DNA from: Vicinamibacteria bacterium | GTDB taxonomy: Bacteria; Acidobacteriota; Vicinamibacteria; Fen-336; JAGNNV01 | DNA length: 64,000 nucleotides | Assembly (NCBI GenBank): GCA_019694155.1 | Contig: JAIBCN010000038.1 | Span: 1-64,000, forward strand | Direction of reading: 5' to 3' | Part shown: in pieces, positions 1-64,000 of the stretch | Layout of the letters: the number at the start of each line of letters is the position of its first letter | Numbering within the stretch: position 1 is the stretch's first letter | Notes under the pieces: model-generated | Seen by the model: the letters and a program-made list of their open reading frames with translations, nothing else | Told to the model about the DNA's origin: nothing | The model's database searches: none | Made by a program: the position numbers and the translations under genes

Positions 1-2
1 CC

Positions 3-1034
3 GGGGCGGCGGCGGCCGCTCCCGCCCCCGCAGCCGACAACCCGCACGAGAGCCGGCAAAGGGCGCTCCTCGCCGTGGTCAAGGCCGATCCCGCGGTCGA
101 GGCCGCGGCCTGGGCGAGCCCGCTGCCCTTCTCTCACTCGAACGAAGAGCGCGCCTTCGGGTTCCGCAAGCGCGAACTGCGCTACTCGATGGCGCGCTGC
201 ACCGACGAGTACAAGGACGTCATGGGGATCGAGATCACGCGCGGCCGCTGGTTCGGGCCCGAGGACGATGGCGGGGGCTACGAGGCGGTGGTGATCACGG
301 AGGCCCTGGCGAAGCGAGCCTTCGGCGACGAGGACCCGATCGGCCAGAGCATCACCGGGGATACGAGCCCGAACGGCCCCGCGGACGTCGAGCGCCGGGT
401 GGTCGGGGTGATGCGCGCGTTCAAGCAGGAAGGGGAAATGGAGACGGAGGAGTCGTACGTGCTGACCCGCATGGTTTTCTCCGCTCGCCAGATGAGACGA
501 ATCGGCAGCATGGCCCTGCGCATGAAGCCGGGAACCGATGCCTCGGTCGAAGCACGGCTCGCGAGCGCCCTCCAGGCCGCGGCCCCCGACTGGTCCTTCA
601 AGATCGAGCCCATGGTGATGGGCGCCGAGTTCAACCGGCGCCTCTTCCTGGCCCCCATCGGCGTCTCCGCCCTGGTGGCCCTCTTCCTCGTGCTCATGGT
701 GGCCCTCGGGCTCTCCGGCGTTCTGTGGCAGAGCGTCACCACCAGGATCCGCGAGATCGGGGTTCGCCGGGCGATGGGCGCCTCCGGAGACGACGTGAGG
801 CGGCAGGTGATCGGGGAGCTGATGGTCATGGCGACCATCGCCATGATCGGCGGCATCGTGGTGGTGCTCCAGTTCCCGTTCCTCGATCTGCTGGGCCCGG
901 TGCCGCGGAGTGTCTTCTTCGCCGGTCTTTCCCTTACCATTGTGGCGCTCTATGGACTCGCCCTGGTGTGCGGCCTGCACCCGGCGCGTCTTGCCACCAC
1001 CGTCCATCCGGCCGAGGCTCTTCGCTACGAATGA
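3..1034 (+). CDS. ABC transporter permease, MacB/FtsX type (3' part)
   Basis: This reading frame is open to the left window edge, so the start lies outside and only the C-terminal part is seen. The visible protein has a periplasmic MacB-type core domain (about residues 25-215, with a GIEITRGRWF segment) and then an FtsX-type membrane domain with three hydrophobic segments. It ends in the 'HPAEALRYE' tail typical of these permeases. A charged IREIGVRRAMGA loop follows the first helix, as in FtsX proteins. Such permeases couple an ATPase to periplasmic work or export of peptides, macrolides or lipoproteins; the substrate here is unknown. The stop overlaps the next start (ATGA), so it is co-transcribed with the two-component system that follows. 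The family is well supported. Whether it is the duplicated acidobacterial type cannot be told from the fragment. Confidence 0.88.
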   Translation, partial: GAAAAAPAPAADNPHESRQRALLAVVKADPAVEAAAWASPLPFSHSNEERAFGFRKRELRYSMARCTDEYKDVMGIEITRGRWFGPEDDGGGYEAVVITEALAKRAFGDEDPIGQSITGDTSPNGPADVERRVVGVMRAFKQEGEMETEESYVLTRMVFSARQMRRIGSMALRMKPGTDASVEARLASALQAAAPDWSFKIEPMVMGAEFNRRLFLAPIGVSALVALFLVLMVALGLSGVLWQSVTTRIREIGVRRAMGASGDDVRRQVIGELMVMATIAMIGGIVVVLQFPFLDLLGPVPRSVFFAGLSLTIVALYGLALVCGLHPARLATTVHPAEALRYE

Positions 1035-2398
1035 TTCTGATCGTCGATGACGATGCGTCGGTCCATGCGTCCCTGGGCCTGCTCCTGAAGCAGGCGGGGC
1101 ATGCGTGGCACGCCGTGTCGAATCGGGGGGAGGCCGTGGCCTGGTTGAAGGCGAACCCCTGCGACCTGGTGCTGCAGGACATGAACTTCAGCCGGGAGAC
1201 GAGCGGCGCCGAGGGCCTCGCCCTTCTCAAGGAGATCCGCTCTGCGCATCCCGACACTCCCGTCATCCTGATGACGGCGTGGGGCTCGATTCCCCTCGCC
1301 GTCGAAGGCATGCGGCTGGGGGCCGGCGATTTCATCACCAAGCCCTGGACGAACACCCAGGTGGTGCAGTCGGTGGAGACGGCGCTCGGTCTCGCCCGGG
1401 CCCCCGGGCCGGACGCGCCCGCCGCGACTCGCGAACAGCTCGATGACGACTTCGACTTCGCGGGCCTCGTGGGCGAGGACCCGGGCCTTCTGCGGGTGTT
1501 GCAGATCGTCGGCCGGGTGGCGTCGACCGACGCGTCGGTTCTCATCACGGGCGAGAGCGGAACCGGGAAGGAGCTCGTCGCGGAAGCCATCCACCGCAAC
1601 TCCCGGCGGCGCGCCGGGCCCTTCGTGAAGGTGAATCTCGGGGGAATACCCGCGGGACTCTTCGAAAGCGAGATGTTCGGCCACGTGAAGGGTGCCTTCA
1701 CGGACGCGCGGACGGATCGGACGGGCCGCTTCACCCTCGCGCACGGAGGCACCATCTTCCTCGACGAAGTGGGCGAACTCGATCCCGCCTCTCAGGTGAA
1801 GATGCTCCGCGTCCTCCAGGACCGGACCTTCGAGATCCTCGGATCGAGCCAGACCCGGAGCGTCGACGTCCGCGTGGTCGCGGCTACCAACCGGAACCTG
1901 CGCGACGCCGTGGAAAGCGGCGCCTTCCGCGAGGATCTGCTCTATCGCCTGAATCTCATCGCCATCCACCTGCCGCCCCTGCGCGACCGCCGCGGCGATA
2001 TTCCGCTTCTCGCCCGCCAGTTTCTGCACGCGGTGATGGCCGCGCATGGCCGCGAGGGACTGGAACTGAGCGCGGGCGCCCTCGACCATCTCAAGGCCCA
2101 GGAGTGGCCGGGGAACATCCGCGAACTCAGGCATACCATCGAGCGCGCGGTCCTCGTGGCGCCGAAAGCGAGCCTCACCGCCGCGGATTTCCGCGAGGTG
2201 GCCGCGATGGAAGCACCGGGGACGGCGCGCGATCCCCTGCCACCGGTGGGCAGTATGACCCTCGATCAGATCGAGCGCGCGATGATCGTGAAGTCCCTGC
2301 GGCATCACGCCGGCAACCTCACCCGCGTGGCGGAATCTCTGGGCATGAGCCGCCCCGCCCTCTATCGGCGTATCGAGAAGCACGGCATCACGGTCTGA
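1031..2398 (+). CDS. Sigma-54-dependent response regulator, NtrC family
   Basis: This 455-residue activator has three domains. A receiver domain (residues 1-120) carries the DDD acidic pocket at 6-8, the likely phospho-acceptor D50 (LVLQDMNF) and the conserved lysine in ITKPW. A central AAA+ domain has Walker A GESGTGKE near residue 174 and a sigma-54 contact loop that reads GAFTDA instead of the classical GAFTGA. A C-terminal Fis-type helix-turn-helix ends in SRPALYRRIEKHGI. I chose the ATG at 1031 because it overlaps the permease stop as ATGA and gives a perfect receiver N-terminus; a longer frame upstream lies inside the permease gene. It is probably phosphorylated by the kinase encoded 13 bp downstream and drives sigma-54 promoters, perhaps of its own efflux operon. 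No -24/-12 promoter was recognised in the window. Confidence 0.95.
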   Translation: MILIVDDDASVHASLGLLLKQAGHAWHAVSNRGEAVAWLKANPCDLVLQDMNFSRETSGAEGLALLKEIRSAHPDTPVILMTAWGSIPLAVEGMRLGAGDFITKPWTNTQVVQSVETALGLARAPGPDAPAATREQLDDDFDFAGLVGEDPGLLRVLQIVGRVASTDASVLITGESGTGKELVAEAIHRNSRRRAGPFVKVNLGGIPAGLFESEMFGHVKGAFTDARTDRTGRFTLAHGGTIFLDEVGELDPASQVKMLRVLQDRTFEILGSSQTRSVDVRVVAATNRNLRDAVESGAFREDLLYRLNLIAIHLPPLRDRRGDIPLLARQFLHAVMAAHGREGLELSAGALDHLKAQEWPGNIRELRHTIERAVLVAPKASLTAADFREVAAMEAPGTARDPLPPVGSMTLDQIERAMIVKSLRHHAGNLTRVAESLGMSRPALYRRIEKHGITV

Positions 2399-2411
2399 CC
2401 GCGGAGGGAAC

Positions 2412-3728
2412 GTGAGTCTAAGGAACCGCTTCCTCGTCTACGTCGCGGTTCTCCACGCCGCGATCGCCGCGCTGGTCGTACCCCTGGTGGTCACCAATCG
2501 CCTCTGGCTGCTTGCCGTCGAGGTGTTCTTCGTGGCCTCGATCCTCCTGGGATTCCGCCTGGTCCGGGGCCTGTTCGAAAGCCTGGACCTGCTGGCCGAA
2601 GGCGCGCGCTTCCTCGACGAGCAGGAGTTCACCACGCGCTTCAAGGAAACCGGAAGGCCCGAGCTCGACCGCCTGGTGTCGATCTACAACCGTCTTGCCG
2701 ACGCGCTGCGCGACGAGCGCACGAAGCTGCGGGAGCAGCACCATTTTCTGAGCCAGGTCCTGGACGCGTCGCCGTCGGGGGTGATCGTGCTCGATTTCGA
2801 CGGCCGCATCGACCTGGTGAACCCCGCGGCCGCGCGGAGTCTCGGCCTCTCCCCGGAGGCCGCGCCCGGCCTCGCGCTCGCGGAACTGAGCGGCCCGCTC
2901 GGCGCCGACCTGGCCGCGGCCGCGGCCGGCGCCTCCCGGGTCCACACCACGGGCGCGGGCGGCAAGATCAGAATCGTTTCCAGCCGGTTCACCGATCGCG
3001 GCCATGAGCGGCGGTTTCTCCTCCTCGAGGAGATGACCGAAGAAGTGCGGGCGGCGGAGAAGGCGGCCTACGAGAAGCTCATCCGCATGGTTGCGCACGA
3101 AGTGGGGAATTCGGTTGCGGCCTCGAGTTCGCTGCTTCAGTCGAGCCTTGCCTACTCGCGGCATCTCCCGGTCGGCGACCGCCCCGACTTCGAGGACGCG
3201 GTCAGTGTGTGCCTCGCCCGCCTGTCCACCCTCAACGGCTTTGTCCGCGACCTGGCCGAAGTCGTGCGCCTTCCCGAGCCGCGTCTCCAGCCGTGCGATC
3301 TGGCCTCGGTGCTGCGCGGTGCGTCGCTGCTCCTGCGCGCCTCCGCGGAGAAGGCGGGAGTGGAATGGGCCCTGGAGATCGGCGATCCCCTGCCGCTCGT
3401 CAGCGCAGATCGCGCCCAGATCGAGCAGGCCTTCCTGAACATCGCGAAGAATGCGATTGAAGCCACTGGCGCGGGAGGGAGGGTTCGAGTGAGCGCGACG
3501 CCAGGGAAGGACGGCGTCGATGTCGTGGTCGAGAACAGCTCGGAAGGGATTCCCGAGGATGTGCAAGCCCGCCTGTTCACACCGTTCTTCTCGAGCAAGG
3601 CCGACGGGAGAGGCCTCGGCCTCACCCTGGTCCGGGAGATCCTCGTTCATCACGATGCCCCCTTCGCTCTGGTGGCGCCCGCCGGAGGCCCCACCCGCTT
3701 CACCTTCTCATTGAGGAAGGCCGACTGA
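2412..3728 (+). CDS. Membrane sensor histidine kinase, NtrB/NtrY-like
   Basis: The protein has 438 residues. Two N-terminal transmembrane segments (about 7-29 and 32-52) enclose almost no periplasmic loop, so it probably senses within or inside the membrane. A HAMP-like linker and a PAS domain (GVIVLDFDGRIDLVNPAA) follow. The HisKA box reads RMVAHEVGNSVAASSS with H229 as the likely phosphorylation site, and the HATPase domain contains an N-box (NIAKNAIEA) and GRGLGLTLV. The start is GTG at 2412, supported by a GGAGGG Shine-Dalgarno sequence at about 2404. It is the last gene of the permease, regulator and kinase operon and the natural partner of the NtrC-type regulator. The signal it senses cannot be read from the sequence. 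Confidence 0.93.
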   Translation: MSLRNRFLVYVAVLHAAIAALVVPLVVTNRLWLLAVEVFFVASILLGFRLVRGLFESLDLLAEGARFLDEQEFTTRFKETGRPELDRLVSIYNRLADALRDERTKLREQHHFLSQVLDASPSGVIVLDFDGRIDLVNPAAARSLGLSPEAAPGLALAELSGPLGADLAAAAAGASRVHTTGAGGKIRIVSSRFTDRGHERRFLLLEEMTEEVRAAEKAAYEKLIRMVAHEVGNSVAASSSLLQSSLAYSRHLPVGDRPDFEDAVSVCLARLSTLNGFVRDLAEVVRLPEPRLQPCDLASVLRGASLLLRASAEKAGVEWALEIGDPLPLVSADRAQIEQAFLNIAKNAIEATGAGGRVRVSATPGKDGVDVVVENSSEGIPEDVQARLFTPFFSSKADGRGLGLTLVREILVHHDAPFALVAPAGGPTRFTFSLRKAD

Positions 3729-3786
3729 CCCCGTCAGTCTTGCGCCGTCTCTGCGAGTCGGTCACGCCTGTGGACGTGGGGTGAAC

Positions 3787-3867
3787 CCCGGGTCGGTATG
3801 GCGAGGAGCTCGGCGAAAAGGCAGGCGACGAAGCGATCTCGGGCTTGGGAGTGGCGGGCCGCGGGGC
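3787..3867. repeat. Diverged intergenic repeat, copy 1
   Basis: This stretch aligns with 26338-26420 over its whole length, with one 2-base gap and roughly 80% identity by eye. The shared core is GCGATCTCGGG, followed by a copy of CCGCGGGGC. It resembles the widespread bacterial intergenic repeat with the pattern CGTCATTGCGAG...GAAGCAATCTC. It lies downstream of the histidine kinase and contains no convincing gene. Confidence 0.6.
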
Positions 3868-3929
3868 CGAGCACTGAGATGGGCTGGCCGCGCCGCGGAG
3901 CGCGCAGCCTGGAGTGCCGCCTTGAGAAA

Positions 3930-3950
3930 CCGCCCGCGACGATCGGGCGG
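3930..3950. other. GC-rich hairpin, 7-bp stem
   Basis: CCGCCCG and CGGGCGG flank a 7-base loop. The hairpin sits between the end of the kinase operon and the convergent unknown gene. It has no T-run on either side, so it is at best an imperfect bidirectional terminator or part of the repeat nearby. Confidence 0.35.
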
Positions 3951-4000
3951 GCGAGCGCGGACAAACGCCTGGTGATGTCTGAACCCGGCCACGCCGGAGG

Positions 4001-4852
4001 CTACCGGGGGTAGGCGCCGCCCTCGAGCTCGTAGCCGAACTCGAAGCTCGACGACCCCACCTGCTCGGCGAGCGCAAGCGGGTGCGTGCCGCTCAAGGTC
4101 CACGACTCGGGTTCGGCGCACGTACGCTCGCGGTGGCCCGCGAAGCTGATGCGCACGACGCCGGAAACCCCAGACCGCGCGGGCGGGAACAGCGCCTGCA
4201 TTCCTCTGGATGCCGGTCCGCCCGACTCAGCCCCGGACGGTGTGCAGGCCGCGGCGACGCGCAAGCCTTCGGCGAGCAGGGAGCCATGCCAGGCGCCGTG
4301 AGCGTCCTCGAGCAGCTTCACATTCCCGTAGGTTGCATAGTGTCCGAGGCGGCGCATCTCGGCGGCGTACGAGGAGTCGGGAACCCACAAGTCCAGCACG
4401 AGCCAGGGCACTCCGGGGCCCAGATCTTCCGTGGAGTCCGCTGGTGCAACGCGCGCGAACCAAAGGGCCGCAGCGCCGTGGGACGGCCAACGGGGTGCGC
4501 GGCCATCAATCGTGAACGTGTTTGCGCGCACAATCTCGACAAACGAGACGCCCCATGCGTCTCGCGACGGGGCGCCAGCCAGGTACTGAGCGGCCCACGA
4601 CACGCCGCCCCTGGCCAGCTCACCGACGGAGATGAATCGGAGCGTCGAGGGCAGGCGCTCCGCGACGGTTGCGGGGTCGAACACCAGATAACCGACGATT
4701 TCCTGCGGCTGCTTGACCAGCCAGTGCGTGCGGGCCCCATCGGGAAGCGGCAACCGCTGCGCGGCGCCGCGAGTCGCGGTCACGGCAGTGAGGACGAGGG
4801 CCGCCAGAAGCACGACCGGCCCCAAGTGATGAGTCATCGTGAAGCGTGGCAT
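4001..4852 (-). CDS. Predicted secreted protein of unknown function
   Basis: The 283-residue product starts with a signal peptide (MTHHLGPVVLLAALVLTAV..., cleaved near TRGAAQ). The rest is a soluble domain without membrane segments. The start at 4852 (MPRF) was chosen because it stands just before the signal peptide; an ATG five codons later is equally possible and neither has a strong ribosome site. The early segment around EIVGYLVFDPATVAERLPSTL, with a fixed spacing of hydrophobic residues before LP, faintly recalls acetoacetate-decarboxylase-fold proteins, but I see no catalytic lysine motif and do not assign that function. Two cysteines (in AACTPS and ERTCAE) could form a disulfide. It lies 195 bp after the PqqB-like gene on the same strand and may be a distal member of that unit. 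Confidence 0.6.
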   Translation of the reverse strand: MPRFTMTHHLGPVVLLAALVLTAVTATRGAAQRLPLPDGARTHWLVKQPQEIVGYLVFDPATVAERLPSTLRFISVGELARGGVSWAAQYLAGAPSRDAWGVSFVEIVRANTFTIDGRAPRWPSHGAAALWFARVAPADSTEDLGPGVPWLVLDLWVPDSSYAAEMRRLGHYATYGNVKLLEDAHGAWHGSLLAEGLRVAAACTPSGAESGGPASRGMQALFPPARSGVSGVVRISFAGHRERTCAEPESWTLSGTHPLALAEQVGSSSFEFGYELEGGAYPR

Positions 4853-5047
4853 TTTCGTGCGCCTAAATTGCCGGAAGTCCTCGGGCCACGCCTCGTCCCA
4901 CCTTCGGGGGGGCTTCGCGCTGCCTCGGCACTGGAATGCCGGAACGACGGAATCGTGTGCCTGCCCGGCTCTCTGGGTCCAAGTGCCGCATCGAGAAGCT
5001 GTCCACGGACATGCAATCAAGAGACTGCGAGCTTGCGAACCGCGCGG

Positions 5048-6025
5048 CTACAGCGGCTGGCGCTCGCCTTCACTGGCCACACGCATCCCCGCCTTCACGA
5101 TCTCCTGTTCGGCCTTCGAGCCGGGAGTGGCCGCGGGATTCGTGTGGTTCAGATGAACGAAGACGATCTTCCGCCGCTGCTTTTCCGGGAGCGAGGCGAA
5201 GCGGGCGAGCGACTCGGCGATGAACGGGTGCGGCACTTCGGACATCGCACGCCCCGGTAGTTCGGTAGCGTCGAAGAACGTGCCGTCTACGTAGGCGACA
5301 TCGACGCCCGCGATCACGTCTTCGATCCGGCGGTCCCATTTCTCCCACTTGTCGATGTCGGGAAGCCAGAGAAGGGAGCGCGTCGGCCCGCGGACGACGA
5401 AGCCATAGGTGTCGCTGTATTCATCCCGGTGCGGCACGGCGATCGGCGTGATGGAGAGTCGCGTGTTCAACGCCACGGGCCTGTCCGCCGTGAACCTTTC
5501 GATCGCGATGTGGTTGAGCTTCACCAGCAGGTCCCACGGGCCGTTCGTCTCCAGGAACCGGGCCATGCGGTCCGAAGCGAGCACGCGCTGGCCCGAAGCG
5601 CCGTAGGCCTCGCGGCCCAGGTGCATGAGCCCCGCGTAGTGTCCGATGTGGGCATGGGTGAGGGCTATGGCTTGAAAGAGCGGCGGCCGCCCGGCTGCCT
5701 TCGCGGCCTGGGGAGCGACGCGATCCGCGATTTCAGCCTGCTCCCGAATATCCGGGGTGGCGTCGATGAGGAACCGTTCTTCCGATCCAGGATCGACCAC
5801 GAGCAGGGAGGTGACCAGCCGTCGCCGCTTCGGATCCTGCCGGGCCGCGAGGTCCTGATCCGCGTTCCCACCCAGTTGCGGCAGGCCTCCGTCCTGAGCG
5901 GTGCCGAGGACGAGCGCGAAGGAAGTCGGTCCCTGTCCTTCCGCGGACACGCGGGGGATTCGGGCCGCCCCGATGGCCAGGAGGGCGACGCCCGCGGCGA
6001 GGAAGCCCCTCCGCGCGGCGGTCAT
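5048..6025 (-). CDS. PqqB-like metallo-beta-lactamase-fold hydrolase, Tat-exported
   Basis: The 325-residue protein begins with a likely twin-arginine signal (ARRGFLAAGVALLAIGAARI). It continues with VLGTAQDGGLPQLGG, close to the start of PqqB and related metallo-beta-lactamase proteins. The metal motif reads HAHIGH (H124, H126, H129), with glycine where canonical hydrolases have aspartate. Later segments IAVPHRDEYSDTYGF and LNHTNP supply further candidate ligands. No other PQQ gene is nearby and PqqB is cytoplasmic, so this is more likely an exported hydrolase of unknown substrate than a PQQ enzyme. The ATG overlaps the stop of the upstream E1 gene (ATGA), indicating translational coupling. 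The start is fixed by that overlap and by the Tat motif directly behind it. Confidence 0.85.
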   Translation of the reverse strand: MTAARRGFLAAGVALLAIGAARIPRVSAEGQGPTSFALVLGTAQDGGLPQLGGNADQDLAARQDPKRRRLVTSLLVVDPGSEERFLIDATPDIREQAEIADRVAPQAAKAAGRPPLFQAIALTHAHIGHYAGLMHLGREAYGASGQRVLASDRMARFLETNGPWDLLVKLNHIAIERFTADRPVALNTRLSITPIAVPHRDEYSDTYGFVVRGPTRSLLWLPDIDKWEKWDRRIEDVIAGVDVAYVDGTFFDATELPGRAMSEVPHPFIAESLARFASLPEKQRRKIVFVHLNHTNPAATPGSKAEQEIVKAGMRVASEGERQPL

Positions 6026-9000
6026 CAGAACTCGACGAGGCGACGGACCGCGTCCTTGATGTTGGCGACCTGGGGCAGGGTCGCGTTCTCGAGAGTGGGG
6101 TGATAGCCCACGAAGCAATCGAGGGCTCCGAGCCTCTTCACCGGGGCGTCGAGATACGAGAACAGTTCGTCCGCGATCTTCGCGGCGATCTCCGCCCCGT
6201 AGCCGAACGAGATCTGATCCTCGTGGGCCACGAGCACGCGGCCCGTCTTCATGACGCTCTTGCGGATCGACTCCATGTCGTAGGGATTGAGGGTGCGCAG
6301 ATCGAGGATCTCGATCGACACGCCTTCCTCCTCGAGGTCCCGCGCCGCTGCCACCGAGCGCTGGACGAGCGCCCCGAAAGTCACGATGGTCGCATTCGTG
6401 CCTTCGCGCACTACCCGGGCCTTGCCGAACGGAATCATGTGATTCGGCCCCGGGTAAGAGCCCTTGTTGTAGGTCTGCCGGTAGAGGTGCTTGTGTTCGA
6501 GGAAGATCACGGGGTCATCGCACCGGATGGCGGTGCGCAGGAGGCCGTTCGCGTCCTCCGCGTTGCTCGGGATGACCACGCGGAGCCCCGGGATGTGGGT
6601 AAAGAGCACCTCGCCGCACTGCGAGTGATACACGGCGCCGCCCTGCAGGTAGCCGCCGTAGGTCACGCGCACGACCACCGGGGACTTGAAGTTCCCCGAC
6701 GAGCGCCAGCGCATGAGTGCCAGCTCGTTGCGAAGCTGTTGATAGGCAGGCCAGATGTAATCGAAGAACTGGATCTCCACCACGGGCTTGAGGCCGCGGG
6801 TGGCCATGCCGATGGCGCGGCCGACGATATTGGCTTCGGCGAGGGGGGAGTTGAAGACCCGCTCCGACCCGTACTTGCGCTGAAGGTTGTGGGTGACCTT
6901 GAAAACGCCGCCCTTGCCCTTGACCTTGTCGAGGTTGTCCTCGCGCGAGCAGTCGGCCACGTCTTCGCCGAAGACCACGATCCTCGGGTCGCGCGCCATC
7001 TCGTCGACGTAGGCCGAGTTCAGGAGATCGACCATGGTCTTGTTCGGATTCGGGGCGGCCCCGTACTCGGGCGGCGAGTCGAACTCGCGCGAAGTGGGAT
7101 CGATCGATGAGTAGACCCACCACAAGGCGCTCTCCGCGGGGGGCGTGGGGGCGGCGATCGCGCGGTCGGTGGCTTCCTCGATCTCGCGGTCGGCTTCCTC
7201 CCGGACCGCGGCGAGCTCGCCTTCGGTCAGCAGATCCGCGGCGATCACGCGCTTGCGGAAGGAGTTCAACGGATCGCGCTCGACCTCGGCGTCGCGCTCG
7301 GCGGCCGGGCGGTACAGCGTCTCGTCGTCGGACAGGGAATGGGAGTAAGGACGGATGACCTTGGCGTGAACCAGGGCCGGGCCCTTGCGCATGCGGCAAT
7401 AGCGAACCGCTTCGCCCATGGTCTGGAGACTCGCGATGGGATCGCAGCCGTCGACTTCGAGCACGAGGAGATCCGGGAACGACCGCACGAGCTTGCTGAT
7501 GCTCCCGCCCGCGGTCTGCACCTCGATCGGCACCGAGATCGCGTAGCCGTTGTCCTCCACGAGATAGACCACCGGGAGTTTCAGGTTGCAGGCGGTGTTG
7601 AGGCTCTCCCAGAATTCGCCTTCGGAGGTGGTGCCGTCTCCGGTGCTGACGAAGACGACTTCGTCATGCTTGAACGCGGGCAGGGCTCCCGTCTTCTGCA
7701 TGAACAGGCCCGCTTCGGCGCAGCCCACGGCCTGAAGGAACTGGGTGCCCACGGGCGAAGACTGGCTCACCACGTTCAGGCCCTTGTGGCCCCAGTGGGA
7801 AGGCATCTGGCGTCCGCCCGAGTTCGGGTCGTCCTTGGCTCCGACCGACCCCATGAGCATCTCCGTGGGGGTCATGCCGAGAGTGAGCATGAGCGCGCGA
7901 TCGCGGTAGTAGGGATAGAACCAGTCGTAGCCGGGCCGCAGGGCCATGCCTGCCGCGACCAGGATGGCCTCGTGACCCGCACCGCTGATCTGGAAAAAGA
8001 TCTTGTTCTGCCGCTTGAGGGCGATCTCCTTGTCGTCGATGCGCCGCGACATATACATGATCCGGTAGATCTCGCGGACCACGGTGGGGTCGAGCGAGAT
8101 GGGCGGGAGGCTCGGAAGCGGGGGCGCCTCCATCACGGTGGGGAGGTGTTCGGTCAATGGAGCCTCGGGGGTTGCGGGTATGGGTTTCGGGGTTTGAGGA
8201 TGTTCGGGGAGCTCGTCGGGGCCGGGAACGCGAGCGAGCAGGGCCGAGAAGGGCCCGGTGGGTTGGTTCGTATCCGCGGAGGGCGTCTTTACGGGGCGGG
8301 GTTCGTTCTGGGCCGCCATCTCCGACAGAAGCGGGCGCGGAGTTTCCGACGTCGGCATCTCGAGAGGTTCGGGAGGAAGGAGTTTCCGGGAAATCTCGCC
8401 GGTGTTCACGCCTACCGGTTCGCGTTCGGGCTCGACGGCCGCGGGTTCGGGCCTGAGAAGGAAGCTCGGTCTGTCTATCTCGCCGGTGCGGGTCGGGTCG
8501 TCGACCAGGGGCCGTCCCACGCTCGCGGTTGAGGTTTCCGGCCGGCTGCCCGGGGGCAGGATGGTCGCCGGGTTGCGATCGAGCGCGAAGGGCGGAGGAA
8601 CCGCCTCGATTCCGGCGAGGCTCCGCGCGCCGAGGGTCCAGGAGGGAGTTTCGAGCGCGTACGTCCGGTCCGGGGGTTCCAGGGTCTTTGCCGGTCCCGG
8701 GTCAGCTTCGCGCGCATCGACGCGCAGAGCCGCCTCTCGAAGCATCGAGGCGAAGCCGAGGTTCTCCGCGGTCGCGAAGCCGGCTGGAGGGCGAGGTATC
8801 TCCTCCACCATGAGAGGGGCGATCTCCAGGGTGGCCGCGCGCACGACGTTCGGGACCGGCGGAACCGCGGCGCCCTTCGCGAGCTCCTCTAGGAGGTCCG
8901 CCGGGAGTCCGCCCGGCTCCGAGGAATCGGTCGCCACGGGGAGGGGAGGAGGAATCGGGCGGGTCGGCACCCTTCCCGCGGCTTCCACGATGTCGAGGAC

Positions 9001-9306
9001 GCTGCTTCTCTGCAGCTCCTCGGTGGAGAAGTTTCTGGCTGAGAATGAAGGCGGCCGCCCCGGAGGCGGATTCTCCCCCTCCGACCAGGGAACGAGGGGT
9101 GGCGACGGCTCCGAGGAAGGCGTGCTCGTGGCGCGCCATTTTTCGGGGGGCTCCCACTCGAAGGCGTCGGGCTTTTCGACGGTCCGGGAGGCTGGCTTGG
9201 GGGCTGGGGGGAGGCTCGCCGGGACGGGCTTTTCCAGGGGTGTCTTTGGGTCAGGCTCGAGAAAAAAGTCTCGAACGCGACCGACGACCTTTTTGAAGAC
9301 ACTCAT
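6025..9306 (-). CDS. Fused 2-oxoacid dehydrogenase E1 alpha-beta with long proline-rich N-terminus
   Basis: This 1093-residue protein joins both halves of an E1 component of a branched-chain 2-oxoacid dehydrogenase complex, which decarboxylates 2-oxoisovalerate-type acids with thiamine diphosphate. The alpha half starts near residue 405 ([16 protein letters not shown]) and has the GDG...N thiamine motif ([15 protein letters not shown]) near 556. The beta half follows ([29 protein letters not shown]) and ends in the transketolase C-terminal domain. The first 400 residues are unlike any E1: low-complexity, rich in Pro, Ser, Glu and Arg, and probably disordered, after a short basic start [16 protein letters not shown] took the start at 9306 for that N-terminus; an ATG 24 codons earlier is possible. 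No E2 or E3 gene lies in the window. The stop overlaps the PqqB-like gene. Confidence 0.92.
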
Positions 9307-9466
9307 CACTTTGGCTATCTGTCGGGAGACTCTCTCGGGTGAGAAGGAGAAAGGAGTGTAGCAAGGCGGTCGAAGCATCTGTCAACCGAAGCGGCGCAGG
9401 ATTTCTTGTCGTTGATTTCTCGCGTGACGGACCCCGGCTGTCACCAGTAAGGCGAAAATAAGACGA

Positions 9467-12400
9467 ATGTATTGCGAGCTCCATGCATCGTCCGCTTTCT
9501 CATTCCTGAGAGGGTCTTCGAGCCCCGAGGATCTGGTGGCTCAGGCCGTCCGGACGGGACACGAAGCCGTGGGTCTCGCCGATCGGGACGGCCTGGCCGG
9601 GGCTCCACGGTTCTTCCAGGCCGCGAAGAAGGCGGGCCTCCGACCCATCGTGGGCGCCGAGGTCTCGCTGCCGGGTGACTCACTCGTGACGCTGCTCGTA
9701 GAGAACCGGGAGGGTTATCGCAACCTCAGCCGCCTCCTCACCGCGCGCGCCAGGGGCGGGGTGAACGAGTGGAGCGCCCCTGGTCCTCTGGCCGGCCGTG
9801 GTTTCGAAGAGCCCGAGCTTCTGAAGGGCCTGGTGGCTCTGGCCTCCGAGGCTTCTGTCCTGGATGCGCTGATCCCGCTCTTCGGCAGGTACCGGACTTT
9901 CGTCGAAGTGCAGCGGCATCTCACCCGGGAGAGCCATGGGCATGCGTTCGGCCTCTTCGACCTGGCCGAGTCGCGCGGCCTGCGCGCCATAGCCACGAAC
10001 GGCGTTCTTCATGCGAAGCCGCAGGGGCGGCGTCTGGTCGATGTCTTCACCTGCCTCCGGAATCACACCACTCTGTCGCGCGCGGGACGCCTGCTTTCGG
10101 AGAACGCCGAGCGTCATCTCAAGCGCCCGACCGACATGGCCGCGCTCTTCGCCGACCGGCCCGACGTCCTTCGCAACACCGAGGCCCTGTCCGATCGATT
10201 GCGCTTCACCCTGAGCGATCTCGGCTATCGCTTTCCCGATTACCCGCTGCCTCCGGGGGAGACGAACGATTCATTCCTCCGCGCCATCACCGAGGCGGGA
10301 GCGAGGAACCGTTATCGGCCGTATCACGACAAGGCCCGCGCGCAGATCGAGAAGGAGCTCGGCGTCATCGCCAAGCTCGGCCTCGCCGGCTACTTCCTCA
10401 TCGTGTGGGACCTCATGCAGTTCTGCAAGGCGGAAGGCATCCTTGCTCAGGGCCGCGGTTCGGCCGCGAACAGCGCGGTCTGCTACAGCCTCGGCATCAC
10501 CGCGGTCGATCCGGTGGGCATGGAGTTGCTGTTCGAGCGCTTCCTTTCCGAAGAGCGCGGCGAGTGGCCGGACATCGACATCGATCTGCCTTCGGGCGAT
10601 CGGCGCGAGAAGGTCATTCAGCACGTCTACAAGAAGTACGGCCCGCACGGCGCAGCCATGACCGCGAACGTCATCACCTATCGCGAGAAGAGCGCGTCGC
10701 GCGAGATCGGCAAGGTGCTCGAACTGCCCGACGATGTGGTCGACAACGTGTCCCGGCAGATGCGGCGTTTCGAATGGCACGACACGAAAGACACCTTCGA
10801 CGCGCGCCTCGAACGCGCGGGCGTCGACCGCTCGGACCTCCGGCTGAAAGTCTTTGCGCGTCTCTTCCACGACATTCAGGACCTGCCCCGCCATCTCGGC
10901 CAGCACTCGGGCGGGATGATCGTGGCCCAGGGCCGCCTCGATGAAGTGGTGCCGCTCCAGCCCGCGTCGATGCCGGGGCGCACCATCGTGCAGTGGGACA
11001 AGGAGGACTGCGCCGACCTCGGCATCATCAAGGTCGACCTCCTCGGCCTCGGCATGATGGCGGCGCTCCAGGACACCATCTCCATTCTTTCGAGCACGGG
11101 CGTCGAGATCGACATCGCGCACCTGCCGGCAAACGATCCCAAGACCTACGCGCAGATATGCGCCGCCGACACCGTGGGTGTTTTTCAGATCGAGAGCCGC
11201 GCGCAGATGGCGACATTGCCGCGGATGAAGCCCGATCATTTCTACGATCTCGTGGTCGAAGTGGCGATCATCCGCCCCGGCCCCATCGTGGGGCAGATGG
11301 TTCATCCCTATCTCGATCGGCGCGCGGGGAGGAAGCCGGTCGAGTATCCGCATCCCTCCCTCGAGCCCATCCTGAAGCGGACCCTCGGCGTGCCTTTGTT
11401 CCAGGAGCAGTTGCTGCGCATGGCCATGACCGTCGCCGGTTTCACCGGCGGCGAGGCTGAGGAACTCCGGCGCGCCATGGGCTTCAAGCGGTCCGAGAAG
11501 CGCATGGCCGAGATCGAGGCCAAGCTGCGGACGGGGATGGGGAGGAACGGCATCGAGGGCGCGGTGCAGGATCAGATCGTGAAGTCGATCGCGTCCTTCG
11601 CGCTGTACGGCTTCCCGGAGTCGCACGCGGCGAGCTTCGCGCTCATCGCTTACGCGAGCGCGTATCTCCGCGCCCACCATCACGCCGCCTTCGTCTGCGC
11701 GCTTCTGAACAACCAGCCCATGGGCTTCTATCACCCGATGACCCTGGTGAAGGACGCGCAGCGGCACGGGGTGAAGTTCCTGCCCGTGGACGTGACGAAG
11801 AGCGAAGTCGTCTGCACGCTGGAAGGCGGCCCCGTTCGGGTGGGCTTGAACTACGTCACGAGTCTCCGGGCGCCGGCCGCCGCGCTGATCGTCGAGGAGC
11901 GCGCGCGCCGCCCGTTCGCCTCCATCGAGGACTTCGCCCGCCGCACGAAACTCCACGCCGACGAGTTGGAACGGCTGGCCTCCATCGGAGCCCTCGCCCC
12001 CTTCGACCGCACCCGCAGAGACGCCTTGTGGCAAGTCGCGGCGCTGGGTCGGTCGCCCGGGCCGTTGTTCGACACATCGTCATTGCGACCGGGCGAAGCC
12101 ATCTCCCCCCTCCCTCCCATGTCCACTCTCGACCGCCTGCGCGCCGACATCATGGGGACCGACCTCACCATCGGCCCGCATCCGGTCGCCCGCTTCCGCG
12201 ACATGCTGAAGCAGGCCGCCGTCCTCCGCGCCGTCGATCTTCCCCACCGCCGTGACGGCGACTTCGTCCGGGTGGCGGGCGCCGTCATCTGCCGGCAGCG
12301 CCCGGGCACGGCCAAGGGCTTCCTCTTCCTCACCCTCGAAGACGAAACCGGCCTCGTCAACGTTATCGTCCGCCCCGATCAGTTCGATCGCTTCCGGAAG

Positions 12401-12544
12401 CTGCTCACCGACGCCCCGCTTCTCCGCGTCGACGGCGTTCTTCAGTCGAAAGAGGGAACCACCGTACGGGCCATGAATGTGAGCCTCATCAACGAAGAGC
12501 CGGAAGAAGCTCTGCCGGAAATTCCCGTGCGGAGCTTCCGATAA
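9467..12544 (+). CDS. dnaE2: Error-prone DNA polymerase DnaE2 (ImuC)
   Basis: This 1025-residue C-family polymerase opens with a PHP domain (MYCELHASSAFSFLRGSSSPEDL), which matches DnaE2 rather than the replicative DnaE1. It then has the palm with the catalytic aspartates in EWPDIDIDLPSGDRREKV, fingers, and a C-terminal OB-fold (GFLFLTLEDETGLVNVIV). DnaE2 copies over damaged DNA and usually works with ImuA and ImuB in an SOS-controlled cassette. Neither partner is encoded next to it here, and I found no LexA-like box in the 160-bp region it shares with the divergent E1 gene. The start at 9467 fits the family N-terminus. The gene is complete and intact. Confidence 0.95.
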   Translation: MYCELHASSAFSFLRGSSSPEDLVAQAVRTGHEAVGLADRDGLAGAPRFFQAAKKAGLRPIVGAEVSLPGDSLVTLLVENREGYRNLSRLLTARARGGVNEWSAPGPLAGRGFEEPELLKGLVALASEASVLDALIPLFGRYRTFVEVQRHLTRESHGHAFGLFDLAESRGLRAIATNGVLHAKPQGRRLVDVFTCLRNHTTLSRAGRLLSENAERHLKRPTDMAALFADRPDVLRNTEALSDRLRFTLSDLGYRFPDYPLPPGETNDSFLRAITEAGARNRYRPYHDKARAQIEKELGVIAKLGLAGYFLIVWDLMQFCKAEGILAQGRGSAANSAVCYSLGITAVDPVGMELLFERFLSEERGEWPDIDIDLPSGDRREKVIQHVYKKYGPHGAAMTANVITYREKSASREIGKVLELPDDVVDNVSRQMRRFEWHDTKDTFDARLERAGVDRSDLRLKVFARLFHDIQDLPRHLGQHSGGMIVAQGRLDEVVPLQPASMPGRTIVQWDKEDCADLGIIKVDLLGLGMMAALQDTISILSSTGVEIDIAHLPANDPKTYAQICAADTVGVFQIESRAQMATLPRMKPDHFYDLVVEVAIIRPGPIVGQMVHPYLDRRAGRKPVEYPHPSLEPILKRTLGVPLFQEQLLRMAMTVAGFTGGEAEELRRAMGFKRSEKRMAEIEAKLRTGMGRNGIEGAVQDQIVKSIASFALYGFPESHAASFALIAYASAYLRAHHHAAFVCALLNNQPMGFYHPMTLVKDAQRHGVKFLPVDVTKSEVVCTLEGGPVRVGLNYVTSLRAPAAALIVEERARRPFASIEDFARRTKLHADELERLASIGALAPFDRTRRDALWQVAALGRSPGPLFDTSSLRPGEAISPLPPMSTLDRLRADIMGTDLTIGPHPVARFRDMLKQAAVLRAVDLPHRRDGDFVRVAGAVICRQRPGTAKGFLFLTLEDETGLVNVIVRPDQFDRFRKLLTDAPLLRVDGVLQSKEGTTVRAMNVSLINEEPEEALPEIPVRSFR

Positions 12545-12569
12545 ACCATTCACATGCCATACAAATGGT
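12545..12569. promoter_or_regulatory. Inverted repeat before vapBC, possible autoregulatory operator
   Basis: ACCATT and AATGGT form perfect 6-bp arms around 13 bases, 12 bp before the antitoxin ATG. AbrB-fold antitoxins commonly bind such palindromes to repress their own operon. The assignment rests on position and symmetry only. Confidence 0.45.
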
Positions 12570-12580
12570 AGACTCATGCC

Positions 12581-12835
12581 ATGAAGACGACCGTCGACAA
12601 GGCGGGCCGGGTGGTCATTCCCGCGACGATCCGGGAGAGGGCCGGCCTGACTCCGGGCGTCGAGATCGACGTGCGCTTGAGCGAGAGCGGCGACATCACC
12701 ATCTCCCGGCCGGTTCCGCCTCCGAAGCTCGTGAAGCTCGGGGGCGTTACCGTCGTGCGGGCGCAGACGAAGAACCCGCCGAAGCTCGACGTCGACAAGC
12801 TGATCCGCGAGGAGAGAGACCGCTGGCCCCTGTGA
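12581..12835 (+). CDS. VapB-type antitoxin with AbrB/MazE fold
   Basis: The 84-residue protein starts MKTTVDKAGRVVIPATIRER, the standard beginning of the SpoVT-AbrB swapped-hairpin DNA-binding domain. Its C-terminal half (KNPPKLDVDKLIREERDRW) is basic and acidic, as expected of a toxin-wrapping tail. Its stop overlaps the toxin start by four bases (GTGA), the usual arrangement for a toxin-antitoxin pair. It should neutralise the PIN-domain toxin and, with it, repress the operon. No good Shine-Dalgarno sequence precedes the ATG. Confidence 0.9.
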   Translation: MKTTVDKAGRVVIPATIRERAGLTPGVEIDVRLSESGDITISRPVPPPKLVKLGGVTVVRAQTKNPPKLDVDKLIREERDRWPL

Positions 12836-13290
12836 AGAAGGTCTTTCTCGACACCAACGTCTTCGTGTCGGGTCTCCTCGACGTTTCCCCCGATTCCCCG
12901 TGCCGCTCCATCCTCGAGGCCCTCGGGTCGCGGCGGCTGCGCTCGTGCGTGACCGCCTGGCACTGCTGTCTCGAGTTCTTCTCGGTGACGACGCGCCTCC
13001 CTCCCGAATATCGTCTCTCCGCGGAGGACGCCATCAGCCTTCTGACCGAGCATGTCTTCGACCGGGTCCGGGTCGAAGGCCTTCCGGTCGAGGATTCGAT
13101 CTCCTGGCTGAAGCGGCTCCGCGGGTCGGAGGCCCGCGGCGGGCTCGTCTACGACGCTCATCTGGCCGACATCGCCCGCCGTGCCGGCTGCGCCCTCCTG
13201 GTGACGAGCAACCCCTCCCATTTCCGGCAGGTCGCTCCGCACGGGATCGAAATCCTCAGTCCGACGCAGTTCATCGACCGCATGGTGTGA
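12832..13290 (+). CDS. VapC-type toxin, PIN-domain ribonuclease
   Basis: The 152-residue PIN protein starts KKVFLDTNVFVSGLLD, with the first catalytic aspartate in FLDTNVF. A conserved glutamate follows in WHCCLEFFSV and a third acid in YDAHLADIA. The last motif reads TSNPSHF. PIN toxins cut tRNA, rRNA or mRNA in a metal-dependent way; the target is not predictable. The GTG start at 12832 is set by the GTGA overlap with the antitoxin gene; the much longer frame upstream merely runs through the antitoxin. The module could stabilise this region or act in stress, as is usual for chromosomal VapBC pairs. Confidence 0.88.
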   Translation: MKKVFLDTNVFVSGLLDVSPDSPCRSILEALGSRRLRSCVTAWHCCLEFFSVTTRLPPEYRLSAEDAISLLTEHVFDRVRVEGLPVEDSISWLKRLRGSEARGGLVYDAHLADIARRAGCALLVTSNPSHFRQVAPHGIEILSPTQFIDRMV

Positions 13291-13297
13291 CTTTCAA

Positions 13298-14677
13298 ATG
13301 ACCAAATTCCGATCCGTCTTCGCGTGCCAGGCCTGCGGCTTCCAGAGCTCGAAGTGGCTTGGGCGCTGCCCCGAGTGCGGCGACTGGAACACCTTCGTCG
13401 AAGAGCGCGAGGAAATCCAGAGCGCCAAGGCCGCCAAACAGCAGCGCACTCTTTCCGAGACCCTGGCCAGGCCCAAGCCTTACGAAGCGGTCGACGCCGG
13501 CGACGCGCCCCGCTTTCCCTCGGGCATCGGCGAGTTCGATCGCGTTCTCGGCGGGGGTGTCGTGCCCGGGTCGCTCGTCCTCATCGGCGGCGAGCCGGGC
13601 ATCGGCAAGAGCACGCTGCTCCTGCAGGTGGCTCAGCTCCTCGCCCGGACCGGCGGCGCCGTGTTGTACGTGTCGGGCGAGGAGTCCGAACGTCAGATCA
13701 AGCTTCGCGGCGATCGCCTGGGCCTCGGGGGCGGCGCGCTCTTCCTCATGTCGGAGACTTCGCTCGAGAACATCCTCGAGCAGGTCGATGTGATGAAACC
13801 CTCATCCCTCGTCATCGACTCCGTCCAGACGATCTACTCCTCCAAGTTCGCCTCCGCGCCCGGGTCGATCTCGCAGGTCCGCGAGGTGGCGACCCAGCTG
13901 CTGTTCCTGGCCAAGGCCCGCGGCATCACCACGTTCATCATCGGCCATGTGACGAAGGACGGGTCGCTCGCCGGCCCGAAGTCGCTCGAGCACATTGTGG
14001 ACACCGTCCTCTACTTCGAAGGCCAGAAGAACCACCACCATCGCGTGGTCCGCGCGGTGAAGAACCGCTTCGGCTCGATCAGCGAACTCGGGGTGTTCGA
14101 GATGACGGGGGCGGGCCTGATCCCTGTCTCGAACCCGTCCGCGCTCTTTCTATCCGAGCGGCTGCCCGGGTCCCCGGGCTCCGCAGTGGTGGCGACGGTC
14201 GAAGGCACGCGCACCATGCTCGTGGAAGTGCAGGCGCTCGTGACCAGCGCTTCCTTCGGCAGCCCGAGGCGCATGGCCCTGGGCCTCGACCGCGATCGCA
14301 CCTCGCTGCTCCTCGCGGTTCTGGAAAAGCGAGCGGGCTATCCGCTCGCGGATCAGGACGTTCACGTGAGCGTGGTGGGCGGGCTCGAGGTGGAAGAGCC
14401 CGCGGTCGACCTTGGCATCGCGGCCGCCGTCATCTCTTCGTTCACCAACAAGCCCGTGCCGGAAAAGACCGCGGTGTTTGGCGAGATCGGCCTCGGCGGG
14501 GAGCTGCGGTCCGCGGGCCAGGCCGCCTTGAGGCTGCGTGAGATCGCGCAGATGGGCTTCGAGCGCTGTGTCATCCCCGCGGCGGGCGGGGCCATCTCGC
14601 CCGCAGACTTCCCGCCGTCGCTCAAGGTCCACGCCGTCCGCACGCTCGACGAAGCCCTGCAGAACATCTTCGACTAG
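13298..14677 (+). CDS. radA: DNA repair protein RadA
   Basis: The 459-residue protein has all the RadA marks. An N-terminal zinc finger (CQACG...CPECG) comes first, followed by a RecA-like ATPase with Walker A GGEPGIGKST near residue 100 and the RadA-specific KNRFG motif. A Lon-like C-terminal domain closes it (DQDVHVSVVGGLEVEEPAVDLGIAAAV). RadA helps recombination by driving branch migration of D-loops. It starts 7 bp after vapC, but is probably independent of it in function. Together with dnaE2 it gives this stretch a DNA-repair flavour. Length and motifs are normal. Confidence 0.97.
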   Translation: MTKFRSVFACQACGFQSSKWLGRCPECGDWNTFVEEREEIQSAKAAKQQRTLSETLARPKPYEAVDAGDAPRFPSGIGEFDRVLGGGVVPGSLVLIGGEPGIGKSTLLLQVAQLLARTGGAVLYVSGEESERQIKLRGDRLGLGGGALFLMSETSLENILEQVDVMKPSSLVIDSVQTIYSSKFASAPGSISQVREVATQLLFLAKARGITTFIIGHVTKDGSLAGPKSLEHIVDTVLYFEGQKNHHHRVVRAVKNRFGSISELGVFEMTGAGLIPVSNPSALFLSERLPGSPGSAVVATVEGTRTMLVEVQALVTSASFGSPRRMALGLDRDRTSLLLAVLEKRAGYPLADQDVHVSVVGGLEVEEPAVDLGIAAAVISSFTNKPVPEKTAVFGEIGLGGELRSAGQAALRLREIAQMGFERCVIPAAGGAISPADFPPSLKVHAVRTLDEALQNIFD

Positions 14678-14712
14678 TCGCAGGGGCTGGCATAGACTCC
14701 GCGGTTCCTTCG

Positions 14713-15906
14713 ATGAACCCCGCACCCTCCAAAGAGCCGCTCTTCACCGGGCCGTTCATCACCATGTGGCTGTTCTCGTTCACGGTGTTCGTGTCCCTCT
14801 TCATGCTCCTGCCCGTGGTTCCCTTTCAGGTGCTTGCCGAGGGCGGCACGGAAACCGAAGCCGGGCTGTTCATGGGACTCCTGACCTACTCGTCGGGGCT
14901 TTCCGCCCTTTTCACGGGCGCCCTTTCCGATCACATCGGGCGCCGGAAGCAGCTCATCATCTGCGCGGTGGCCATCACCGCCTGCGTTCTGCTCTACGGG
15001 GTGCTGCCCACGGTGCCGCGCCTCGTCTTCGTGACGCTGCACGGCGTCTTCTGGTCGGGCCTCCTGCTCGCCTCTTCGGCCCACATCACGAGCGTCATCC
15101 CCGCGACCCGCCGGGCCGAGGGGCTCGGCTACTGGGGAATGGCCTCTCTCCTGGCCGTCACCGTCGCGCCCACCGCCGGGTTCGCCATCTACAAGCTCGG
15201 CTGGGCTGCCTTGTGCCTGTCGGTGGCCGCCATGAACGTAGTCATGGGGCTGATCGCGTGGTCGATTCACGAGAGCCACGTGGGCGCACCGGGCTGGCCC
15301 ACCGCGGGTGAGTTGAAGGCGTCGCTCAACTTCAGCGTGCTCCGGATCTCCCTCGCGCTCTTCCTCTACTCGTTCGCTTTTGGGGCCGTCACGTCGTTTG
15401 CCGCGCTCGCCGCCGATGCCCGTGGGATCGCCCCGCGCGAGATCTTCCTCACCACCATGGCCTTCACCACCTTTCTGTCGAGGCCCGTGCTCTCGCCGTT
15501 TCTCGACCGGCTGGGGCACGTCCGGATGTTCCGCTGGTTCGTGGCCATGATTCCCGTGGGACTCGCGCTGCTCTCCTTCGCTCACACCAAGTGGATGATG
15601 GTGGCTTCCGCCATGATCTTCGGCCTCGCTTACGGGAACTGCCATCCCGCCTTCACCGCCTACATCACGGGGCGGGTGGACGAGCGCGGACGGGGGGGTG
15701 CTTTCGGGGGGATCCTCGCCGCCTTCGACGTGGGAATCGGAACCGGTTCGATCCTCTCCGGCGTCCTGGTCCATCGCTTCGGCTTCGGCGTCGCCTTCGG
15801 CACCGCGACCGCCCTTTCCGCTCTTTCCGTTCCCTATTTCAACTGGGCAAGACCCCGGTTCGAGCGCGATAATTCAGCGGTGGGGAGGCTTCTGATCCAC
15901 CCGTGA
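14713..15906 (+). CDS. MFS transporter
   Basis: The 397-residue integral membrane protein has about twelve hydrophobic segments. It carries the major-facilitator signature between helices 2 and 3 (GALSDHIGRRKQL) and a weaker repeat in the second half. It begins with a short cytoplasmic tail (NPAPSKEPLF) before the first helix. Drug or metabolite efflux by proton antiport is typical for this branch, but no substrate can be assigned. Its stop overlaps the GTG start of queC (GTGA), so the two are translated from one message. A link between the transporter and deazaguanine metabolism is possible but unproven. Confidence 0.88.
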   Translation: MNPAPSKEPLFTGPFITMWLFSFTVFVSLFMLLPVVPFQVLAEGGTETEAGLFMGLLTYSSGLSALFTGALSDHIGRRKQLIICAVAITACVLLYGVLPTVPRLVFVTLHGVFWSGLLLASSAHITSVIPATRRAEGLGYWGMASLLAVTVAPTAGFAIYKLGWAALCLSVAAMNVVMGLIAWSIHESHVGAPGWPTAGELKASLNFSVLRISLALFLYSFAFGAVTSFAALAADARGIAPREIFLTTMAFTTFLSRPVLSPFLDRLGHVRMFRWFVAMIPVGLALLSFAHTKWMMVASAMIFGLAYGNCHPAFTAYITGRVDERGRGGAFGGILAAFDVGIGTGSILSGVLVHRFGFGVAFGTATALSALSVPYFNWARPRFERDNSAVGRLLIHP

Positions 15907-16601
15907 CTTCACCGCGCTCGTCCCGGCCCCTCGCCGTGGTCTGCCTCTCGGGCGGCATGGACTCCGCGGTCACGGCCGCCATGGCCGCCCTGTCTCACGA
16001 TCTCGCTCTGCTCCACGCGAACTACGGGCAGAGGACGGAGTCGCGCGAGCTCTCGAGCTTCGAAGCCCTCGCCGATCACTTCGGCATCGCGGCCGGCCGG
16101 CGCCTGGTGGTCGATTTCACGTCGCTGCGGCAGATCGGGGGCAGCAGCCTCACCGATCCGTCCATCGCCGTGCGCCATGGCGAGCCCGAGGAGGGGGTCG
16201 TGCCCACATCGTACGTGCCCTTCCGCAATGCCCATCTTCTCGCCGCGTCCACCAGCTGGGCCGAGGTGATCGGAGCGGCCGCCATTTTCGTGGGAGCGGT
16301 CGAGGCGGATTCCTCAGGGTACCCCGATTGCAGGCCCGCGTTCTTCCATGCCTTCGCGGAGGCCATCCGGCTCGGCACCCGCGCGGACACCCGCATCTCC
16401 ATCGAAACACCGGTCATTTCGATGAGCAAGGCGGAGATCATCCAGCGCGGCCTGGCCTTGTCCGTCCCATTCGAGCTCACCTGGTCCTGCTACGAGGCCA
16501 ACAAGGAGGCCTGCGGCGCCTGCGAGAGCTGCCGCCTCCGCCTGGCCGCCTTCGAGAAGGCGGGAGCCCGCGACCCGATTCGGTACCGTGCGAACGACTA
16601 G
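15903..16601 (+). CDS. queC: 7-cyano-7-deazaguanine synthase QueC
   Basis: The 232-residue enzyme converts 7-carboxy-7-deazaguanine to preQ0 with ATP and ammonia, a step towards queuosine in tRNA. It has the PP-loop SGGMDS near residue 16 and the zinc-binding cysteines in the C-terminal WSCYEANKEACGACESC segment. The start is GTG, set by the 4-base overlap with the MFS gene. The other genes of the pathway (queD, queE, queF, tgt) are not in the window. Length is usual for the family. Confidence 0.95.
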   Translation: MTSPRSSRPLAVVCLSGGMDSAVTAAMAALSHDLALLHANYGQRTESRELSSFEALADHFGIAAGRRLVVDFTSLRQIGGSSLTDPSIAVRHGEPEEGVVPTSYVPFRNAHLLAASTSWAEVIGAAAIFVGAVEADSSGYPDCRPAFFHAFAEAIRLGTRADTRISIETPVISMSKAEIIQRGLALSVPFELTWSCYEANKEACGACESCRLRLAAFEKAGARDPIRYRAND

Positions 16602-16640
16602 AATGCGCCTGGCGTCCAGACAATCGAACAGGAGAACCTC

Positions 16641-17552
16641 ATGAAACGCATACTGATGGCCTTCGCGGCCCTGCTCATTTCCGCCTCGATGGCCTCCGCC
16701 CAGACCGGCGGGGTTCGGGGCAAGATCCTCGACGACGCGGGGAAGCCGCTCGAAGGGGTTGCGGTCAAGATGGAGTTCCAGGGCGGCATGAACCTGGCCT
16801 TCGACACCAAGACCAACAAGAAGGGTGAGTTCATGCAGATCGGGCTCCGGCCGGGCAACTGGAAGTTCACCTTCACCAAGGAAGGGTTCCAGGTCTTCGC
16901 CGCGCCCATGCGGATCACGCTCGGGGAGGCCACCGTCCTTCCCGACACCAAGCTCGTCTCGGGGAAGGCGGCGGCCGCCGCGGGTGCTGAGGATATCCAG
17001 AAGACCTTCGCGGAAGCCGTGGCGAAGCTGCAGGCCCAGGACTTCGACGGAGCCATCGCCGCGTTCGACGCGATGATCGTCAAGAACCCCTCGCTGGCCG
17101 AAGCGCACTACAACAAAGGGTTCGCTCAATACCAGAAGAAGGAATACGAGGCCGCCGAAGCCACCCTCAAGCGGGCGCTCGAGGTCCGGGCCGACTACAG
17201 CGACGCGCGCGTTCTCCTTTCCAACATCTACTCGAGCCAGGGGCAGAAGGAGAAGGCGATCGAGGTGATGCAGTCGGGGGCCAGCGCCAACGACCCCAAG
17301 CAACTCTTCAACCTCGGCCTCGCCCTGCTGAACAGCGGCAAGACCCAGGAAGCCGCCGAGGCCTTCCTCAAGGTCGAGGCCGCCGAACCGACGAACGCGG
17401 AGGCGCAGTACTACCTAGCGACCGGCGCTCTCAGTTCCGGCCGCACCGAAGAATGCGTGACGCGCCTCGAGAAGTATCTGAGCCTCGGGCCGAAGAACGA
17501 TCAGAACAAGGCCACCGCCGAGGGTCTGCTCGCCGCCCTCAAGAAGAAGTAG
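16641..17552 (+). CDS. Secreted TPR protein with carboxypeptidase-regulatory-like domain
   Basis: The 303-residue protein has a clear signal peptide (MKRILMAFAALLISASMASA). It is followed by a beta-sandwich carboxypeptidase-regulatory-like domain (about 25-110, GVRGKILDDAGKPLEG) and then TPR repeats from about residue 120 to the end, for example SLAEAHYNKGFAQYQKKEYE. Such proteins are periplasmic scaffolds. The first domain is of the same kind as the N-terminal domains of the TonB-dependent receptors elsewhere in the window. An AGGAGAA ribosome site precedes the ATG. The yggS-type gene follows after 16 bp on the same strand. The partner is unknown. Confidence 0.88.
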   Translation: MKRILMAFAALLISASMASAQTGGVRGKILDDAGKPLEGVAVKMEFQGGMNLAFDTKTNKKGEFMQIGLRPGNWKFTFTKEGFQVFAAPMRITLGEATVLPDTKLVSGKAAAAAGAEDIQKTFAEAVAKLQAQDFDGAIAAFDAMIVKNPSLAEAHYNKGFAQYQKKEYEAAEATLKRALEVRADYSDARVLLSNIYSSQGQKEKAIEVMQSGASANDPKQLFNLGLALLNSGKTQEAAEAFLKVEAAEPTNAEAQYYLATGALSSGRTEECVTRLEKYLSLGPKNDQNKATAEGLLAALKKK

Positions 17553-17568
17553 GGAACCCCTTCGAACC

Positions 17569-18279
17569 TTGGACATCGCGGCCCGCCTCGACGCCGTCCG
17601 CGGACGCATCGCGGCGGCGGCCGGGCGTGCGGGCCGCGATCCGCTTTCCGTCACCCTGGTGGCGGTGAGCAAGTTCCACCCCGCCTCGGCCATCGAGCAG
17701 GCGTACGCCTGCGGCCAGCGCCACTTCGGGGAGAACCGCGTGCAGGAGGCCGAAGAGAAAAAGCACGGGCTCGAGACCCTCCTGCGGGCCGCCGACCCCC
17801 TCCGCCTCGAACTCATCGGCGCGCTTCAGTCGAACAAGGTCCGGAAAGCCGTGGCCTCGGTCTCGCGCATTCAGTCGATCGACACGAAGGATCTGGGGAC
17901 GAAGGTCGGCCGGGTGGCGGCCGAGATGGGAATCGTGATGCCCGTCCTCGTCCAGGTGGACCTTGCCGGGGAGGCGACCAAGTCGGGAGTTCCCGACGCG
18001 GAACTGCCCGTCGCGCTCGAGGCGCTGCGCGCGGTCGCCGGGATCAGCGTCGACGGCCTGATGGCGATCCCGCCTTTCCTCGAAAATCCCGAGGACGTGC
18101 GGCCCTACTTCAAACGCCTCCGCGAGCTGAGGGATCAGGCGATGACGCGCGGCCTCCTCGCGCGAGGAGAGCTGTCGATGGGTATGAGCCACGACTTCGA
18201 GGCGGCCATCGAGGAGGGAGCGACCATCGTCCGGGTAGGCACGGCGATCTTCGGGGAGCGACCCGCGAAGCCCGCCTGA
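17569..18279 (+). CDS. YggS/PROSC-family PLP-homeostasis protein
   Basis: The 236-residue protein belongs to the YggS family. These are single-domain alanine-racemase-like TIM barrels that bind pyridoxal 5'-phosphate and buffer its level, without a known catalytic reaction. The PLP lysine is K35 in VAVSKFHP. Further family motifs are FGENRVQE, LIGALQSNK and the C-terminal SMGMSHDFEAAI plus VRVGTAIFG. The start is TTG at 17569, the only start that gives the usual N-terminus. It is convergent with the rhomboid-like gene. Confidence 0.95.
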   Translation: MDIAARLDAVRGRIAAAAGRAGRDPLSVTLVAVSKFHPASAIEQAYACGQRHFGENRVQEAEEKKHGLETLLRAADPLRLELIGALQSNKVRKAVASVSRIQSIDTKDLGTKVGRVAAEMGIVMPVLVQVDLAGEATKSGVPDAELPVALEALRAVAGISVDGLMAIPPFLENPEDVRPYFKRLRELRDQAMTRGLLARGELSMGMSHDFEAAIEEGATIVRVGTAIFGERPAKPA

Positions 18280-18303
18280 GGGAGCCCGCGCGGCCCCGGG
18301 GCT

Positions 18304-19047
18304 TCAGTGCACCCAGCGGGAGTCGTTCGGGCCTTTTCCCGCGCCCTTGTTCCAGCCGCCCTCGACGACCTTGAGGCCGGGATTGCCGCGCTTCGGCGAG
18401 AGCAGGCGGTTGAGCTTCATCTGCGCGGCGAGCGCCGCGCCGCCGCGCACGTAGGCGTACATGACGCCCATGGCCAGAAAGTGAGGCGCGAAGTTCGAGA
18501 ACCCATACATGACTGCGAACAATCCGGTGATTCCAAGGGTCGCGTAGAGCAGGTTGCGCCCGGCCGCGGGCAGCACGAACATGAAGAGGATGGTGCGGTT
18601 CGGGAACAGGAGCGACCACGCGACGGTCAGCGCATCCGCGAGCGGCCAGACCGAAAGGTAACGGCTGCGGGCCACGTCGCCCCAGACAAGCCCCAGGAGC
18701 GCGGTGAGGCTTCCCGCGAAGAACACGACGCCCGCGCACACCAGGAGATACCGCATCCCGCCCCAGGAGGCGGCCAGGTCCCGACCGAAGAAGCCGAGCA
18801 TCAAGGCCCCGAACACCAGGTTCTGCCCGTCGAGTTCGAAGAAACCCCAGGAGAGCAGCCGCCACAACTGGCCGCCGAGCACGAGCGATGGGGAGAGGAG
18901 CGCCGCGCTGATCGATGAAACGCCCAGCCTCGTGGTCAGGGACAGCAGGGCGCTGCCGACTACCGTGAAGACGATCAGGGCGAGCGAAGCCATGGGCAGG
19001 TACTGGCCGAGGAGGGCCACGGGTCGATCGAGGAAGGGGCGTCTCAT
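18304..19047 (-). CDS. Rhomboid-like membrane protein lacking the catalytic motif
   Basis: The 247-residue protein has about six hydrophobic segments. It shows a rhomboid-like layout: an early LWRLLSWGFFELDGQN region where rhomboids have their conserved histidine and asparagine box, then GALMLGFFGRDLAASWGGMRYL, resembling the NxxxLxxFGxxLExxxG segment. The GxSG catalytic serine box is not present (the place reads SVWPLADALT), and I see no catalytic histidine in the following helix. It is therefore best read as an inactive rhomboid homologue (derlin/iRhom-like), perhaps binding membrane proteins. The C-terminus is soluble and ends in a Gly/Asn-rich tail. The rhomboid relation is inferred from layout only. 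Confidence 0.65.
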   Translation of the reverse strand: MRRPFLDRPVALLGQYLPMASLALIVFTVVGSALLSLTTRLGVSSISAALLSPSLVLGGQLWRLLSWGFFELDGQNLVFGALMLGFFGRDLAASWGGMRYLLVCAGVVFFAGSLTALLGLVWGDVARSRYLSVWPLADALTVAWSLLFPNRTILFMFVLPAAGRNLLYATLGITGLFAVMYGFSNFAPHFLAMGVMYAYVRGGAALAAQMKLNRLLSPKRGNPGLKVVEGGWNKGAGKGPNDSRWVH

Positions 19048-19133
19048 TCGCCCTCGATGGTACCGGAAGGCGCCGGCCGGAGGTCACCCGAGCGGCTCGA
19101 ATCCTGCGAAGATCCGGGTCGTTCGAAGATTCC

Positions 19134-20396
19134 ATGAGCCAGCCACTTCCCGAAGCCGACACTCTCGTCCGACATGCCGGCCTCCTCGCGACTTTGAGGG
19201 GCCCCCGGCCCAGGCTGGGCGCGGCTTTGCGCGACCTCGGCGCCATCCGGGACGCCGCAGTGGCCATGCGGGCGGGACGCATCGTGTTCGTGGGTCCAGA
19301 CGCGGATCTTGGCGCGAGCGTGCGCACCACCGCCAACGTCATCGAGATCGACGCGGGCGGAGCCGCGGTCATCCCCGGCTTCGTCGACGCGCACACCCAT
19401 CTGGCCTACGCTGGAGATCGCGACGACGAGATCCGCGCCCGGCTCGCCGGAGCGAGCTACGAAGAGATCGCGTCGCAGGGCGGCGGCATCGTCAGGACGG
19501 TCACCGCCACCCGCGCGGTTTCGCGGGAGGACCTCACTCTGCTCGTGCGCGGCCGGCTCGACCGGGCGCTCGGTCTTGGCACGACCTCCGTCGAGGTGAA
19601 GAGCGGCTACGGCCTGTCCCTCGCCGCCGAGAAGGCCTCGCTCGAAGCGATCACGGCCGCCGCGGCTTCGCACCCGGCGCGCGTGGTGCGCACCTACCTC
19701 GGCGCCCACGAGATCCCGCTCGATCGGAGAGCGGATCGAGAGGGCTATATCGCCGAGATGGTGACGGTGGCGATTCCCGAGATCGCCCGCCTCCGCCTCG
19801 CCGAGTTCGCCGACGTGTTCTGTGAGCGCGGTGTCTTCACGGCGGAAGAGAGCCGCCGCATTCTGGGCGCGGCCGCCGCGGCGGGCCTGGCGCTTCGCAT
19901 CCACGCCGACGAGTTCTCCGATCAGGGGGGCGCGGCGCTCGCCGCCGAGCTCGGCGCTCGCTCCGCCGATCACCTCATCCAGGTGTCCGACGAGGGAATC
20001 GCAGCCATGGCCCGCGCAGGAGTCGTCGCCACCCTGATGCCCGCCGCGTCTTTCTTCCTGAAGCTCGGCCGGTTCGCTCCCGCCCGGAAGATGATCGATG
20101 CCGGGGTGAGCATCGCTCTCGGGTCGGATACGAACCCGGGCGGCGGACTTTCCGCGTCGATACCCTTCGCCATGACCCTGGCGTGCTTCGGCATGGGCCT
20201 GTCCGTCGAGGAAGCCCTCTCCGCCGCCACCATCGGCGGGGCCATGAGCCTCGGCCTCGAGAACGAGGTCGGGAGCATCGAGGTCGGGAAGCGCGCCGAT
20301 CTGCTCATTCTCAGGAGCGACCGGCTTCTCGACCTCGTGCGCGTGGGCGAGAACCCGGTGGCCCGGGTCCTCGCGAACGGACGACTGGCGGCCTAG
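19134..20396 (+). CDS. hutI: Imidazolonepropionase
   Basis: The 420-residue amidohydrolase opens imidazolone-5-propionate to N-formimino-L-glutamate, the third step of histidine breakdown. The metal motif is PGFVDAHTHL (H87 and H89). The family-specific YEEIASQGGGIVRTV and TSVEVKSGYGL follow, and LGSDTNPGG carries the late metal-binding aspartate. The other hut genes are not in the window. The stop codon TAG lies in a CTAG palindrome that also provides the stop of the convergent receptor gene, so the two genes overlap by four bases. Confidence 0.95.
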   Translation: MSQPLPEADTLVRHAGLLATLRGPRPRLGAALRDLGAIRDAAVAMRAGRIVFVGPDADLGASVRTTANVIEIDAGGAAVIPGFVDAHTHLAYAGDRDDEIRARLAGASYEEIASQGGGIVRTVTATRAVSREDLTLLVRGRLDRALGLGTTSVEVKSGYGLSLAAEKASLEAITAAAASHPARVVRTYLGAHEIPLDRRADREGYIAEMVTVAIPEIARLRLAEFADVFCERGVFTAEESRRILGAAAAAGLALRIHADEFSDQGGAALAAELGARSADHLIQVSDEGIAAMARAGVVATLMPAASFFLKLGRFAPARKMIDAGVSIALGSDTNPGGGLSASIPFAMTLACFGMGLSVEEALSAATIGGAMSLGLENEVGSIEVGKRADLLILRSDRLLDLVRVGENPVARVLANGRLAA

Positions 20397-23300
20397 AAGT
20401 TGATCCGGGCCTGAAGCTCGATCCGCCGGTTGCCAGCCTCGCCGCCGCCCCCGCCGCCGCCCGGCCCGAAGCCCATGAAGAAGCCGGCCAGGTTCTTCGA
20501 CTTTCCGAAGTCGGTCGACGTGAGATTGCCGACCGGCGTGCCCTCGTTCTTGCGATTCGTGAGGTTGGAGATGTTGATGGTCAGGGTGAGTCCGGGCCCG
20601 CCGCCGCCGCCCATGCCGCGGCCGCCCATCATGCCGCCGCCGCCGCCGTGATCACCGCCGCCGCCGCCCATTCCCATGGGGGGGCCTCCTCCGCCAGGCC
20701 CGGCTCCACCAGGTCCCCCGCCCGGGGCTCCGCCCGTGGGCGGCGCCGCCGTCCGGGCCTTCTTGAAGAGAATTGTCTTGGAGATGCGCACCGAGAGACT
20801 CGCGAAGCCCGGGCCCTGACCGTAGTTTCTGGGAATGATCTCGCCCACGCCGGAGGTGTTGAGGTAACCGTACTCGGTTTCCACCACGCCGACCTGGCCC
20901 GCGGCGCCGAAGCTCGGCCGGTCGGTGAAGACGGTGTCCAGGTTGGTGTCCCGTCCCGTGGTGATGTTGTAGGGCCGGCCGGTCGACATGATCAGCATGG
21001 GACCGATCCGGATGTCCCAGGGAGCCACGATGTTGCCGCCCGCCATGAGGCGATGACGGACGTCGCCCGAGGCCCGGCCGTAGTCGGCTTCGATGTCGTT
21101 GGGGACGCCTGGAAACGTGCCGGCGCCGTCGGTGTCGCCCTTCGCCCATCCGAGGAAATAGCGAACGAAGAACGAGTTCTTCTGGCCGGGACGCGTGGAC
21201 AGACCCGCCACCATCTGGAACTGCTTGTTTCGCCCCGTGGTCTCGTAGGAGTACACGGCGCCCGGGATGTCGAGAGGCCGCGTGCCGTCGGCGCGCACCG
21301 CGTTGATGTTCCGCGATCGGAGCTGATGGTCGCCGCGTGAGCCGATGAAGGCGAGCGAGCCGGTGAAACGGCCCATCTGCTGCTCCATCGAGAGCGAGCC
21401 CTGGATGGAGCGGGGCGCTCTCGCGTCCTCGTCGACGACCCTCGTGTTCTGCGGCTGCGAGAAGCGATTCAGTATTTCCGCGGTGGGCGCGCTCGTCACC
21501 GATCCGTTCGCGACCCTGATGGTGTCGAGGACCGCGGGGTCCGTCACCACGTACTGAAGGCGTCCGCCGTTCAGGTAACGATTCGCGTCCAGGGTCAGGC
21601 TGTCGTTGACGCGCTCGTAGAACACGCCGAAGCCGCCGCGGGTGACCGTCTTCGGGGTCCGTCCGTCCTTGTTCATCTTGAGCGAATACGCGAAGGACAC
21701 TCGGGGCGCGAGGTCGATCCGGGAAGCCAGGTTGTTCTGGGTTTCCGCGCGAAGGCCGAGCCCGAGGACCAGCCGATCCGACTTCTTCCAGTCGTCATTG
21801 AAGAAGACGCCGGCGTCGGTCTGGGCCACGTTGGCGCCCGGATTCCCGCCCGCCACCGTGTACTGCGAAGGGCCGCCGCCGAGGAGCCGGATCTGCGAAG
21901 GCGAGAATCCCCGCGCCTGCAGCCCGAGAGTCCGGCGATACCGCTCGATGCTGTCCACCGGCCCGAGGATCGGATTGCCATCCGCCCCAAGGATGGGGTT
22001 GAAGTTCGCGTCGAGCGCGGGGCCGACGCCGCCTGCGAAGGTCACGACACCCGCGAAGTTGTTGCGCGAAAGCTCATCGGTGGTGGTGCGGCGGATACGG
22101 AAGCCGCTGCGGAAGGCATGCTTCTTGGTGGCCCACGACACCACGTTTGAGAGTTCGAAACGCGAGCCGTCGGTCACCGAACCGACGGCCGCGCCGCCGC
22201 CCGAGAAGGCCTGCTGAACGTTGAGCGCGGGCGAGGGATCCTGGGAGACCTGGTCGCGGCCGGTCGAACCGTAGCGCAACCGCACTTCGTTGACCGCCTT
22301 GCCCAGGATGCTGTTGAGGGTGAGATCGCCGTTGTTGTCGAAGCTGCTCGAATCGTATCCCCGCGAAGGCAGGTCGTAGTCGCCGATGCCGTTGCCTGTG
22401 GCCTCGTTCTCCGAGTGGGAATAGCGAACGGTCAGGGACTGCTTGTCGTTGATCTGCCAGTCGATGCGGGGCGAGTAGCTCAGCCGGCTCTGCGGACGGA
22501 CGAGGGTCACCGCGAAGGGGGTCGGCACGAGGTTCGCATCAAGCACGGTGGCGTTGACGGTCTGGTTGTTGTCCGAGCTGCGATAGTCGGAGTCGAACGA
22601 GAAGGAGGCTTTGCCCTTCGCGATCGGCCCCGCGATCTCGAAGCTGTAGTCCTCGCGCGAGTAGGGCGGCTTGTTGTCGGCGTAGGGGTTCCGGGTGTTG
22701 AGCTTGTCGTTGTTGTAGCGCAGCGACAGCCCGCCCCGGTAGCGGTCGGTCCCCGGGCGGGTGATGATCTCGATGCGGCCAAAGCCCATGCGGTCGAACT
22801 CGGAAGAGAACGGGTTCGAGTTCATACGGATCTCCCGGATGGAGGCCTTGCTCGGGATACGGCCCCCGGTGAAGCCGTCGATGTAGATCTGTCCTCCGTT
22901 CGGACCGCCCGAGTTGCCGGCCAGCGCCTGGAGATAGGAGGCGAGTTCATCGGGGTCGTCGGGGAGCGCCTCGATATCCTGCTCCTTGAGAACGATGGCG
23001 CCCGCGTTCTCGGACGCGCCGAGACTCAGCGTGGTCGCATTCTCTTCGACGGTCACGGCCTCCGAGCGCGCCACTTCCAGCTGAATGTCCTGAGTCATCG
23101 GCGCCCCTGCCTTCATTTCGATGTTGGCGGCGGCGAACGACATGAAGCCCGTCTTCTCCGCGGTGAGGACGTAGGTGCCCTCGGGCATCGACAGGCGGTA
23201 GCGCCCTTCCTTGTCGGACGTGACCTGCCTCGTGGTGGTGCCGATGAGAATCACCTTGACCCCGGAGACCACCGCTCCCGTCTGGTCCGTGACCTTGCCT

Positions 23301-23422
23301 TCCATCACCACATCCGCCGCTTCGGCGAGGGCGCGGCCGGCGGGGAGGAGGGCAAGCGACAGGGCGGCGAGGAGACCAAGGGCGCGGAGCCTGAGGCGCG
23401 GAAACGACATCGAGGGGGTCAT
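20393..23422 (-). CDS. Oar-type TonB-dependent receptor with glycine-rich C-terminal insertion
   Basis: The 1009-residue outer-membrane protein has a signal peptide (ALGLLAALSLALLPAGRALA) and a carboxypeptidase-regulatory-like domain (about 30-115, MEGKVTDQTGAVVSG). A plug-like region (YIDGFTGGRIPSKASI) and a large beta-barrel follow, ending in the aromatic-terminated strand ELQARINF. An unusual glycine- and methionine-rich stretch (plus-strand 20600-20740) sits between the last barrel strands, and a second glycine run (20440-20470) stands just before the last strand. Start chosen at 23422 (MTPSMSF); an ATG four codons later is also possible. It lies 73 bp after a DUF5666-like gene with similar glycine-rich tracts, so the two probably form an operon. 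Substrate unknown. Confidence 0.87.
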   Translation of the reverse strand: MTPSMSFPRLRLRALGLLAALSLALLPAGRALAEAADVVMEGKVTDQTGAVVSGVKVILIGTTTRQVTSDKEGRYRLSMPEGTYVLTAEKTGFMSFAAANIEMKAGAPMTQDIQLEVARSEAVTVEENATTLSLGASENAGAIVLKEQDIEALPDDPDELASYLQALAGNSGGPNGGQIYIDGFTGGRIPSKASIREIRMNSNPFSSEFDRMGFGRIEIITRPGTDRYRGGLSLRYNNDKLNTRNPYADNKPPYSREDYSFEIAGPIAKGKASFSFDSDYRSSDNNQTVNATVLDANLVPTPFAVTLVRPQSRLSYSPRIDWQINDKQSLTVRYSHSENEATGNGIGDYDLPSRGYDSSSFDNNGDLTLNSILGKAVNEVRLRYGSTGRDQVSQDPSPALNVQQAFSGGGAAVGSVTDGSRFELSNVVSWATKKHAFRSGFRIRRTTTDELSRNNFAGVVTFAGGVGPALDANFNPILGADGNPILGPVDSIERYRRTLGLQARGFSPSQIRLLGGGPSQYTVAGGNPGANVAQTDAGVFFNDDWKKSDRLVLGLGLRAETQNNLASRIDLAPRVSFAYSLKMNKDGRTPKTVTRGGFGVFYERVNDSLTLDANRYLNGGRLQYVVTDPAVLDTIRVANGSVTSAPTAEILNRFSQPQNTRVVDEDARAPRSIQGSLSMEQQMGRFTGSLAFIGSRGDHQLRSRNINAVRADGTRPLDIPGAVYSYETTGRNKQFQMVAGLSTRPGQKNSFFVRYFLGWAKGDTDGAGTFPGVPNDIEADYGRASGDVRHRLMAGGNIVAPWDIRIGPMLIMSTGRPYNITTGRDTNLDTVFTDRPSFGAAGQVGVVETEYGYLNTSGVGEIIPRNYGQGPGFASLSVRISKTILFKKARTAAPPTGGAPGGGPGGAGPGGGGPPMGMGGGGGDHGGGGGMMGGRGMGGGGGPGLTLTINISNLTNRKNEGTPVGNLTSTDFGKSKNLAGFFMGFGPGGGGGGGEAGNRRIELQARINF

Positions 23423-23495
23423 GAAAGTGGTGCCGATCTTCTTTGTGAGTGAGAGTTCTGTGGGAGGTTCTTGATGGGCGCGGTTTGAATCGTTA

Positions 23496-24725
23496 TCAGG
23501 GCACGCCCAGGGCGCCGTCGAGGAGGCCCGCGGGCATGCCCACGTCGACCCCGCCGCTGCGATTCGCGCGCGAGGCGAAGGCCTCGATTCCCGCGAGCAT
23601 GTTGAAGGCGACCGCCTTGCCGGACGGGTCGATCCGGCCGACGACGGCGCCAACCCAGTCGTCTTTCTTGAGGTCGGCCAGGGTGATGGCGGGCATCCGT
23701 TCCACGATGTCCTCCATCCCGCGACCCCCGCGGCCGCCGCCTCCCGGACCGCGGCCACCCATTCCCATGGCGGGGGCGGCGCCTGGGTTTTGTCCCCGCG
23801 CTCCTTCCGGCCGGCCTCCGGCGGGGGCGCTCATACCGCCGCCCATGCCACCGCCCATGGCTCCCGGCCTTCCGGCGCCGCCGAACATCGCGGCCATCTC
23901 CGCGGGGATCCTGCGGATCGAGGCGCCGGGAGCGAGCGCGATGGTGAACTTGTGGTTCGACTCGAGGTCCTTCACGTTCATCGTGCCCGACGCGGCGTCG
24001 ATCTTCTCTATGGCGAGAGCCATGGTCTTGAAGGACCCGAAGACCACGCGCTCGGCCGTGACCTGCTTCCCGTCCTCCGACCTCGTGCCCAGCACGCGGA
24101 CCTGATCGGCCGCGGCCATGTCGGCGATGCCCGCGGGCCTGGCGTCGTCGAACTTGACCGACGTGTCCGAGTAGCGGTGAAGCGTCGCTTTCTTCGCATC
24201 GACCACGAGGGTGACGGGCGCCGTCGCCGCGCCGGCCGCGGCCATCGTTCGATTCGCGGTCTGCAGGATGAACTGGCCGTTCGCGGGGTCCGCGGAGATG
24301 AGGGTGCCCGCGATGCCCCGCTCGCGCCAGGCTCGCTGCTCGCTTTCGTTGCGGGCCGCGAGATCGGTCTGGGCCATGATCACCACACGGAGCGCCCCCT
24401 CGACCCGGTTGTCGGTTCTCGCACCGCCGCGGACCAGCACGCGATCACCGGGCGCGATGCCGTCGAAGGGGATGGTCACGGCGTTCTGGAGCGACTTCTC
24501 GCCCGGGGCCACCTTCATCACCGTTCCCTTTTCAGCGAGGGCGATGGTGAGGCTGGCGCCGTCCTCGACCTTCATCTTCAGCGTCCGCGAAGAGGCCTCC
24601 ACCGATTCGACCTGGCCCAGGAGGCTCAGGGGCGCCGGGCCGGGGGCCTGGGCGAAGGTGGAGGGGCCGACGAGGAAAAGACCCGCGACCAGACCGGCGA
24701 ACCAAGGCGTCACAATCCGTTTCAA
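23496..24725 (-). CDS. Secreted DUF5666-like protein with glycine-rich region
   Basis: The 409-residue secreted protein has a signal peptide (MKRIVTPWFAGLVAGLFLVG, then ...TFAQA). It then has repeated small beta-barrel modules of the DUF5666 kind, for example LLGQVESVEASSRTLKMKV, GIAGTLISADPANGQFIL and LAIEKIDAASGTMNVKDL. From about residue 300 a tract of Gly, Met, Ala, Pro and Arg (GAMGGGMGGGMSAPAGG) precedes a last module. The start is TTG at 24725: a GGGGAG ribosome site lies seven bases upstream and the signal peptide begins there, whereas the longer frame from a GTG at 24824 adds residues that spoil the signal peptide. Function unknown; it probably acts in the periplasm or at the surface with the receptor encoded downstream. 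Confidence 0.75.
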   Translation of the reverse strand: MKRIVTPWFAGLVAGLFLVGPSTFAQAPGPAPLSLLGQVESVEASSRTLKMKVEDGASLTIALAEKGTVMKVAPGEKSLQNAVTIPFDGIAPGDRVLVRGGARTDNRVEGALRVVIMAQTDLAARNESEQRAWRERGIAGTLISADPANGQFILQTANRTMAAAGAATAPVTLVVDAKKATLHRYSDTSVKFDDARPAGIADMAAADQVRVLGTRSEDGKQVTAERVVFGSFKTMALAIEKIDAASGTMNVKDLESNHKFTIALAPGASIRRIPAEMAAMFGGAGRPGAMGGGMGGGMSAPAGGRPEGARGQNPGAAPAMGMGGRGPGGGGRGGRGMEDIVERMPAITLADLKKDDWVGAVVGRIDPSGKAVAFNMLAGIEAFASRANRSGGVDVGMPAGLLDGALGVP

Positions 24726-24729
24726 GCGC

Positions 24730-24738
24730 TCACTCCCC
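24730..24738 (-). promoter_or_regulatory. Ribosome-binding site that fixes a TTG start
   Basis: On the minus strand GGGGAG precedes the TTG codon at 24725 by seven bases. This favours TTG over the in-frame GTG 99 bases upstream for the DUF5666-like gene. Confidence 0.6.
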
Positions 24739-24845
24739 AAAGGTAGACGACAGCGAAGCCGAAGAGGCCCTGGAACATCGTGACATCCTGATCTTAAGTA
24801 GCTGTTAAGGATGGATTTGTCCACAGGGCATCGAGGCTGTCTCGA

Positions 24846-24885
24846 GGTCGGTTTCCTGGGCTCCTAGGAAGAACGGAAACCGACC
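24846..24885. promoter_or_regulatory. Perfect 11-bp inverted repeat between divergent genes
   Basis: GGTCGGTTTCC (24846-24856) and GGAAACCGACC (24875-24885) are perfect arms around 18 bases. The loop can itself pair TTCCT with AGGAA. It lies between the DUF5666-like gene (minus) and the GH63-like gene (plus), 74 bp before the latter's start. It may be a shared operator or a structured leader; there is no T-run for a terminator. Confidence 0.5.
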
Positions 24886-24959
24886 CATGATCTTAGACCG
24901 CGCACGCCGCCCGGGGGTTGAGGCCAAAGGCCCTCGCCTCGTGACATGATCTGCGCCTC

Positions 24960-26249
24960 ATGAGCCACTCCGCCCGCTATGACGCCATGACCGAAAGGGT
25001 CAGGGCTCTCTATGACCGAAACCGCCAGAAAGGCCGGGCCCCCTGGTGCGGCCATGAGTACGATTTCGTGTGCCCGTCCACCGGAACCTATCCCTTCCAG
25101 TGGTTCTGGGATTCCTGCTTCCACGCGATCGTTCTCGCGCGGTACGACATGGCCCGCGCGCGTTCGGAGATCCGCAGCCTGCTGAAGAACCAGCCCGACG
25201 ACGGTTTCGTCGGGCACGTGACCTTCTGGCAGCGCGAGGCCTTCGAGGAGATGCTCAAGGAATACTCGATCGCGTACCGCACGCCCTATCTGTCCGACTG
25301 CATCCAGCCGCCCCTGCTCGCGGAGGCGCTCTTCGCCATCTCGCGCGGCGAGGGCGGGGCCGCGGTGCGCGACGAACTGCTGCCGAAGGTGCGGCGCTAC
25401 TACGACTGGATCGACCGCATGCGCGATCCCGACCGCGACGGTCTCATCGCCATCCTCCAGCCCGACGAGTCGGGGCTCGACCACATTCCCAAGTACGACC
25501 GGTACCTCGGCGTTTCGAACCCCACCCGCGACGAATTCACCGCGGCCTGGCAGCGCGCGGTGGGACCGTACGCGGAGATGCAGCGCGATCACGACAAGAT
25601 GTTCGCGGCCGATCGGTTCGTGGTGGAGGACGTGCTCGTCAACACGATCTACGCGGAGAACGAGCGTGTGCTCGCCGAGCTTCACGAGGAGGCGGGGGAT
25701 CTCGAGGCGGCGAAGGTCATGCGCGAACGCGCCGCGAAGACCACCGCGTCGCTCGTGAAGAAGTGCTGGGACGGCGCGACCGGGCTGTTCTACGACCTCG
25801 CGGGGAAGCGCGAGGAGCTGCTGAAGGTCAGCACCGTGACCTCGCTCATGCCCATCCTCCTTCCCGATCTGCCGCGCGAGATGGTCGAGGCGCTCGCGAA
25901 GCACATCGCGGACCCGAAGGAGTACGCCGCGAAGTACCCCGTCCCCTCCACGGCGCTGAACGAGCCCTTGTACATGGCGCCTTCCGACGGCCGCCCGGAA
26001 CTCGATTCGAAGCTGCTGTGGCGCGGCCCATCGTGGATCAACACCAACTGGTACATCGCCCGAGGTCTGAGGCGGCATGGGTTCGTCGACCTCGCTCGCA
26101 CGATCGAGGACAAGTCGGCGGAACTCATCGAGAAAGGAGGCTTCCGCGAGTACTACGACCCCTACACGGGCGAGGGATTCGGCGCCCATGCCTTCTCCTG
26201 GACCGCCCTCGTCCTCAACATGCTCGCCGCCCATGAAGGCGTGGCCTGA
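24960..26249 (+). CDS. GH63-type glycoside hydrolase, mannosyl/glucosylglycerate hydrolase-like
   Basis: The 429-residue soluble enzyme is an (alpha/alpha)6-barrel glycosidase of the MGH1/GH63 type. Marks are FQWFWDSCFHAIV near residue 46, LQPDESGLDHIP with the likely general acid D174, WRGPSWINTNW, and FREYYDPYTGEGFGAHAFSW near the end with the likely base E397. Length and motifs fit the bacterial subgroup that hydrolyses mannosylglycerate or glucosylglycerate, small compatible solutes. Trehalase-like or other alpha-glucosidase activity cannot be excluded. There is no signal peptide, so it acts in the cytoplasm on an imported substrate. It stands first in the row that continues with the CehA-like gene, the ABC transporter and a GH38 enzyme. 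Confidence 0.82.
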   Translation: MSHSARYDAMTERVRALYDRNRQKGRAPWCGHEYDFVCPSTGTYPFQWFWDSCFHAIVLARYDMARARSEIRSLLKNQPDDGFVGHVTFWQREAFEEMLKEYSIAYRTPYLSDCIQPPLLAEALFAISRGEGGAAVRDELLPKVRRYYDWIDRMRDPDRDGLIAILQPDESGLDHIPKYDRYLGVSNPTRDEFTAAWQRAVGPYAEMQRDHDKMFAADRFVVEDVLVNTIYAENERVLAELHEEAGDLEAAKVMRERAAKTTASLVKKCWDGATGLFYDLAGKREELLKVSTVTSLMPILLPDLPREMVEALAKHIADPKEYAAKYPVPSTALNEPLYMAPSDGRPELDSKLLWRGPSWINTNWYIARGLRRHGFVDLARTIEDKSAELIEKGGFREYYDPYTGEGFGAHAFSWTALVLNMLAAHEGVA

Positions 26250-26305
26250 CGGGTTCAAAGAAGGCGATGCAGCGAGATATGAGCAAGGTCGCCAGTGCGA
26301 GCCCA

Positions 26306-26324
26306 TCACGTCCTGAGGACGTGA
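26306..26324. other. Hairpin with 8-bp stem
   Basis: TCACGTCC and GGACGTGA are perfect complements around a 3-base loop, 57 bp after the GH63-like stop. No T-run follows, so it could slow transcription or belong to the repeat block rather than act as a classical terminator. Confidence 0.4.
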
Positions 26325-26337
26325 GGTTCGAGAGAAA

Positions 26338-26420
26338 CCCGGGTCGTCATCGCGACGAGCCCAGCGAAGGACGGAGCGAGGAAGCGATCTCGGGGGCTTG
26401 GTGTTGGTGGCCCGCGGGGC
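26338..26420. repeat. Diverged intergenic repeat, copy 2
   Basis: This copy aligns with 3787-3867 over its full length. It begins CCCGGGTCGTCATCGCGACG and contains GAGGAAGCGATCTCGGG. It resembles the common CGTCATTGCGAG...GAAGCAATCTC repeat of many bacterial genomes more closely than copy 1 does. Confidence 0.62.
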
Positions 26421-26700
26421 TTACCGGGTTGCGCGCGCCGCGCGCTTCCGAGGGGCCGAGGCCGACATTGCGCCCACGTCGGGGGCGCTGCGGGGTTCGC
26501 GCCGCGAAACGGCATGCGGAGGCACGATGCGAACCCCTTGCTGTGGATCGGGGGCCCTCGTTCGCTGTAGTCCTGCACGATCCAACCCCGCCTCAGGGCG
26601 CAACGTCGGCCCCGGCCAGAGCCCGCGCGTCAACCGGGACCACTGCCCTCGGCCCCGCTCCAGATTTGGGTCCAAGTGCTTGCAGGGGGCGGCCTCCGTC

Positions 26701-26720
26701 ACCCCGGCGAAAGCCGGGGT
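26701..26720. repeat. GNRA-capped hairpin repeat (GAAA loop)
   Basis: ACCCCGGC-GAAA-GCCGGGGT is a perfect 8-bp stem with a GAAA tetraloop. With its flanks (CCGTC before, CC after) it matches the well-known mobile intergenic motif of the form GTCACCCCGGCGAAAGCCGGGGTCC found in many proteobacterial and other genomes. Confidence 0.7.
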
Positions 26721-26780
26721 CCGGGACAGACTCGAAAAGTGCTCGAAATGGGCCGTTCCTGCGTGGGTTTCTCAGCAGGA

Positions 26781-26798
26781 GGGGGCCGCAAGGCCCCC
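26781..26798. repeat. GNRA-capped hairpin (GCAA loop)
   Basis: GGGGGCC-GCAA-GGCCCCC is a perfect 7-bp stem closed by a GCAA tetraloop. It lies 61 bp after the GAAA hairpin and about 40 bp before the CehA-like coding part. The two may form a paired element or a structured leader. Confidence 0.6.
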
Positions 26799-26836
26799 GA
26801 GCGCGCCAGCCTGGCCTTGGGGCACGAACCAACCCC

Positions 26837-28261
26837 CTGATCCTCGGTATCGGCCTGCTGCTCGCAGTCACAGCTCCCAACCGTTTTGCGGCTGCGGAAG
26901 ACGGCCCCCGCGTCATCAAAGCCCACTTCACCCCAAAGCAGCAGCAGGTCGACCGCTACGTCCAGGTCCCATTCGACGTAGCCGCCGGCACGACCCGCAT
27001 CGACATCGAACTGAAATACGACCGCGCGAACGGTGAGAACGTCGTGGACCTCGGTCTCCTTGAACCCGGCTCTCTCGAACTGGGCACGAAGGCCTTCCGC
27101 GGCTGGACGGGCGGCGAGCGAAGCACCATCTTCGTGAGCGCCACGGATGCGACGCCGGGCTACTGGCCCGGTCCGATCCAGGCCGGTCGATGGAACGTCG
27201 GCCTTGGTCTTTACAAGGTGGGTGCTTCGGGCGTCGATGTCGAGGTCACGGTTCGCACCTCCTCCGCGCCTTCAAATGGCGCGGCGCCCGCCTTGCCGCC
27301 CCGCGCGAAGGAACCGATCCGCACCGGGCCCGCGTGGTACTCGGGCGCCCTCCACGCGCACACCCACAACAGCGACGGCGCTCTCTCCGCGCAGGCCCTC
27401 GCCGAGAAGGCGCGCGCCGAGGGGCTCGACTTCCTCGCCATCACCGATCACAACAACACCGCCTCCCAGCGCGAGGCCATCGACGTCCCGGGCCTCCTCA
27501 CCATTCTCGGTGAAGAGGTCACGACGCCGGGCGGTCACGCCAACGTATGGGGCCTCGGTGGTGCGCGCGACTTCGTCGACTTCCGCGTCTCGCCCGGTGA
27601 TCCTGCGATTCACACCCTCTTCCGCGCGGCCGCGGCCCGCGGCGCTCTCGTCGGCATCAATCACCCGTACTCGGCCTGCGTCGCCTGCTCCTGGACTCAC
27701 CCGGTGCCGGACGCGGTGAACACGATCGAAATCACGGGCCGCGAGCCCGCGGAGATCGTGAGGGCCGTCGCCTTGTGGGACATGCTGCTCACTGCGGGCC
27801 GCCGCGTGACCGCGATCGGAGTCAGTGACTGGCACCGTGGCGATGCGCCCATCGGCGCCGCCAGTGTCCGCGCGTGGGCGAACGAGCTGTCGACCCGCGC
27901 CATTGTTGATTCCATCCGCGCCGGGCGCGTGATCGTGATGGCCGATGCCGCGACCGCGCCCCCCGATGTCCGCGTGACCTCGGCGTCGAAAGCGGCGCGC
28001 GTGGGCGATACCCTCGTCCTGGCCCGCGGCGATGGGTATGTCCTCGACGTTGCGGTGCCTCCGGACGCGCCGCTCTTTCGCTTGGCGAAGGCGGAAGTGT
28101 TCTGGAACGGGGAGCGGATCGCGGACGGAGGCATTCCGGGTGGGAAGTTCCGCCTCGAGCGCTTCGCTTCCACGAACGGCTACCTGCGCGTCCACATCGT
28201 GGCCGCGAATGGCGCCCCTCTCGCGGTCACCAACCCGGTCTGGATTCGGACGAGCCGCTGA
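26837..28261 (+). CDS. CehA/McbA-family PHP-domain metallohydrolase, secreted
   Basis: From about 26837 the frame encodes a hydrophobic leader (LILGIGLLLAVTA, cleaved near FAAAEDG), a beta-sandwich domain and then a PHP metal-hydrolase domain. The PHP marks are ALHAHTHNSDG, AITDHNNT, the INHPYSAC segment and GVSDWHRGD. CehA-type enzymes cleave phosphoesters or related bonds; here the place in a sugar operon suggests a sugar phosphate or glycan substituent. The start is uncertain: no ATG, GTG or TTG stands in frame near the leader. I give the CTG at 26837; the frame remains open back to an ATG at 26267 through repeat-rich sequence. The stop overlaps the next gene by one base (TGATG). Confidence 0.78.
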   Translation: MILGIGLLLAVTAPNRFAAAEDGPRVIKAHFTPKQQQVDRYVQVPFDVAAGTTRIDIELKYDRANGENVVDLGLLEPGSLELGTKAFRGWTGGERSTIFVSATDATPGYWPGPIQAGRWNVGLGLYKVGASGVDVEVTVRTSSAPSNGAAPALPPRAKEPIRTGPAWYSGALHAHTHNSDGALSAQALAEKARAEGLDFLAITDHNNTASQREAIDVPGLLTILGEEVTTPGGHANVWGLGGARDFVDFRVSPGDPAIHTLFRAAAARGALVGINHPYSACVACSWTHPVPDAVNTIEITGREPAEIVRAVALWDMLLTAGRRVTAIGVSDWHRGDAPIGAASVRAWANELSTRAIVDSIRAGRVIVMADAATAPPDVRVTSASKAARVGDTLVLARGDGYVLDVAVPPDAPLFRLAKAEVFWNGERIADGGIPGGKFRLERFASTNGYLRVHIVAANGAPLAVTNPVWIRTSR

Positions 28262-30564
28262 TGCCGAGAGCGTCGCGTCGGGCGGCAGGCCTCCTCTCGG
28301 GCCTCCTTCTTTTCGCGACGGTGGCCGCAAGCCCGGCCGATCAGGGTGACGAACTCGTCACCCCGGTCCGCATCGGCCGCGCCGACGCGCCCCTCGTCAT
28401 CTCGATGTGGGCGCAGCAGGAGTATTCCCACCTCGCCGCCCGCGAGGACATGGCCGCGACCTTCCACGAGATCTTCCGCCAGTGGGCCCTTGCGCATCCC
28501 GACATCCGCATCGACATCTCGGTCATGCCCGCCCTCGAGCTGCACAAGGCCAAGCTGCTGATGGCCGCCGCGAACGACCGCCTCCCCGACGTGGCCTCGA
28601 TCGACAGCTTCTGGGTGCCTCTGTTTACTCCCGGCAAGCAGATCCAGCCCCTCGATCCCTACTGGCCGAGGGAAGACCGCGACGATTTTCTTCCCTTCAC
28701 CATCGACACGCTCTCCGATCCCGCGGGCCACGTGTACGGCATGTGGCACGGCACCGACTGCCGCGTCTTGTACTACCGCAAGGATCTCGTCCCGAAGCCG
28801 CCCCAGACCTGGGACCAGCTCATCGAGATCGCGAGCCGGATCTCGCGCGAGAAGAAGATCTCCGGGTACGTCTTCAATGCGGGCCGCTGGGAGGGTGCGG
28901 TGTTCGATCACCTTCCCATGTTCTGGGGGCAGGGCGGGGAACTCGTCAACGAGAAGGGCGCGCCGGTCTTCGGCCTCCCTCCCAATCGCGAAAAGATGAT
29001 CCGGGTCCTGCAGTTCATGCGGGACACCGTCACGAAGGGCGCTTCGCCCAGTTCGGTCCTTGCGAACAACGACTACCAGCAGCTCTCCTCGGCCGCGATT
29101 TCGGGAGACGCCGCGATGTTCCTGGGCGGGAGCTGGCAGTTGCGCGATCTCGAGCCGAGCCTTTCGAAGGAGCAGTTCGCGCTGTGGGACGTGGCCCCCA
29201 TTCCCCAGCGCGAGGCGGGCGTCGTCTCCACCGGCGCGGGAGGATGGATCTGGGTGAGCTTTGCGCAGGATCCGGCCAAGGCGAAGGCGGCCGCGGAGCT
29301 CATCCAGTTCATCGAGTCGTCGAAGAACGTGGGGGTGATCAGCCAGCTCGCCCACCAGCTTCCCGCGCGGAAGAGCGTGTATCGGCAGTTTCCCTTCTTC
29401 AGCGAGGATCCCTTTCACAAGAGATTCGGAGAGTGGCTCGCGGGCGCCCGCGCCCGCCCCGCCGTCCTCATCTATCCGACGATCTCCGAACAGCTCCAGC
29501 TCGCGATCGGCTACGCGGTATCGGGCGACAAGACGCCGGAGCAGGCGGTCGACGGCGCCTGGGCCGAGGTCATGAAGGTGGCGGAGCGGCAGAAGGCGGG
29601 CGCCGCCCCGCCGCCCGCCTTCGATCCGCTGATGTTCGCGCCCGCCGTTCTGACCCTGCTCCTGCTCCTCTCCGGCCTCTTCGCGGTATGGCGCGAGAAC
29701 CGCGCCCTCGTGGCCTGGCTCGCTCCCGCGCTGGCGCTTGCGGCCGCGTTCCTTCTCTATCCGATGCTGGAACTGATCCGCCTCTCCGCCACCAACACCA
29801 CCACCGAAGGAGCCGGGTATTCGTACACCGCGGCGAGCCTTCAGTCGGTGGCCGGAGACCCGGGCCTGCCCGGCATGATCTTCGTGACCCTGCTCTTCGT
29901 GACCGCTTCGGTCGTGCTTCAGCTGGTCATCGGCCTCGGCCTCGCCGTCCTCATCGACGCGGCGCGGCGGCGGGGCACCTGGGGCACCATGTTCGCGCGC
30001 GCCTCGGTGGTGAGCGCCTGGGTGATCCCCGGCGTGCTCATCGGCGTCCTGTGGCGGATCCTGCTCATGGAGAACCGCGCGGGCATCGTGACCTACCTGG
30101 GCTCGATGTTCGGCCTGCCCGCCCTGCCCTGGCTCTCCTCGGGCTCGTTCGCGCTCGCCTCCGTGGTGGTGGCGAACGTCTGGCGCGGATCCGCCTTCAG
30201 CATGATCCTCCAGTTCGCGGGGCTGATGCGCATACCGAAGGAACTCCACGAAGCCGCGGATCTCGAGGGTCTCACGCGTTCGCAGCGTCTGCGCTGGCTC
30301 ATCCTCCCCCAGCTCAAGCCGATCCTCGCCCTGAACCTCGTCCTCATCACCATCTCCACCCTCAACACCTTCGACCTGATCCTGCCTCTCACCGGCGGCG
30401 GCCCGGCCCGGCAGACCGAAGTGATCGCGCTCTTCATGTACCGCTCGGCCTTCTTCTCGCTGGAGGCGGGGCGTTCGGCCGCCATCGCCACGGTGATGCT
30501 CGTCGTGAACCTCGCGCTCGCCCTGGTGGCGGTGCGGGCCATGCGGCGTCAGGCGGCCTCATGA
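28261..30564 (+). CDS. Fused sugar-binding protein and MalF-type ABC permease
   Basis: The 767-residue protein joins two normally separate subunits. Residues 1-25 form a signal peptide (GLLSGLLLFATVAASPA), and about 30-445 a family-1 extracellular solute-binding domain (VISMWAQQEYSHLAAREDM, MWHGTDCRVLYYRKDLVP, GGWIWVSFAQDP). From residue 458 come two helices and then a MalF-type transmembrane domain. Its EAA loop (ELHEAADLEGLTRSQRLRW) near 661 docks to the ATPase. The reading frame is continuous with no sign of a joined stop. The binding domain would be tethered on the outer face of the inner membrane. The gene overlaps the MalG-type gene (ATGA). It probably imports an oligosaccharide or glycoside. 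Confidence 0.9.
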   Translation: MPRASRRAAGLLSGLLLFATVAASPADQGDELVTPVRIGRADAPLVISMWAQQEYSHLAAREDMAATFHEIFRQWALAHPDIRIDISVMPALELHKAKLLMAAANDRLPDVASIDSFWVPLFTPGKQIQPLDPYWPREDRDDFLPFTIDTLSDPAGHVYGMWHGTDCRVLYYRKDLVPKPPQTWDQLIEIASRISREKKISGYVFNAGRWEGAVFDHLPMFWGQGGELVNEKGAPVFGLPPNREKMIRVLQFMRDTVTKGASPSSVLANNDYQQLSSAAISGDAAMFLGGSWQLRDLEPSLSKEQFALWDVAPIPQREAGVVSTGAGGWIWVSFAQDPAKAKAAAELIQFIESSKNVGVISQLAHQLPARKSVYRQFPFFSEDPFHKRFGEWLAGARARPAVLIYPTISEQLQLAIGYAVSGDKTPEQAVDGAWAEVMKVAERQKAGAAPPPAFDPLMFAPAVLTLLLLLSGLFAVWRENRALVAWLAPALALAAAFLLYPMLELIRLSATNTTTEGAGYSYTAASLQSVAGDPGLPGMIFVTLLFVTASVVLQLVIGLGLAVLIDAARRRGTWGTMFARASVVSAWVIPGVLIGVLWRILLMENRAGIVTYLGSMFGLPALPWLSSGSFALASVVVANVWRGSAFSMILQFAGLMRIPKELHEAADLEGLTRSQRLRWLILPQLKPILALNLVLITISTLNTFDLILPLTGGGPARQTEVIALFMYRSAFFSLEAGRSAAIATVMLVVNLALALVAVRAMRRQAAS

Positions 30565-31385
30565 AGAAGCGCACCGACCGGCCCATGCAGCTGGCCCTCC
30601 TCCTGGTCGCGGCCGCGTTCCTGCTGCCGCAGCTGTGGCTCTTCTCGCTCTCGACCAAGACCAAGGCGCAGGTCTACGAGTACCCGCCGAAACTCATTTC
30701 CGATAGTGCGTCCCTGCGGAACTACGCCGCGGTGATCGAGAAGACCCAGATTCCCTTCTACCTGTGGAACTCGGCGCGGGTGGCCGTCCTCGCCACCGCC
30801 TTGACCCTGCTCCTCGGGATCCCGGCCGCGTACGTGCTCTCGCGCGAGAGGTTCAAGCGCCGCGACGGCATCGTGTTCCTCTTCCTCGCCGCGCAGATGG
30901 TGTCGCCCCTCATCCTGCTCGTGCCCATCTACGGTCTGGTAGCGAAGCTCCATCTCCTCGACACCCACGCCGGCCTCGTGCTCGTCTACTCGGCCATCCA
31001 GATCCCGTTCACGGTGGTGGTGCTCAAGAGCTTCTTCGACGGCCTGCCCACCTCGCTCTTCGAGGCCGCCCGCCTCGACGGCTGCTCGCGCTTCTCCATC
31101 TTTCGCCTGGTGGCGCTGCCTCTGCTCGGGCCCGGTCTCGCCTCCGTCGCCATCTTCAATCTCGCCGCGTACTGGTCGGAGTTCTGCCTCGCCCTGGTTC
31201 TGCTCGATTCGCAGGCTCGTTTCACCATTCCCGTCGGGCTTTTCAGCTTCCAGAGCGGCTACGAGACGGAGTGGCACCTGGTGGCGGCCGCGAGCTTCAT
31301 CGGGCTTCTGCCCGTCCTGCTCGCCTTCATTATGCTCCAGCGGTTCTTTGTCGCCGGCCTCACCGCGGGCGCCACGAAAGGGTAG
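30561..31385 (+). CDS. ABC sugar permease, MalG type
   Basis: The 274-residue inner-membrane protein has six hydrophobic segments and the EAA loop SLFEAARLDGCSRFSIFRLV that contacts the ATPase. It is the second permease half for the fused protein encoded just upstream, whose stop it overlaps as ATGA. The start at 30561 is set by that overlap. A longer frame in the same phase runs back through the fusion gene and is spurious. The ATPase partner is not adjacent; the MalK/UgpC-type gene at 38761 is the best candidate in the window. Confidence 0.93.
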   Translation: MKKRTDRPMQLALLLVAAAFLLPQLWLFSLSTKTKAQVYEYPPKLISDSASLRNYAAVIEKTQIPFYLWNSARVAVLATALTLLLGIPAAYVLSRERFKRRDGIVFLFLAAQMVSPLILLVPIYGLVAKLHLLDTHAGLVLVYSAIQIPFTVVVLKSFFDGLPTSLFEAARLDGCSRFSIFRLVALPLLGPGLASVAIFNLAAYWSEFCLALVLLDSQARFTIPVGLFSFQSGYETEWHLVAAASFIGLLPVLLAFIMLQRFFVAGLTAGATKG

Positions 31386-31396
31386 AGGGTCTCCTG

Positions 31397-34102
31397 GTGA
31401 CACCGCAGACAACGCAGGTCCACGTCATTTCGCACACCCACTGGGATCGCGAGTGGTACCTGACCCGCGAGGACTACCGGCTGCGCCTCATCGATCTCGT
31501 CGACGGCGTGCTCGACCGGATGGACAAGGACGACAAGTTCACCTTCTTCCACCTCGACGGCCAGACCATCGTGCTCGAGGACTACCTCGAAGTGAGGCCC
31601 GACCAGAAGGAACGCCTGCGGCGCCGCATCGGGGGCGGGCGGCTGCTCGTGGGCCCCTGGTACGTGATGCCCGACATGTTCCTGGTGAGCGGGGAAGCGC
31701 TCGTGCGCAATCTCGCCATCGGCCATCGCATCGCCGAGTCGTTCGGCGGGGTGATGCGCGCGGGCTACACCCCCGACCCCTTCGGCCACGTGGCTCAGAT
31801 GCCGCAGATCCTCGCGGGTTTCGGCCTCGACAACGCCATCCTCTGGCGCGGCTTCGGCGGCCCGCGCTCGGAGTACGTCTGGGAAGGCCACGACGGGACG
31901 CGAACCCTGCTCCTGCACTTCCCGCGCGAGGGCTACTGCAACGCCTTCCGGCTGCCGCTCCTGCCGCGTTCCACCCGCGCCCAGGAAGCGGCGGCGGTGG
32001 TCGAGCGCGAGCGCGCCCGCTCCGCGGTGGGGTCCGTGCTCCTCATGGCCGGGGTCGATCACACGGAGCCGCACCCGGAACTGCTGACCCTGGTGGGCGA
32101 GATCGGCGCCCAGGAGGGAGTGGCCGCGGCTCTCTCGACCCTGCCTGCCTATGTCGAGGGAGTTCGTTCGGCGGTGGCGGCCCGCGAGATCGCTCTGGAG
32201 GTCGTCCGCGGCGAGCTTCGCGCGGGCGAGGACTATTCGAATCTGCTGCCCGGTGTCCTCTCCGCGCGCACCTATCTCAAGAAGAGCAACGTCCGCGCCC
32301 AGGCCCTTCTCGAAAAAACCGCCGAACCTCTGGCGCTGTTCGCGTGGCTTGCCGGCGAACCCCACCCCACCGGCGTCCTCGCCTACGCCTGGAAGACGCT
32401 CATCGAGAACCACCCGCACGACAGCATCTGCGGCTGCAGCATCGACGAGGTCCACGACGAGAATGACACGCGCTTCGCGCGCGTGCTGCAGGCGGCCGAG
32501 GGCCAGGTCATGCGCTCCCTGCGCGCCCTCGCGCGACGCGTGGAGCCGGCGCCCGAGGGCTCGGTCAGGTTTCTGGTGACGAACACGGATATCCATGCCT
32601 ACGAGGGTCCGGTGGACGTGGTGCTCGACCTGCCGATCCGCAGCGCCGAGCCCGGGCGCATCCTGGACTCCGAAATCTTCGACGCTCCTCTTGCCTTTTT
32701 CCCGCCCGGATCGGGCATTGCCGCCATCACCGACCCCGAGGGCCGGGCGATTCCCTTCCAGGAGGTCCGACGCGAAGAGCGAATTGAACAGTGGACGAGC
32801 CGGATCGAGGTGCCCCTTGCCGTCCACGTCGAGCGTCTCCACCTCGCCTGCGCGGTGTCGCTCCCGCCCGCGGGCTTCGTGGCTCTCGATGCCCGGGTGG
32901 GCGCCCCCTCCGCGGCGCCGCCGTCGCCCGCGCGCGAGAGGTTCATAGAGAACGACCTGCTTCGCATCGACGCGAACGACGACGGCACGATCGACGTGCG
33001 CGACAAGAGGTCGGGTGCTTCGTATCTCCACCTGCTCGAGCTGGAGGATGTGGGAGACGTGGGCGACGAGTACAACTTCTGTCCACCCGAGAACGACGCC
33101 CGGATCACCACGCTGGGACAGCGGGCTCGCGCGGTTGAAGTCACCGCGGCCGGTCCGCTCCGCAGCGCAATGCGCGTCGCCACCACGCTCCAGGCGCCTG
33201 TTTCCGCGACGCTCGATCGAAAAGGGCGCAGCCCGCAGCGCGTTCCCATCGACGTCACCATCGACCTCGAACTCAGTCAGGGCTCGCCCGTGGTTTCGTG
33301 CCGGCTCGAAGTCGAGAACCGCGGGTCCGACCATCGTCTGCGCGTGCTCTTCCCCACGGGCGTGCGGTCGGTGACCGAATCCCGCGCCGACACCGCGTTC
33401 GGCGTGGTCACGCGGGCCGCCCACCGCGCCGCGCCCGAAACACCCATGCCGGAAGCGCCGGTGAACGCAGCGCCTCTGCAGTCCTTCGTCGATGCCGGGG
33501 ATGCGCGGCAGGGAATCACCGTGCTCAGCGAGGGCCTCATGGAGTACGAGGTTCTGACCGGAGCCGGCGATGGCGCTTCGATCGGCCTCACCATCCTGCG
33601 CTCGGTGGGCTGGCTTTCGCGCGAGGATCTTGCGACTCGCCGCGGCAACGCGGGTCCCAGCCTCGAGTCGCCGGGCGCCCAGTGCCTCGGCTCTCACCAG
33701 TTTCGGTTCGCCTTCGTGCCGCGCGCCGCGCCCCCGGCGGAGAGCGTGCTTTGCGATCTGGGCCGCGTCTTCCTTGCGCCGCCCCGCGTCGTGGTGGGAA
33801 CGAACGGACCCAAGGACGCTCCACTCGCACGCCGGCACTCGTTCCTGGAGCTCGAGTGCGAGCCGGCGCGAGGAGTGTCGCTCAGCGCTCTCAAGAAGGC
33901 GGACGAGAGGGACAGCGTGGTCCTGCGAACTTTCAATCCCGGGATGACGCCGATCGAGGTTCGGATCCGGCCCCATGGGGGCGCGGCATTCCGGACGAAT
34001 CTCCGCGAGCAACGCCAGCAGGCCCTGACCCTGCACGAGGGCGCCACGAATCTCACCGTCGGCCCGCGAAAGATCGCAACGCTCGAACTCGACCGCGGCT
34101 GA
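31397..34102 (+). CDS. GH38 alpha-mannosidase, possible mannosylglycerate hydrolase
   Basis: The 901-residue enzyme has the GH38 start motif HVISHTHWDREW (H13, H15, D17 as zinc ligands) and the nucleophile motif GYTPDPFGHVAQMPQIL with D127. It then has the mid-domain HPHDSICGCSIDEVHDE and a long beta-rich C-terminal part. Bacterial GH38 enzymes cleave alpha-mannosides, and the MngB type cleaves 2-O-mannosyl-glycerate or its phosphate. No signal peptide is present, so it works in the cytoplasm on imported substrate. The GTG start at 31397 follows a GAGGG ribosome site and lies 11 bp after the MalG-type gene, so it belongs to the transporter operon. Other alpha-mannosides are possible substrates. 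Confidence 0.92.
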   Translation: MTPQTTQVHVISHTHWDREWYLTREDYRLRLIDLVDGVLDRMDKDDKFTFFHLDGQTIVLEDYLEVRPDQKERLRRRIGGGRLLVGPWYVMPDMFLVSGEALVRNLAIGHRIAESFGGVMRAGYTPDPFGHVAQMPQILAGFGLDNAILWRGFGGPRSEYVWEGHDGTRTLLLHFPREGYCNAFRLPLLPRSTRAQEAAAVVERERARSAVGSVLLMAGVDHTEPHPELLTLVGEIGAQEGVAAALSTLPAYVEGVRSAVAAREIALEVVRGELRAGEDYSNLLPGVLSARTYLKKSNVRAQALLEKTAEPLALFAWLAGEPHPTGVLAYAWKTLIENHPHDSICGCSIDEVHDENDTRFARVLQAAEGQVMRSLRALARRVEPAPEGSVRFLVTNTDIHAYEGPVDVVLDLPIRSAEPGRILDSEIFDAPLAFFPPGSGIAAITDPEGRAIPFQEVRREERIEQWTSRIEVPLAVHVERLHLACAVSLPPAGFVALDARVGAPSAAPPSPARERFIENDLLRIDANDDGTIDVRDKRSGASYLHLLELEDVGDVGDEYNFCPPENDARITTLGQRARAVEVTAAGPLRSAMRVATTLQAPVSATLDRKGRSPQRVPIDVTIDLELSQGSPVVSCRLEVENRGSDHRLRVLFPTGVRSVTESRADTAFGVVTRAAHRAAPETPMPEAPVNAAPLQSFVDAGDARQGITVLSEGLMEYEVLTGAGDGASIGLTILRSVGWLSREDLATRRGNAGPSLESPGAQCLGSHQFRFAFVPRAAPPAESVLCDLGRVFLAPPRVVVGTNGPKDAPLARRHSFLELECEPARGVSLSALKKADERDSVVLRTFNPGMTPIEVRIRPHGGAAFRTNLREQRQQALTLHEGATNLTVGPRKIATLELDRG

Positions 34103-34136
34103 GTGCCCACGCCTGATCGATAGCAAGAACTCCTGC

Positions 34137-34164
34137 TTGAATACATAGTTCAACAATGTATAAT
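34137..34164 (+). promoter_or_regulatory. Promoter of the PadR gene with operator in its spacer
   Basis: TTGAAT (34137-34142) and a perfect TATAAT (34159-34164) are 16 bp apart. The inverted repeat ATACAT-N9-ATGTAT (34141-34161) fills the spacer and overlaps both boxes. PadR regulators typically bind ATGT/ACAT palindromes, so this looks like an autorepression site. Confidence 0.7.
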
Positions 34165-34196
34165 GCCGCTATGGATAGAAGGCTCTCCGCATAGGC

Positions 34197-34571
34197 ATGG
34201 AAATCAACAAGGACCTGGTTGCCGCTTCCTCCACGCCGATCGTGCTCGCGATCCTCTCCGAGGGGGACAGTTATGGCTACGCCATCATCAAGCGAGTAAA
34301 AGAGTTGTCGGGCGGCAACATGGAATGGACGGACGGGATGCTCTACCCGGTCCTGCACCGCCTCGAGCGACTTGGCCACGTCGAAGCGCGCTGGGAAGCC
34401 TCGGAGATCGGCCGCCGCCGCAAGTACTACCGCATCACTCCCGGAGGACGCGCTCAGCTCTCCGAAGAGCGAAGGCAGTGGCAGGCCGTAGATGCGACCC
34501 TTCATGGGATCTGGGGCTCGCTCTCCCTTTCCGTCCCGGCCGCGGCCGAGCCATTACCACAAGGAGCGTGA
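34197..34571 (+). CDS. PadR-family transcriptional regulator
   Basis: The 124-residue regulator has the PadR winged helix with the characteristic DSYGYAIIKRV and DGMLYPVLHRLERLGHV segments and the wing GRRRKYYRIT. It is the short PadR type that often controls membrane proteins or efflux genes in Acidobacteria. The promoter just upstream contains an inverted repeat that suits PadR binding, so autorepression is likely. The gene is followed after three bases by a membrane-protein gene with a permease-prefix domain, and the pair is probably one operon. Confidence 0.94.
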   Translation: MEINKDLVAASSTPIVLAILSEGDSYGYAIIKRVKELSGGNMEWTDGMLYPVLHRLERLGHVEARWEASEIGRRRKYYRITPGGRAQLSEERRQWQAVDATLHGIWGSLSLSVPAAAEPLPQGA

Positions 34572-34574
34572 GCC

Positions 34575-35945
34575 ATGGCCCCTTTGCCTGATGCGACGAT
34601 GCTCGAAGAGCAGATCGGGCAGTGGCGCAGCTACCTCCGCCGCCGGCAGGCCATCCACACGGTCGACGTGGCGGAGCTCGAAGATCACCTGCGCGAGCAG
34701 GTCGCGAACCTGGTGCAGGCGGGGCTCGCCACCGACGAGGCGTTCCTGGTGGCCGTGAAGCGGATGGGCGATCTCGATGCGCTCTCGCGGGAGTTCGCGC
34801 GTGAGCACTCCGAGCGCCTCTGGAAGCAACTCGTCGTTCTTCCCTCGGATTCCGGAACGCCTCCGGCCGCGGCCCGAACCGATGCCGTCGTCGCCTTCGC
34901 TCTGGCAGTCGGCGCGGCCCTGCTGGTGAAACTCCCGGCGTTCTTCGGCGTCGATCCCGAAAAGAACCCCGTCTTCTACGTCCACAACGTGCCGCTCTTC
35001 GTCCTTCCTCTCCTGGCTGCATACTTCGCCTGGAAGCGCCGTCTGGACAAGACCCTCATCCGAGGCCTGGCCGCGGCGTTCGTCGTGGCCGGCGTCTTTG
35101 CGAATATCTATCCGTGGGTGCCGACCGGCTCGACGCAGTCCCTCTCAGCCCTGCATCTGCCCATGGCTCTCTGGTTCGCGGTGGGGATCGCGTACGCGGG
35201 CTCCCGCTGGCGGCACGTGGCGGGGCGCATGGACTTCATCCGCTTCTCCGGCGAGCTCTTCATCTACTACGTGCTCATCGCCCTGGGAGGCGGCGTCTTC
35301 ACCGGATTCACGCTGATGATCTTCGAGGCGATCGGGATCAATGCGGAGCGCTTCGTGCAGCTGTGGCTTCTGCCCTGCGGCGCGGCGGGGGCGGTCCTCG
35401 TCGGCTCGTGGCTGGTGGAAGCGAAGCAGAGCGTCATCGAGAACATGGCGCCCGTGCTGACCCGCCTCTTCACTCCTCTCTTCGCGGCGATGCTCGTCAC
35501 GTTCCTGGCTACGCTGCTCTGGACCGGGCGGGGGATCGGTATCGACCGGAACGTGCTCATCGGGTTCGACCTGCTCCTCGCCCTGGTCCTCGGCCTGCTC
35601 CTCTATTCCATATCGGCGCGAGACCCCGGCAAGGCTCCGGGCGCCTTCGATGTGGTCCAGGTCGTGGTGGTGATCGCCGCGCTCCTTGCTGACGCGGTGG
35701 CGCTCTCGGCTATCGCCGCCCGCATCTCCGAATTCGGCCTCAGTCCCAACCGTGTGGCCGCGCTCGGTGAGAACGTCATCCTGCTCGTCAATCTCGGCTG
35801 GTCGGCCAATCTCTATGTCGGCTTCCTGCGAGGGAAGCGGTCGTTCGCGGACCTCGAACGCTGGCAGACGGATTACCTGCCCGTCTACCCGGCGTGGGCC
35901 GCCCTCGTCGTGATCGTGTTTCCGCCGTTGTTCGGCTACCTCTGA
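34575..35945 (+). CDS. Membrane protein with permease-prefix domain
   Basis: The 456-residue protein opens with a soluble helical domain (residues 1-90; LEDHLREQVANLVQAGLATDEAF and RMGDLDALSREF). It is of the kind found as a prefix in PadR-linked permeases. About ten hydrophobic segments follow. There is no FtsX core, so it is not a MacB-type permease itself; the membrane part resembles DUF4153-like proteins only loosely. An AAGGAG ribosome site precedes the ATG. Translation is probably coupled to the PadR gene. Function unknown; a sensor or transporter controlled by PadR is the likeliest role. Confidence 0.75.
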   Translation: MAPLPDATMLEEQIGQWRSYLRRRQAIHTVDVAELEDHLREQVANLVQAGLATDEAFLVAVKRMGDLDALSREFAREHSERLWKQLVVLPSDSGTPPAAARTDAVVAFALAVGAALLVKLPAFFGVDPEKNPVFYVHNVPLFVLPLLAAYFAWKRRLDKTLIRGLAAAFVVAGVFANIYPWVPTGSTQSLSALHLPMALWFAVGIAYAGSRWRHVAGRMDFIRFSGELFIYYVLIALGGGVFTGFTLMIFEAIGINAERFVQLWLLPCGAAGAVLVGSWLVEAKQSVIENMAPVLTRLFTPLFAAMLVTFLATLLWTGRGIGIDRNVLIGFDLLLALVLGLLLYSISARDPGKAPGAFDVVQVVVVIAALLADAVALSAIAARISEFGLSPNRVAALGENVILLVNLGWSANLYVGFLRGKRSFADLERWQTDYLPVYPAWAALVVIVFPPLFGYL

Positions 35946-36025
35946 TCGCGTCTCGCGCGGGCGCCGCTCCGCTGCCCCCCGGTCCCTCCGATAGAGTCGG
36001 GCCTCATTTTGGAAGGAGCTGCCGA

Positions 36026-36496
36026 ATGACGATGCAACGGATCGATGGACGGCCAGGGCGCGGGCTATGGGCGATCATCCTGTTCCTCTCCGCCCTGGGT
36101 GGGACGCCTTTGCGAGCGCACGCCGCTGAGCCGCCGAGCGTCGACCTTCCCTCGCATCTCGCGCGAGTGCTGACCGAATACGAAGCGGCCTGGCAGGGGA
36201 AGGACGCCGCAGCCCTCGCCTCTCTCTTCGCCGAAGACGGCTTCGTCCTTTCGAGCGGCGTTCCGCCGGTGCGGGGCCGCGCGGCCATCGAAAAGCACTA
36301 CACCGGGCAGGGCGGGCCCCTCTCCCTCCGCGCGCTCGCCTATGCGACCGAAGGCTCCACGGGGTACATCATCGGCGGGTATGCCCGGCGGAAGGGAGAA
36401 GCCGATGTCGGCAAGTTCACGCTTACGTTGCGGAAGAACGAACAGGGCCGATGGCTGATCATGTCGGACATGGATAACGGCAATTCGAGACCGTAG
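36026..36496 (+). CDS. Secreted SnoaL/DUF4440-like protein
   Basis: The 156-residue protein has a signal peptide (GLWAIILFLSALGGTPLRAHA) and then one NTF2-like alpha/beta cone: LTEYEAAWQGKDAAALASLFAEDGFVL, the region AIEKHYTGQG and FTLTLRKNEQGRWLIMSD. This fold is used by ketosteroid-isomerase-like enzymes and by many ligand-binding proteins, and the exact role is open. The ATG at 36026 follows a clear GGAAGGAG site; an earlier in-frame start would overlap the preceding gene and destroy the signal peptide. Confidence 0.8.
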   Translation: MTMQRIDGRPGRGLWAIILFLSALGGTPLRAHAAEPPSVDLPSHLARVLTEYEAAWQGKDAAALASLFAEDGFVLSSGVPPVRGRAAIEKHYTGQGGPLSLRALAYATEGSTGYIIGGYARRKGEADVGKFTLTLRKNEQGRWLIMSDMDNGNSRP

Positions 36497-36538
36497 CGGC
36501 GTGCGGGTGCACTCCCCGCGCCGGGCCCGCGGTGACGA

Positions 36539-37306
36539 CTACTTGCGGTGTTTCGTAATGCAGAAGTCGTACACGTAGCCGCCGAGCACGCCGCCGATCA
36601 GGGGACCCACGATGGGGACCCACCACCACGAGTTTCCCGCGGAGAAGACCTCGCCGCCCCATCCCGCGACCGCGGTGAAGAGACGGGGGCCGAAGTCGCG
36701 TGCGGGATTGATGGCGTAGCCCGCGTTGAAGCCGAAAGTCATGCCGATGAGGACAACCGCCGCGCCCACCAGGATCGGCTGAAGGCGCGCTTCCGCCGCG
36801 AAGTTGTCCTTGTCCCCGAGGGCGAGAACCAGCAGGAGGAGCAAGGCGGTGCCGACGATCTGGTCCACGAGGCCGCCCGGCACGTTGCTCAGGAAGTCCT
36901 GCGGATAGGTCGCGAAGATCCCCGCGGTTGCCTTCGCTCCCGTTACCAGGCGCGTGCCGCCGTCGAAGTGGTTGAAGGCTTCGCGATAGGTGAGGAAGGT
37001 GACCGCGGCGCCCGCGAACGCCCCCGCCACCTGGGCCAGGCAGTAGGGCGCCACCTTCGACCACGGGAAGCCCCGGTGGACGGCGAGGGCCAGGGTCACG
37101 GCCGGATTCAGGTGCGCTCCCGAAACGCCGGCGGAGACGTAGATCGCCATGGTGACCGCGAGGCCCCACGCGATATTGATCGAAATGTAGGTGCCGTTCG
37201 CGTTCCCCGACAGCACCACCTGGGCCACCACCGCCGAACCAAAGACGAGGAGGACGAAGGTCCCCAGGAACTCCGCGAGCGCTTCCCGCGCCGTCCCGTT
37301 CAGCAT
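36539..37306 (-). CDS. Aquaglyceroporin, GlpF type
   Basis: The 255-residue channel has six membrane helices and both half-helix motifs of the MIP family: GAHLNPAVT and NPARDFGPR. The aspartate after the second NPAR is typical of glycerol facilitators rather than strict water channels. It should let glycerol and similar small polyols cross the inner membrane. No glycerol kinase gene is adjacent, but the place next to the glycoside-hydrolase and transporter locus would suit glycerol or glycerate derivatives released there. It ends 7 bp before the unknown secreted gene on the same strand. Confidence 0.92.
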   Translation of the reverse strand: MLNGTAREALAEFLGTFVLLVFGSAVVAQVVLSGNANGTYISINIAWGLAVTMAIYVSAGVSGAHLNPAVTLALAVHRGFPWSKVAPYCLAQVAGAFAGAAVTFLTYREAFNHFDGGTRLVTGAKATAGIFATYPQDFLSNVPGGLVDQIVGTALLLLLVLALGDKDNFAAEARLQPILVGAAVVLIGMTFGFNAGYAINPARDFGPRLFTAVAGWGGEVFSAGNSWWWVPIVGPLIGGVLGGYVYDFCITKHRK

Positions 37307-37313
37307 GTCTGCC

Positions 37314-38711
37314 TCATTTCTGCGATCTCCTTGTGGCCCCCCTCGGGCCGATCTCCAGGGTCACCGGCTCGCCGTCGAGGGGCAGCGCCGCGCTCCCCGT
37401 CCAGGAGAACAGGCTCGGCTCCGGAAGGTCCGCGGCGCTCATCATGAAGACCTTGTTCACCCGCCGCAGGTGCGCCGGTCCCGCGGCGTTCCCTGGCGGA
37501 ACCTCATCCTTCTTCGGAGGACGCGCGTGCGCGCGAACCTGAAGGGAGACGATGTCCTTCGAGGCGGTGCCGGCCGGCAAGGCCACCGAGCCCCGGAAAC
37601 AGCTGTTGGGGAAGTTGTCGGGGGAGCGGGAGATCCGGAACTCCCTGACCCCGTAGGTCGAGTCGAAGAACCGCGGCGCCTGGCCCCCGTGGGACACCCC
37701 GAGAGAGAACGTGAAGGTCGCGAATGTGGTGTCGTCCGAGGCGGTGCAGAGCTCGACCACCGTGTACCGGCTGGGGTCGAAGATGCGCTTCGAGCCAGGG
37801 GCGGGGGTTGCGGCCACGCGCTTTTCCCGGCGCGCCTCCCGCGCGGTCACCGCATAGGTCCAGGGGTTCTCGTCCATGACCTTCTCGCGCGAGGCGTCGG
37901 TCAGGTCGAAGGCGGTGGGGGCGGGCGCGAAGCGCTGCTCGGTCACCCCCCCGTCCTTGACCATGTTGTTGTCGGTGACCACGTAGAGCAGCGGATGGCG
38001 TCCCTCACGCCGGCCCTTGAAGGGGACGATCTCATGGTCCTTGCCCTGGAACGTCTCCTCGATCACGCGGCCCTCGCGGTCGAACTCGATGCCGTACACG
38101 TACTCGATGTCGGTCAGCCGGCCCCAGGTGGCGAGCAGCCGGTCCGCCGGAGTGCCGCCGTCCTCGTTGCTGAAGATCACCGAGTAGCGGATTCTCGACC
38201 CCCGCTCGGTGGCGTCGACCTCGTACCACATGAGCAGGGGCACATCCGTGAAGCGGCCGACCGTGTTGGGCCTCGCGTACAGGATCGGCGCCAGCTCCAC
38301 GGCCGTGTGTTCCGGGGCCGTGGCCGCGACCGGGGTGATCGTAACGCCGGAGATAGCGACCGATCTGGGCGCCTTCCCCCACGCGCCCGTGTCGTGGGCC
38401 AGAGTCAGGGTGTGCTTCCCGAAGGCGAGCGGACCGAGCATGACCTTGTACTCCGACGCCGAAGCGCCGCGGGTGAGGAAGAGGTGCTGCGAGTATCTGC
38501 CGTCCACTTCGAGGCGGAGCACCGCGGCCTCGTGTCCCTCGCGGCCCCAGTCGCACCCGTGGCACGAAGCGTTGATGGTCGCGATCACCTCCGCGCCTTC
38601 CTTGAGCTCGAAGGCTTCGCTGCGGATGAGGGTGGCCTCGCTGGCAGCGGCTCCGGCGGCGAAGGAGGGAAGGGCGCTCAGGAACGCGGCACAGAGCCAG
38701 TGTCTCATCAT
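37314..38711 (-). CDS. Secreted protein of unknown function
   Basis: The 465-residue product starts with a signal peptide (MMRHWLCAAFLSALPSFAAG). It then has a beta-rich domain with TINASCHGCDWGREG, where two cysteines are two residues apart, followed by a region starting PLLMWYEVDATERGSRIRY and a tail of about 40 residues. The composition suggests a jelly-roll carbohydrate-binding module in the first 130 residues. I do not recognise the family. The start is at a double ATG; the first was taken. The gene lies 49 bp from the divergent ATPase gene and 7 bp upstream of glpF, so it may be co-transcribed with the channel. Confidence 0.7.
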   Translation of the reverse strand: MMRHWLCAAFLSALPSFAAGAAASEATLIRSEAFELKEGAEVIATINASCHGCDWGREGHEAAVLRLEVDGRYSQHLFLTRGASASEYKVMLGPLAFGKHTLTLAHDTGAWGKAPRSVAISGVTITPVAATAPEHTAVELAPILYARPNTVGRFTDVPLLMWYEVDATERGSRIRYSVIFSNEDGGTPADRLLATWGRLTDIEYVYGIEFDREGRVIEETFQGKDHEIVPFKGRREGRHPLLYVVTDNNMVKDGGVTEQRFAPAPTAFDLTDASREKVMDENPWTYAVTAREARREKRVAATPAPGSKRIFDPSRYTVVELCTASDDTTFATFTFSLGVSHGGQAPRFFDSTYGVREFRISRSPDNFPNSCFRGSVALPAGTASKDIVSLQVRAHARPPKKDEVPPGNAAGPAHLRRVNKVFMMSAADLPEPSLFSWTGSAALPLDGEPVTLEIGPRGATRRSQK

Positions 38712-38760
38712 CTTTCGGTGGCGGGGAGTATAGAGTCGCGCCCCACGAGTCAAACACGCC

Positions 38761-39816
38761 ATGAGGGTTCGCTTCGAGAAAGTCGGCAAGCAGTTCGGCG
38801 CCCATCGCGCGCTGCGCGACATCGATCTCGATATCGAACCCGGCGAATGCCTGGTGCTCCTCGGTCCCTCGGGCTGCGGGAAGACGACGCTCCTGCGGCT
38901 CCTGGCCGGCCTCGAGGACGCGGACACCGGCCGAATCCTGATCGGAGAGCGGGACGTGGCGGATGTCCGTCCCGCCGATCGCGACGTGGCCATGGTCTTT
39001 CAGAACTACGCGCTTTATCCCCATCTCTCGGTTTTCGAGAATGTCGCCTTTCCCCTGAGGGCGCGCGGCGTCGCTTCCGAGGAACTCGATCGGCGGGTGC
39101 GCGCGGCGCTCTCGCGCATGGAACTCACGGCCCTCCTCGACCGGAAGCCGAGCCAGCTCTCGGGTGGCCAGCAGCAGAGGGTGGCGCTCGCCCGCGCCCT
39201 CGTCCGCAACCCCGCCGTGTATCTGATGGACGAGCCCCTCTCGAACCTCGACGCCCAGCTTCGGCTGCAGACCCGCACCGAACTCCGGCGCCTGCAGCAG
39301 GAGCTGCGCACCACCACGGTCTACGTGACGCACGATCAGAGCGAGGCGATGACGCTGGGCGATCGGATCGCGCTGCTGCGGGACGGCGCCATCGAGCAGG
39401 TGGGACCTCCGCTCGATCTGTACCGGCGCCCGTCCAGCCGATTCGTGGCGGCATTCCTCGGGAGCCCTCCCATCAACCTCTGGCCTGCGGTTGTGGGGGC
39501 TTCCGGCGCCCTCCGCGCCGCGGGCATTGAGTTCGCCCCGGGGCCGCCGAGCCGCCCCGCCCGGATCGACATCGGCGTCCGGCCAGAGGATGTGACGGTC
39601 TCGATGGAGCCGGGGCCGTCGTCGGTCGGGGGAACCGTCCTGCTCGCGGAGCCCATGGGGAACGAGACGATCGTGACACTGACGAGCGATGGAAGCCGTG
39701 TCGTGTCCCGCGCCCCCGCCGACTTCGCCCCGCGGCCGGGAAGCCCCGTGTACTTCTCCATCGCCCCCGGAAGAGCCCTGTACTTCGACGGAGAGAGCGG
39801 CCGCCGGATCGCCTGA
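38761..39816 (+). CDS. ABC transporter ATPase, MalK/UgpC type
   Basis: The 351-residue ATPase has Walker A GPSGCGKTT near residue 40, Q-loop FQNYALYPH, signature LSGGQQQRVALARAL and Walker B VYLMDEPLSNLD. A C-terminal TOBE-type regulatory domain (IDIGVRPEDVTV) marks the sugar-importer (MalK/UgpC) subclass. These ATPases often serve several sugar permeases. The nearest permeases without an ATPase are the fused binding-protein/MalF and the MalG-type proteins 7-10 kb upstream, so it is a reasonable but unproven partner. The stop is 15 bp before the palindrome ahead of the next gene. Confidence 0.93.
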   Translation: MRVRFEKVGKQFGAHRALRDIDLDIEPGECLVLLGPSGCGKTTLLRLLAGLEDADTGRILIGERDVADVRPADRDVAMVFQNYALYPHLSVFENVAFPLRARGVASEELDRRVRAALSRMELTALLDRKPSQLSGGQQQRVALARALVRNPAVYLMDEPLSNLDAQLRLQTRTELRRLQQELRTTTVYVTHDQSEAMTLGDRIALLRDGAIEQVGPPLDLYRRPSSRFVAAFLGSPPINLWPAVVGASGALRAAGIEFAPGPPSRPARIDIGVRPEDVTVSMEPGPSSVGGTVLLAEPMGNETIVTLTSDGSRVVSRAPADFAPRPGSPVYFSIAPGRALYFDGESGRRIA

Positions 39817-39830
39817 CGCGTTCAAGGATC

Positions 39831-39842
39831 TGGAACGTTCCA
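39831..39842. promoter_or_regulatory. Palindromic operator TGGAACGTTCCA, copy 1
   Basis: A perfect 12-bp palindrome with a central CG, the form seen in LacI-family operators. It is identical to 52414-52425 and stands 28 bp upstream of the -35 box of the receptor gene. The regulator is not in the window. Confidence 0.75.
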
Positions 39843-39870
39843 AGGCGCGTCGCTTGAGGCTGAAGCGGAG

Positions 39871-39900
39871 TTGACAGCCGGGAAGACCTGAGCGTATGTT
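39871..39900 (+). promoter_or_regulatory. Sigma-70-type promoter of the Oar receptor gene
   Basis: A consensus TTGACA (39871-39876) is 18 bp from TATGTT (39895-39900). The predicted leader before the ATG is about 80 bases. Confidence 0.6.
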
Positions 39901-39984
39901 GCCTCACATCCGTCAAGCGGACGTAGCGGGGATGTCTTGGTCCCTGACGATGATTCGTCCCCCGAACAATCACTGAGGAGACAC

Positions 39985-42900
39985 ATGATGAAGCGAGTTC
40001 TTATTGCGGTGATGGCGATGCTGTGCATCGTTCCCGCAGTGCAGGCCCAGGTCGACCGCGCCACCCTGTCGGGCACGGTGAGGGACTCGGGCGGAGGCGT
40101 CCTCGCCGGCGCCACGGTCACGGTCACCAACATCGCCACCAACGTGGCGAGCACGACCACCACTTCGAGCAGCGGCACCTATCTCGTGGTGAACCTCCGC
40201 TCCGGCCAGTACCTCATCGAGGCCGAGGCCAAGGGCCTCCAGAAGTCGGTCCAGAGCGTCATCCTCCAGATCGGCCAGCGCGGCCGCGTCGACATCACCC
40301 TCGGGGTCGGTCCCCTCACCGAGTCGGTCACGGTCGAAGGCGCCCAGCGCCTCCTGGATACGGGTGAGGCGACCCTCGGCACGGTCGTCGACAACGACGC
40401 GATCGGCAAGCTCCCCCTCGCCATCCGGAACTGGGACGACCTCCTCGCCCTCGTCCCCGGCGTGCAGGGTGACCGTTACACCGAGCAGGGCGGCGGAACA
40501 TCGTTCGGCCGCACCGGCGGCGTGAACGTCCATGGCGCCCGTTCCCTCCAGAACAACTTCCTCCTCGACGGCGTTGACAACAACTCCATCTCGGAGAACG
40601 TCCAGGAGCTGACCTCGCAGGTTTCCCGCCCCTCGGTCGACGCGATCCAGGAATTCAAGATCGTCACCAGCCCCTACTCGGCCGAGTACGGCCGCTCCCC
40701 GGGCGCCGCGGTCAGCGTTTCCACCAAGTCCGGCACCAATGAGTTTCATGGCACGGTGTACGACTTCTTCCGCAACGAGGCGATGGACACCATCGACTTC
40801 TTCTCGAACCGCGCGGCGGCTCTCACCAACACCACGCCGGTGAAGCCGAGCAACAAGCAGAACCAGTTCGGCGGCAACCTCGGAGGTCCGCTCGTCAAGG
40901 ACAAGGCGTTCTTCTTCGTCGACTACGAGGGCACGCGCATCACCCGCGGCGTCACCCGTCTCACCGTGGTCCCGACCGCCGATCAGCGCAACGGCATCCT
41001 GCCCGGCGTGCGCGACCCGCTCACCGGCCAGCCCTTCCCCGGCGGCGTGATCCCCGCGAGCCGCATGGACCCCATCGCGGTCGCCATCATGGGCCTCGTG
41101 CCCATGCCCAACCAGCCCGGGGCCAACAACTTCTTCCGCCAGGCCGACCTCATCGACAACTCCGACCGCGTCCTCGGTCGCCTCGACTACAAGGTGGGCT
41201 CCAATGACAGCTTCTTCGCCCGCTACATGTACTCGAACCGCGACCGCCAGATTCCCGGCGCCTTCGGCGGCGTCATCGACGGCACCGGCACCTCCGGCTT
41301 CGGCAACCAGAAGATCAAGACCAACGCCGCGGTGCTCGGCTGGACCCACATTCTCTCCCCCAGCATGGTGAACGAGTTCCGCTTCTCCTGGTCCAAGTCC
41401 GACTCGGACGCCGTTCATCAGGCCTTCGGCATCGCTCCTCCCGCGAATGCGACCATCCCCAACACGGTCACGAATCCGGTGGTGGCCGGCGGTTACGCGG
41501 GCATCACCATCGACGGTTTCTTCGGCGGCTCCGGCCTCGGCCGCCTCGGTTCTCCGGACTTCCTTCCGAAGTTCCAGCACACCCAGCAGATGGAGTTCGT
41601 GGAGAGCCTCTCCTGGCTCAAGGGCAATCACTCGCTCAAGTTCGGCGTGGACATCATGGCCCCCATGGAGAACGAGTACTACGACGTGCCCGCCGGCCGC
41701 GGCGCGATGCGGTTCCGCAACAGCTTCACCGGCAGCGCGATGGGGGACTACCTCCTCGGCTACGTCTCCGACTTCCAGCTGAGCAACGTCTGGATCGTCA
41801 ACCAGGTGCACTGGGCGTCGATGTTCTACGTGCAGGACGACTGGAAGGTGAACTCCAAGCTGACCCTGAACCTCGGGCTCCGCTATGACTTCATCACTCC
41901 CGCCATGGAGAAGAGCAACGCCCAGACCAACTTCAATCCCGCGGGCGGGGGAAGCCTGGTCTTCGCCAAGGACGGGTCGCTCCAGGAGCGCGGCCTCGTG
42001 AATCCGGACAAGAACAACTTCGCGCCCCGCGTGGGTGTCGTCTACTCCCTCGATGAGAAGACGGTCCTCCGCGGCGGCTGGGGCATCTTCTACAACCTGT
42101 TCGACCGCGTCGGTTCCGAAGATCAGCTGGCCCTGAACCTTCCCGGCCTGAACAACACGTCGATCACCCAGACCTCGGGCTCGCCCGTGTTCTTCCTGAA
42201 GAACGGGCTCCCCATCAGCCAGTTCCTCACCGCGCCGAATCTTGACCCGGCCGCCGGCCAGCTCAAGAGCAAGCGTATCCGCGCAGTGGCGCAGGACGCC
42301 CCGAAGACAACCCTGACCCAGGCGAGCTTCGGCATCCAGCGCGAGCTCATGAAGGGGGTCGTGGTCACGGCCGACTTCGTGTGGACCAAGGGCAGCAACC
42401 TCGCCTCCCTGGTGAACCTGAACCAGCCGCTGCCGAACGCGGCCGGGAACAACGCTTTGGGCGCCCTTCCCTATCCGAACTTCGGATTCGTGGAATGGCG
42501 CGCGCAGGACGCGAAGTCCGACTACAAGGGCGTCGACTTCGGCATCGAGCGCCGCTTCTCGAAGGGCTACGGCTTCGGCGTCGCCTACACTCTCGGCGAA
42601 TCGAAGGACAACGCATCCGAGCAGCTCTCCACCCAGGGCTCGAATGCGTTCCCGCAGAACGCTCGTGACTTCTCGGGCTGGTACGGCCCGAGCGACTACG
42701 ACGTCCGTCACCGCCTGGCCGTCAACTTCGTGGCCGAGCTGCCGTTCGGCAAGGGCAAGAAGTGGGCCAAGGAAGGGTTTGGCGCCGCCATCCTCGGCGA
42801 CTGGACCCTCTCCGGGATCTACACCTACCGCAGCGGACGGCCCTTTACCGTCAACCAGTCCGGCAACAACGTGGGCACCAACATGACCGGCCTGCCCAAC

Positions 42901-43263
42901 CAGATCGGCGATCCGGAGAGCGGCGTCGACCGGAGCTGCAACTCCACGACCGACTGCGCGGCGGTGGTGAAGTGGTTCAACCCCACGGCGTTCCAGGCGG
43001 TGGTGTCGGGGAACTTCGGCAACGAGCAGCGGAACCAGCTCCGGGGACCGAACTACAAGAGCTTCGACTTCACCCTGCAGCGCAGGATCAACGTCAGCAA
43101 GCGCGTCGGCGCCACCTTCCGCTGGGATGTCTTCAACGCCTTCAACACCGTGAACTTCGGCCTGCCGAACCGCAACCTCACCGACACCGCGAACGTGGGC
43201 ACGATCACGAGCCTCGGCGGCGATCCGCGGCTCATGCAGGTTTCGCTGCGGCTGACGTTCTAG
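39985..43263 (+). CDS. Oar-type TonB-dependent receptor
   Basis: The 1092-residue outer-membrane protein has a signal peptide (VLIAVMAMLCIVPAVQA) and a carboxypeptidase-regulatory-like domain (ATLSGTVRDSGGGVLAG). A plug follows (NFLLDGVDNNSISENVQEL and FKIVTSPYSAEYGRSPGAAV) and then a long barrel ending in MQVSLRLTF. Such receptors take up large substrates, often polymers or peptides, with TonB energy. The ATG at 39985 is one of a tandem pair; GAGGAG lies 4 bases before the first and 7 before the second. Upstream are a good sigma-70 promoter and the palindrome shared with the second Oar receptor. It is followed by a phosphatase and a transaldolase gene on the same strand. Confidence 0.93.
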   Translation: MMKRVLIAVMAMLCIVPAVQAQVDRATLSGTVRDSGGGVLAGATVTVTNIATNVASTTTTSSSGTYLVVNLRSGQYLIEAEAKGLQKSVQSVILQIGQRGRVDITLGVGPLTESVTVEGAQRLLDTGEATLGTVVDNDAIGKLPLAIRNWDDLLALVPGVQGDRYTEQGGGTSFGRTGGVNVHGARSLQNNFLLDGVDNNSISENVQELTSQVSRPSVDAIQEFKIVTSPYSAEYGRSPGAAVSVSTKSGTNEFHGTVYDFFRNEAMDTIDFFSNRAAALTNTTPVKPSNKQNQFGGNLGGPLVKDKAFFFVDYEGTRITRGVTRLTVVPTADQRNGILPGVRDPLTGQPFPGGVIPASRMDPIAVAIMGLVPMPNQPGANNFFRQADLIDNSDRVLGRLDYKVGSNDSFFARYMYSNRDRQIPGAFGGVIDGTGTSGFGNQKIKTNAAVLGWTHILSPSMVNEFRFSWSKSDSDAVHQAFGIAPPANATIPNTVTNPVVAGGYAGITIDGFFGGSGLGRLGSPDFLPKFQHTQQMEFVESLSWLKGNHSLKFGVDIMAPMENEYYDVPAGRGAMRFRNSFTGSAMGDYLLGYVSDFQLSNVWIVNQVHWASMFYVQDDWKVNSKLTLNLGLRYDFITPAMEKSNAQTNFNPAGGGSLVFAKDGSLQERGLVNPDKNNFAPRVGVVYSLDEKTVLRGGWGIFYNLFDRVGSEDQLALNLPGLNNTSITQTSGSPVFFLKNGLPISQFLTAPNLDPAAGQLKSKRIRAVAQDAPKTTLTQASFGIQRELMKGVVVTADFVWTKGSNLASLVNLNQPLPNAAGNNALGALPYPNFGFVEWRAQDAKSDYKGVDFGIERRFSKGYGFGVAYTLGESKDNASEQLSTQGSNAFPQNARDFSGWYGPSDYDVRHRLAVNFVAELPFGKGKKWAKEGFGAAILGDWTLSGIYTYRSGRPFTVNQSGNNVGTNMTGLPNQIGDPESGVDRSCNSTTDCAAVVKWFNPTAFQAVVSGNFGNEQRNQLRGPNYKSFDFTLQRRINVSKRVGATFRWDVFNAFNTVNFGLPNRNLTDTANVGTITSLGGDPRLMQVSLRLTF

Positions 43264-43369
43264 CCGCGACGGTCGTGAACGGCGCGTCGTCTCCCGGCCC
43301 GAGGGGCGGCGCGTCGTTCGCTTTAAGGGGCGGTCGTCGTCGTCACTCGAGCAGGATTAGCCTCGTCTT

Positions 43370-45019
43370 ATGAGAAACGCCCTTCTTGTCGCCGCCCTAG
43401 CCCTGGCTCTCGCGAGCCCGGGCCGCGGACAGACCGGACTTCCGGCTGCCCCGGCGCCCCCCGGGCCGCGCCTCGTCGTCGTGGTCTCGGTCGACCAGAT
43501 GCGATACGACTACCTGGTTCGCTTCAAGCCGCTCTTCACCGGCGGGTTCAGGACGCTCATCGACCGAGGCGCGATCTTTTCGAACGCCCGCTACCGCCAC
43601 GCGAACTGCGAGACCGGTCCCGGCCACTCGGTGATCCTCTCGGGTCGCAACGCCTGGCAGTCGGGGATCGTGGCCAACTCATGGTTCGATTCCGAGCTTC
43701 TGCGGACCGTGAACGTGGTGGACGATCCCACCGTCCTCCCCGTGGGCGGGCCCGGTCGGGGCGCATCGCCCGCGAACTTCGTCGGCTTCACCCTGGGCGA
43801 CGTCCTGAAGCACACCCGCCCCGGAGCGAAGGTGGTCGGGGTCTCCATGAAGGATCGCGCAGCCATCCTGATGGCCGGGCCGCGGGGCGACGCCGCCTAC
43901 TGGTACGAGCAGGCGACAGGCGAGTTCATCAGCAGTACCTACTACATGAAGTCCGCCCCTCCGTGGCTCGACCAGATCAACCGCCGCCGCGTGCCCGATT
44001 CCTACGGGGGCAAGTCGTGGACCCGGCTGGCCGACGACCCCGGTCTGTACCTGAAGTATGCGGGTGAGGACAACGTGCCCACCGAAGCGGATACGAAGAA
44101 CACCACTTTTCCGCATGCCCTCCCCGCCGCCGGAACCCCGGCGCTCTACGACAGTTTCCGTCGCACTCCCTTCATGGACGAGCTGACCCTGGACGTGGCG
44201 CTCCAGGCCATGAACGCGCATGGTCTTGGCGAAGACGAGGTGCCGGACGTGCTCGCGGTCGGCTTCTCCGCGACCGACGTGATCGGCCACGCCTTCGGTC
44301 CCGATTCCCAGGAGATGCTGGACCAGCTGCTGCGCCTGGACCGGATCCTGAAGCGACTGCTCGACGCGGCCGAGGCGAAAGCCGGGGCCTCCCGCACCCT
44401 CATGGTTCTCACCGCCGATCATTCGGTGATGCCACTCGTCGAGTCGCTTCAGAAGCAGGGCCTCGAGGCGCGGCGGGTGTCGCCGGGGTCGCTGCAGGCG
44501 GCGGGGATGAAGGCGCTCGAGGCGCGCTTTCCCGGCGCCAGGGACATCGTGGCCTCTTACCTGGCGCCCGATTTCTACCTGAACCTCGATTCGATCGCGC
44601 GCCAGGGGCTGCGGCGCAAGGATGTCGAGCAGACCCTCGCCGACGCGCTCCTCGCCACCGGCGACGTCGCGAAGGTCTACACCGCATCCTCGTTCGCGGG
44701 GGAGCCCCCCTCTCCGTCCGAAGATCCTTACTTCGACCCGGTGCGGCGTTCCTACTTCGCGCCCCGCAGCCCCCACGTGATCGCCCGGCTCAAGGAGTAC
44801 ATGTACCTGACTTCCTACCCTGGCGGCACCGGCCACGGGTCTTCCTATGAGTACGATCGTCACGTGCCTTTGGTCTTCCTGGGCTCGAGGATCAAGGCCG
44901 GGACGTACGAGCTGGAAACCGGGCCGGAGGACATCGCACCTACCCTCGGCCTCCTGCTCGGGATCGACTACCCCCTTCAGGACGCCCGCCGCCGCCTCAC
45001 CGAGATGATCCAGAACTGA
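43370..45019 (+). CDS. PafA-like alkaline phosphatase superfamily enzyme
   Basis: The 549-residue secreted enzyme begins with a signal peptide (LLVAALALALASPGRG). It has the superfamily core VVSVDQMRYDYL (metal site), the nucleophile T82 in NCETGPGHS, and SMKDRAAIL with K161 and R163, the residue pair that marks phosphomonoesterases of the PafA type. The late metal sites appear as GFSATDVIGHAFGPDS, LTADHSVMP and GTGHGSSYEYD. It should release phosphate from phosphomonoesters in the periplasm. Phosphodiesterase side activity is possible. It lies 106 bp after the Oar receptor, perhaps serving uptake of phosphorylated compounds. Confidence 0.9.
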   Translation: MRNALLVAALALALASPGRGQTGLPAAPAPPGPRLVVVVSVDQMRYDYLVRFKPLFTGGFRTLIDRGAIFSNARYRHANCETGPGHSVILSGRNAWQSGIVANSWFDSELLRTVNVVDDPTVLPVGGPGRGASPANFVGFTLGDVLKHTRPGAKVVGVSMKDRAAILMAGPRGDAAYWYEQATGEFISSTYYMKSAPPWLDQINRRRVPDSYGGKSWTRLADDPGLYLKYAGEDNVPTEADTKNTTFPHALPAAGTPALYDSFRRTPFMDELTLDVALQAMNAHGLGEDEVPDVLAVGFSATDVIGHAFGPDSQEMLDQLLRLDRILKRLLDAAEAKAGASRTLMVLTADHSVMPLVESLQKQGLEARRVSPGSLQAAGMKALEARFPGARDIVASYLAPDFYLNLDSIARQGLRRKDVEQTLADALLATGDVAKVYTASSFAGEPPSPSEDPYFDPVRRSYFAPRSPHVIARLKEYMYLTSYPGGTGHGSSYEYDRHVPLVFLGSRIKAGTYELETGPEDIAPTLGLLLGIDYPLQDARRRLTEMIQN

Positions 45020-45056
45020 GCGCGACACGTTCCGCGCACCCTCCGAGGTCGATCCC

Positions 45057-46139
45057 ATGACTGAAGCAAGCCGCATGCGACTCACCGTCCAGAAAGGCGC
45101 GGAGTTCTGGAATGATTCGTGTTCCCTGACCGAGCTCGCGGACGCGGTGGCGCACGGCGCAACCGGCGCCACTTCGAACCCGGTCATCGTGTCCGCGGTG
45201 GTCAAGGCTGATCCGAAAACGTGGAACCCGGTCCTCGACGACATCGTCGCCGCCAACCCGACCGCGACCGAGGACGAGATCGCCTGGCTCCTGATCGAGG
45301 AGATCGGCCGTCAGGCCGCGAAGATACTTCTGCCCGTGCACGCGCGCACGGCTGGAACGCAGGGGTACCTCTCCATCCAGGTGAGCCCCAAGTTCCACGC
45401 GAACGCGGATCGCATGATCGAGCACGGACGCGCTCTCGCCGGCCTCGCCCCCAACATCGCGATCAAGATCCCTTCCACCGCGGCCGGAGTGAAGGCGGCG
45501 GAGGAGCTCGTGGCCGAGGGCATCAACGTGAACGCCACCGTCAGCTTCACGGTCTCGCAGGCGGTGACGGTGGCCGAAGCCTTCGAGCGCGGGCTCGACC
45601 GGGCGCAGAAGGGCGGGGCCGACATGACGCGCCTGCATCCCTACATGACGCTGATGGTGGGACGCCTCGACGACCTCCTGCAGCGGGTGATGGTGAAGGA
45701 GCAGATCGCCATCGACCCCGGGTACCTCGCGTGGGCCGGCATCGCGGTGTTCAAGCGCGCTCATGAGATCTTCACGAAGCGGGGCTTCAGAGCCTCGCTC
45801 CTCGCCGCCGCCTACCGCCACCATCTTCACTGGTCGCAGCTCATCGGGCCGGGGGTGATCCTCACCATGCCGTACGCCTGGTGGAAGCAGTTCGAGGCTT
45901 CGGACATCGAGGTCGAGGAGACGCTCGATCGGAAGGTCCGCCCCGAGGTGCTGGAAGCCCTTCAGCGCAAGTTCAGGGACTTCAACCTCGCCTACGATGA
46001 GGGTGCTCTCGCCCCGCCGGCTTTCGCGTCCTATGGCGCGAGCGTTCACACCCTCAACCAGTTCCTCGGCGGCTACCAGGAACTCCTCGGGCTCGTGAGA
46101 GAGCGCATGCTGGAGCCGCGTCCGCAGGGCGCCCGGTAG
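45057..46139 (+). CDS. tal: Transaldolase family protein
   Basis: The 360-residue protein is a class-I aldolase barrel of the transaldolase family. The Schiff-base lysine is K137 in NIAIKIPST. TGATSNPVIV and GVILTMPYAWW are further family-like segments. Transaldolases move a dihydroxyacetone unit between sugar phosphates in the pentose-phosphate pathway. The protein is longer than the short (about 220-residue) type and seems closer to the longer single-domain forms, whose substrate can differ. A GAGGT site precedes the ATG. It is 37 bp after the phosphatase gene. Confidence 0.85.
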   Translation: MTEASRMRLTVQKGAEFWNDSCSLTELADAVAHGATGATSNPVIVSAVVKADPKTWNPVLDDIVAANPTATEDEIAWLLIEEIGRQAAKILLPVHARTAGTQGYLSIQVSPKFHANADRMIEHGRALAGLAPNIAIKIPSTAAGVKAAEELVAEGINVNATVSFTVSQAVTVAEAFERGLDRAQKGGADMTRLHPYMTLMVGRLDDLLQRVMVKEQIAIDPGYLAWAGIAVFKRAHEIFTKRGFRASLLAAAYRHHLHWSQLIGPGVILTMPYAWWKQFEASDIEVEETLDRKVRPEVLEALQRKFRDFNLAYDEGALAPPAFASYGASVHTLNQFLGGYQELLGLVRERMLEPRPQGAR

Positions 46140-46167
46140 ACCCGAGACGCCCTGCGCGCGTGACGCT

Positions 46168-48858
46168 CTACGGCCGGGGCTTCGCCAGGCCCGGCGTCGG
46201 GGCCTTGTTCAGCGAGAGCACGTTCCCGAGCAGGCGATAGGCGCCGGGGACGCCATAAGGCAGCTGGCGGTGGAAGGCGTAGGCGAAGTAGGTGTAGTGA
46301 CCCTTGCCGTAGGTCGCGTGCAGCCATCCTCCCTTCTGCTTCTCCTGGCCCTTGTCCCAGGTGGCGATCATCGGCGTGTAGGCCTTGTCCCACTCCGTGA
46401 AGAACTTCGAACCGCGCTGCTCGACCCAGTTCTCGAAGTCGGCGGCGGTGATCTTGTTCGGATAGTTGAAGACGGGCTCGGTCGGGGCCAGGATCTCCAC
46501 CGGCGAGTCCTCCTCGGAGACCTCCTCGGCCCGGGCCGGCAGCTGCGCGGGGTAGGGCGCCCACTTGTTCGGGATGAACTCCTGGGTGTTGTAGAGGACC
46601 ACCATGTTGCCGCCCGCCTTGACGTAGTCGAGCAGCCGCTGGTTGTAGGTCTTGAGGTCGTCGCGGACCGCGTAGGCGCGCGTGCCGGTCATGATGGTGT
46701 CGAACTGCTGCAGGTTGGCGCTCGCGAGCTCCTTCTCACCAAGCAGCGTCACGGTGGCGCCGAGCTGGGCGAGGCCCGCGGGGACCTGGTCGCCGACTCC
46801 CATGACGTAGCCGACCTTGAGGCCCGCGGGCACGGTCACGTCGATGCCCCGCACGCTGATGGTGGAGGGGCGATAGAGGAGGCGGGTCTCGAGGTCGCGC
46901 TTCGCGATGATGGAATAACCCTCGGTGTATTCGCGCCCGTTCGCCTTCGCCACCGCCTGGATCTCGTAGCCCTTGTTCTCCAGGGAGGGGATGGAGACCG
47001 TGAATTTGTAGACGCTCCGTTCGCCGGCGCGCGCGTACTTGAAGGGCTGGCTCGCGGGAGTGGAGGTCCAGCCCGTGGGGAGCTTCAGCGACAGATCGCC
47101 CGCGATGTCACCCTCGACGTTGTTCAGGAGGTCGACTTCTACCGCGACCCGCTTTCGCAGCGCCTTGAGGGGCACCACCGCGGAACCGGGGCTCACGGTG
47201 AGGGCGAGGGCCGGGACCACACGCAGTTCCCGCATCTCGTAGCCGTAGGGCAGGTTGCTCTCGCGGCGCGTCACGACCTCCCGCGCCTCCACATCGACGC
47301 CCTCGACGGTATAGCGGGCCAGCGCGACCGCCGGGGCCTCGGACGCCGGCCGGTGAATCTGTTTCGCGTCGTTGATGTCGTAACGCGACTGCTGGATGGT
47401 CGGCCGGGTGAAGTAGGGCTTCGAAGAGAGCCCGACGTCATTCGCGAGAGTGACCGAGAACCGCTGAATGCCGGTGTTGTTGTACTTGAGCGAGGTCATG
47501 GGCGCCGCGCCCGTGGGGCTCGCCTGCCAGCCGGAGGCGGTGCTGAGGGTGATGCCGCGCAGGGTGACGTCGCTCGCGCTGCGGTTGGTGAAGAAAGCGC
47601 GCACCTCGAAAGTCTGTCCCGGAACGGGAGCGGCCATGGTGGGCGGCGGCGCGAATTCGGCGAAGGGACCGGTCGCCTCCGGCACGCCGGCCGGCTGGGC
47701 CATGGCCTTGAAGTCGACGCCCAGAGCCGCGGTGATGGCGGACTCGAACTGGCGCTCTTTGACCTTCAGGAGGAAAGTCGCCTCGGGTTCCCCCGTCCCG
47801 AGCGCCGACAGAGCCTCGCGGGTCGCCTTGAGGCCGCGGGCGAGAGCGGGCACGGCGAGGGAGGGGTTCGTCATCGAGAAGGCCGCCACCGCGTTCGTCA
47901 CCTCGCGGTCGATGGTCTGCAGCAGGGCATCGACGCCCGCGGGCGCGGGCCGCCCAATCGTCTTGAACAGGCCGGGAATGGTGGTGTCGATCCCGTCGAA
48001 GAAGCTCTCCTCCTTGGCGGCCGAGGCCACCGTCGACCCAACGCGCTTGTAGTACCCGTACTGCGGGCCGCGCGAGAGCTGGAGGCGCCCGCTGTTCTGG
48101 GAGCGCTGGAAGGACAGGCCGATGCGGGCGAAGTTGTTGTAGGTCTCGCCGAGCCAGGGGCTGTAAGCGCCCGGGTCCACGCGGATGTTCCATTCCTCGT
48201 TCTCCCGCTGTCCGCCCACGTAGACCTTCAGGGGCTGCCACGGCCGCAGGCCCTCGGCGATCTGCTCCGGGAACATCTTGGGGTCGCCCGCGGCCTTGAA
48301 GGCCTCCGGCGTGATCATCCCCGCGGTCTGGTGGTTGCCGTGGCCGTCGCGCTGGGTTCCCTGGAAGCGGGAGATGAGCACGAAGGGCCGGTTCATCCGG
48401 ATCACCCGGACCACGTCCCGCAGGACGTTCTCCTTGCCCCATTTCCCGAGCGCCTCCTCGATGCTCTTGGAGAAGCCGTAGTCCGCGACGGTGGTGAAGT
48501 ACTGGTCATCGACGCCGTAGTACCGGTCGGCATCGATCAGTTCCTCGGTCCGGATGAGCCCGAGGCCATCGAAGAGCTCGGAGCCGATGGCGTTGTCGCC
48601 CGACTCGCCGCGATTCAAGGTGAGGAGCGACAGTCGTGCTCCCTGGCCGCGGGAGAGCTGGGAGAGGACGCCGCCGTGCTCGTCGTCGGGATGCGCGGTG
48701 GTGTGCATGGCGCTCGCGGTTGTCTTGAGCTTGAGGATCTTCTGGAAAACACCGGAAGCTCCTTGATCCTGGGGGATCTCCGCGCCGGCAAGCGCGGGCT
48801 TCCGGCTGGTAACGAGCAGGGCGAGGACGACGGCGATGGACATCTTCAGCGATTTCAT
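46168..48858 (-). CDS. PIG-L-type deacetylase fused to NEW3 and GATase-like domains, secreted
   Basis: The 896-residue secreted protein starts with a signal peptide (MKSLKMSIAVVLALLVTSRK). The PIG-L/LmbE deacetylase domain follows with HTTAHPDDEHGG near residue 52 and HGNHQTAG, the zinc-binding sites. A long middle part contains two beta-sandwich NEW3-like domains (RAFFTNRSASDVTLRG and VAVEVDLLNNVEGDIAG). The C-terminal part (GLKVGYVMGVGDQVPAGLAQ, YVKAGGNMVVLYNT) looks like a class-I glutamine-amidotransferase-like fold without an evident catalytic cysteine. It probably removes acetyl groups from a sugar outside the cytoplasm. GGAG lies eight bases before the ATG. It is downstream of the second Oar gene, separated by a terminator. 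Confidence 0.87.
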   Translation of the reverse strand: MKSLKMSIAVVLALLVTSRKPALAGAEIPQDQGASGVFQKILKLKTTASAMHTTAHPDDEHGGVLSQLSRGQGARLSLLTLNRGESGDNAIGSELFDGLGLIRTEELIDADRYYGVDDQYFTTVADYGFSKSIEEALGKWGKENVLRDVVRVIRMNRPFVLISRFQGTQRDGHGNHQTAGMITPEAFKAAGDPKMFPEQIAEGLRPWQPLKVYVGGQRENEEWNIRVDPGAYSPWLGETYNNFARIGLSFQRSQNSGRLQLSRGPQYGYYKRVGSTVASAAKEESFFDGIDTTIPGLFKTIGRPAPAGVDALLQTIDREVTNAVAAFSMTNPSLAVPALARGLKATREALSALGTGEPEATFLLKVKERQFESAITAALGVDFKAMAQPAGVPEATGPFAEFAPPPTMAAPVPGQTFEVRAFFTNRSASDVTLRGITLSTASGWQASPTGAAPMTSLKYNNTGIQRFSVTLANDVGLSSKPYFTRPTIQQSRYDINDAKQIHRPASEAPAVALARYTVEGVDVEAREVVTRRESNLPYGYEMRELRVVPALALTVSPGSAVVPLKALRKRVAVEVDLLNNVEGDIAGDLSLKLPTGWTSTPASQPFKYARAGERSVYKFTVSIPSLENKGYEIQAVAKANGREYTEGYSIIAKRDLETRLLYRPSTISVRGIDVTVPAGLKVGYVMGVGDQVPAGLAQLGATVTLLGEKELASANLQQFDTIMTGTRAYAVRDDLKTYNQRLLDYVKAGGNMVVLYNTQEFIPNKWAPYPAQLPARAEEVSEEDSPVEILAPTEPVFNYPNKITAADFENWVEQRGSKFFTEWDKAYTPMIATWDKGQEKQKGGWLHATYGKGHYTYFAYAFHRQLPYGVPGAYRLLGNVLSLNKAPTPGLAKPRP

Positions 48859-48907
48859 GTTTGAGACTCCGCTTGGTTGATGCGCGACGGTAGGCGAGGT
48901 GCGTCCG

Positions 48908-48937
48908 AAAAAAGGGGCGGGCCGAATCGACCCGCCC
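48908..48937 (-). terminator. Rho-independent terminator of the second Oar receptor gene
   Basis: On the minus strand GGGCGGG pairs with CCCGCCC around a 9-base loop, and a run of six T follows one base later. It lies 45 bp after the receptor stop and before the deacetylase gene, which thus needs its own promoter or read-through. Confidence 0.85.
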
Positions 48938-48981
48938 ATCGTGTTGTGGTGAGGCCGGAGCGCAAGGCTCCCGGCCGGTCG

Positions 48982-51900
48982 TCAGAAGTAGAACTTGAGG
49001 GCGAACTGCATCTCGCGGACATCACCGATAGTGGAGGTGATCTTCCCGAAAGTGGCGGTGTTCGCGACACTCGCTCCCGGCAGGGAGTAGTTCTTCCAGT
49101 TGAAGAGGTTGAAAGCCTCGGCCCGGAATTCGAGCCGGCGGTCCTTGCCCACCGGGAAGCTGCGGAAGAGGGAGGCGTTCATGCTCTTCTGGCCGGGGCC
49201 CCGGAGGGTGTTCGAGCCGCAGGTCCCGAATGTGAAGGCAGCAGGCTGGCTGAACTGCGTGGTGTCGAACCACTTGTCGATGGTCTTCTCGAATCCGCTC
49301 GGCTGGGCATCGCCCAGGCAGTTGGCGCGGATCTGCTGTCCGGCGCCGGTGGTGCCGGAGACGTTGGTCGCGGTGGCCGAGAAGGGCCGCCCGGAGTTCA
49401 GGGACAGGATGCCGTTCATGCTCCAGTTGTTGAGGATCGCGCCCACGCCGTGGAACTCCGTCTTCCGGCCCCGGCCCGCGGGAAGTTCGGCCACGAAGCT
49501 CAGGACGAAGCGATGGGGAACGTCGAAGGCCACCGGGCCGTAGTCCGCCGCCATGTTGTAGGCGTTGCCGGGGAAGTTCCCCGAAGCGCCCTGTCCGGCG
49601 GAGAGGTGGTCGAGGAAGTCGGCCTTCGCCCGCGAGTAGGTGTACGAGGCGGTGAACCCGAGTCCGCGGGTCATGCGGCGCTGCAGCTTGGTCTGGAGGG
49701 CATGGTAGTCGGAGCGGCCATTCGTCACGATCTGCTCCAGGAAGGCGGTGCCGTAGCCGTACTGCGCGTACGGGAAGACCACGGTCGAGGGCCCGGTGAT
49801 CTGACCCTGGTTCAGGTTGCGAAGCCTCCGGCCGTTGCGGATGATGTTGCCGACATACTCCAGTGAAAGCACGGTGTTGGAGAACACCTGGTATTCCGGG
49901 CCTGCGCTGAACTGATAGACGATCGGCGTCTTCTGGTTCGGGTCCTGGATGCGCCACTGAAGGAGGGCCGGGTTCACGTTCGCAAGGGTGGGGGTGGTGA
50001 AGCCGTTCTTCAGGGTCAACACCGGCGCGGTGTTCGCGTTCGCCGCGGTGACGTTGACGTCGACCAGCTGCGGCGGGTTCAGGGCCATCTGGGCTTCGGA
50101 ACCGTAGCGATCACTGTTCTGATAGAAGATCCCGAAGCCCGCGCGCATGACGAGCTTTTCCGAGGCCGAGTAGGAGATGGACAGGCGCGGCGCGACGTTG
50201 TTCTTGTCGGGATGCACGAGGGTCTGTTCGTACATGCTGCCCGATTCCTTCGCCACGATTCGCTGGCCGGTGGCGGGGTCGATGTTGGTGAGGGCGTGAT
50301 CCTCGTCCTGTGTGGGAGTGAAGTACTCGTAGCGGATTCCGTAGTTGATGGCCAGCTTGTTGGTTGGCCGCCAGGAATCCTGGGCGAAGAACTGGATGCC
50401 GTCGGTGAAGAGCTTGGCTTCGTGGAAGAGGGTGATGCGCTGCGCGGAAGCCATGCCGAGGAGGAAGTCCCCGATGCCTGAGCCCGTGTAGCGCGCGTCG
50501 CTGAATGTCGCCGCGCCGTTCAGGGCGACGAGGTCGATGTAGTCCACCTTGTCGCGCCTGACCTCCGCCCCGAACTTGAAGGAGTGGCTGCCGCGCTGCC
50601 AGGTGGTGTTGGCGGAGAACTGGAAGACCTGGGCGGTCTGGAACTGGGGCCGGAACGACGGGCCGCCGAGCCGGGTCAGGCCGGCGATGTTCATGGCCGC
50701 GAGGCCGCCCGTGTAGCGGGGGTCGGCGGGAATGCCGGTGATCCCGTACTCCTTGTTCGAGTCCGTTCCGAACGCCTTCTGGTAGGTGTTCCCCTGGATC
50801 TTGTTCCAGCCGAGGCGCACTTCGCTGAACACCGACTGCTTCAGGGCGCGCGACCAGCCGAGGACCGCGCTCTGGCCGGTGATGTCGATGTCGGAGTTGA
50901 AGTCGCCGGAGACGACCGGGCCGAGGACGGGGGGCTCGTTGCGCTTGTTGTTGTAGCGGCTGTAGCGGACGAAGACGGAGTCCTTGCCGCTTTCGCTGGG
51001 CTTCGCGTCGACCCTGACGTCGAAGGAGTTCACGTCGTTCTGAAGGATGCCGTTGCTGATGTAGTTGGCGCCCGCCGCGCCGAACCGGCCGGCCTGTCCT
51101 TCGATGGCCTGGGCGGCGGGAACGTTGGGCAGGGGATAGAGATTGATCAGCTTCGCGGCGATGGGGTCGAAGCACGAAGGCGAGATCACCTTGGTGGTGG
51201 TGTTCACGCAGCCGGCGGGAACGAACGAGTTCGCGGTGAGCGCTCGGGACAGCTCGGAGAGGTCTCCCTGCCGCATGCGCGCGGTGGGAACGGTGGCGAG
51301 GTCCGTGACCGCCTTGTCGCTGCGGGTGATCTGGTAGTCGCCGAAGAAGAACACCTTGTTCTTCTTGATCGGTCCGCCGAGAGTGAAGCCTCCGATGTAC
51401 TGGTTGTACGGGCCCTTCGCGCGGTTCGCCGCGATGTTCTCGAAGGTATTGGCGTTGAACTTCTCGTCGCGCAGGAAGCCGAACACCGTTCCCCGGTAGG
51501 CGTTCGTGCCCTGCTTGATGGAGGCATTGATCACGGCCCCCGCCGACTTGCCGAACTCCGCTGAATAGGTCCGGGTCTGGACGCGGAACTCCTCGAGCGC
51601 GTCGACCGGGGGCTGAACCACCTGGGCGGAGCGCTCCTGCAGGTTGGTGGAGCCGGAGTTGTTGTCGGCGCCGTCGAGCGAGTAGTTGTTCCAGGTGCCG
51701 GGGTTGCCGTTGGCGTTGAAGGAAGTGTCTTCGCCGAGGGACGCGAGCTGGCGGCCGCCGGGGACGACGCCCGTCTGCAGAAGAGACAGCTCCGCGTAGC
51801 GGCGGCCGAGGAGCGGCAGGTCGGTGAGCTGCTTCTGGTCGACCACATGGCCCATTTCCCCGGTCTGGGTATTGAGAAGGGGCGCTTCACCAACCACCGT

Positions 51901-52293
51901 TACTTCCTCGGTCATGACGCCCACATCCAGCTTGAAGTCGGCCTGGAGCCGTTCCTGGACATGCAGTTGCAGTCCGGAGCGCACGGCCTTCTTGAAGCCG
52001 GACATCTCGGCGGTGACGAGGTACTTGCCGATCTTCAGGTTCGGGAAGGTGTACTGGCCCTTGCTGTTGGTCACTTCGCTCATCCGGAAGCCGCTCCCTT
52101 CCTGGGTCGCCACCACGGTGGCGCCGGGCAGGACGCCGCCCTGGCCGTCGGTCACCGTGCCCACGATGGAGCCGGCGTCGATCTGGGCCTGGGCCGTCAT
52201 GGGAAGAAGGGTCAAGGACGCAGCCAGAGCCAGCAAACCGCAGGCTGGGGCCAGGCGAAACGCGCGCGATGCGTTCCTGAGGAAGGTGTTCAT
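48982..52293 (-). CDS. Oar-type TonB-dependent receptor, second copy
   Basis: The 1103-residue outer-membrane protein has a signal peptide (LAPACGLLALAASLTLLPMT, then AQAQ) and a carboxypeptidase-regulatory-like domain (GSIVGTVTDGQGGVLPG). A plug follows (NNYSLDGADNNSGSTNLQE and FRVQTRTYSAEFGKSAGAVI) and a large barrel ending in MQFALKFYF. It resembles the receptor at 39985 in layout but is clearly diverged. The ATG at 52293 is supported by AGGAG eight bases upstream. A weak promoter and the same 12-bp palindrome precede it, and a good terminator follows. The transported substrate is unknown. Confidence 0.93.
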   Translation of the reverse strand: MNTFLRNASRAFRLAPACGLLALAASLTLLPMTAQAQIDAGSIVGTVTDGQGGVLPGATVVATQEGSGFRMSEVTNSKGQYTFPNLKIGKYLVTAEMSGFKKAVRSGLQLHVQERLQADFKLDVGVMTEEVTVVGEAPLLNTQTGEMGHVVDQKQLTDLPLLGRRYAELSLLQTGVVPGGRQLASLGEDTSFNANGNPGTWNNYSLDGADNNSGSTNLQERSAQVVQPPVDALEEFRVQTRTYSAEFGKSAGAVINASIKQGTNAYRGTVFGFLRDEKFNANTFENIAANRAKGPYNQYIGGFTLGGPIKKNKVFFFGDYQITRSDKAVTDLATVPTARMRQGDLSELSRALTANSFVPAGCVNTTTKVISPSCFDPIAAKLINLYPLPNVPAAQAIEGQAGRFGAAGANYISNGILQNDVNSFDVRVDAKPSESGKDSVFVRYSRYNNKRNEPPVLGPVVSGDFNSDIDITGQSAVLGWSRALKQSVFSEVRLGWNKIQGNTYQKAFGTDSNKEYGITGIPADPRYTGGLAAMNIAGLTRLGGPSFRPQFQTAQVFQFSANTTWQRGSHSFKFGAEVRRDKVDYIDLVALNGAATFSDARYTGSGIGDFLLGMASAQRITLFHEAKLFTDGIQFFAQDSWRPTNKLAINYGIRYEYFTPTQDEDHALTNIDPATGQRIVAKESGSMYEQTLVHPDKNNVAPRLSISYSASEKLVMRAGFGIFYQNSDRYGSEAQMALNPPQLVDVNVTAANANTAPVLTLKNGFTTPTLANVNPALLQWRIQDPNQKTPIVYQFSAGPEYQVFSNTVLSLEYVGNIIRNGRRLRNLNQGQITGPSTVVFPYAQYGYGTAFLEQIVTNGRSDYHALQTKLQRRMTRGLGFTASYTYSRAKADFLDHLSAGQGASGNFPGNAYNMAADYGPVAFDVPHRFVLSFVAELPAGRGRKTEFHGVGAILNNWSMNGILSLNSGRPFSATATNVSGTTGAGQQIRANCLGDAQPSGFEKTIDKWFDTTQFSQPAAFTFGTCGSNTLRGPGQKSMNASLFRSFPVGKDRRLEFRAEAFNLFNWKNYSLPGASVANTATFGKITSTIGDVREMQFALKFYF

Positions 52294-52378
52294 TGGGATC
52301 ACTCCTGAAAGGGGTAGAGAGTTGCACATGGCGAAGATCCGGACAATTTCCCGCGCCCAGGCACTGTCGGTTGCGGAA

Positions 52379-52407
52379 ACATTACTCCGAAGGAACTCTG
52401 CTGTCTA
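52379..52407 (-). promoter_or_regulatory. Possible promoter of the second Oar receptor gene
   Basis: On the minus strand TAGACA (52407-52402) and TAATGT (52384-52379) are 17 bp apart. The -35 box is good and the -10 box poor. The leader would be about 80 bases, as in the other receptor gene. Confidence 0.4.
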
Positions 52408-52413
52408 GGACTT

Positions 52414-52425
52414 TGGAACGTTCCA
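52414..52425. promoter_or_regulatory. Palindromic operator TGGAACGTTCCA, copy 2
   Basis: Identical to 39831-39842. It ends 6 bp before the predicted -35 box of the minus-strand receptor gene and 120 bp from its ATG. Confidence 0.75.
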
Positions 52426-52506
52426 GCCCCGCGCATTCAATGGTCCGACCATCACCCCGGCCCGCCTCGCCAGCCGGAACCAGGAGCCCCGATTAGAGTA
52501 GCCATC

Positions 52507-54093
52507 ATGACGTCTTCCGAGTCGCCCAAAGAGAGCGCCGAAAAGCACGCGCGGGCCCTTCGCCTGCCCTTCGTATCGATCGAACACGACGCCTCCGACC
52601 CCGCTCTTTGGGAGGGCCTGAGCCTCGAGACCCTCGTCCGCTTCTCCTGCGTCCCCTGCGGGCGCGCGGGGGCGCGGCTGGTTCTCGCCTTCGCTCCGCC
52701 TCTGTCCCTCGAGCGGATATCCGAAACCGAATTCGCCCTGGGAAGGCCGATCGACGCGGTAGTGGCGACCGCCCAGGACATCGCCGAGGGGTTGCGGCGA
52801 AAGCGTGGGGGCGAGACCCTGCTCGACCGCGCGCGTGAGGATCTGGGGGCGGGCTTCGAGCTGGTGTCGGAAGAGGACGGGAAGGTCGTGGACCTGGAGA
52901 CGATGGCCTCCGAGAGCCCGATCGTGCGCCTCGTCGACTCCCTGCTTCTCGGCGCGATCGAGCGCCGCGCCTCCGATATTCACATCGAGTCCAAGGACCG
53001 GGCCGTTCTCGCGAAGTACCGCATCGACGGAGCGCTCTATGAGGCCACCGCCCCCGTGGAGAAGCGCCACGCGGAGACCATCGTCTCCCGCATCAAGGTC
53101 ATGGCCGAACTCGACATCGCGGAGAGGCGCATCCCCCAGGACGGCCGCTTCCGTCTCCGGGTCTCGGGAAGGACGATCGACTTCCGCGTTTCCGTCATGC
53201 CATCGATCCACGGCGAGGACGTGGTGATCCGCATCCTCGACCGCGAGTCTCTCTCCAAGGAGTTCCAGGAACTCCGTCTGCAGGCGCTCGGGTTCGACGA
53301 CGCGCAGCTGGCGACGCTCCGCAAGTACGTGGCCGAGCCCTACGGAATGATCCTGGTCACCGGGCCCACGGGGAGCGGCAAGACCACCACCCTCTACGCC
53401 GCCCTCAACGAGATCGCGAGCACCGAGGAGAAGATCGTCACCATCGAAGACCCCGTCGAGTACCAGATCGCCGCCATCACCCAGGTCCCGGTGAACGAGA
53501 AGAAGGGCCTCACTTTCGCCCGCGGGCTGCGCTCCATTCTGCGCCACGACCCCGACAAGATCATGGTCGGGGAGGTGCGCGACCCCGAAACCGCGCAGAT
53601 CGCGGTGCAGGCGGCGCTCACCGGCCACCTCGTCTTCACCACCGTCCACGCGAACAACGTTTTCGACGTGATCGGTCGCTTCCTGCACATGGGCGTCGAT
53701 CCTTACAACTTCGTCTCCGCCCTGACCCTGGTGCTGGCCCAGCGTCTGGTCCGGGTTCTGTGCCGCTCCTGCCGGCAGGCGGTCACCATCTCCGAGGCGG
53801 AATGGCGCGCCTCCGGCATTGACCCCATCCGTTTCGCCGGCCATGTGGTCTACGACCGCGGGACGTGCGAAACCTGCGCTTCGAGCGGTTTCTTCGGCCG
53901 GCGCGCGGTGGGCGAGCTGCTCGAACTCCATGACGACATCCGCCAGCTCATCCTGGAGCGCCGCCCCGTGGGCGAGATCAGGAAGAAAGCCCGCGGCGCG
54001 GGCATGCGGACCCTGCGCGAGGGCGCCATCGACAAGGTCTACGACGGGACCACCAGCCTGCGCGAAATCAACAAGGTGACGTTCGTCGAATAG
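52507..54093 (+). CDS. GspE/PilB-family secretion ATPase
   Basis: The 528-residue ATPase powers type II secretion or type IV pili. It has an N-terminal GspE-like domain (1-110), then the catalytic core with RRASDIHIES, Walker A GPTGSGKTT, the Asp box TIEDPVEYQI, the Walker B region MVGEVRDPETAQIA and the His box TVHANN. A four-cysteine zinc site (CRSC...CETC) is near the C-terminus. The rest of a secretion or pilus gene set is not in the window, so the machine it serves cannot be named. The CoA-binding-protein gene follows after 8 bp. Length is near the usual 500-570. Confidence 0.93.
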   Translation: MTSSESPKESAEKHARALRLPFVSIEHDASDPALWEGLSLETLVRFSCVPCGRAGARLVLAFAPPLSLERISETEFALGRPIDAVVATAQDIAEGLRRKRGGETLLDRAREDLGAGFELVSEEDGKVVDLETMASESPIVRLVDSLLLGAIERRASDIHIESKDRAVLAKYRIDGALYEATAPVEKRHAETIVSRIKVMAELDIAERRIPQDGRFRLRVSGRTIDFRVSVMPSIHGEDVVIRILDRESLSKEFQELRLQALGFDDAQLATLRKYVAEPYGMILVTGPTGSGKTTTLYAALNEIASTEEKIVTIEDPVEYQIAAITQVPVNEKKGLTFARGLRSILRHDPDKIMVGEVRDPETAQIAVQAALTGHLVFTTVHANNVFDVIGRFLHMGVDPYNFVSALTLVLAQRLVRVLCRSCRQAVTISEAEWRASGIDPIRFAGHVVYDRGTCETCASSGFFGRRAVGELLELHDDIRQLILERRPVGEIRKKARGAGMRTLREGAIDKVYDGTTSLREINKVTFVE

Positions 54094-54101
54094 GGGGAAG
54101 C

Positions 54102-54536
54102 GTGAGCATTCCAGAGAATCCGGGGGACGAGGAGGTCCGCGCCCTTCTCGAGCGGGTGAAGCGAATCGCGGTGGTGGGGCTTTCGCCCAAGGCCCATCGG
54201 GATTCCCACCGGGTCTCCGCCTACATGCAGCGCGCGGGGTACGAGGTCGTGCCCGTGTATCCGCGCGAGACCGAGATCCTCGGCGCGCGCGTCTATCGCT
54301 CGGTCCGTGAGATCGAAGGTCCGGTGGATCTGGTCAACGTGTTTCGCCGCGCTGAGGAGCTGCCCGAGGTGGCCGCGGATATCCTCGAGAGCCCCCATCC
54401 CAATGCCCCGCCGGTCTGGTTCCAGCTCGATTGCGTCAACGAGGAAGCCATCCGGGCTCTGATTGAGGCGGGACGAAAGGTGGTCTACGACCGCTGCATC
54501 ATGGTCGAGCACCGCCGCCTTCTGCCGCCACGCTAG
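54102..54536 (+). CDS. CoA-binding domain protein, YccU type
   Basis: The 144-residue single-domain protein has the Rossmann-like CoA-binding fold of succinyl-CoA synthetase alpha (IAVVGLSPKAHRDSHRVSAYM, YEVVPVYPRETEILGARVY, ending in KVVYDRCIMVEHRRL). YccU-type proteins occur in most bacteria and bind CoA or acyl-CoA with unknown purpose. The GTG start at 54102 follows GGGGGAAG. It is probably in one transcript with the secretion ATPase and is convergent with secG. Confidence 0.9.
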   Translation: MSIPENPGDEEVRALLERVKRIAVVGLSPKAHRDSHRVSAYMQRAGYEVVPVYPRETEILGARVYRSVREIEGPVDLVNVFRRAEELPEVAADILESPHPNAPPVWFQLDCVNEEAIRALIEAGRKVVYDRCIMVEHRRLLPPR

Positions 54537-54555
54537 AACGCGGCGACCCGCGGGA

Positions 54556-54984
54556 TTACTTCGTGGGTGCGGGGGACGCGGCGGGAGCGGCGGTCGGCGC
54601 CACGGAGGCCGAGGGTGATGCCACCGCGGCGGGGGCCGCGGGAGACGGAGACGCCGTCGGGGTCAAAGGCATGCCGAGGACGTTCGTGGGCGCGGCGGCC
54701 GGGGTCGGGGAGGCCGCGGCCGGGATGGCATCGAGTACCGACGACTCCTTCTGCTTGAGCACGGCGAGCGAGATGCTCGTGATCATGAAAACCGCGGCGA
54801 GGCCGGTGGTCACGCGGGAGAGCAGGGTGGCCGAGCCTCGCGGGCCGAAGGCCGCCTGGGTGCCGCCGCCTCCGAATGCGCTCGCCAGGTCCTGCCCCTT
54901 GCCCTGCTGGAGCAGGACGACGGCGATCAGGAAGAAGCACGCAATCAGGTGCAGGATCAGAACAAGGTAGTAGAGAACGGTCAT
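54556..54984 (-). CDS. secG: Protein-export membrane protein SecG with Ala/Pro-rich tail
   Basis: The 142-residue SecG has the two expected membrane helices (LVLILHLIACFFLIAVVLL and TTGLAAVFMITSISLAVL). Between them is the conserved loop QQGKGQDLASAFGGGGTQAA. SecG joins SecYE and helps SecA-driven export. The last 60 residues are almost only Ala, Pro, Ser, Thr and Val (SPSASVAPTAAPAAS), a common but lengthy low-complexity tail. It is the last gene after gap, pgk and tpiA on the same strand, an arrangement seen in many bacteria. Confidence 0.93.
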   Translation of the reverse strand: MTVLYYLVLILHLIACFFLIAVVLLQQGKGQDLASAFGGGGTQAAFGPRGSATLLSRVTTGLAAVFMITSISLAVLKQKESSVLDAIPAAASPTPAAAPTNVLGMPLTPTASPSPAAPAAVASPSASVAPTAAPAASPAPTK

Positions 54985-55053
54985 CGCTTTGTTGCCTTAT
55001 GCCTCGGGTGCAGTCGTTCCAAACGGACGAAAGAGGCGAAGTATATCGAACTC

Positions 55054-55812
55054 TCAGGTTCGAGACGCCGCCACGATGCCAAGGAAGGATGGGGCTTCGA
55101 GGCAGGCCCCGCCCACGAGCGCTCCGTCCACGTCGGGCTCCGCGATGAGGGACGAGGCGTTGTCCGGCTTCACGCTCCCCCCGTAGAGGATCCGGATGGC
55201 GCGCGCCACCCCGTCGCCATGAGATCGCGCCACCAGCTTGCGGATGAAGATGTGGACCTCCTGCGCCTGCTCGGGGGAGGCGGTCTTGCCGGTGCCGATG
55301 GCCCAGACCGGTTCATAGGCGACCACGGAGCGCGCCGCCTCTTCGGGGGTCACGTGCCGCAGGGCGTGCTCGGTCTGCCTCTCGACCACATCGAATGTTC
55401 TCGAGGTCTCCCGCTCCTGGAGGGTCTCACCCACGCACAGGATCGGCGTCAGGGAATGGTCGAGAGCCGCCCGGGCTTTCTTCATCACGGCCTGGTCGGT
55501 TTCCCCGAACAGGTGCCGGCGTTCCGAATGCCCGAGGATCACGTGGGAGCAGCCCGCGTCCCGGAGCATGGCGGGCGAGATCTCACCGGTGAAAGCGCCC
55601 TTGCCGGCCTCGTGCATGGTCTGCCCCGCGAGACCGACCTCAGATCCCTTCAGGATCTCGCCGACCGCGGCGAGTGCCGTGAAGGGCGGGGCCACCGCGA
55701 CATCGATGTCGCCAAAGTCCCGAACGCCGTCGCGCACCGCGGTGGCCAGGGCCCGCGCCTCGGCGACCGTCTTGTGCATCTTCCAGTTGCCGACGACGAA
55801 AGGACGGGGCAT
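55054..55812 (-). CDS. tpiA: Triose-phosphate isomerase
   Basis: The 252-residue enzyme interconverts glyceraldehyde 3-phosphate and dihydroxyacetone phosphate. Its marks are K11 in GNWKMHK, the histidine motif ILGHSERR, the catalytic glutamate in AYEPVWAIGTG and the phosphate-binding ILYGGSV. It starts 13 bp after pgk, with which it is co-transcribed. A TCGAAC-N6-GTTCGA inverted repeat spans its stop codon (55046-55063). Confidence 0.97.
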   Translation of the reverse strand: MPRPFVVGNWKMHKTVAEARALATAVRDGVRDFGDIDVAVAPPFTALAAVGEILKGSEVGLAGQTMHEAGKGAFTGEISPAMLRDAGCSHVILGHSERRHLFGETDQAVMKKARAALDHSLTPILCVGETLQERETSRTFDVVERQTEHALRHVTPEEAARSVVAYEPVWAIGTGKTASPEQAQEVHIFIRKLVARSHGDGVARAIRILYGGSVKPDNASSLIAEPDVDGALVGGACLEAPSFLGIVAASRT

Positions 55813-55825
55813 GGTCTCCTGGCTC

Positions 55826-57034
55826 CTAGCCGCCGACCGGCGCGCCGGCCTCGTCGTCCAGACACTCCACTCCGGGCAGCTTGTCGCCCCCCAGGAACTC
55901 GAGCGACGCGCCGCCGCCCGTGGACACGTGAGTGATCTGGTCCATCAGGCCCGATTCCGCGATCGCCGCCACCGAATCGCCGCCGCCCACGATGGTGGTG
56001 GCCTTCGAATCGGCGAGAGCCTTCGCCACCGCGAAGGTCCCGGCCGCGAAGGGCTTCATCTCGAAGACGCCCATGGGACCGTTCCACAAGACGAGCGCTG
56101 CCTTTTCGATCTCGTGCCGGAAGGCCGACACGGTCTCGGGGCCGATGTCGAGGCCCATCCAACCCTCGGGCGTCTCGTTGACGGAGAGCGTCTTCGTCTC
56201 CGCATCCGCCTTGAAAGCGCTCGCGACGACGTGATCGAATGGCAGCAGGATCTTGCCCTTCCCCGCGTCGAGCAGCTTGCCGGCGAGAGCGACCTTGTCC
56301 TCCTCGACGAGGCTCTTGCCCGTGTTGTATCTGAGCGCCTTGAAGAAGGTGTAGGCCATGCCGCCGCCGATAAGCAGGGTGTCCACCTTGGGGAGCAGGT
56401 TCTCGATCACCGTGATCTTGTCCGACACCTTGGCTCCGCCGATGATGGCGATGTAGGGCTGGGGCGGAGACGCGAGGGCCATGCCGAGGTAGTGGATCTC
56501 CTTGTCCATCAGCAGGCCCGCGACCCGGTGCTTGACGAACGGCGCGACTCCCGCGGTCGAGGCGTGGGCGCGATGAGCGGTGCCGAAGGCGTCGTTCACG
56601 AAGGCGGTGGCGCCCGAATCCTCAATGAGCGACTTCGCGAAGGCGGGATCGTTTCCTTCCTCCTCGGGGTGGAACCGTACGTTCTCGAGGAGAAGAACGC
56701 TTCCGGGGTTCATGGCCCGGGCGCGCTCGCGGACGTCCTCGCCGATGCAGTCCTTCGCGAGGCCAACCTCGCACTTCATCAGCTCGGAGAGACGCTTCGC
56801 CACGGGAGCGAGGGAGAGGGCCGGGGTCGGACCCTTCTTCGGCCGCCCGAGATGCGAGGCGAGGACCAGCTCCGCCCCCGCCTGGCGGAGGAAGGTGAGA
56901 GTGGGAAGAGCGGCGCGGATCCGCGTGTCCTCGGTGATCGTGGTTCCGTCCATGGGCACGTTGAAATCCACGCGCACGAAGAGGCGCATGCCCTTGACGT
57001 TTCGGAGGTGCCGGACCGTCTGCTTGGCTGCCAT
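55826..57034 (-). CDS. pgk: Phosphoglycerate kinase
   Basis: The 402-residue enzyme makes ATP from 1,3-bisphosphoglycerate. Marks are [10 protein letters not shown] near the N-terminus, [21 protein letters not shown], the hinge [11 protein letters not shown] and the glycine loop [11 protein letters not shown]. It lies between gap and tpiA on the same strand with short gaps (42 and 13 bp). Length and motifs are normal. Confidence 0.97.
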
Positions 57035-57076
57035 GGTTCCTTCTTTCCCCGCACGAGCGGAACGATGCGAGAGCGG

Positions 57077-58102
<1,026 letters not shown>

Positions 58103-58225
58103 TCAGATATCCGTGCGCGACATCGCGCGTGCTGCAAAGGGCCGCGTGAGACCGAAGGAAGATCGGTTGACCGGACGCGCCCCGGCGAAAATTGTAATTG
58201 AGAATGACCGGGTAGGCTCTGATGC

Positions 58226-59104
58226 ATGAGCACCATTGATCTCGCCTGCGTCGGGGAGTCTTTCGAGGATCTGATCTTCGCCGGCCTCCCGCGTCTGCCC
58301 CGGCTCGGAGAGGAACTCCGCACGAAGTCCTTCGTCCGTACCTACGGCGGGGGAGCCACCATCACCGCGGTGGCGGCGGCCCGCCTCGGCGTGCCCACGC
58401 GGATCGTGAGCGGCCTCTCGGACGGCGCCCTGGCCCGGCTCAGGGCGGAGGGTGTGCAGATCACGAACCTGAGGAAGCGGGACGAACTTCACGCCATCAC
58501 CGCGGCTCTCTCGACCCCCGAAAACCGGGCCTTCGCCACGTTCGATGGCGTGAACGCCGAGTTGGGGCCGCGTTTCGTCACCGCCCTGGGCAGGGTTCAG
58601 GCGCGGATCGTTCATTGCGCTTTGTGTCCACGCGACATCCCTCCCATGGCCAGAGCCCTTCGGGCTCTGCGTGAACGCGGGGTCAAGGTGTCGCTCGACT
58701 TCGGCTACGACCTGCATCTGGCGAAGGACCCGTTTCTGCCGAGCCTCATCGCCGAAGCCGACTATCTCCTGATCAATGAAGACGAGGCCGTGCTCTACGC
58801 GAAGCGGAGGACGCTCGCGCAGGCGGCGTCCTTCTGGAGGGAGCACGCGCGCCACACCGTCATCAAGCTCGGCGCCAAAGGGAGCCTTTGGATCTCTCCC
58901 CGGGGGATCGTGGAGGAGGCGGCGCCCAAGGTCCAGGCGGTCGACACCACGGGCGCGGGTGATGCCTTCAACGCGGGGTTCCTCGCCGGACTCCTGAACG
59001 GCCTGCCCGCGCGGCGCGCGCTGAGGCTTGGGAACACGGTGGGAGCCCGGTCGACTCGCGCGGTGGGCGGCCTCGACGGCCTGCCCCGGATCGAGGAACT
59101 CTAG
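58226..59104 (+). CDS. PfkB-family carbohydrate kinase
   Basis: The 292-residue kinase has the PfkB fold. The N-terminal substrate-binding segment is RTYGGGATITAVAAARLG and the C-terminal anion-hole and catalytic motif is DTTGAGDAFNAGFLAG. Such kinases phosphorylate sugars (ribose, fructose, 2-keto-3-deoxygluconate) or nucleosides; the substrate cannot be fixed from the motifs. It starts divergently from gap and is followed after 9 bp by the membrane glycosyltransferase-like gene. Confidence 0.9.
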   Translation: MSTIDLACVGESFEDLIFAGLPRLPRLGEELRTKSFVRTYGGGATITAVAAARLGVPTRIVSGLSDGALARLRAEGVQITNLRKRDELHAITAALSTPENRAFATFDGVNAELGPRFVTALGRVQARIVHCALCPRDIPPMARALRALRERGVKVSLDFGYDLHLAKDPFLPSLIAEADYLLINEDEAVLYAKRRTLAQAASFWREHARHTVIKLGAKGSLWISPRGIVEEAAPKVQAVDTTGAGDAFNAGFLAGLLNGLPARRALRLGNTVGARSTRAVGGLDGLPRIEEL

Positions 59105-59113
59105 GTTGTTGTC

Positions 59114-61426
59114 TTGAGCCGGCGCGCGCCTGGAGGCCGACTCTGGGTTCTAGCCCTCGGCCTGAGTGTTCTCGCGTCTTTCGTCTGGGGCTTGCGATTC
59201 ACCCGGTCCGGCCTGGCGCTTCAGGTTCGCCAGGCGGGGGGCGGCGTGGTCGCGTCGTTCGAGCACGCGAGCCTCAACACGCTTCGGACTGAAGCGCTTC
59301 AGGCGCGCAACCCGAGCGATCTGCGGGCGGAGTGGGTGGGGTACTGGGACGTTCCCGCCCCCGGCTTCGATGAATTGGTGCTGAAGAGCGACGGGGTCGC
59401 CTCCGCGCGTCTCGGCGACGCCGAGATTGCCGCGACAGGCCCGCATCGCATCCGCTCCCGCATCCCCCCAGGTCCCCGCAGGCTGTCGGTCACGTACGAG
59501 CCGGCGATGTCCGGCGCCGAGGAGGCCCCGCACCGCGAGATATTTCTCAAGGGCGTGACGTCCGACGGGAGGTCGATACCCCTCGCGCGCTCGCGAACGA
59601 GCACGCGACCTCTCTCGCCAGTCGACGAGATCGCGAGGTGGCTGAGCGTGATCCTCGCCGCCGGGGCTTTGTTCTCCTGGGGCCGCCTCTTCCTCCTCGG
59701 CGTCAAAGAGGCGGGTCTTGCGGCGATGGCGCGGCGGTGGTGGCCCGCCGTCGCGGCGGTTCTGGTTCTGGTCGCGGGGGCGCTGCGCTTCGAAGCGGTG
59801 GTCGTCACCTACTGGGGTGTCGAGGCGCCGGACTGGGCGGAAGGGCTTTCGAGCGCGATCCGCGATCTGCGCCCGGGAGGTTTCGAGCACGCGCCCACGA
59901 CCCATCCCTACGAGGGCGATCCCTTCAGCTATCTCATGATCGCCAGAACGATGGGCGCTTTCTACGAGCCCAGCGTGCGGGAACCCCTTTTCCCGGCCCT
60001 CACCCGGGTTGCGCTGATGCTCTCGGGCGGGAGAGATATCGGCATCAACTTCGTGTCCGCGATCTCTTCGACCCTGGTTGCCCTCGTCATCTTCGCCCTC
60101 GGGTATCGGCTTTCCTCGGCCCTTTCGGGCGCGATCGCCGCCTTCCTGTGGACCGTCGAATGGCAGGCGATCGTTCTTTCCACCCAGGGCTGGCGCGACG
60201 ACCTCTTCGCGCTGCTCGTCACCACGTGCGTCGTTGCCATGCTGGCGTTGCGAAGGAGCCCCGATCGACTCACCGGCTCTCTGCTCGGTATCGCGGGCGG
60301 ACTGGCGCTCCTCACCCGGCTGACGTCATTCTCCTTCCTGATCCCCGGAGTCGCCGCCGTGCTGCTGCTTCCCGCTCCGGCCTCGCGCGGCGATCGGGTT
60401 CGCGCCGCGGGTCTCGCCGCCTTGTGGATGCTCCTCCTGGCCGGGCCGTTCATGGCGGCCTGCGCCATCGGATACGGCGACCCCTTCCATGCGATCAATG
60501 TCCATGCGGCGTTCTATTCACGTCGTGCGGGGCACGGGGCCACCGCGAACGTATCGCAGATGTTCTCCACGTTGATGTCGCCGTGGGAGTTCGTCCAGAC
60601 GGGCTTGACCGGCCTCACCTCGCACCCCTTTTCGAACAAGTGGTTCGGCATCGGCGCCCTGCTCCCGGGACTCGACGAGGCGGCCCGGATCCTGGCCCTC
60701 GCCGGACTTCCCGTTCTGCTGTGGCGCGCGGACGGGGTGGTGGCGATTGTCGCCTTCCTCGGCGCGATCGCGCCCTACGCCTGGACATGGAACATCCCAG
60801 GCGGCGACGAATGGAGGTTCACCCTGCCCATCTATCCCCTCTTCCTGGTGTCGGCTGCGGTCGCCGTGGAGACGGGCTGGGGAATCTCCCTCGGCCTGAC
60901 TCGGTCAGCGTCCCGCCGCGATTCCGGCCGCGCCATCGCCCGGTATGCCGCGACCGCCGCCCTTCTGGCGGGCTTCGGCTCGTGGAGCGCCCGCTGGCTC
61001 GAGTGGCGTCGCGTGTCCGAGGCGATCGAGAGCCGCCGTCCCGCGGTCATCGGCCCGGAGGCTGGGGCCCGGGTCTTCTTCCAATCGGGCTGGAAGTCGG
61101 AGGCCGGCGCTGGGAAGGCCGCGAGCTTCGCGATCGTCGGGCCGGAAGCGAGGCTTCGACTGCCCATCCCTGCGGACCTGCCCGCGCGCGTGGTCATGAG
61201 GGTGGGCGCCGCGGAGGGTCCTCTTCGTGACGTGAGGCTCCTCGTGGGGGACATGGACCTCGGGACAATCCGGGGCCAGCCCGGCCGCGCCGACCTCGCC
61301 GCCGTCACCCTCGACGCCCGCGCGCCACGGTCGCGGGGCGCGGTCGAGCTCCGTTTCCTGAGCCCGGGCTCCGCGGCCGACTCGTCTCCGCTGGTTCTCC
61401 TCTGGGTGCGGATCGAGCCCTTCTGA
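59114..61426 (+). CDS. GT39-like membrane glycosyltransferase
   Basis: The 770-residue membrane protein has about ten hydrophobic segments in its middle and soluble parts at both ends. The luminal-type loop YEGDPFSYLMIARTMGAFY, followed by REPLFPALTRV, recalls ArnT/PMT-type glycosyltransferases that use polyprenyl-phosphate sugars. The classical DE pair after the first helix is not evident, so activity is uncertain. The N- and C-terminal domains look beta-rich. The start is TTG at 59114, chosen because the basic SRRAPGGR leader stands before the first helix. It heads a cluster with a polysaccharide deacetylase and a GT2 enzyme. Confidence 0.7.
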   Translation: MSRRAPGGRLWVLALGLSVLASFVWGLRFTRSGLALQVRQAGGGVVASFEHASLNTLRTEALQARNPSDLRAEWVGYWDVPAPGFDELVLKSDGVASARLGDAEIAATGPHRIRSRIPPGPRRLSVTYEPAMSGAEEAPHREIFLKGVTSDGRSIPLARSRTSTRPLSPVDEIARWLSVILAAGALFSWGRLFLLGVKEAGLAAMARRWWPAVAAVLVLVAGALRFEAVVVTYWGVEAPDWAEGLSSAIRDLRPGGFEHAPTTHPYEGDPFSYLMIARTMGAFYEPSVREPLFPALTRVALMLSGGRDIGINFVSAISSTLVALVIFALGYRLSSALSGAIAAFLWTVEWQAIVLSTQGWRDDLFALLVTTCVVAMLALRRSPDRLTGSLLGIAGGLALLTRLTSFSFLIPGVAAVLLLPAPASRGDRVRAAGLAALWMLLLAGPFMAACAIGYGDPFHAINVHAAFYSRRAGHGATANVSQMFSTLMSPWEFVQTGLTGLTSHPFSNKWFGIGALLPGLDEAARILALAGLPVLLWRADGVVAIVAFLGAIAPYAWTWNIPGGDEWRFTLPIYPLFLVSAAVAVETGWGISLGLTRSASRRDSGRAIARYAATAALLAGFGSWSARWLEWRRVSEAIESRRPAVIGPEAGARVFFQSGWKSEAGAGKAASFAIVGPEARLRLPIPADLPARVVMRVGAAEGPLRDVRLLVGDMDLGTIRGQPGRADLAAVTLDARAPRSRGAVELRFLSPGSAADSSPLVLLWVRIEPF

Positions 61427-61475
61427 GCGGCCCGATCAGCCGCTCGGTCGTCTTTCGTTACTATTCACCCACCTC

Positions 61476-62321
61476 ATGGCCCGAAGTTTCGCGTTCACCC
61501 TGGATCTGGAAAGCGACTACGCCTCGCTGCTTCCCACCGTCCGAAACCGGATTCTCGAACAGCCCGAGCGTGTGAAAACGGTGCTGAGCGCCCTGGGTGA
61601 GAAGGGCATTCGCGGCACGGCGTTCGTGGTGGGCCAGGTCATCGAGTCGTACCCGCGCATCATCGATGTCTTCCAGGAACACCGGTGGGAGTTCGAGCTC
61701 CACAGCTATTCCCACGACACGGCCCGCCCCGATACCGCCGATGAAATCGCGCGGGGCCGGGAGGCGTTCCTGCGCCGCTTCGGACGCGACCCCCTCGGCT
61801 ACCGCGCGCCCCAGGGGCGGATTTCGAACGAGGGCATCGCGCGGCTGGCCGAGGCCGGGTTTCACTACGACACCAGCGTGTTCCCGTCCTACTTTCCCGA
61901 TCCACTCAGGTACATCGCCATGCCCCGGGCGCCCCATTTCCGGGAGGCGCCGAGCGGAAGACGGCTGCTGGAAATACCCATGACCACGGTCACGCCGCTG
62001 CGTCTCACCCTGTCGACGTCGTACATCAAGCTCCTGGGGCCGTCCTTCTATCGCGCGGCCATCGGGGTGTTCGGCCTGCCCGAGGTGGTCTGCTTCGATT
62101 CCCATCTCCACGACTTCATCCTCGAGCCCGAGTCCTACCGCGAACTGCGGCCATTCTGGAAGTTCGTCTACGGCCGGAACCGGGACCATGGTCTTTCCAT
62201 CACCCTGGATCTGCTCGATCAGATCCGGGAGCGGGGCTACGAATTCCGCTACCTTTCGGAAGTGGCCGCGGCTGCCCTGGCCGCGGTGGGGCAGCCCGTA
62301 CCGGCCGGAGCCGCCGATTGA
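61476..62321 (+). CDS. Polysaccharide deacetylase, NodB type
   Basis: The 281-residue enzyme has the NodB homology domain. The first metal aspartates appear in FTLDLESDY, the histidines in ELHSYSHDT and the motif-3 arginine in GYRAPQGRIS. The C-terminal half holds FDSHLHDFI. It removes N-acetyl groups from a glycan or glycolipid. No signal peptide is present, so it probably acts in the cytoplasm on a lipid-linked sugar, as in DUF3473-type exopolysaccharide enzymes. Its stop overlaps the TTG start of the GT2 gene (TTGA). Confidence 0.9.
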   Translation: MARSFAFTLDLESDYASLLPTVRNRILEQPERVKTVLSALGEKGIRGTAFVVGQVIESYPRIIDVFQEHRWEFELHSYSHDTARPDTADEIARGREAFLRRFGRDPLGYRAPQGRISNEGIARLAEAGFHYDTSVFPSYFPDPLRYIAMPRAPHFREAPSGRRLLEIPMTTVTPLRLTLSTSYIKLLGPSFYRAAIGVFGLPEVVCFDSHLHDFILEPESYRELRPFWKFVYGRNRDHGLSITLDLLDQIRERGYEFRYLSEVAAAALAAVGQPVPAGAAD

Positions 62322-63046
62322 CGGCCAAAGCCGCGCGCGTCCTCGTCGCGGTCCCGGCCTTCAACGAAGCGGTGACCATCGCGGAAGTCGTGACCAGGGT
62401 CCGCCGCAGCCTGCCCGGCTTCGACCTGCTGGTCATCAACGACGGCTCCACGGACCGCACCCAGGAAATCCTCGATGATCTCGGCGTCGAGACCGCGCAC
62501 CATCTGTGCAACCTGGGCTACGGGCGGGCGATCCAGACCGCCATCAAGTACGCGGCTCACCACCGCTACGATGTGCTGATCACGCTCGACGCCGACGGGC
62601 AGCACGCCCCGGAGCAGGTGCTCGCCCTCTTTCACGAGTTCCAGGCCTCCGGCCACCACTGCCTCGTGGGTTCCCGCTTCGTCGAGGGCCGCGACTACGG
62701 CGCCGCGCCCTTCGACCGCAAACTGGGCATGCTGCTCTTCTCGTGGCTCACCTGGATCTTCGCGGGGAAGAGGATCTACGACACGACCTCCGGACTCAAG
62801 GCGATCCGCGCCGCGGTGTTCGAGCCGCTGGCCCGCTGGCATTTCGTCGACTTTCATGCCGAAGCCATCGTGTACCTGAGCCGCCTCGGGTTCAAGGTCG
62901 GCGAGTTTCCGATCACCGTGGCGGAGCGGCGCGCGGGGGTGTCGATGTACTCGCCCTTCAAGGCGCTCGTCTATCCCCTGAAGACCGCGCTCATGGTGCT
63001 CCTGGCCGTGGCTCACGCGCGCTACTCGCGCCCGGGCGCCGCATGA
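62318..63046 (+). CDS. Family 2 glycosyltransferase, DPM1/DolP-mannose-synthase-like
   Basis: The 242-residue enzyme has the GT2 start RVLVAVPAFNEAVTIAEVV, the nucleotide site INDGSTDRT and the metal site TLDADGQHAPEQV. A catalytic-loop region with TSGLKAIRAAVFEP follows. It has one weak hydrophobic segment and no large membrane domain, like polyprenyl-phosphate sugar synthases. It could supply the polyprenyl-phosphate sugar used by the GT39-like proteins on either side. The TTG start is set by the four-base overlap with the deacetylase gene, and its stop overlaps the next gene as ATGA. Confidence 0.92.
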   Translation: MTAKAARVLVAVPAFNEAVTIAEVVTRVRRSLPGFDLLVINDGSTDRTQEILDDLGVETAHHLCNLGYGRAIQTAIKYAAHHRYDVLITLDADGQHAPEQVLALFHEFQASGHHCLVGSRFVEGRDYGAAPFDRKLGMLLFSWLTWIFAGKRIYDTTSGLKAIRAAVFEPLARWHFVDFHAEAIVYLSRLGFKVGEFPITVAERRAGVSMYSPFKALVYPLKTALMVLLAVAHARYSRPGAA

Positions 63047-63426
63047 CCGCGCTCGGCGGAGTGGTCCTCATTCTCGCCGCCGCCCTGGTGGGCGGCTGGA
63101 TCCTCGATCTCATCCGGCGCGGCCGCCTGTACGTCGGCTACGGGATCGTCCTGCTCGCCCTCATCGTGATGGTCGTGGGGGTGGCGGTCGTGCCCTTCGC
63201 CCGCGACCTCGCCCATGCCCTCCTCGACCGGCTCTTTCCGGCCGAGCCGGTGGCGGTCGTGGGGCTGGCCGCGCTGCTCCTGCTCTTCATCTACCTGCTC
63301 CACCAGCTGTCTGTGCTCTCCGACCGCGTCGCGACGCTGACCCAGGAACTGGCCATCCGGCGGGCGCCGCCGAAGAGGGATGGAGAGGCGTCAGGGCTTC
63401 CGGAGGATCAGGATCCGCGCGAATGA
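63043..63426 (+). CDS. DUF2304-type membrane protein
   Basis: The 127-residue protein has three hydrophobic segments (GGVVLILAAALVGGWIL, GIVLLALIVMVVGVAVV and VVGLAALLLLFIYLLHQL) and then a short coiled stretch (LSDRVATLTQELAIRR). This is the pattern of DUF2304 proteins, which very often lie directly after a GT2 gene in glycan clusters. The ATG at 63043 overlaps the GT2 stop. Its last 36 bases overlap the convergent gene. Confidence 0.85.
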   Translation: MTALGGVVLILAAALVGGWILDLIRRGRLYVGYGIVLLALIVMVVGVAVVPFARDLAHALLDRLFPAEPVAVVGLAALLLLFIYLLHQLSVLSDRVATLTQELAIRRAPPKRDGEASGLPEDQDPRE

Positions 63427-64000
63427 ATTGACGTGCGCGGGCGCGAACCAGGGCCGGTTGCCGAGGCCTCGCAGATCCTCATTCGCGTACTTGAGCGCCA
63501 TGGTTCCGTCCAGAACGACGTGGGTGACGCCGTAGCGCGCCGCCGCCTGGCGCACGGCCCTCTCGTCCATCGAGGTCAGGATCTGTCTCTCGGTCCATTC
63601 GCGCTCCGCCCGGTCGCGAGTCTGAACGGGCCTGACCATCAGGAATCGCCGGCCGGTGAGGCCCGATAGGGTGATGCCTTCGGAACTCATCAGCACATCA
63701 TGGACGGAGGTGTTCTCGCGAAGCCAGGCCGCGGTTGAGAGCAGATCCTCGTCGAGGGGCGTGAGGCTGCGGGCGTAGTAGCGGTCCTGGGTCGTGGGAT
63801 CGAAACGCCCCGGGAAGGAGAAGGCGAGCATGGCTGCGAAGACGAGGCCGACGGCGGCCTGAGATCCGCGCGCCTTCCATCGCAGGAGCGTCCACACCCC
63901 GTACCCCGCTCCCGCGGCCGCGGCCATGCGCACCCAGAAGTACCCTTCGTCCGGTTCGGGAGCGAAGCCAAGCCGCAGGCCCGCCAGGTACCCGGCGGCG
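63391..64000 (-). CDS. Membrane protein, probably GT39-like (C-terminal part)
   Basis: The frame is open to the right window edge, so the start lies outside. The visible part has one or two hydrophobic segments (AAVGLVFAAMLAFSF). A soluble C-terminal domain of about 130 residues follows (LSTAAWLRENTSVHDVLMSS, then TGRRFLMVRP and YGVTHVVLDGT). This tail is typical of GT39-like or DUF2298-like membrane glycosyltransferases in glycan clusters. It converges with and overlaps the DUF2304-type gene by 36 bases. The family call is tentative because the catalytic part is missing. Confidence 0.6.
   Translation of the reverse strand, partial: AAGYLAGLRLGFAPEPDEGYFWVRMAAAAGAGYGVWTLLRWKARGSQAAVGLVFAAMLAFSFPGRFDPTTQDRYYARSLTPLDEDLLSTAAWLRENTSVHDVLMSSEGITLSGLTGRRFLMVRPVQTRDRAEREWTERQILTSMDERAVRQAAARYGVTHVVLDGTMALKYANEDLRGLGNRPWFAPAHVNSFARILILRKP

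Follow-up and report, generated by a model that had tools for sequence, protein, structure and literature searches.

The window analysed here, a stretch of 64,000 nucleotides from a Vicinamibacteria bacterium (contig JAIBCN010000038.1), carries on its minus strand two neighboring genes whose products both contain glycine-rich tracts. One of them (20393..23422) encodes a TonB-dependent-receptor-like outer-membrane protein of 1009 aa with a signal peptide, a CarboxypepD_reg domain, a plug, and a 22-strand barrel, as judged by Pfam, AlphaFold, and Foldseek. The other (23496..24725), located 5' of the receptor gene on the same strand with a spacer of 73 nt, encodes a protein of 409 aa, hereafter the partner, with a signal-peptide-like N-terminus and three OB-like (DUF5666/CusF-like) domains according to the same three methods, Pfam being applied to 58 relatives. 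Both genes and both tracts described in an earlier sequence-only reading of this DNA are indeed in place. The main receptor tract comprises 58 residues in the turn between strands 20 and 21 (20594..20767, minus strand, from pLDDT and turn statistics), and the tract of the partner is a Gly/Met/Pro-rich disordered insert of ca. 55 residues inside the third OB-like domain (23718..23882, minus strand, from pLDDT and alignments). A second, short Gly run appears in the last outer loop of the receptor, between strands 21 and 22 (20435..20479, minus strand), both in the model and in the family alignment. The densest 20-residue stretch of the receptor has 14 Gly, a value that none of 3000 protein shuffles reached, and that of the partner has 11, reached by 6 of 3000 shuffles, the partner tract being significant yet less extreme. 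A promoter scan found none. The stop codon of the receptor gene overlaps (20393-20396) that of a convergent gene on the plus strand (19134-20396), which we take to be imidazolonepropionase-like.

The receptor passes the curated cut-off of PF25183 (OMP_b-brl_4) with 174.2 bits against 30 (E-value 6.2e-51) and also matches PF13620 (2.6e-17). Its AlphaFold model, which begins at residue 2 (mean pLDDT 81), has 22 barrel strands, numbered by hand from the strand list of the model, and an N-terminal plug, so that the predicted fold is that of a TonB-dependent transporter. The top Foldseek match is FusA (4zgv, E-value 9.7e-27) and the best solved relatives are TonB-dependent transporters. The pLDDT falls below 50 at model residues 889-939, between strands 872-884 and 943-951, corresponding to the main tract, and at residues 981-995, corresponding to the short Gly run of loop 21/22. 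The segments following even-numbered strands are 3, 11, 2, 3, 2, 6, 2, 6, and 3 residues long and then 58, compared to 5-76 residues after odd-numbered strands. Because both termini of a TonB-dependent barrel are periplasmic, the short turns after even strands should be periplasmic as well, and the tract, which follows strand 20, would therefore be the tenth periplasmic turn. Strand parity thus predicts that the main tract is an enlarged periplasmic 20/21 turn, the other nine having 2-11 residues. The sequence-only reading had located the receptor tract where a surface loop would be, which holds for the short GGGG run close to the C-terminus (outer loop 21/22) but not for the main tract. None of 17 further receptors of this genome, namely the ORFs passing a C-terminal pattern (the genome has 45 PF25183 matches), shows a tract at its C-terminus; these include the two other receptors of the window, which had already been described as devoid of it.

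The partner model (pLDDT 83) shows three OB-like domains, with pLDDT values below 50 across most of residues 292-334, i.e., the insert in the third domain, and Foldseek matched it to assorted OB proteins. Among 58 partner sequences (alignments exclude the weak partial match L142, and alignment A3 also L119, L044, L099, and L100), DUF5666 (PF18914) was matched by 43 and CusF (PF11604) by 52, both at E <= 0.1 and the latter with a best value of 3.4e-8. The window partner itself was above the Pfam cut-off for neither (12.2 bits for DUF5666, the curated cut-off being 27), and the best match of the partner profile to solved structures had an E-value of 0.048. A hydrophobic N-terminal stretch is present in 46 of the 58 sequences and a lipobox-like motif in two; judging from this N-terminus, the partner is probably secreted and periplasmic. 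Combined with the strand parity of the receptor, this would place the main tracts of both proteins probably in the periplasm, in agreement with the idea that they face the same compartment.

The resemblance to CusF suggests that the partner could be a copper carrier with Met-rich, metal-binding tracts. Besides the Pfam matches, Foldseek aligned it with CusF 2vb2 (E-value 5.3e-3, TM-score by target length 0.70), indicating that the OB fold is shared, and the Met fractions of the two tracts are correlated in the raw data (rho 0.51). However, the OB fold by itself can account for the CusF match, and the copper ligands of CusF are conserved His and Met residues: in the 58 partners no His or Cys column and a single Met column (M117, 84%) were conserved at a level of at least 60%. 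The Met correlation shrinks to r 0.15-0.20 when relatedness is corrected for by contrasts, and a Met-Met coupling of the tracts was discarded. Given the absence of conserved ligand columns, copper handling was rejected, and we regard it as highly improbable.

The receptor and its triple-OB partner are a conserved two-gene unit of Acidobacteriota. Members of the partner family were found in 57 of the 297 genomes of the phylum sample, with about one copy each, and the receptor lies directly downstream at 53 of the 56 partner loci retrieved (from 55 genomes). In all 60 loci holding the two genes they are on one strand. Receptor and partner also coincide in the same six of the 60 nearest genomes, where an extra partner match (G037, 4.6e-4) is weak and interrupted by a stop. 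When named genomes were searched with the receptor, the best 80 of 558 relatives were all titled Acidobacteria or subgroups, and the partner was present at 59 of these best 80 loci; a plasmid search gave distant receptors only and did not find the partner. The pair is also present in a cultured strain, Pyrinomonas methylaliphatogenes K22 (L147). No adjoining receptor was seen at the weak match L142 or at L091 and L129, where the partner genes stand alone. As to further neighbors, a zf-HC2 anti-sigma-like protein is encoded upstream on the same strand in 18 of 108 pair loci (e.g., L196:491-1063), an unassigned secreted protein upstream on the same strand in 21 (e.g., L122:420-1388), and another unassigned protein downstream in 17. 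A conserved third gene was rejected since these neighbors recur in only part of the 108 loci, and they therefore give no substrate clue for the window.

Conservation of the tracts was assessed in 109 distinct complete pairs (112 minus three duplicates, with L043, L116, L119, L164, L168, L205, and L218 barred). An insert of at least 30 aa with at least 30% Gly is present in 103 of the receptors, 58 of the partners, and both members of 57 pairs, the quartiles of receptor insert length being 51-62. The few receptors lacking Gly mostly retain Ser/Ala/Pro-rich linkers (L181, L201, L209, and L213), and the inserts of L057 and L221 fall just short. Partner inserts that are not Gly-rich are mostly low-complexity still, with Ala, Pro, Gln, and Ser. 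Because such inserts mostly remain low-complexity linkers, disorder rather than glycine seems to be the property conserved.

Matching tracts had been taken to suggest interaction, a suggestion that orthologous pairs with a tract in only one partner argue against, and such pairs were found. At L048 the receptor insert has 47 residues and the partner linker segment contains 4 Gly in 48 residues, and of 100 pairs with a receptor insert of at least 35% Gly, 12 have a partner insert below 20% Gly. Among the 67 of the 80 named loci with a complete C-terminus and sufficient upstream sequence, 49 have partner and receptor tract, one the partner only, 13 the tract only, and four neither (49/1 vs. 13/4, Fisher p 0.013, a value that ignores relatedness). 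Of the 17 receptors that have no partner upstream, 13 therefore retain the tract (in one of the 13, L184, the partner is encoded on the opposite strand), and the role of the tract, if any, would be separate from the partner. The joint evolution that had also been proposed was recovered, weakly, for glycine content and not for length. Tract lengths are uncorrelated (independent contrasts r 0.08, p 0.39), and length coupling was dropped. Gly fractions of the two tracts covary after correction for relatedness, with a contrast r of 0.35 (p 0.0002) that becomes 0.30 when locus GC is taken into account, compared to r 0.11 (p 0.26) in a control of partner tract against receptor outer loop. Without six low-Gly receptors the coefficient falls to 0.24 (p 0.015), and additionally allowing for GC lowers it to 0.19 (p 0.049, Spearman p 0.08).

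In the nucleotide sequence, a decayed CCG/18-mer tandem array underlies the receptor tract and a short array of 12-mers that of the partner. Gap events per residue amount to 0.066 in the receptor tract and 0.070 in the partner tract, compared to 0.0020 elsewhere in the receptor. These values come from 74 receptor pairs with identities of 72% or more, which overlap and therefore give a ratio rather than a test. Indel density in either tract thus exceeds that of the remaining receptor more than 30-fold, amounting to a rapid and strongly slippage-like length change such as the sequence-only reading had suspected. One tract can change alone, as in L152 and L160, where the receptor tract has 59 and 58 residues and the partner tract 65 and 41. 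The Gly fractions of both tracts increase with locus GC, whose median was 0.58 over the 57 receptors surveyed for inserts (the truncated L043, L116, and L119 left out).

The explanation that we find best, with odds slightly in its favor, is a conserved unit of transporter and periplasmic partner with disordered, slippage-prone linkers. The receptor would be an outer-membrane transporter of the TonB-dependent type and the triple-OB secreted protein its dedicated partner, the Gly-rich stretches acting as intrinsically disordered linkers in the periplasmic 20/21 turn of the former and in the third OB domain of the latter. The partner may act together with the receptor in the periplasm, where it would most likely receive or handle the import of the receptor or else aid the plug/TonB cycle. 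Selection would keep a flexible linker of ca. 40-85 residues but leave its exact sequence and length free to drift through slippage; Gly content would track this drift and GC content more than any partner-to-partner matching. The two lone partner genes count against this explanation, as do the tracts retained in receptors without an upstream partner and the covariation of Gly fractions, which pure drift would not predict. The observation is of a real, family-wide feature. Its strong signal lies in the pairing of the genes and in the odd position of the disordered turn, and the likeness of the tracts comes mostly from low-complexity drift common to both.

It is possible, but doubtful, that both tracts are simply near-neutral by-products of GC-rich trinucleotide slippage at two permissive turns, alike in composition only. 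The more than 30-fold indel density, the rise of both Gly fractions with GC, and the tandem arrays all fit such an origin, as does a published account of low-complexity regions, in which slippage is one source and the glycine codon GGC is among the most frequent (PMC6821194). However, the insert is fairly constant in length, phylum-wide, and confined to one of ten periplasmic turns; it is also kept at moderate locus GC and was not seen in the 17 pattern-passing C-termini of the same genome. The covariation of Gly fractions, exceeding its control, together with the probable periplasmic position of both tracts and the association of partner presence with receptor tract, would suit coevolution of the two tracts as a docking device, through mutual binding or co-condensation in the periplasm. 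We consider this unlikely, given that the tract persists in most receptors that have no partner upstream, that lengths are uncorrelated, that near relatives alter a single tract, and that the Gly correlation weakens as described when GC and the low-Gly receptors are accounted for. Even less probable is that the disordered periplasmic arms of both proteins meet, bind or co-condense, and hand over the substrate.

Compared to TonB-dependent transporters such as FusA (4zgv), FepA, and SusC, which share the plugged 22-strand barrel and are the best Foldseek matches, the receptor described here adds the ca. 58-residue disordered insert in a predicted periplasmic turn and a dedicated upstream OB-domain protein. 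It has the same Pfam match and domain order as PF25183 receptors with CarboxypepD_reg, although the 17 other C-termini of this type in its genome (pattern-passing ORFs) have no tract. The partner family has OB-like domains in common with DUF5666 and CusF, but arranged as three in tandem, the third interrupted by a disordered insert, and it has no conserved metal-ligand set. In the SusC-SusD system a receptor likewise has a dedicated partner encoded next door; SusD is a surface lipoprotein, whereas the partner here is encoded upstream, has an OB fold, and mostly lacks a lipobox. The literature searched, whose coverage leaves out many subscription papers, gave no description of the pair or the tract. 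Acidobacteria are abundant in soil and have many receptors of unknown substrate, and this pair would offer a defined unit in which a possible periplasmic hand-over could be studied, marked across the phylum by a constant, usually single-copy partner gene and an unusual, predicted periplasmic disordered arm. The tracts are moreover a natural case of how slippage-prone disordered regions persist.

Some receptors that lack the OB partner have other neighbors. At L164, L168, and L189, a different small secreted protein is encoded immediately upstream of a tract-bearing receptor. It has weak, below-cut-off matches to LTXXQ, Metal_resist, and DUF4890 and Gly/Pro-rich ends, and might be a further partner whose tail is of low complexity. 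Beside related partnerless receptors, a solute-binding protein is found at L200 (by Pfam) and L194 (by sequence likeness), and a PepSY_TM protein upstream of another at L221. Neighbors of these last kinds are linked to iron, which hints at iron-type uptake among the wider receptor family.

Follow-up and report, generated by a model that had tools for sequence, protein, structure and literature searches.

Palindromic sequence upstream of two receptor genes

The window (the whole 64-kb stretch of DNA that was analysed) carries two genes for Oar-type TonB-dependent receptors on opposite strands, and several enzyme genes lie near them. An exact-match scan of the window shows two copies of the 12-bp sequence TGGAACGTTCCA, one upstream of each receptor gene, and no third exact copy. 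The features considered here are listed by position; G015 and G016 are genomes of the same genus and G009 is from another family of the order.

39831..39842, no strand assigned: putative operator 1, TGGAACGTTCCA (exact match; same surroundings kept in G015)
39871..39900, + strand: predicted promoter of receptor 1, TTGACA-18-TATGTT (consensus scan; kept in G015)
39985..43263, + strand: receptor 1, Oar-type TonB-dependent receptor (PF25183, PF13620, PF07715)
43370..45019, + strand: PafA-like phosphatase (NF042991, 386 bits; PDB 5tj3, E = 9.5e-73; homologue behind iolB-iolD in G009)
45075..46139, + strand: transaldolase-family protein (PF00923; homologue in the G009 iol operon)
46168..48858, - strand: secreted deacetylase of the PIG-L type, behind receptor 2 (PF02585; same gene order in G016)
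48982..52293, - strand: receptor 2, Oar-type TonB-dependent receptor (PF25183, PF13620)
52379..52407, - strand: predicted promoter of receptor 2, TAGACA-17-TAATGT (consensus scan; -35 region kept in G016)
52414..52425, no strand assigned: putative operator 2, TGGAACGTTCCA (exact match; same surroundings kept in G016)
58226..59104, + strand: PfkB-family kinase (PF00294; weak iolC score)

Both receptors display the two hallmarks of the Oar type, i.e. a carboxypeptidase-regulatory-like N-terminal extension (PF13620) and the outer-membrane barrel PF25183 (E = 5.5e-234 for receptor 1 and 2.4e-218 for receptor 2); a plug domain was seen in receptor 1 but not in receptor 2. The genome has about 29 Oar-type receptor genes. 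Upstream of receptor 1, at positions 36539–39816, there are a MIP-family channel gene (- strand) and an isolated gene for a MalK-like ABC ATPase (+ strand), and the place of the ATPase gene is kept in G015.

TGGAACGTTCCA is a perfect palindrome of even length with a central CG. This is the form of LacI-family operators, most of which are found 30–140 bp before the start codon (PMC4052901). The distances from site to start codon in the window are 142 bp (receptor 1, slightly beyond the usual range) and 120 bp (receptor 2). A preliminary description, made from the sequence of the window alone, had reported the identical pair, these distances and the opposite orientation of the two receptor genes, and all are confirmed. 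It should be noted that gene starts are from a simple codon-usage caller and that promoters and operons are predictions.

The same description held that a given 12-mer is expected far less than once in 64 kb. Markov models of order 1–3 trained on the window bear this out, with 0.002–0.005 expected copies per 64 kb and 0.18–0.39 per genome; five copies are found in the 5.27-Mb genome. A control 12-mer, read backward, is absent from the genome and occurs about 9 times across the 193 genomes of the class. The chance that at least two of the four copies not at lacI would lie less than 300 bp before any of the ~29 Oar-type genes is about 2e-5. Some genomes of the class do have single copies with no lacI or iol homologue nearby, as would be expected of a sequence that recurs without function. 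That the window pair is such a coincidence is nevertheless hardly credible: the genome count and the placement near Oar-type genes argue against it, and the conservation of both window sites before receptor orthologues (see below) already contradicts it. A chance repeat is thus ruled out by genome counts, controls and footprinting in relatives.

Genome-wide copies and the LacI-type gene

The genome is a fragmented assembly of 257 contigs with an estimated completeness of 93.7%, and another LacI gene could be missing from it. All five copies of TGGAACGTTCCA are intergenic; a scatter of the motif inside genes, named beforehand as one outcome that would speak against a regulatory role, is not seen. 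The copies outside the window, together with one copy having a single mismatch, are the following.

C234:32004: between iolB-iolD on one strand and, on the other strand, a LacI-type gene with an iolG-like gene after it
C77:57049: before an iolE-like gene, after which comes a Gfo/Idh oxidoreductase gene; a sugar ABC transporter is nearby
C255:4226 (L019 4226): a phosphofructokinase gene on one side, a photolyase-like gene on the other
C82:2675 (L022 2675): TGGCACGTTCCA, the copy with one mismatch; an SSF symporter gene and an SDR gene flank it on one side, a methyltransferase gene on the other

Two of these are left as doubtful members of the regulon. The G015 orthologue of the phosphofructokinase gene lacks the site upstream of it, and the TGGCACGTTCCA site at the symporter gene has only a weak counterpart in G015 and none in G016.

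A domain search gives a single match to the LacI helix-turn-helix domain in the whole genome, and it is the gene adjoining the C234 copy, with a start codon ~40 bp beyond the site. The encoded protein of 351 amino acids has the helix-turn-helix (PF00356, 51 bits; cut-off 27) as well as a periplasmic-binding-protein-like effector domain (PF13377, 130 bits; PF00532, 120 bits), the composition of the LacI family. No LacI gene is found within the 64-kb window, as the preliminary description had stated. Its suggestions that the palindrome belongs to a wider regulon and that a LacI-type gene should be looked for beside one of the copies both led to the C234 locus, where iolB and iolD adjoin the regulator gene. 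The matches there to curated NCBI models are above the cut-off for iolB (280 bits; cut-off 205) and iolD (922 bits; 715), and just under it for the iolG-like gene (339 bits; 355). The iolE-like gene on C77 is also under its cut-off (202 bits; 290). Both the lacI gene and its site adjoin iol genes, an IolR-like context that is kept in orthologues.

A GH4-family hydrolase gene and an amino-acid-permease-type gene are situated near the lacI cluster (L017, 11789–14514). In G016 the orthologues of these two genes and receptor 2 are on opposite sides of the operator, and alpha-glycosides of inositol could thus be involved.

Judging by the sequence context, the only LacI-type protein detected in the genome very probably binds at TGGAACGTTCCA. 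The receptor sites might instead serve a different LacI-type regulator that shares the operator and escaped detection, and the receptors would then be for another sugar. About 6% of the genome is missing, and central-CG operators are common to many LacI-type regulators (PMC4052901). This alternative is very improbable, given the single LacI helix-turn-helix gene found, the company that the exact 12-mer keeps with this LacI group in several phyla, and the receptor genes directly beside lacI of the C234 type in G001, L025 and L026, which are described below.

Conservation of the sites in related genomes

G015 has exact sites upstream of two genes, the receptor-1 orthologue and iolE; G016 has them upstream of the receptor-2 orthologue and iolE, and at lacI/iolB. 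When the receptor-1 upstream regions are aligned, 14 bp spanning the site are identical and the predicted promoter TTGACA...TATnTT is retained, in a background that has diverged. Similarly, the site and a TRGACAGC -35 region are conserved upstream of receptor 2 against a diverged background.

In G009 the site separates lacI from iolB. The genes after iolB-iolD include homologues of the phosphatase (55%) and of the transaldolase-family protein (63%) of the window; on the opposite flank, iolA (MMSDH, 718 bits), an ABC transporter and iolG come after lacI. The lacI-iolA-ABC-iolG cluster ends with a 65% homologue of an MGH1-like glycoside hydrolase encoded in the window at 24960–26249; there is no exact palindrome near this window gene. 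In G001 the order is lacI (67%), a phytase gene, the site and an Oar-type receptor gene.

Exact copies are present in 14 of the 193 genomes of the class, several relatives being incomplete assemblies (contig L024 is the same as G016:C402 and was counted once). For the lone copies in other genomes of the class, a lacI or iol homologue was not found nearby; in G192 an Oar-type gene is ~3 kb away from the copy, and the copies in G173 are inside open reading frames. These lone copies were not accepted as members of the regulon.

Other classes and phyla

The exact palindrome before an orthologue of the LacI gene, with adjoining iol genes, is also found beyond the class (in addition to G009: L025, L026, L027, L028 and L069). 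Representatives of Terriglobia (L025) and of RBG_13 Acidobacteria (L026) have two copies each, between lacI and a divergent TonB-dependent receptor gene, and the L025 cluster also carries a phytase gene. In the Gemmatimonadota (L027 and L028) the palindrome precedes the LacI orthologue in iol clusters, and L028 has iolC (345 bits; cut-off 300) and a PafA-like gene. A further example is the exact palindrome before the LacI orthologue of an Arthrobacter (L069).

Across the LacI set, operator and recognition helix vary together: VSKSLVS or VSKSVVS is paired with TGGAACGTTCCA, VSRALVS with TAGAGCGCTCTA and VSPSLVS with TGTAGCGCTACA. Many actinobacterial proteins with VSKSLVS show no such palindrome in the stretch scanned. 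The motif allows the inositol regulon to be read across Acidobacteriota and Gemmatimonadota.

The C234 LacI protein is seated among inositol genes, and therefore the two receptors of the window probably take up inositol compounds. It appears highly probable, on the genomic evidence, that the window sites are operators of an IolR-like LacI regulator of myo-inositol catabolism and that both receptors belong to its regulon; their cargo would probably be inositol phosphates or other inositol conjugates. The preliminary description had pointed to transporter and glycan genes; the wider regulon stands, and its subject appears to be myo-inositol catabolism in place of glycan use in general. A general carbohydrate or glycan regulon was rejected, the conserved targets being inositol genes.

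Position of the sites relative to predicted promoters

At iolB the predicted promoter is TTGACA-18-TAGCTT, and the site comes after its -10, spanning the position where transcription should start. For iolE, three genomes show the site overlapping the predicted -35 (-10, TAACAT). These are classical positions for a repressor, and release by inositol or an early intermediate would be the natural reading. In most LacI-type proteins it is the ligand-free form that binds DNA (PMC4052901). In the proposed mechanism, the LacI protein would bind TGGAACGTTCCA when there is no inositol signal and block the promoters of iolB-iolD, lacI-iolG and iolE, until it was released by inositol or by a product formed early in inositol breakdown. 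Both Oar-type receptors, the PafA-like phosphatase and the PIG-L deacetylase would be regulated together with the iol genes.

The receptor sites are upstream of the predicted -35, with centres ~34 bp (receptor 1) and ~12 bp (receptor 2) from it, i.e. near -70 and -48 of the predicted promoters. In the E. coli gal system a LacI-family protein acts from about -60. The difference of 22 bp between the two sites relative to the -35, about two helical turns, was reproduced as first described, and the distances are nearly equal in the sister genomes (36 and 13 bp there). Upstream location, similar sister spacing and the two-turn interval are what would be seen if the same LacI protein, within the same regulon, activated the receptor genes from upstream in the manner of the dual regulators Cra and PckR; dual LacI-type regulators have been described (PMC4052901). 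The preliminary description had taken the location to suit activation or looping better than simple blocking. The location itself stands, and does not by its own imply activation, as the same site overlaps the promoters of iol enzyme genes. Activation is considered rather unlikely, since the site is on the predicted promoter at iolB and iolE, the receptor site is downstream of the predicted promoter in G001, L025 and L026, and the iolBD operon of G009 contains homologues of genes that follow receptor 1. The last two points also favour, with some reserve, the reading that bound LacI hinders polymerase or an activator at the receptor promoters and that inositol releases it there. Looping, which had been proposed as well, would call for second sites near the receptors, and the best candidates have at least 3 mismatches; this proposal was abandoned.

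Enzyme genes near the receptors and possible cargo

The phosphatase gene probably shares an operon with receptor 1. Its score of 386 bits is below the curated NF042991 cut-off of 650 and the protein is accordingly named PafA-like. The match to PDB 5tj3 spans the length of the protein and active-site stretches align, including those surrounding the threonine nucleophile of PafA, its asparagine and its Lys-Asp-Arg group. A signal-peptide-like start is seen in this protein as well as in the PIG-L protein behind receptor 2.

The complete canonical iol pathway, with a curated IolC and an IolJ aldolase of the PF01116 type, is not displayed by this genome: PF01116 has no match in it, and the best match to iolC is 103 bits (cut-off 300). 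Because these two were not found, the transaldolase-family gene (45075–46139) is proposed as a possible stand-in for the IolJ aldolase and the PfkB gene (58226–59104) as a possible stand-in for IolC. In G016 the orthologue of this PfkB gene and the receptor-2 gene are transcribed away from each other, with the operator between them. Glycolytic genes (TIM, PGK, GAPDH) are grouped near receptor 2 at 54556–58087 (- strand) in the window; in G016 the genes for PfkB, GH4 and the permease, which diverge from receptor 2, are followed by the TIM/PGK/GAPDH block.

Judged from the neighbouring genes only, the cargo of the receptors is likely to be inositol phosphates or other inositol conjugates; it is the PafA-like phosphatase and the phytase genes of G001 and L025 that point to these compounds. 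The receptors would import them and the enzymes would help to free inositol. In the importer reading the regulon comprises receptor, phosphatase or phytase, ABC transporter and iol enzymes. The fuller proposal, that Oar-type receptors include importers of inositol phosphates in a LacI-controlled regulon and that the transaldolase-family enzyme and PfkB replace IolJ and IolC, is tentative and falls somewhat short of even chances. It indicates two candidate replacement enzymes for the inositol pathway. Soils store organic phosphorus in large amounts as inositol phosphates.

Comparison with known systems

A literature search combining inositol, LacI, Acidobacteriota and regulon gave nothing relevant. 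The Caulobacter IolR belongs to another protein family. The inositol module of Caulobacter resembles the present one in having a palindrome common to scattered inositol operons, including an ABC transporter, but the motif is GGAA-N6-TTCC and there is no receptor (PMC2597717). This motif was rejected for the window sites, as the spacing differs (N6 versus a central CG).

Seven orthologous groups of LacI-type IolR regulons have been described (Ravcheev et al. 2014, PMC4052901). They share with the present case a LacI-family regulator, an even palindrome with central CG, autoregulation and inositol gene targets; unlike here, no Acidobacteria are covered and TonB receptors are not mentioned in the text. 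The Bacillus IolQ is likewise a LacI-family repressor of an inositol gene, but its motif is AGAAARCGCTTKCK and its target is iolX, not receptors (PMC5504672). In the Xanthomonas sux system, the LacI/GalR-family SuxR controls the TonB-dependent receptor SuxA and catabolic genes, but for sucrose and in one compact locus (PMC1790865).

A TonB receptor and a phytase are encoded side by side in Citromicrobium, with phytate the proposed cargo (PMC3400609), and a TonB receptor gene is beside a phytase gene in Flavobacterium, where the response is to phosphate depletion (PMC8115612). In the passages of these two papers that were consulted a LacI or iol link is not reported. Thus LacI inositol regulators, a LacI-controlled TonB receptor and receptor-phytase pairs are already known, and what is added is a substrate hypothesis for Oar-type receptors. 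The namesake of the type, Oar of Myxococcus, is a TonB-dependent transporter as well, but is needed for secretion of the protease PopC, with no inositol link given in the abstract (PMC6434023). Oar-type receptors rarely have a known cargo, and the link to a regulon gives two of them a testable class of substrates.
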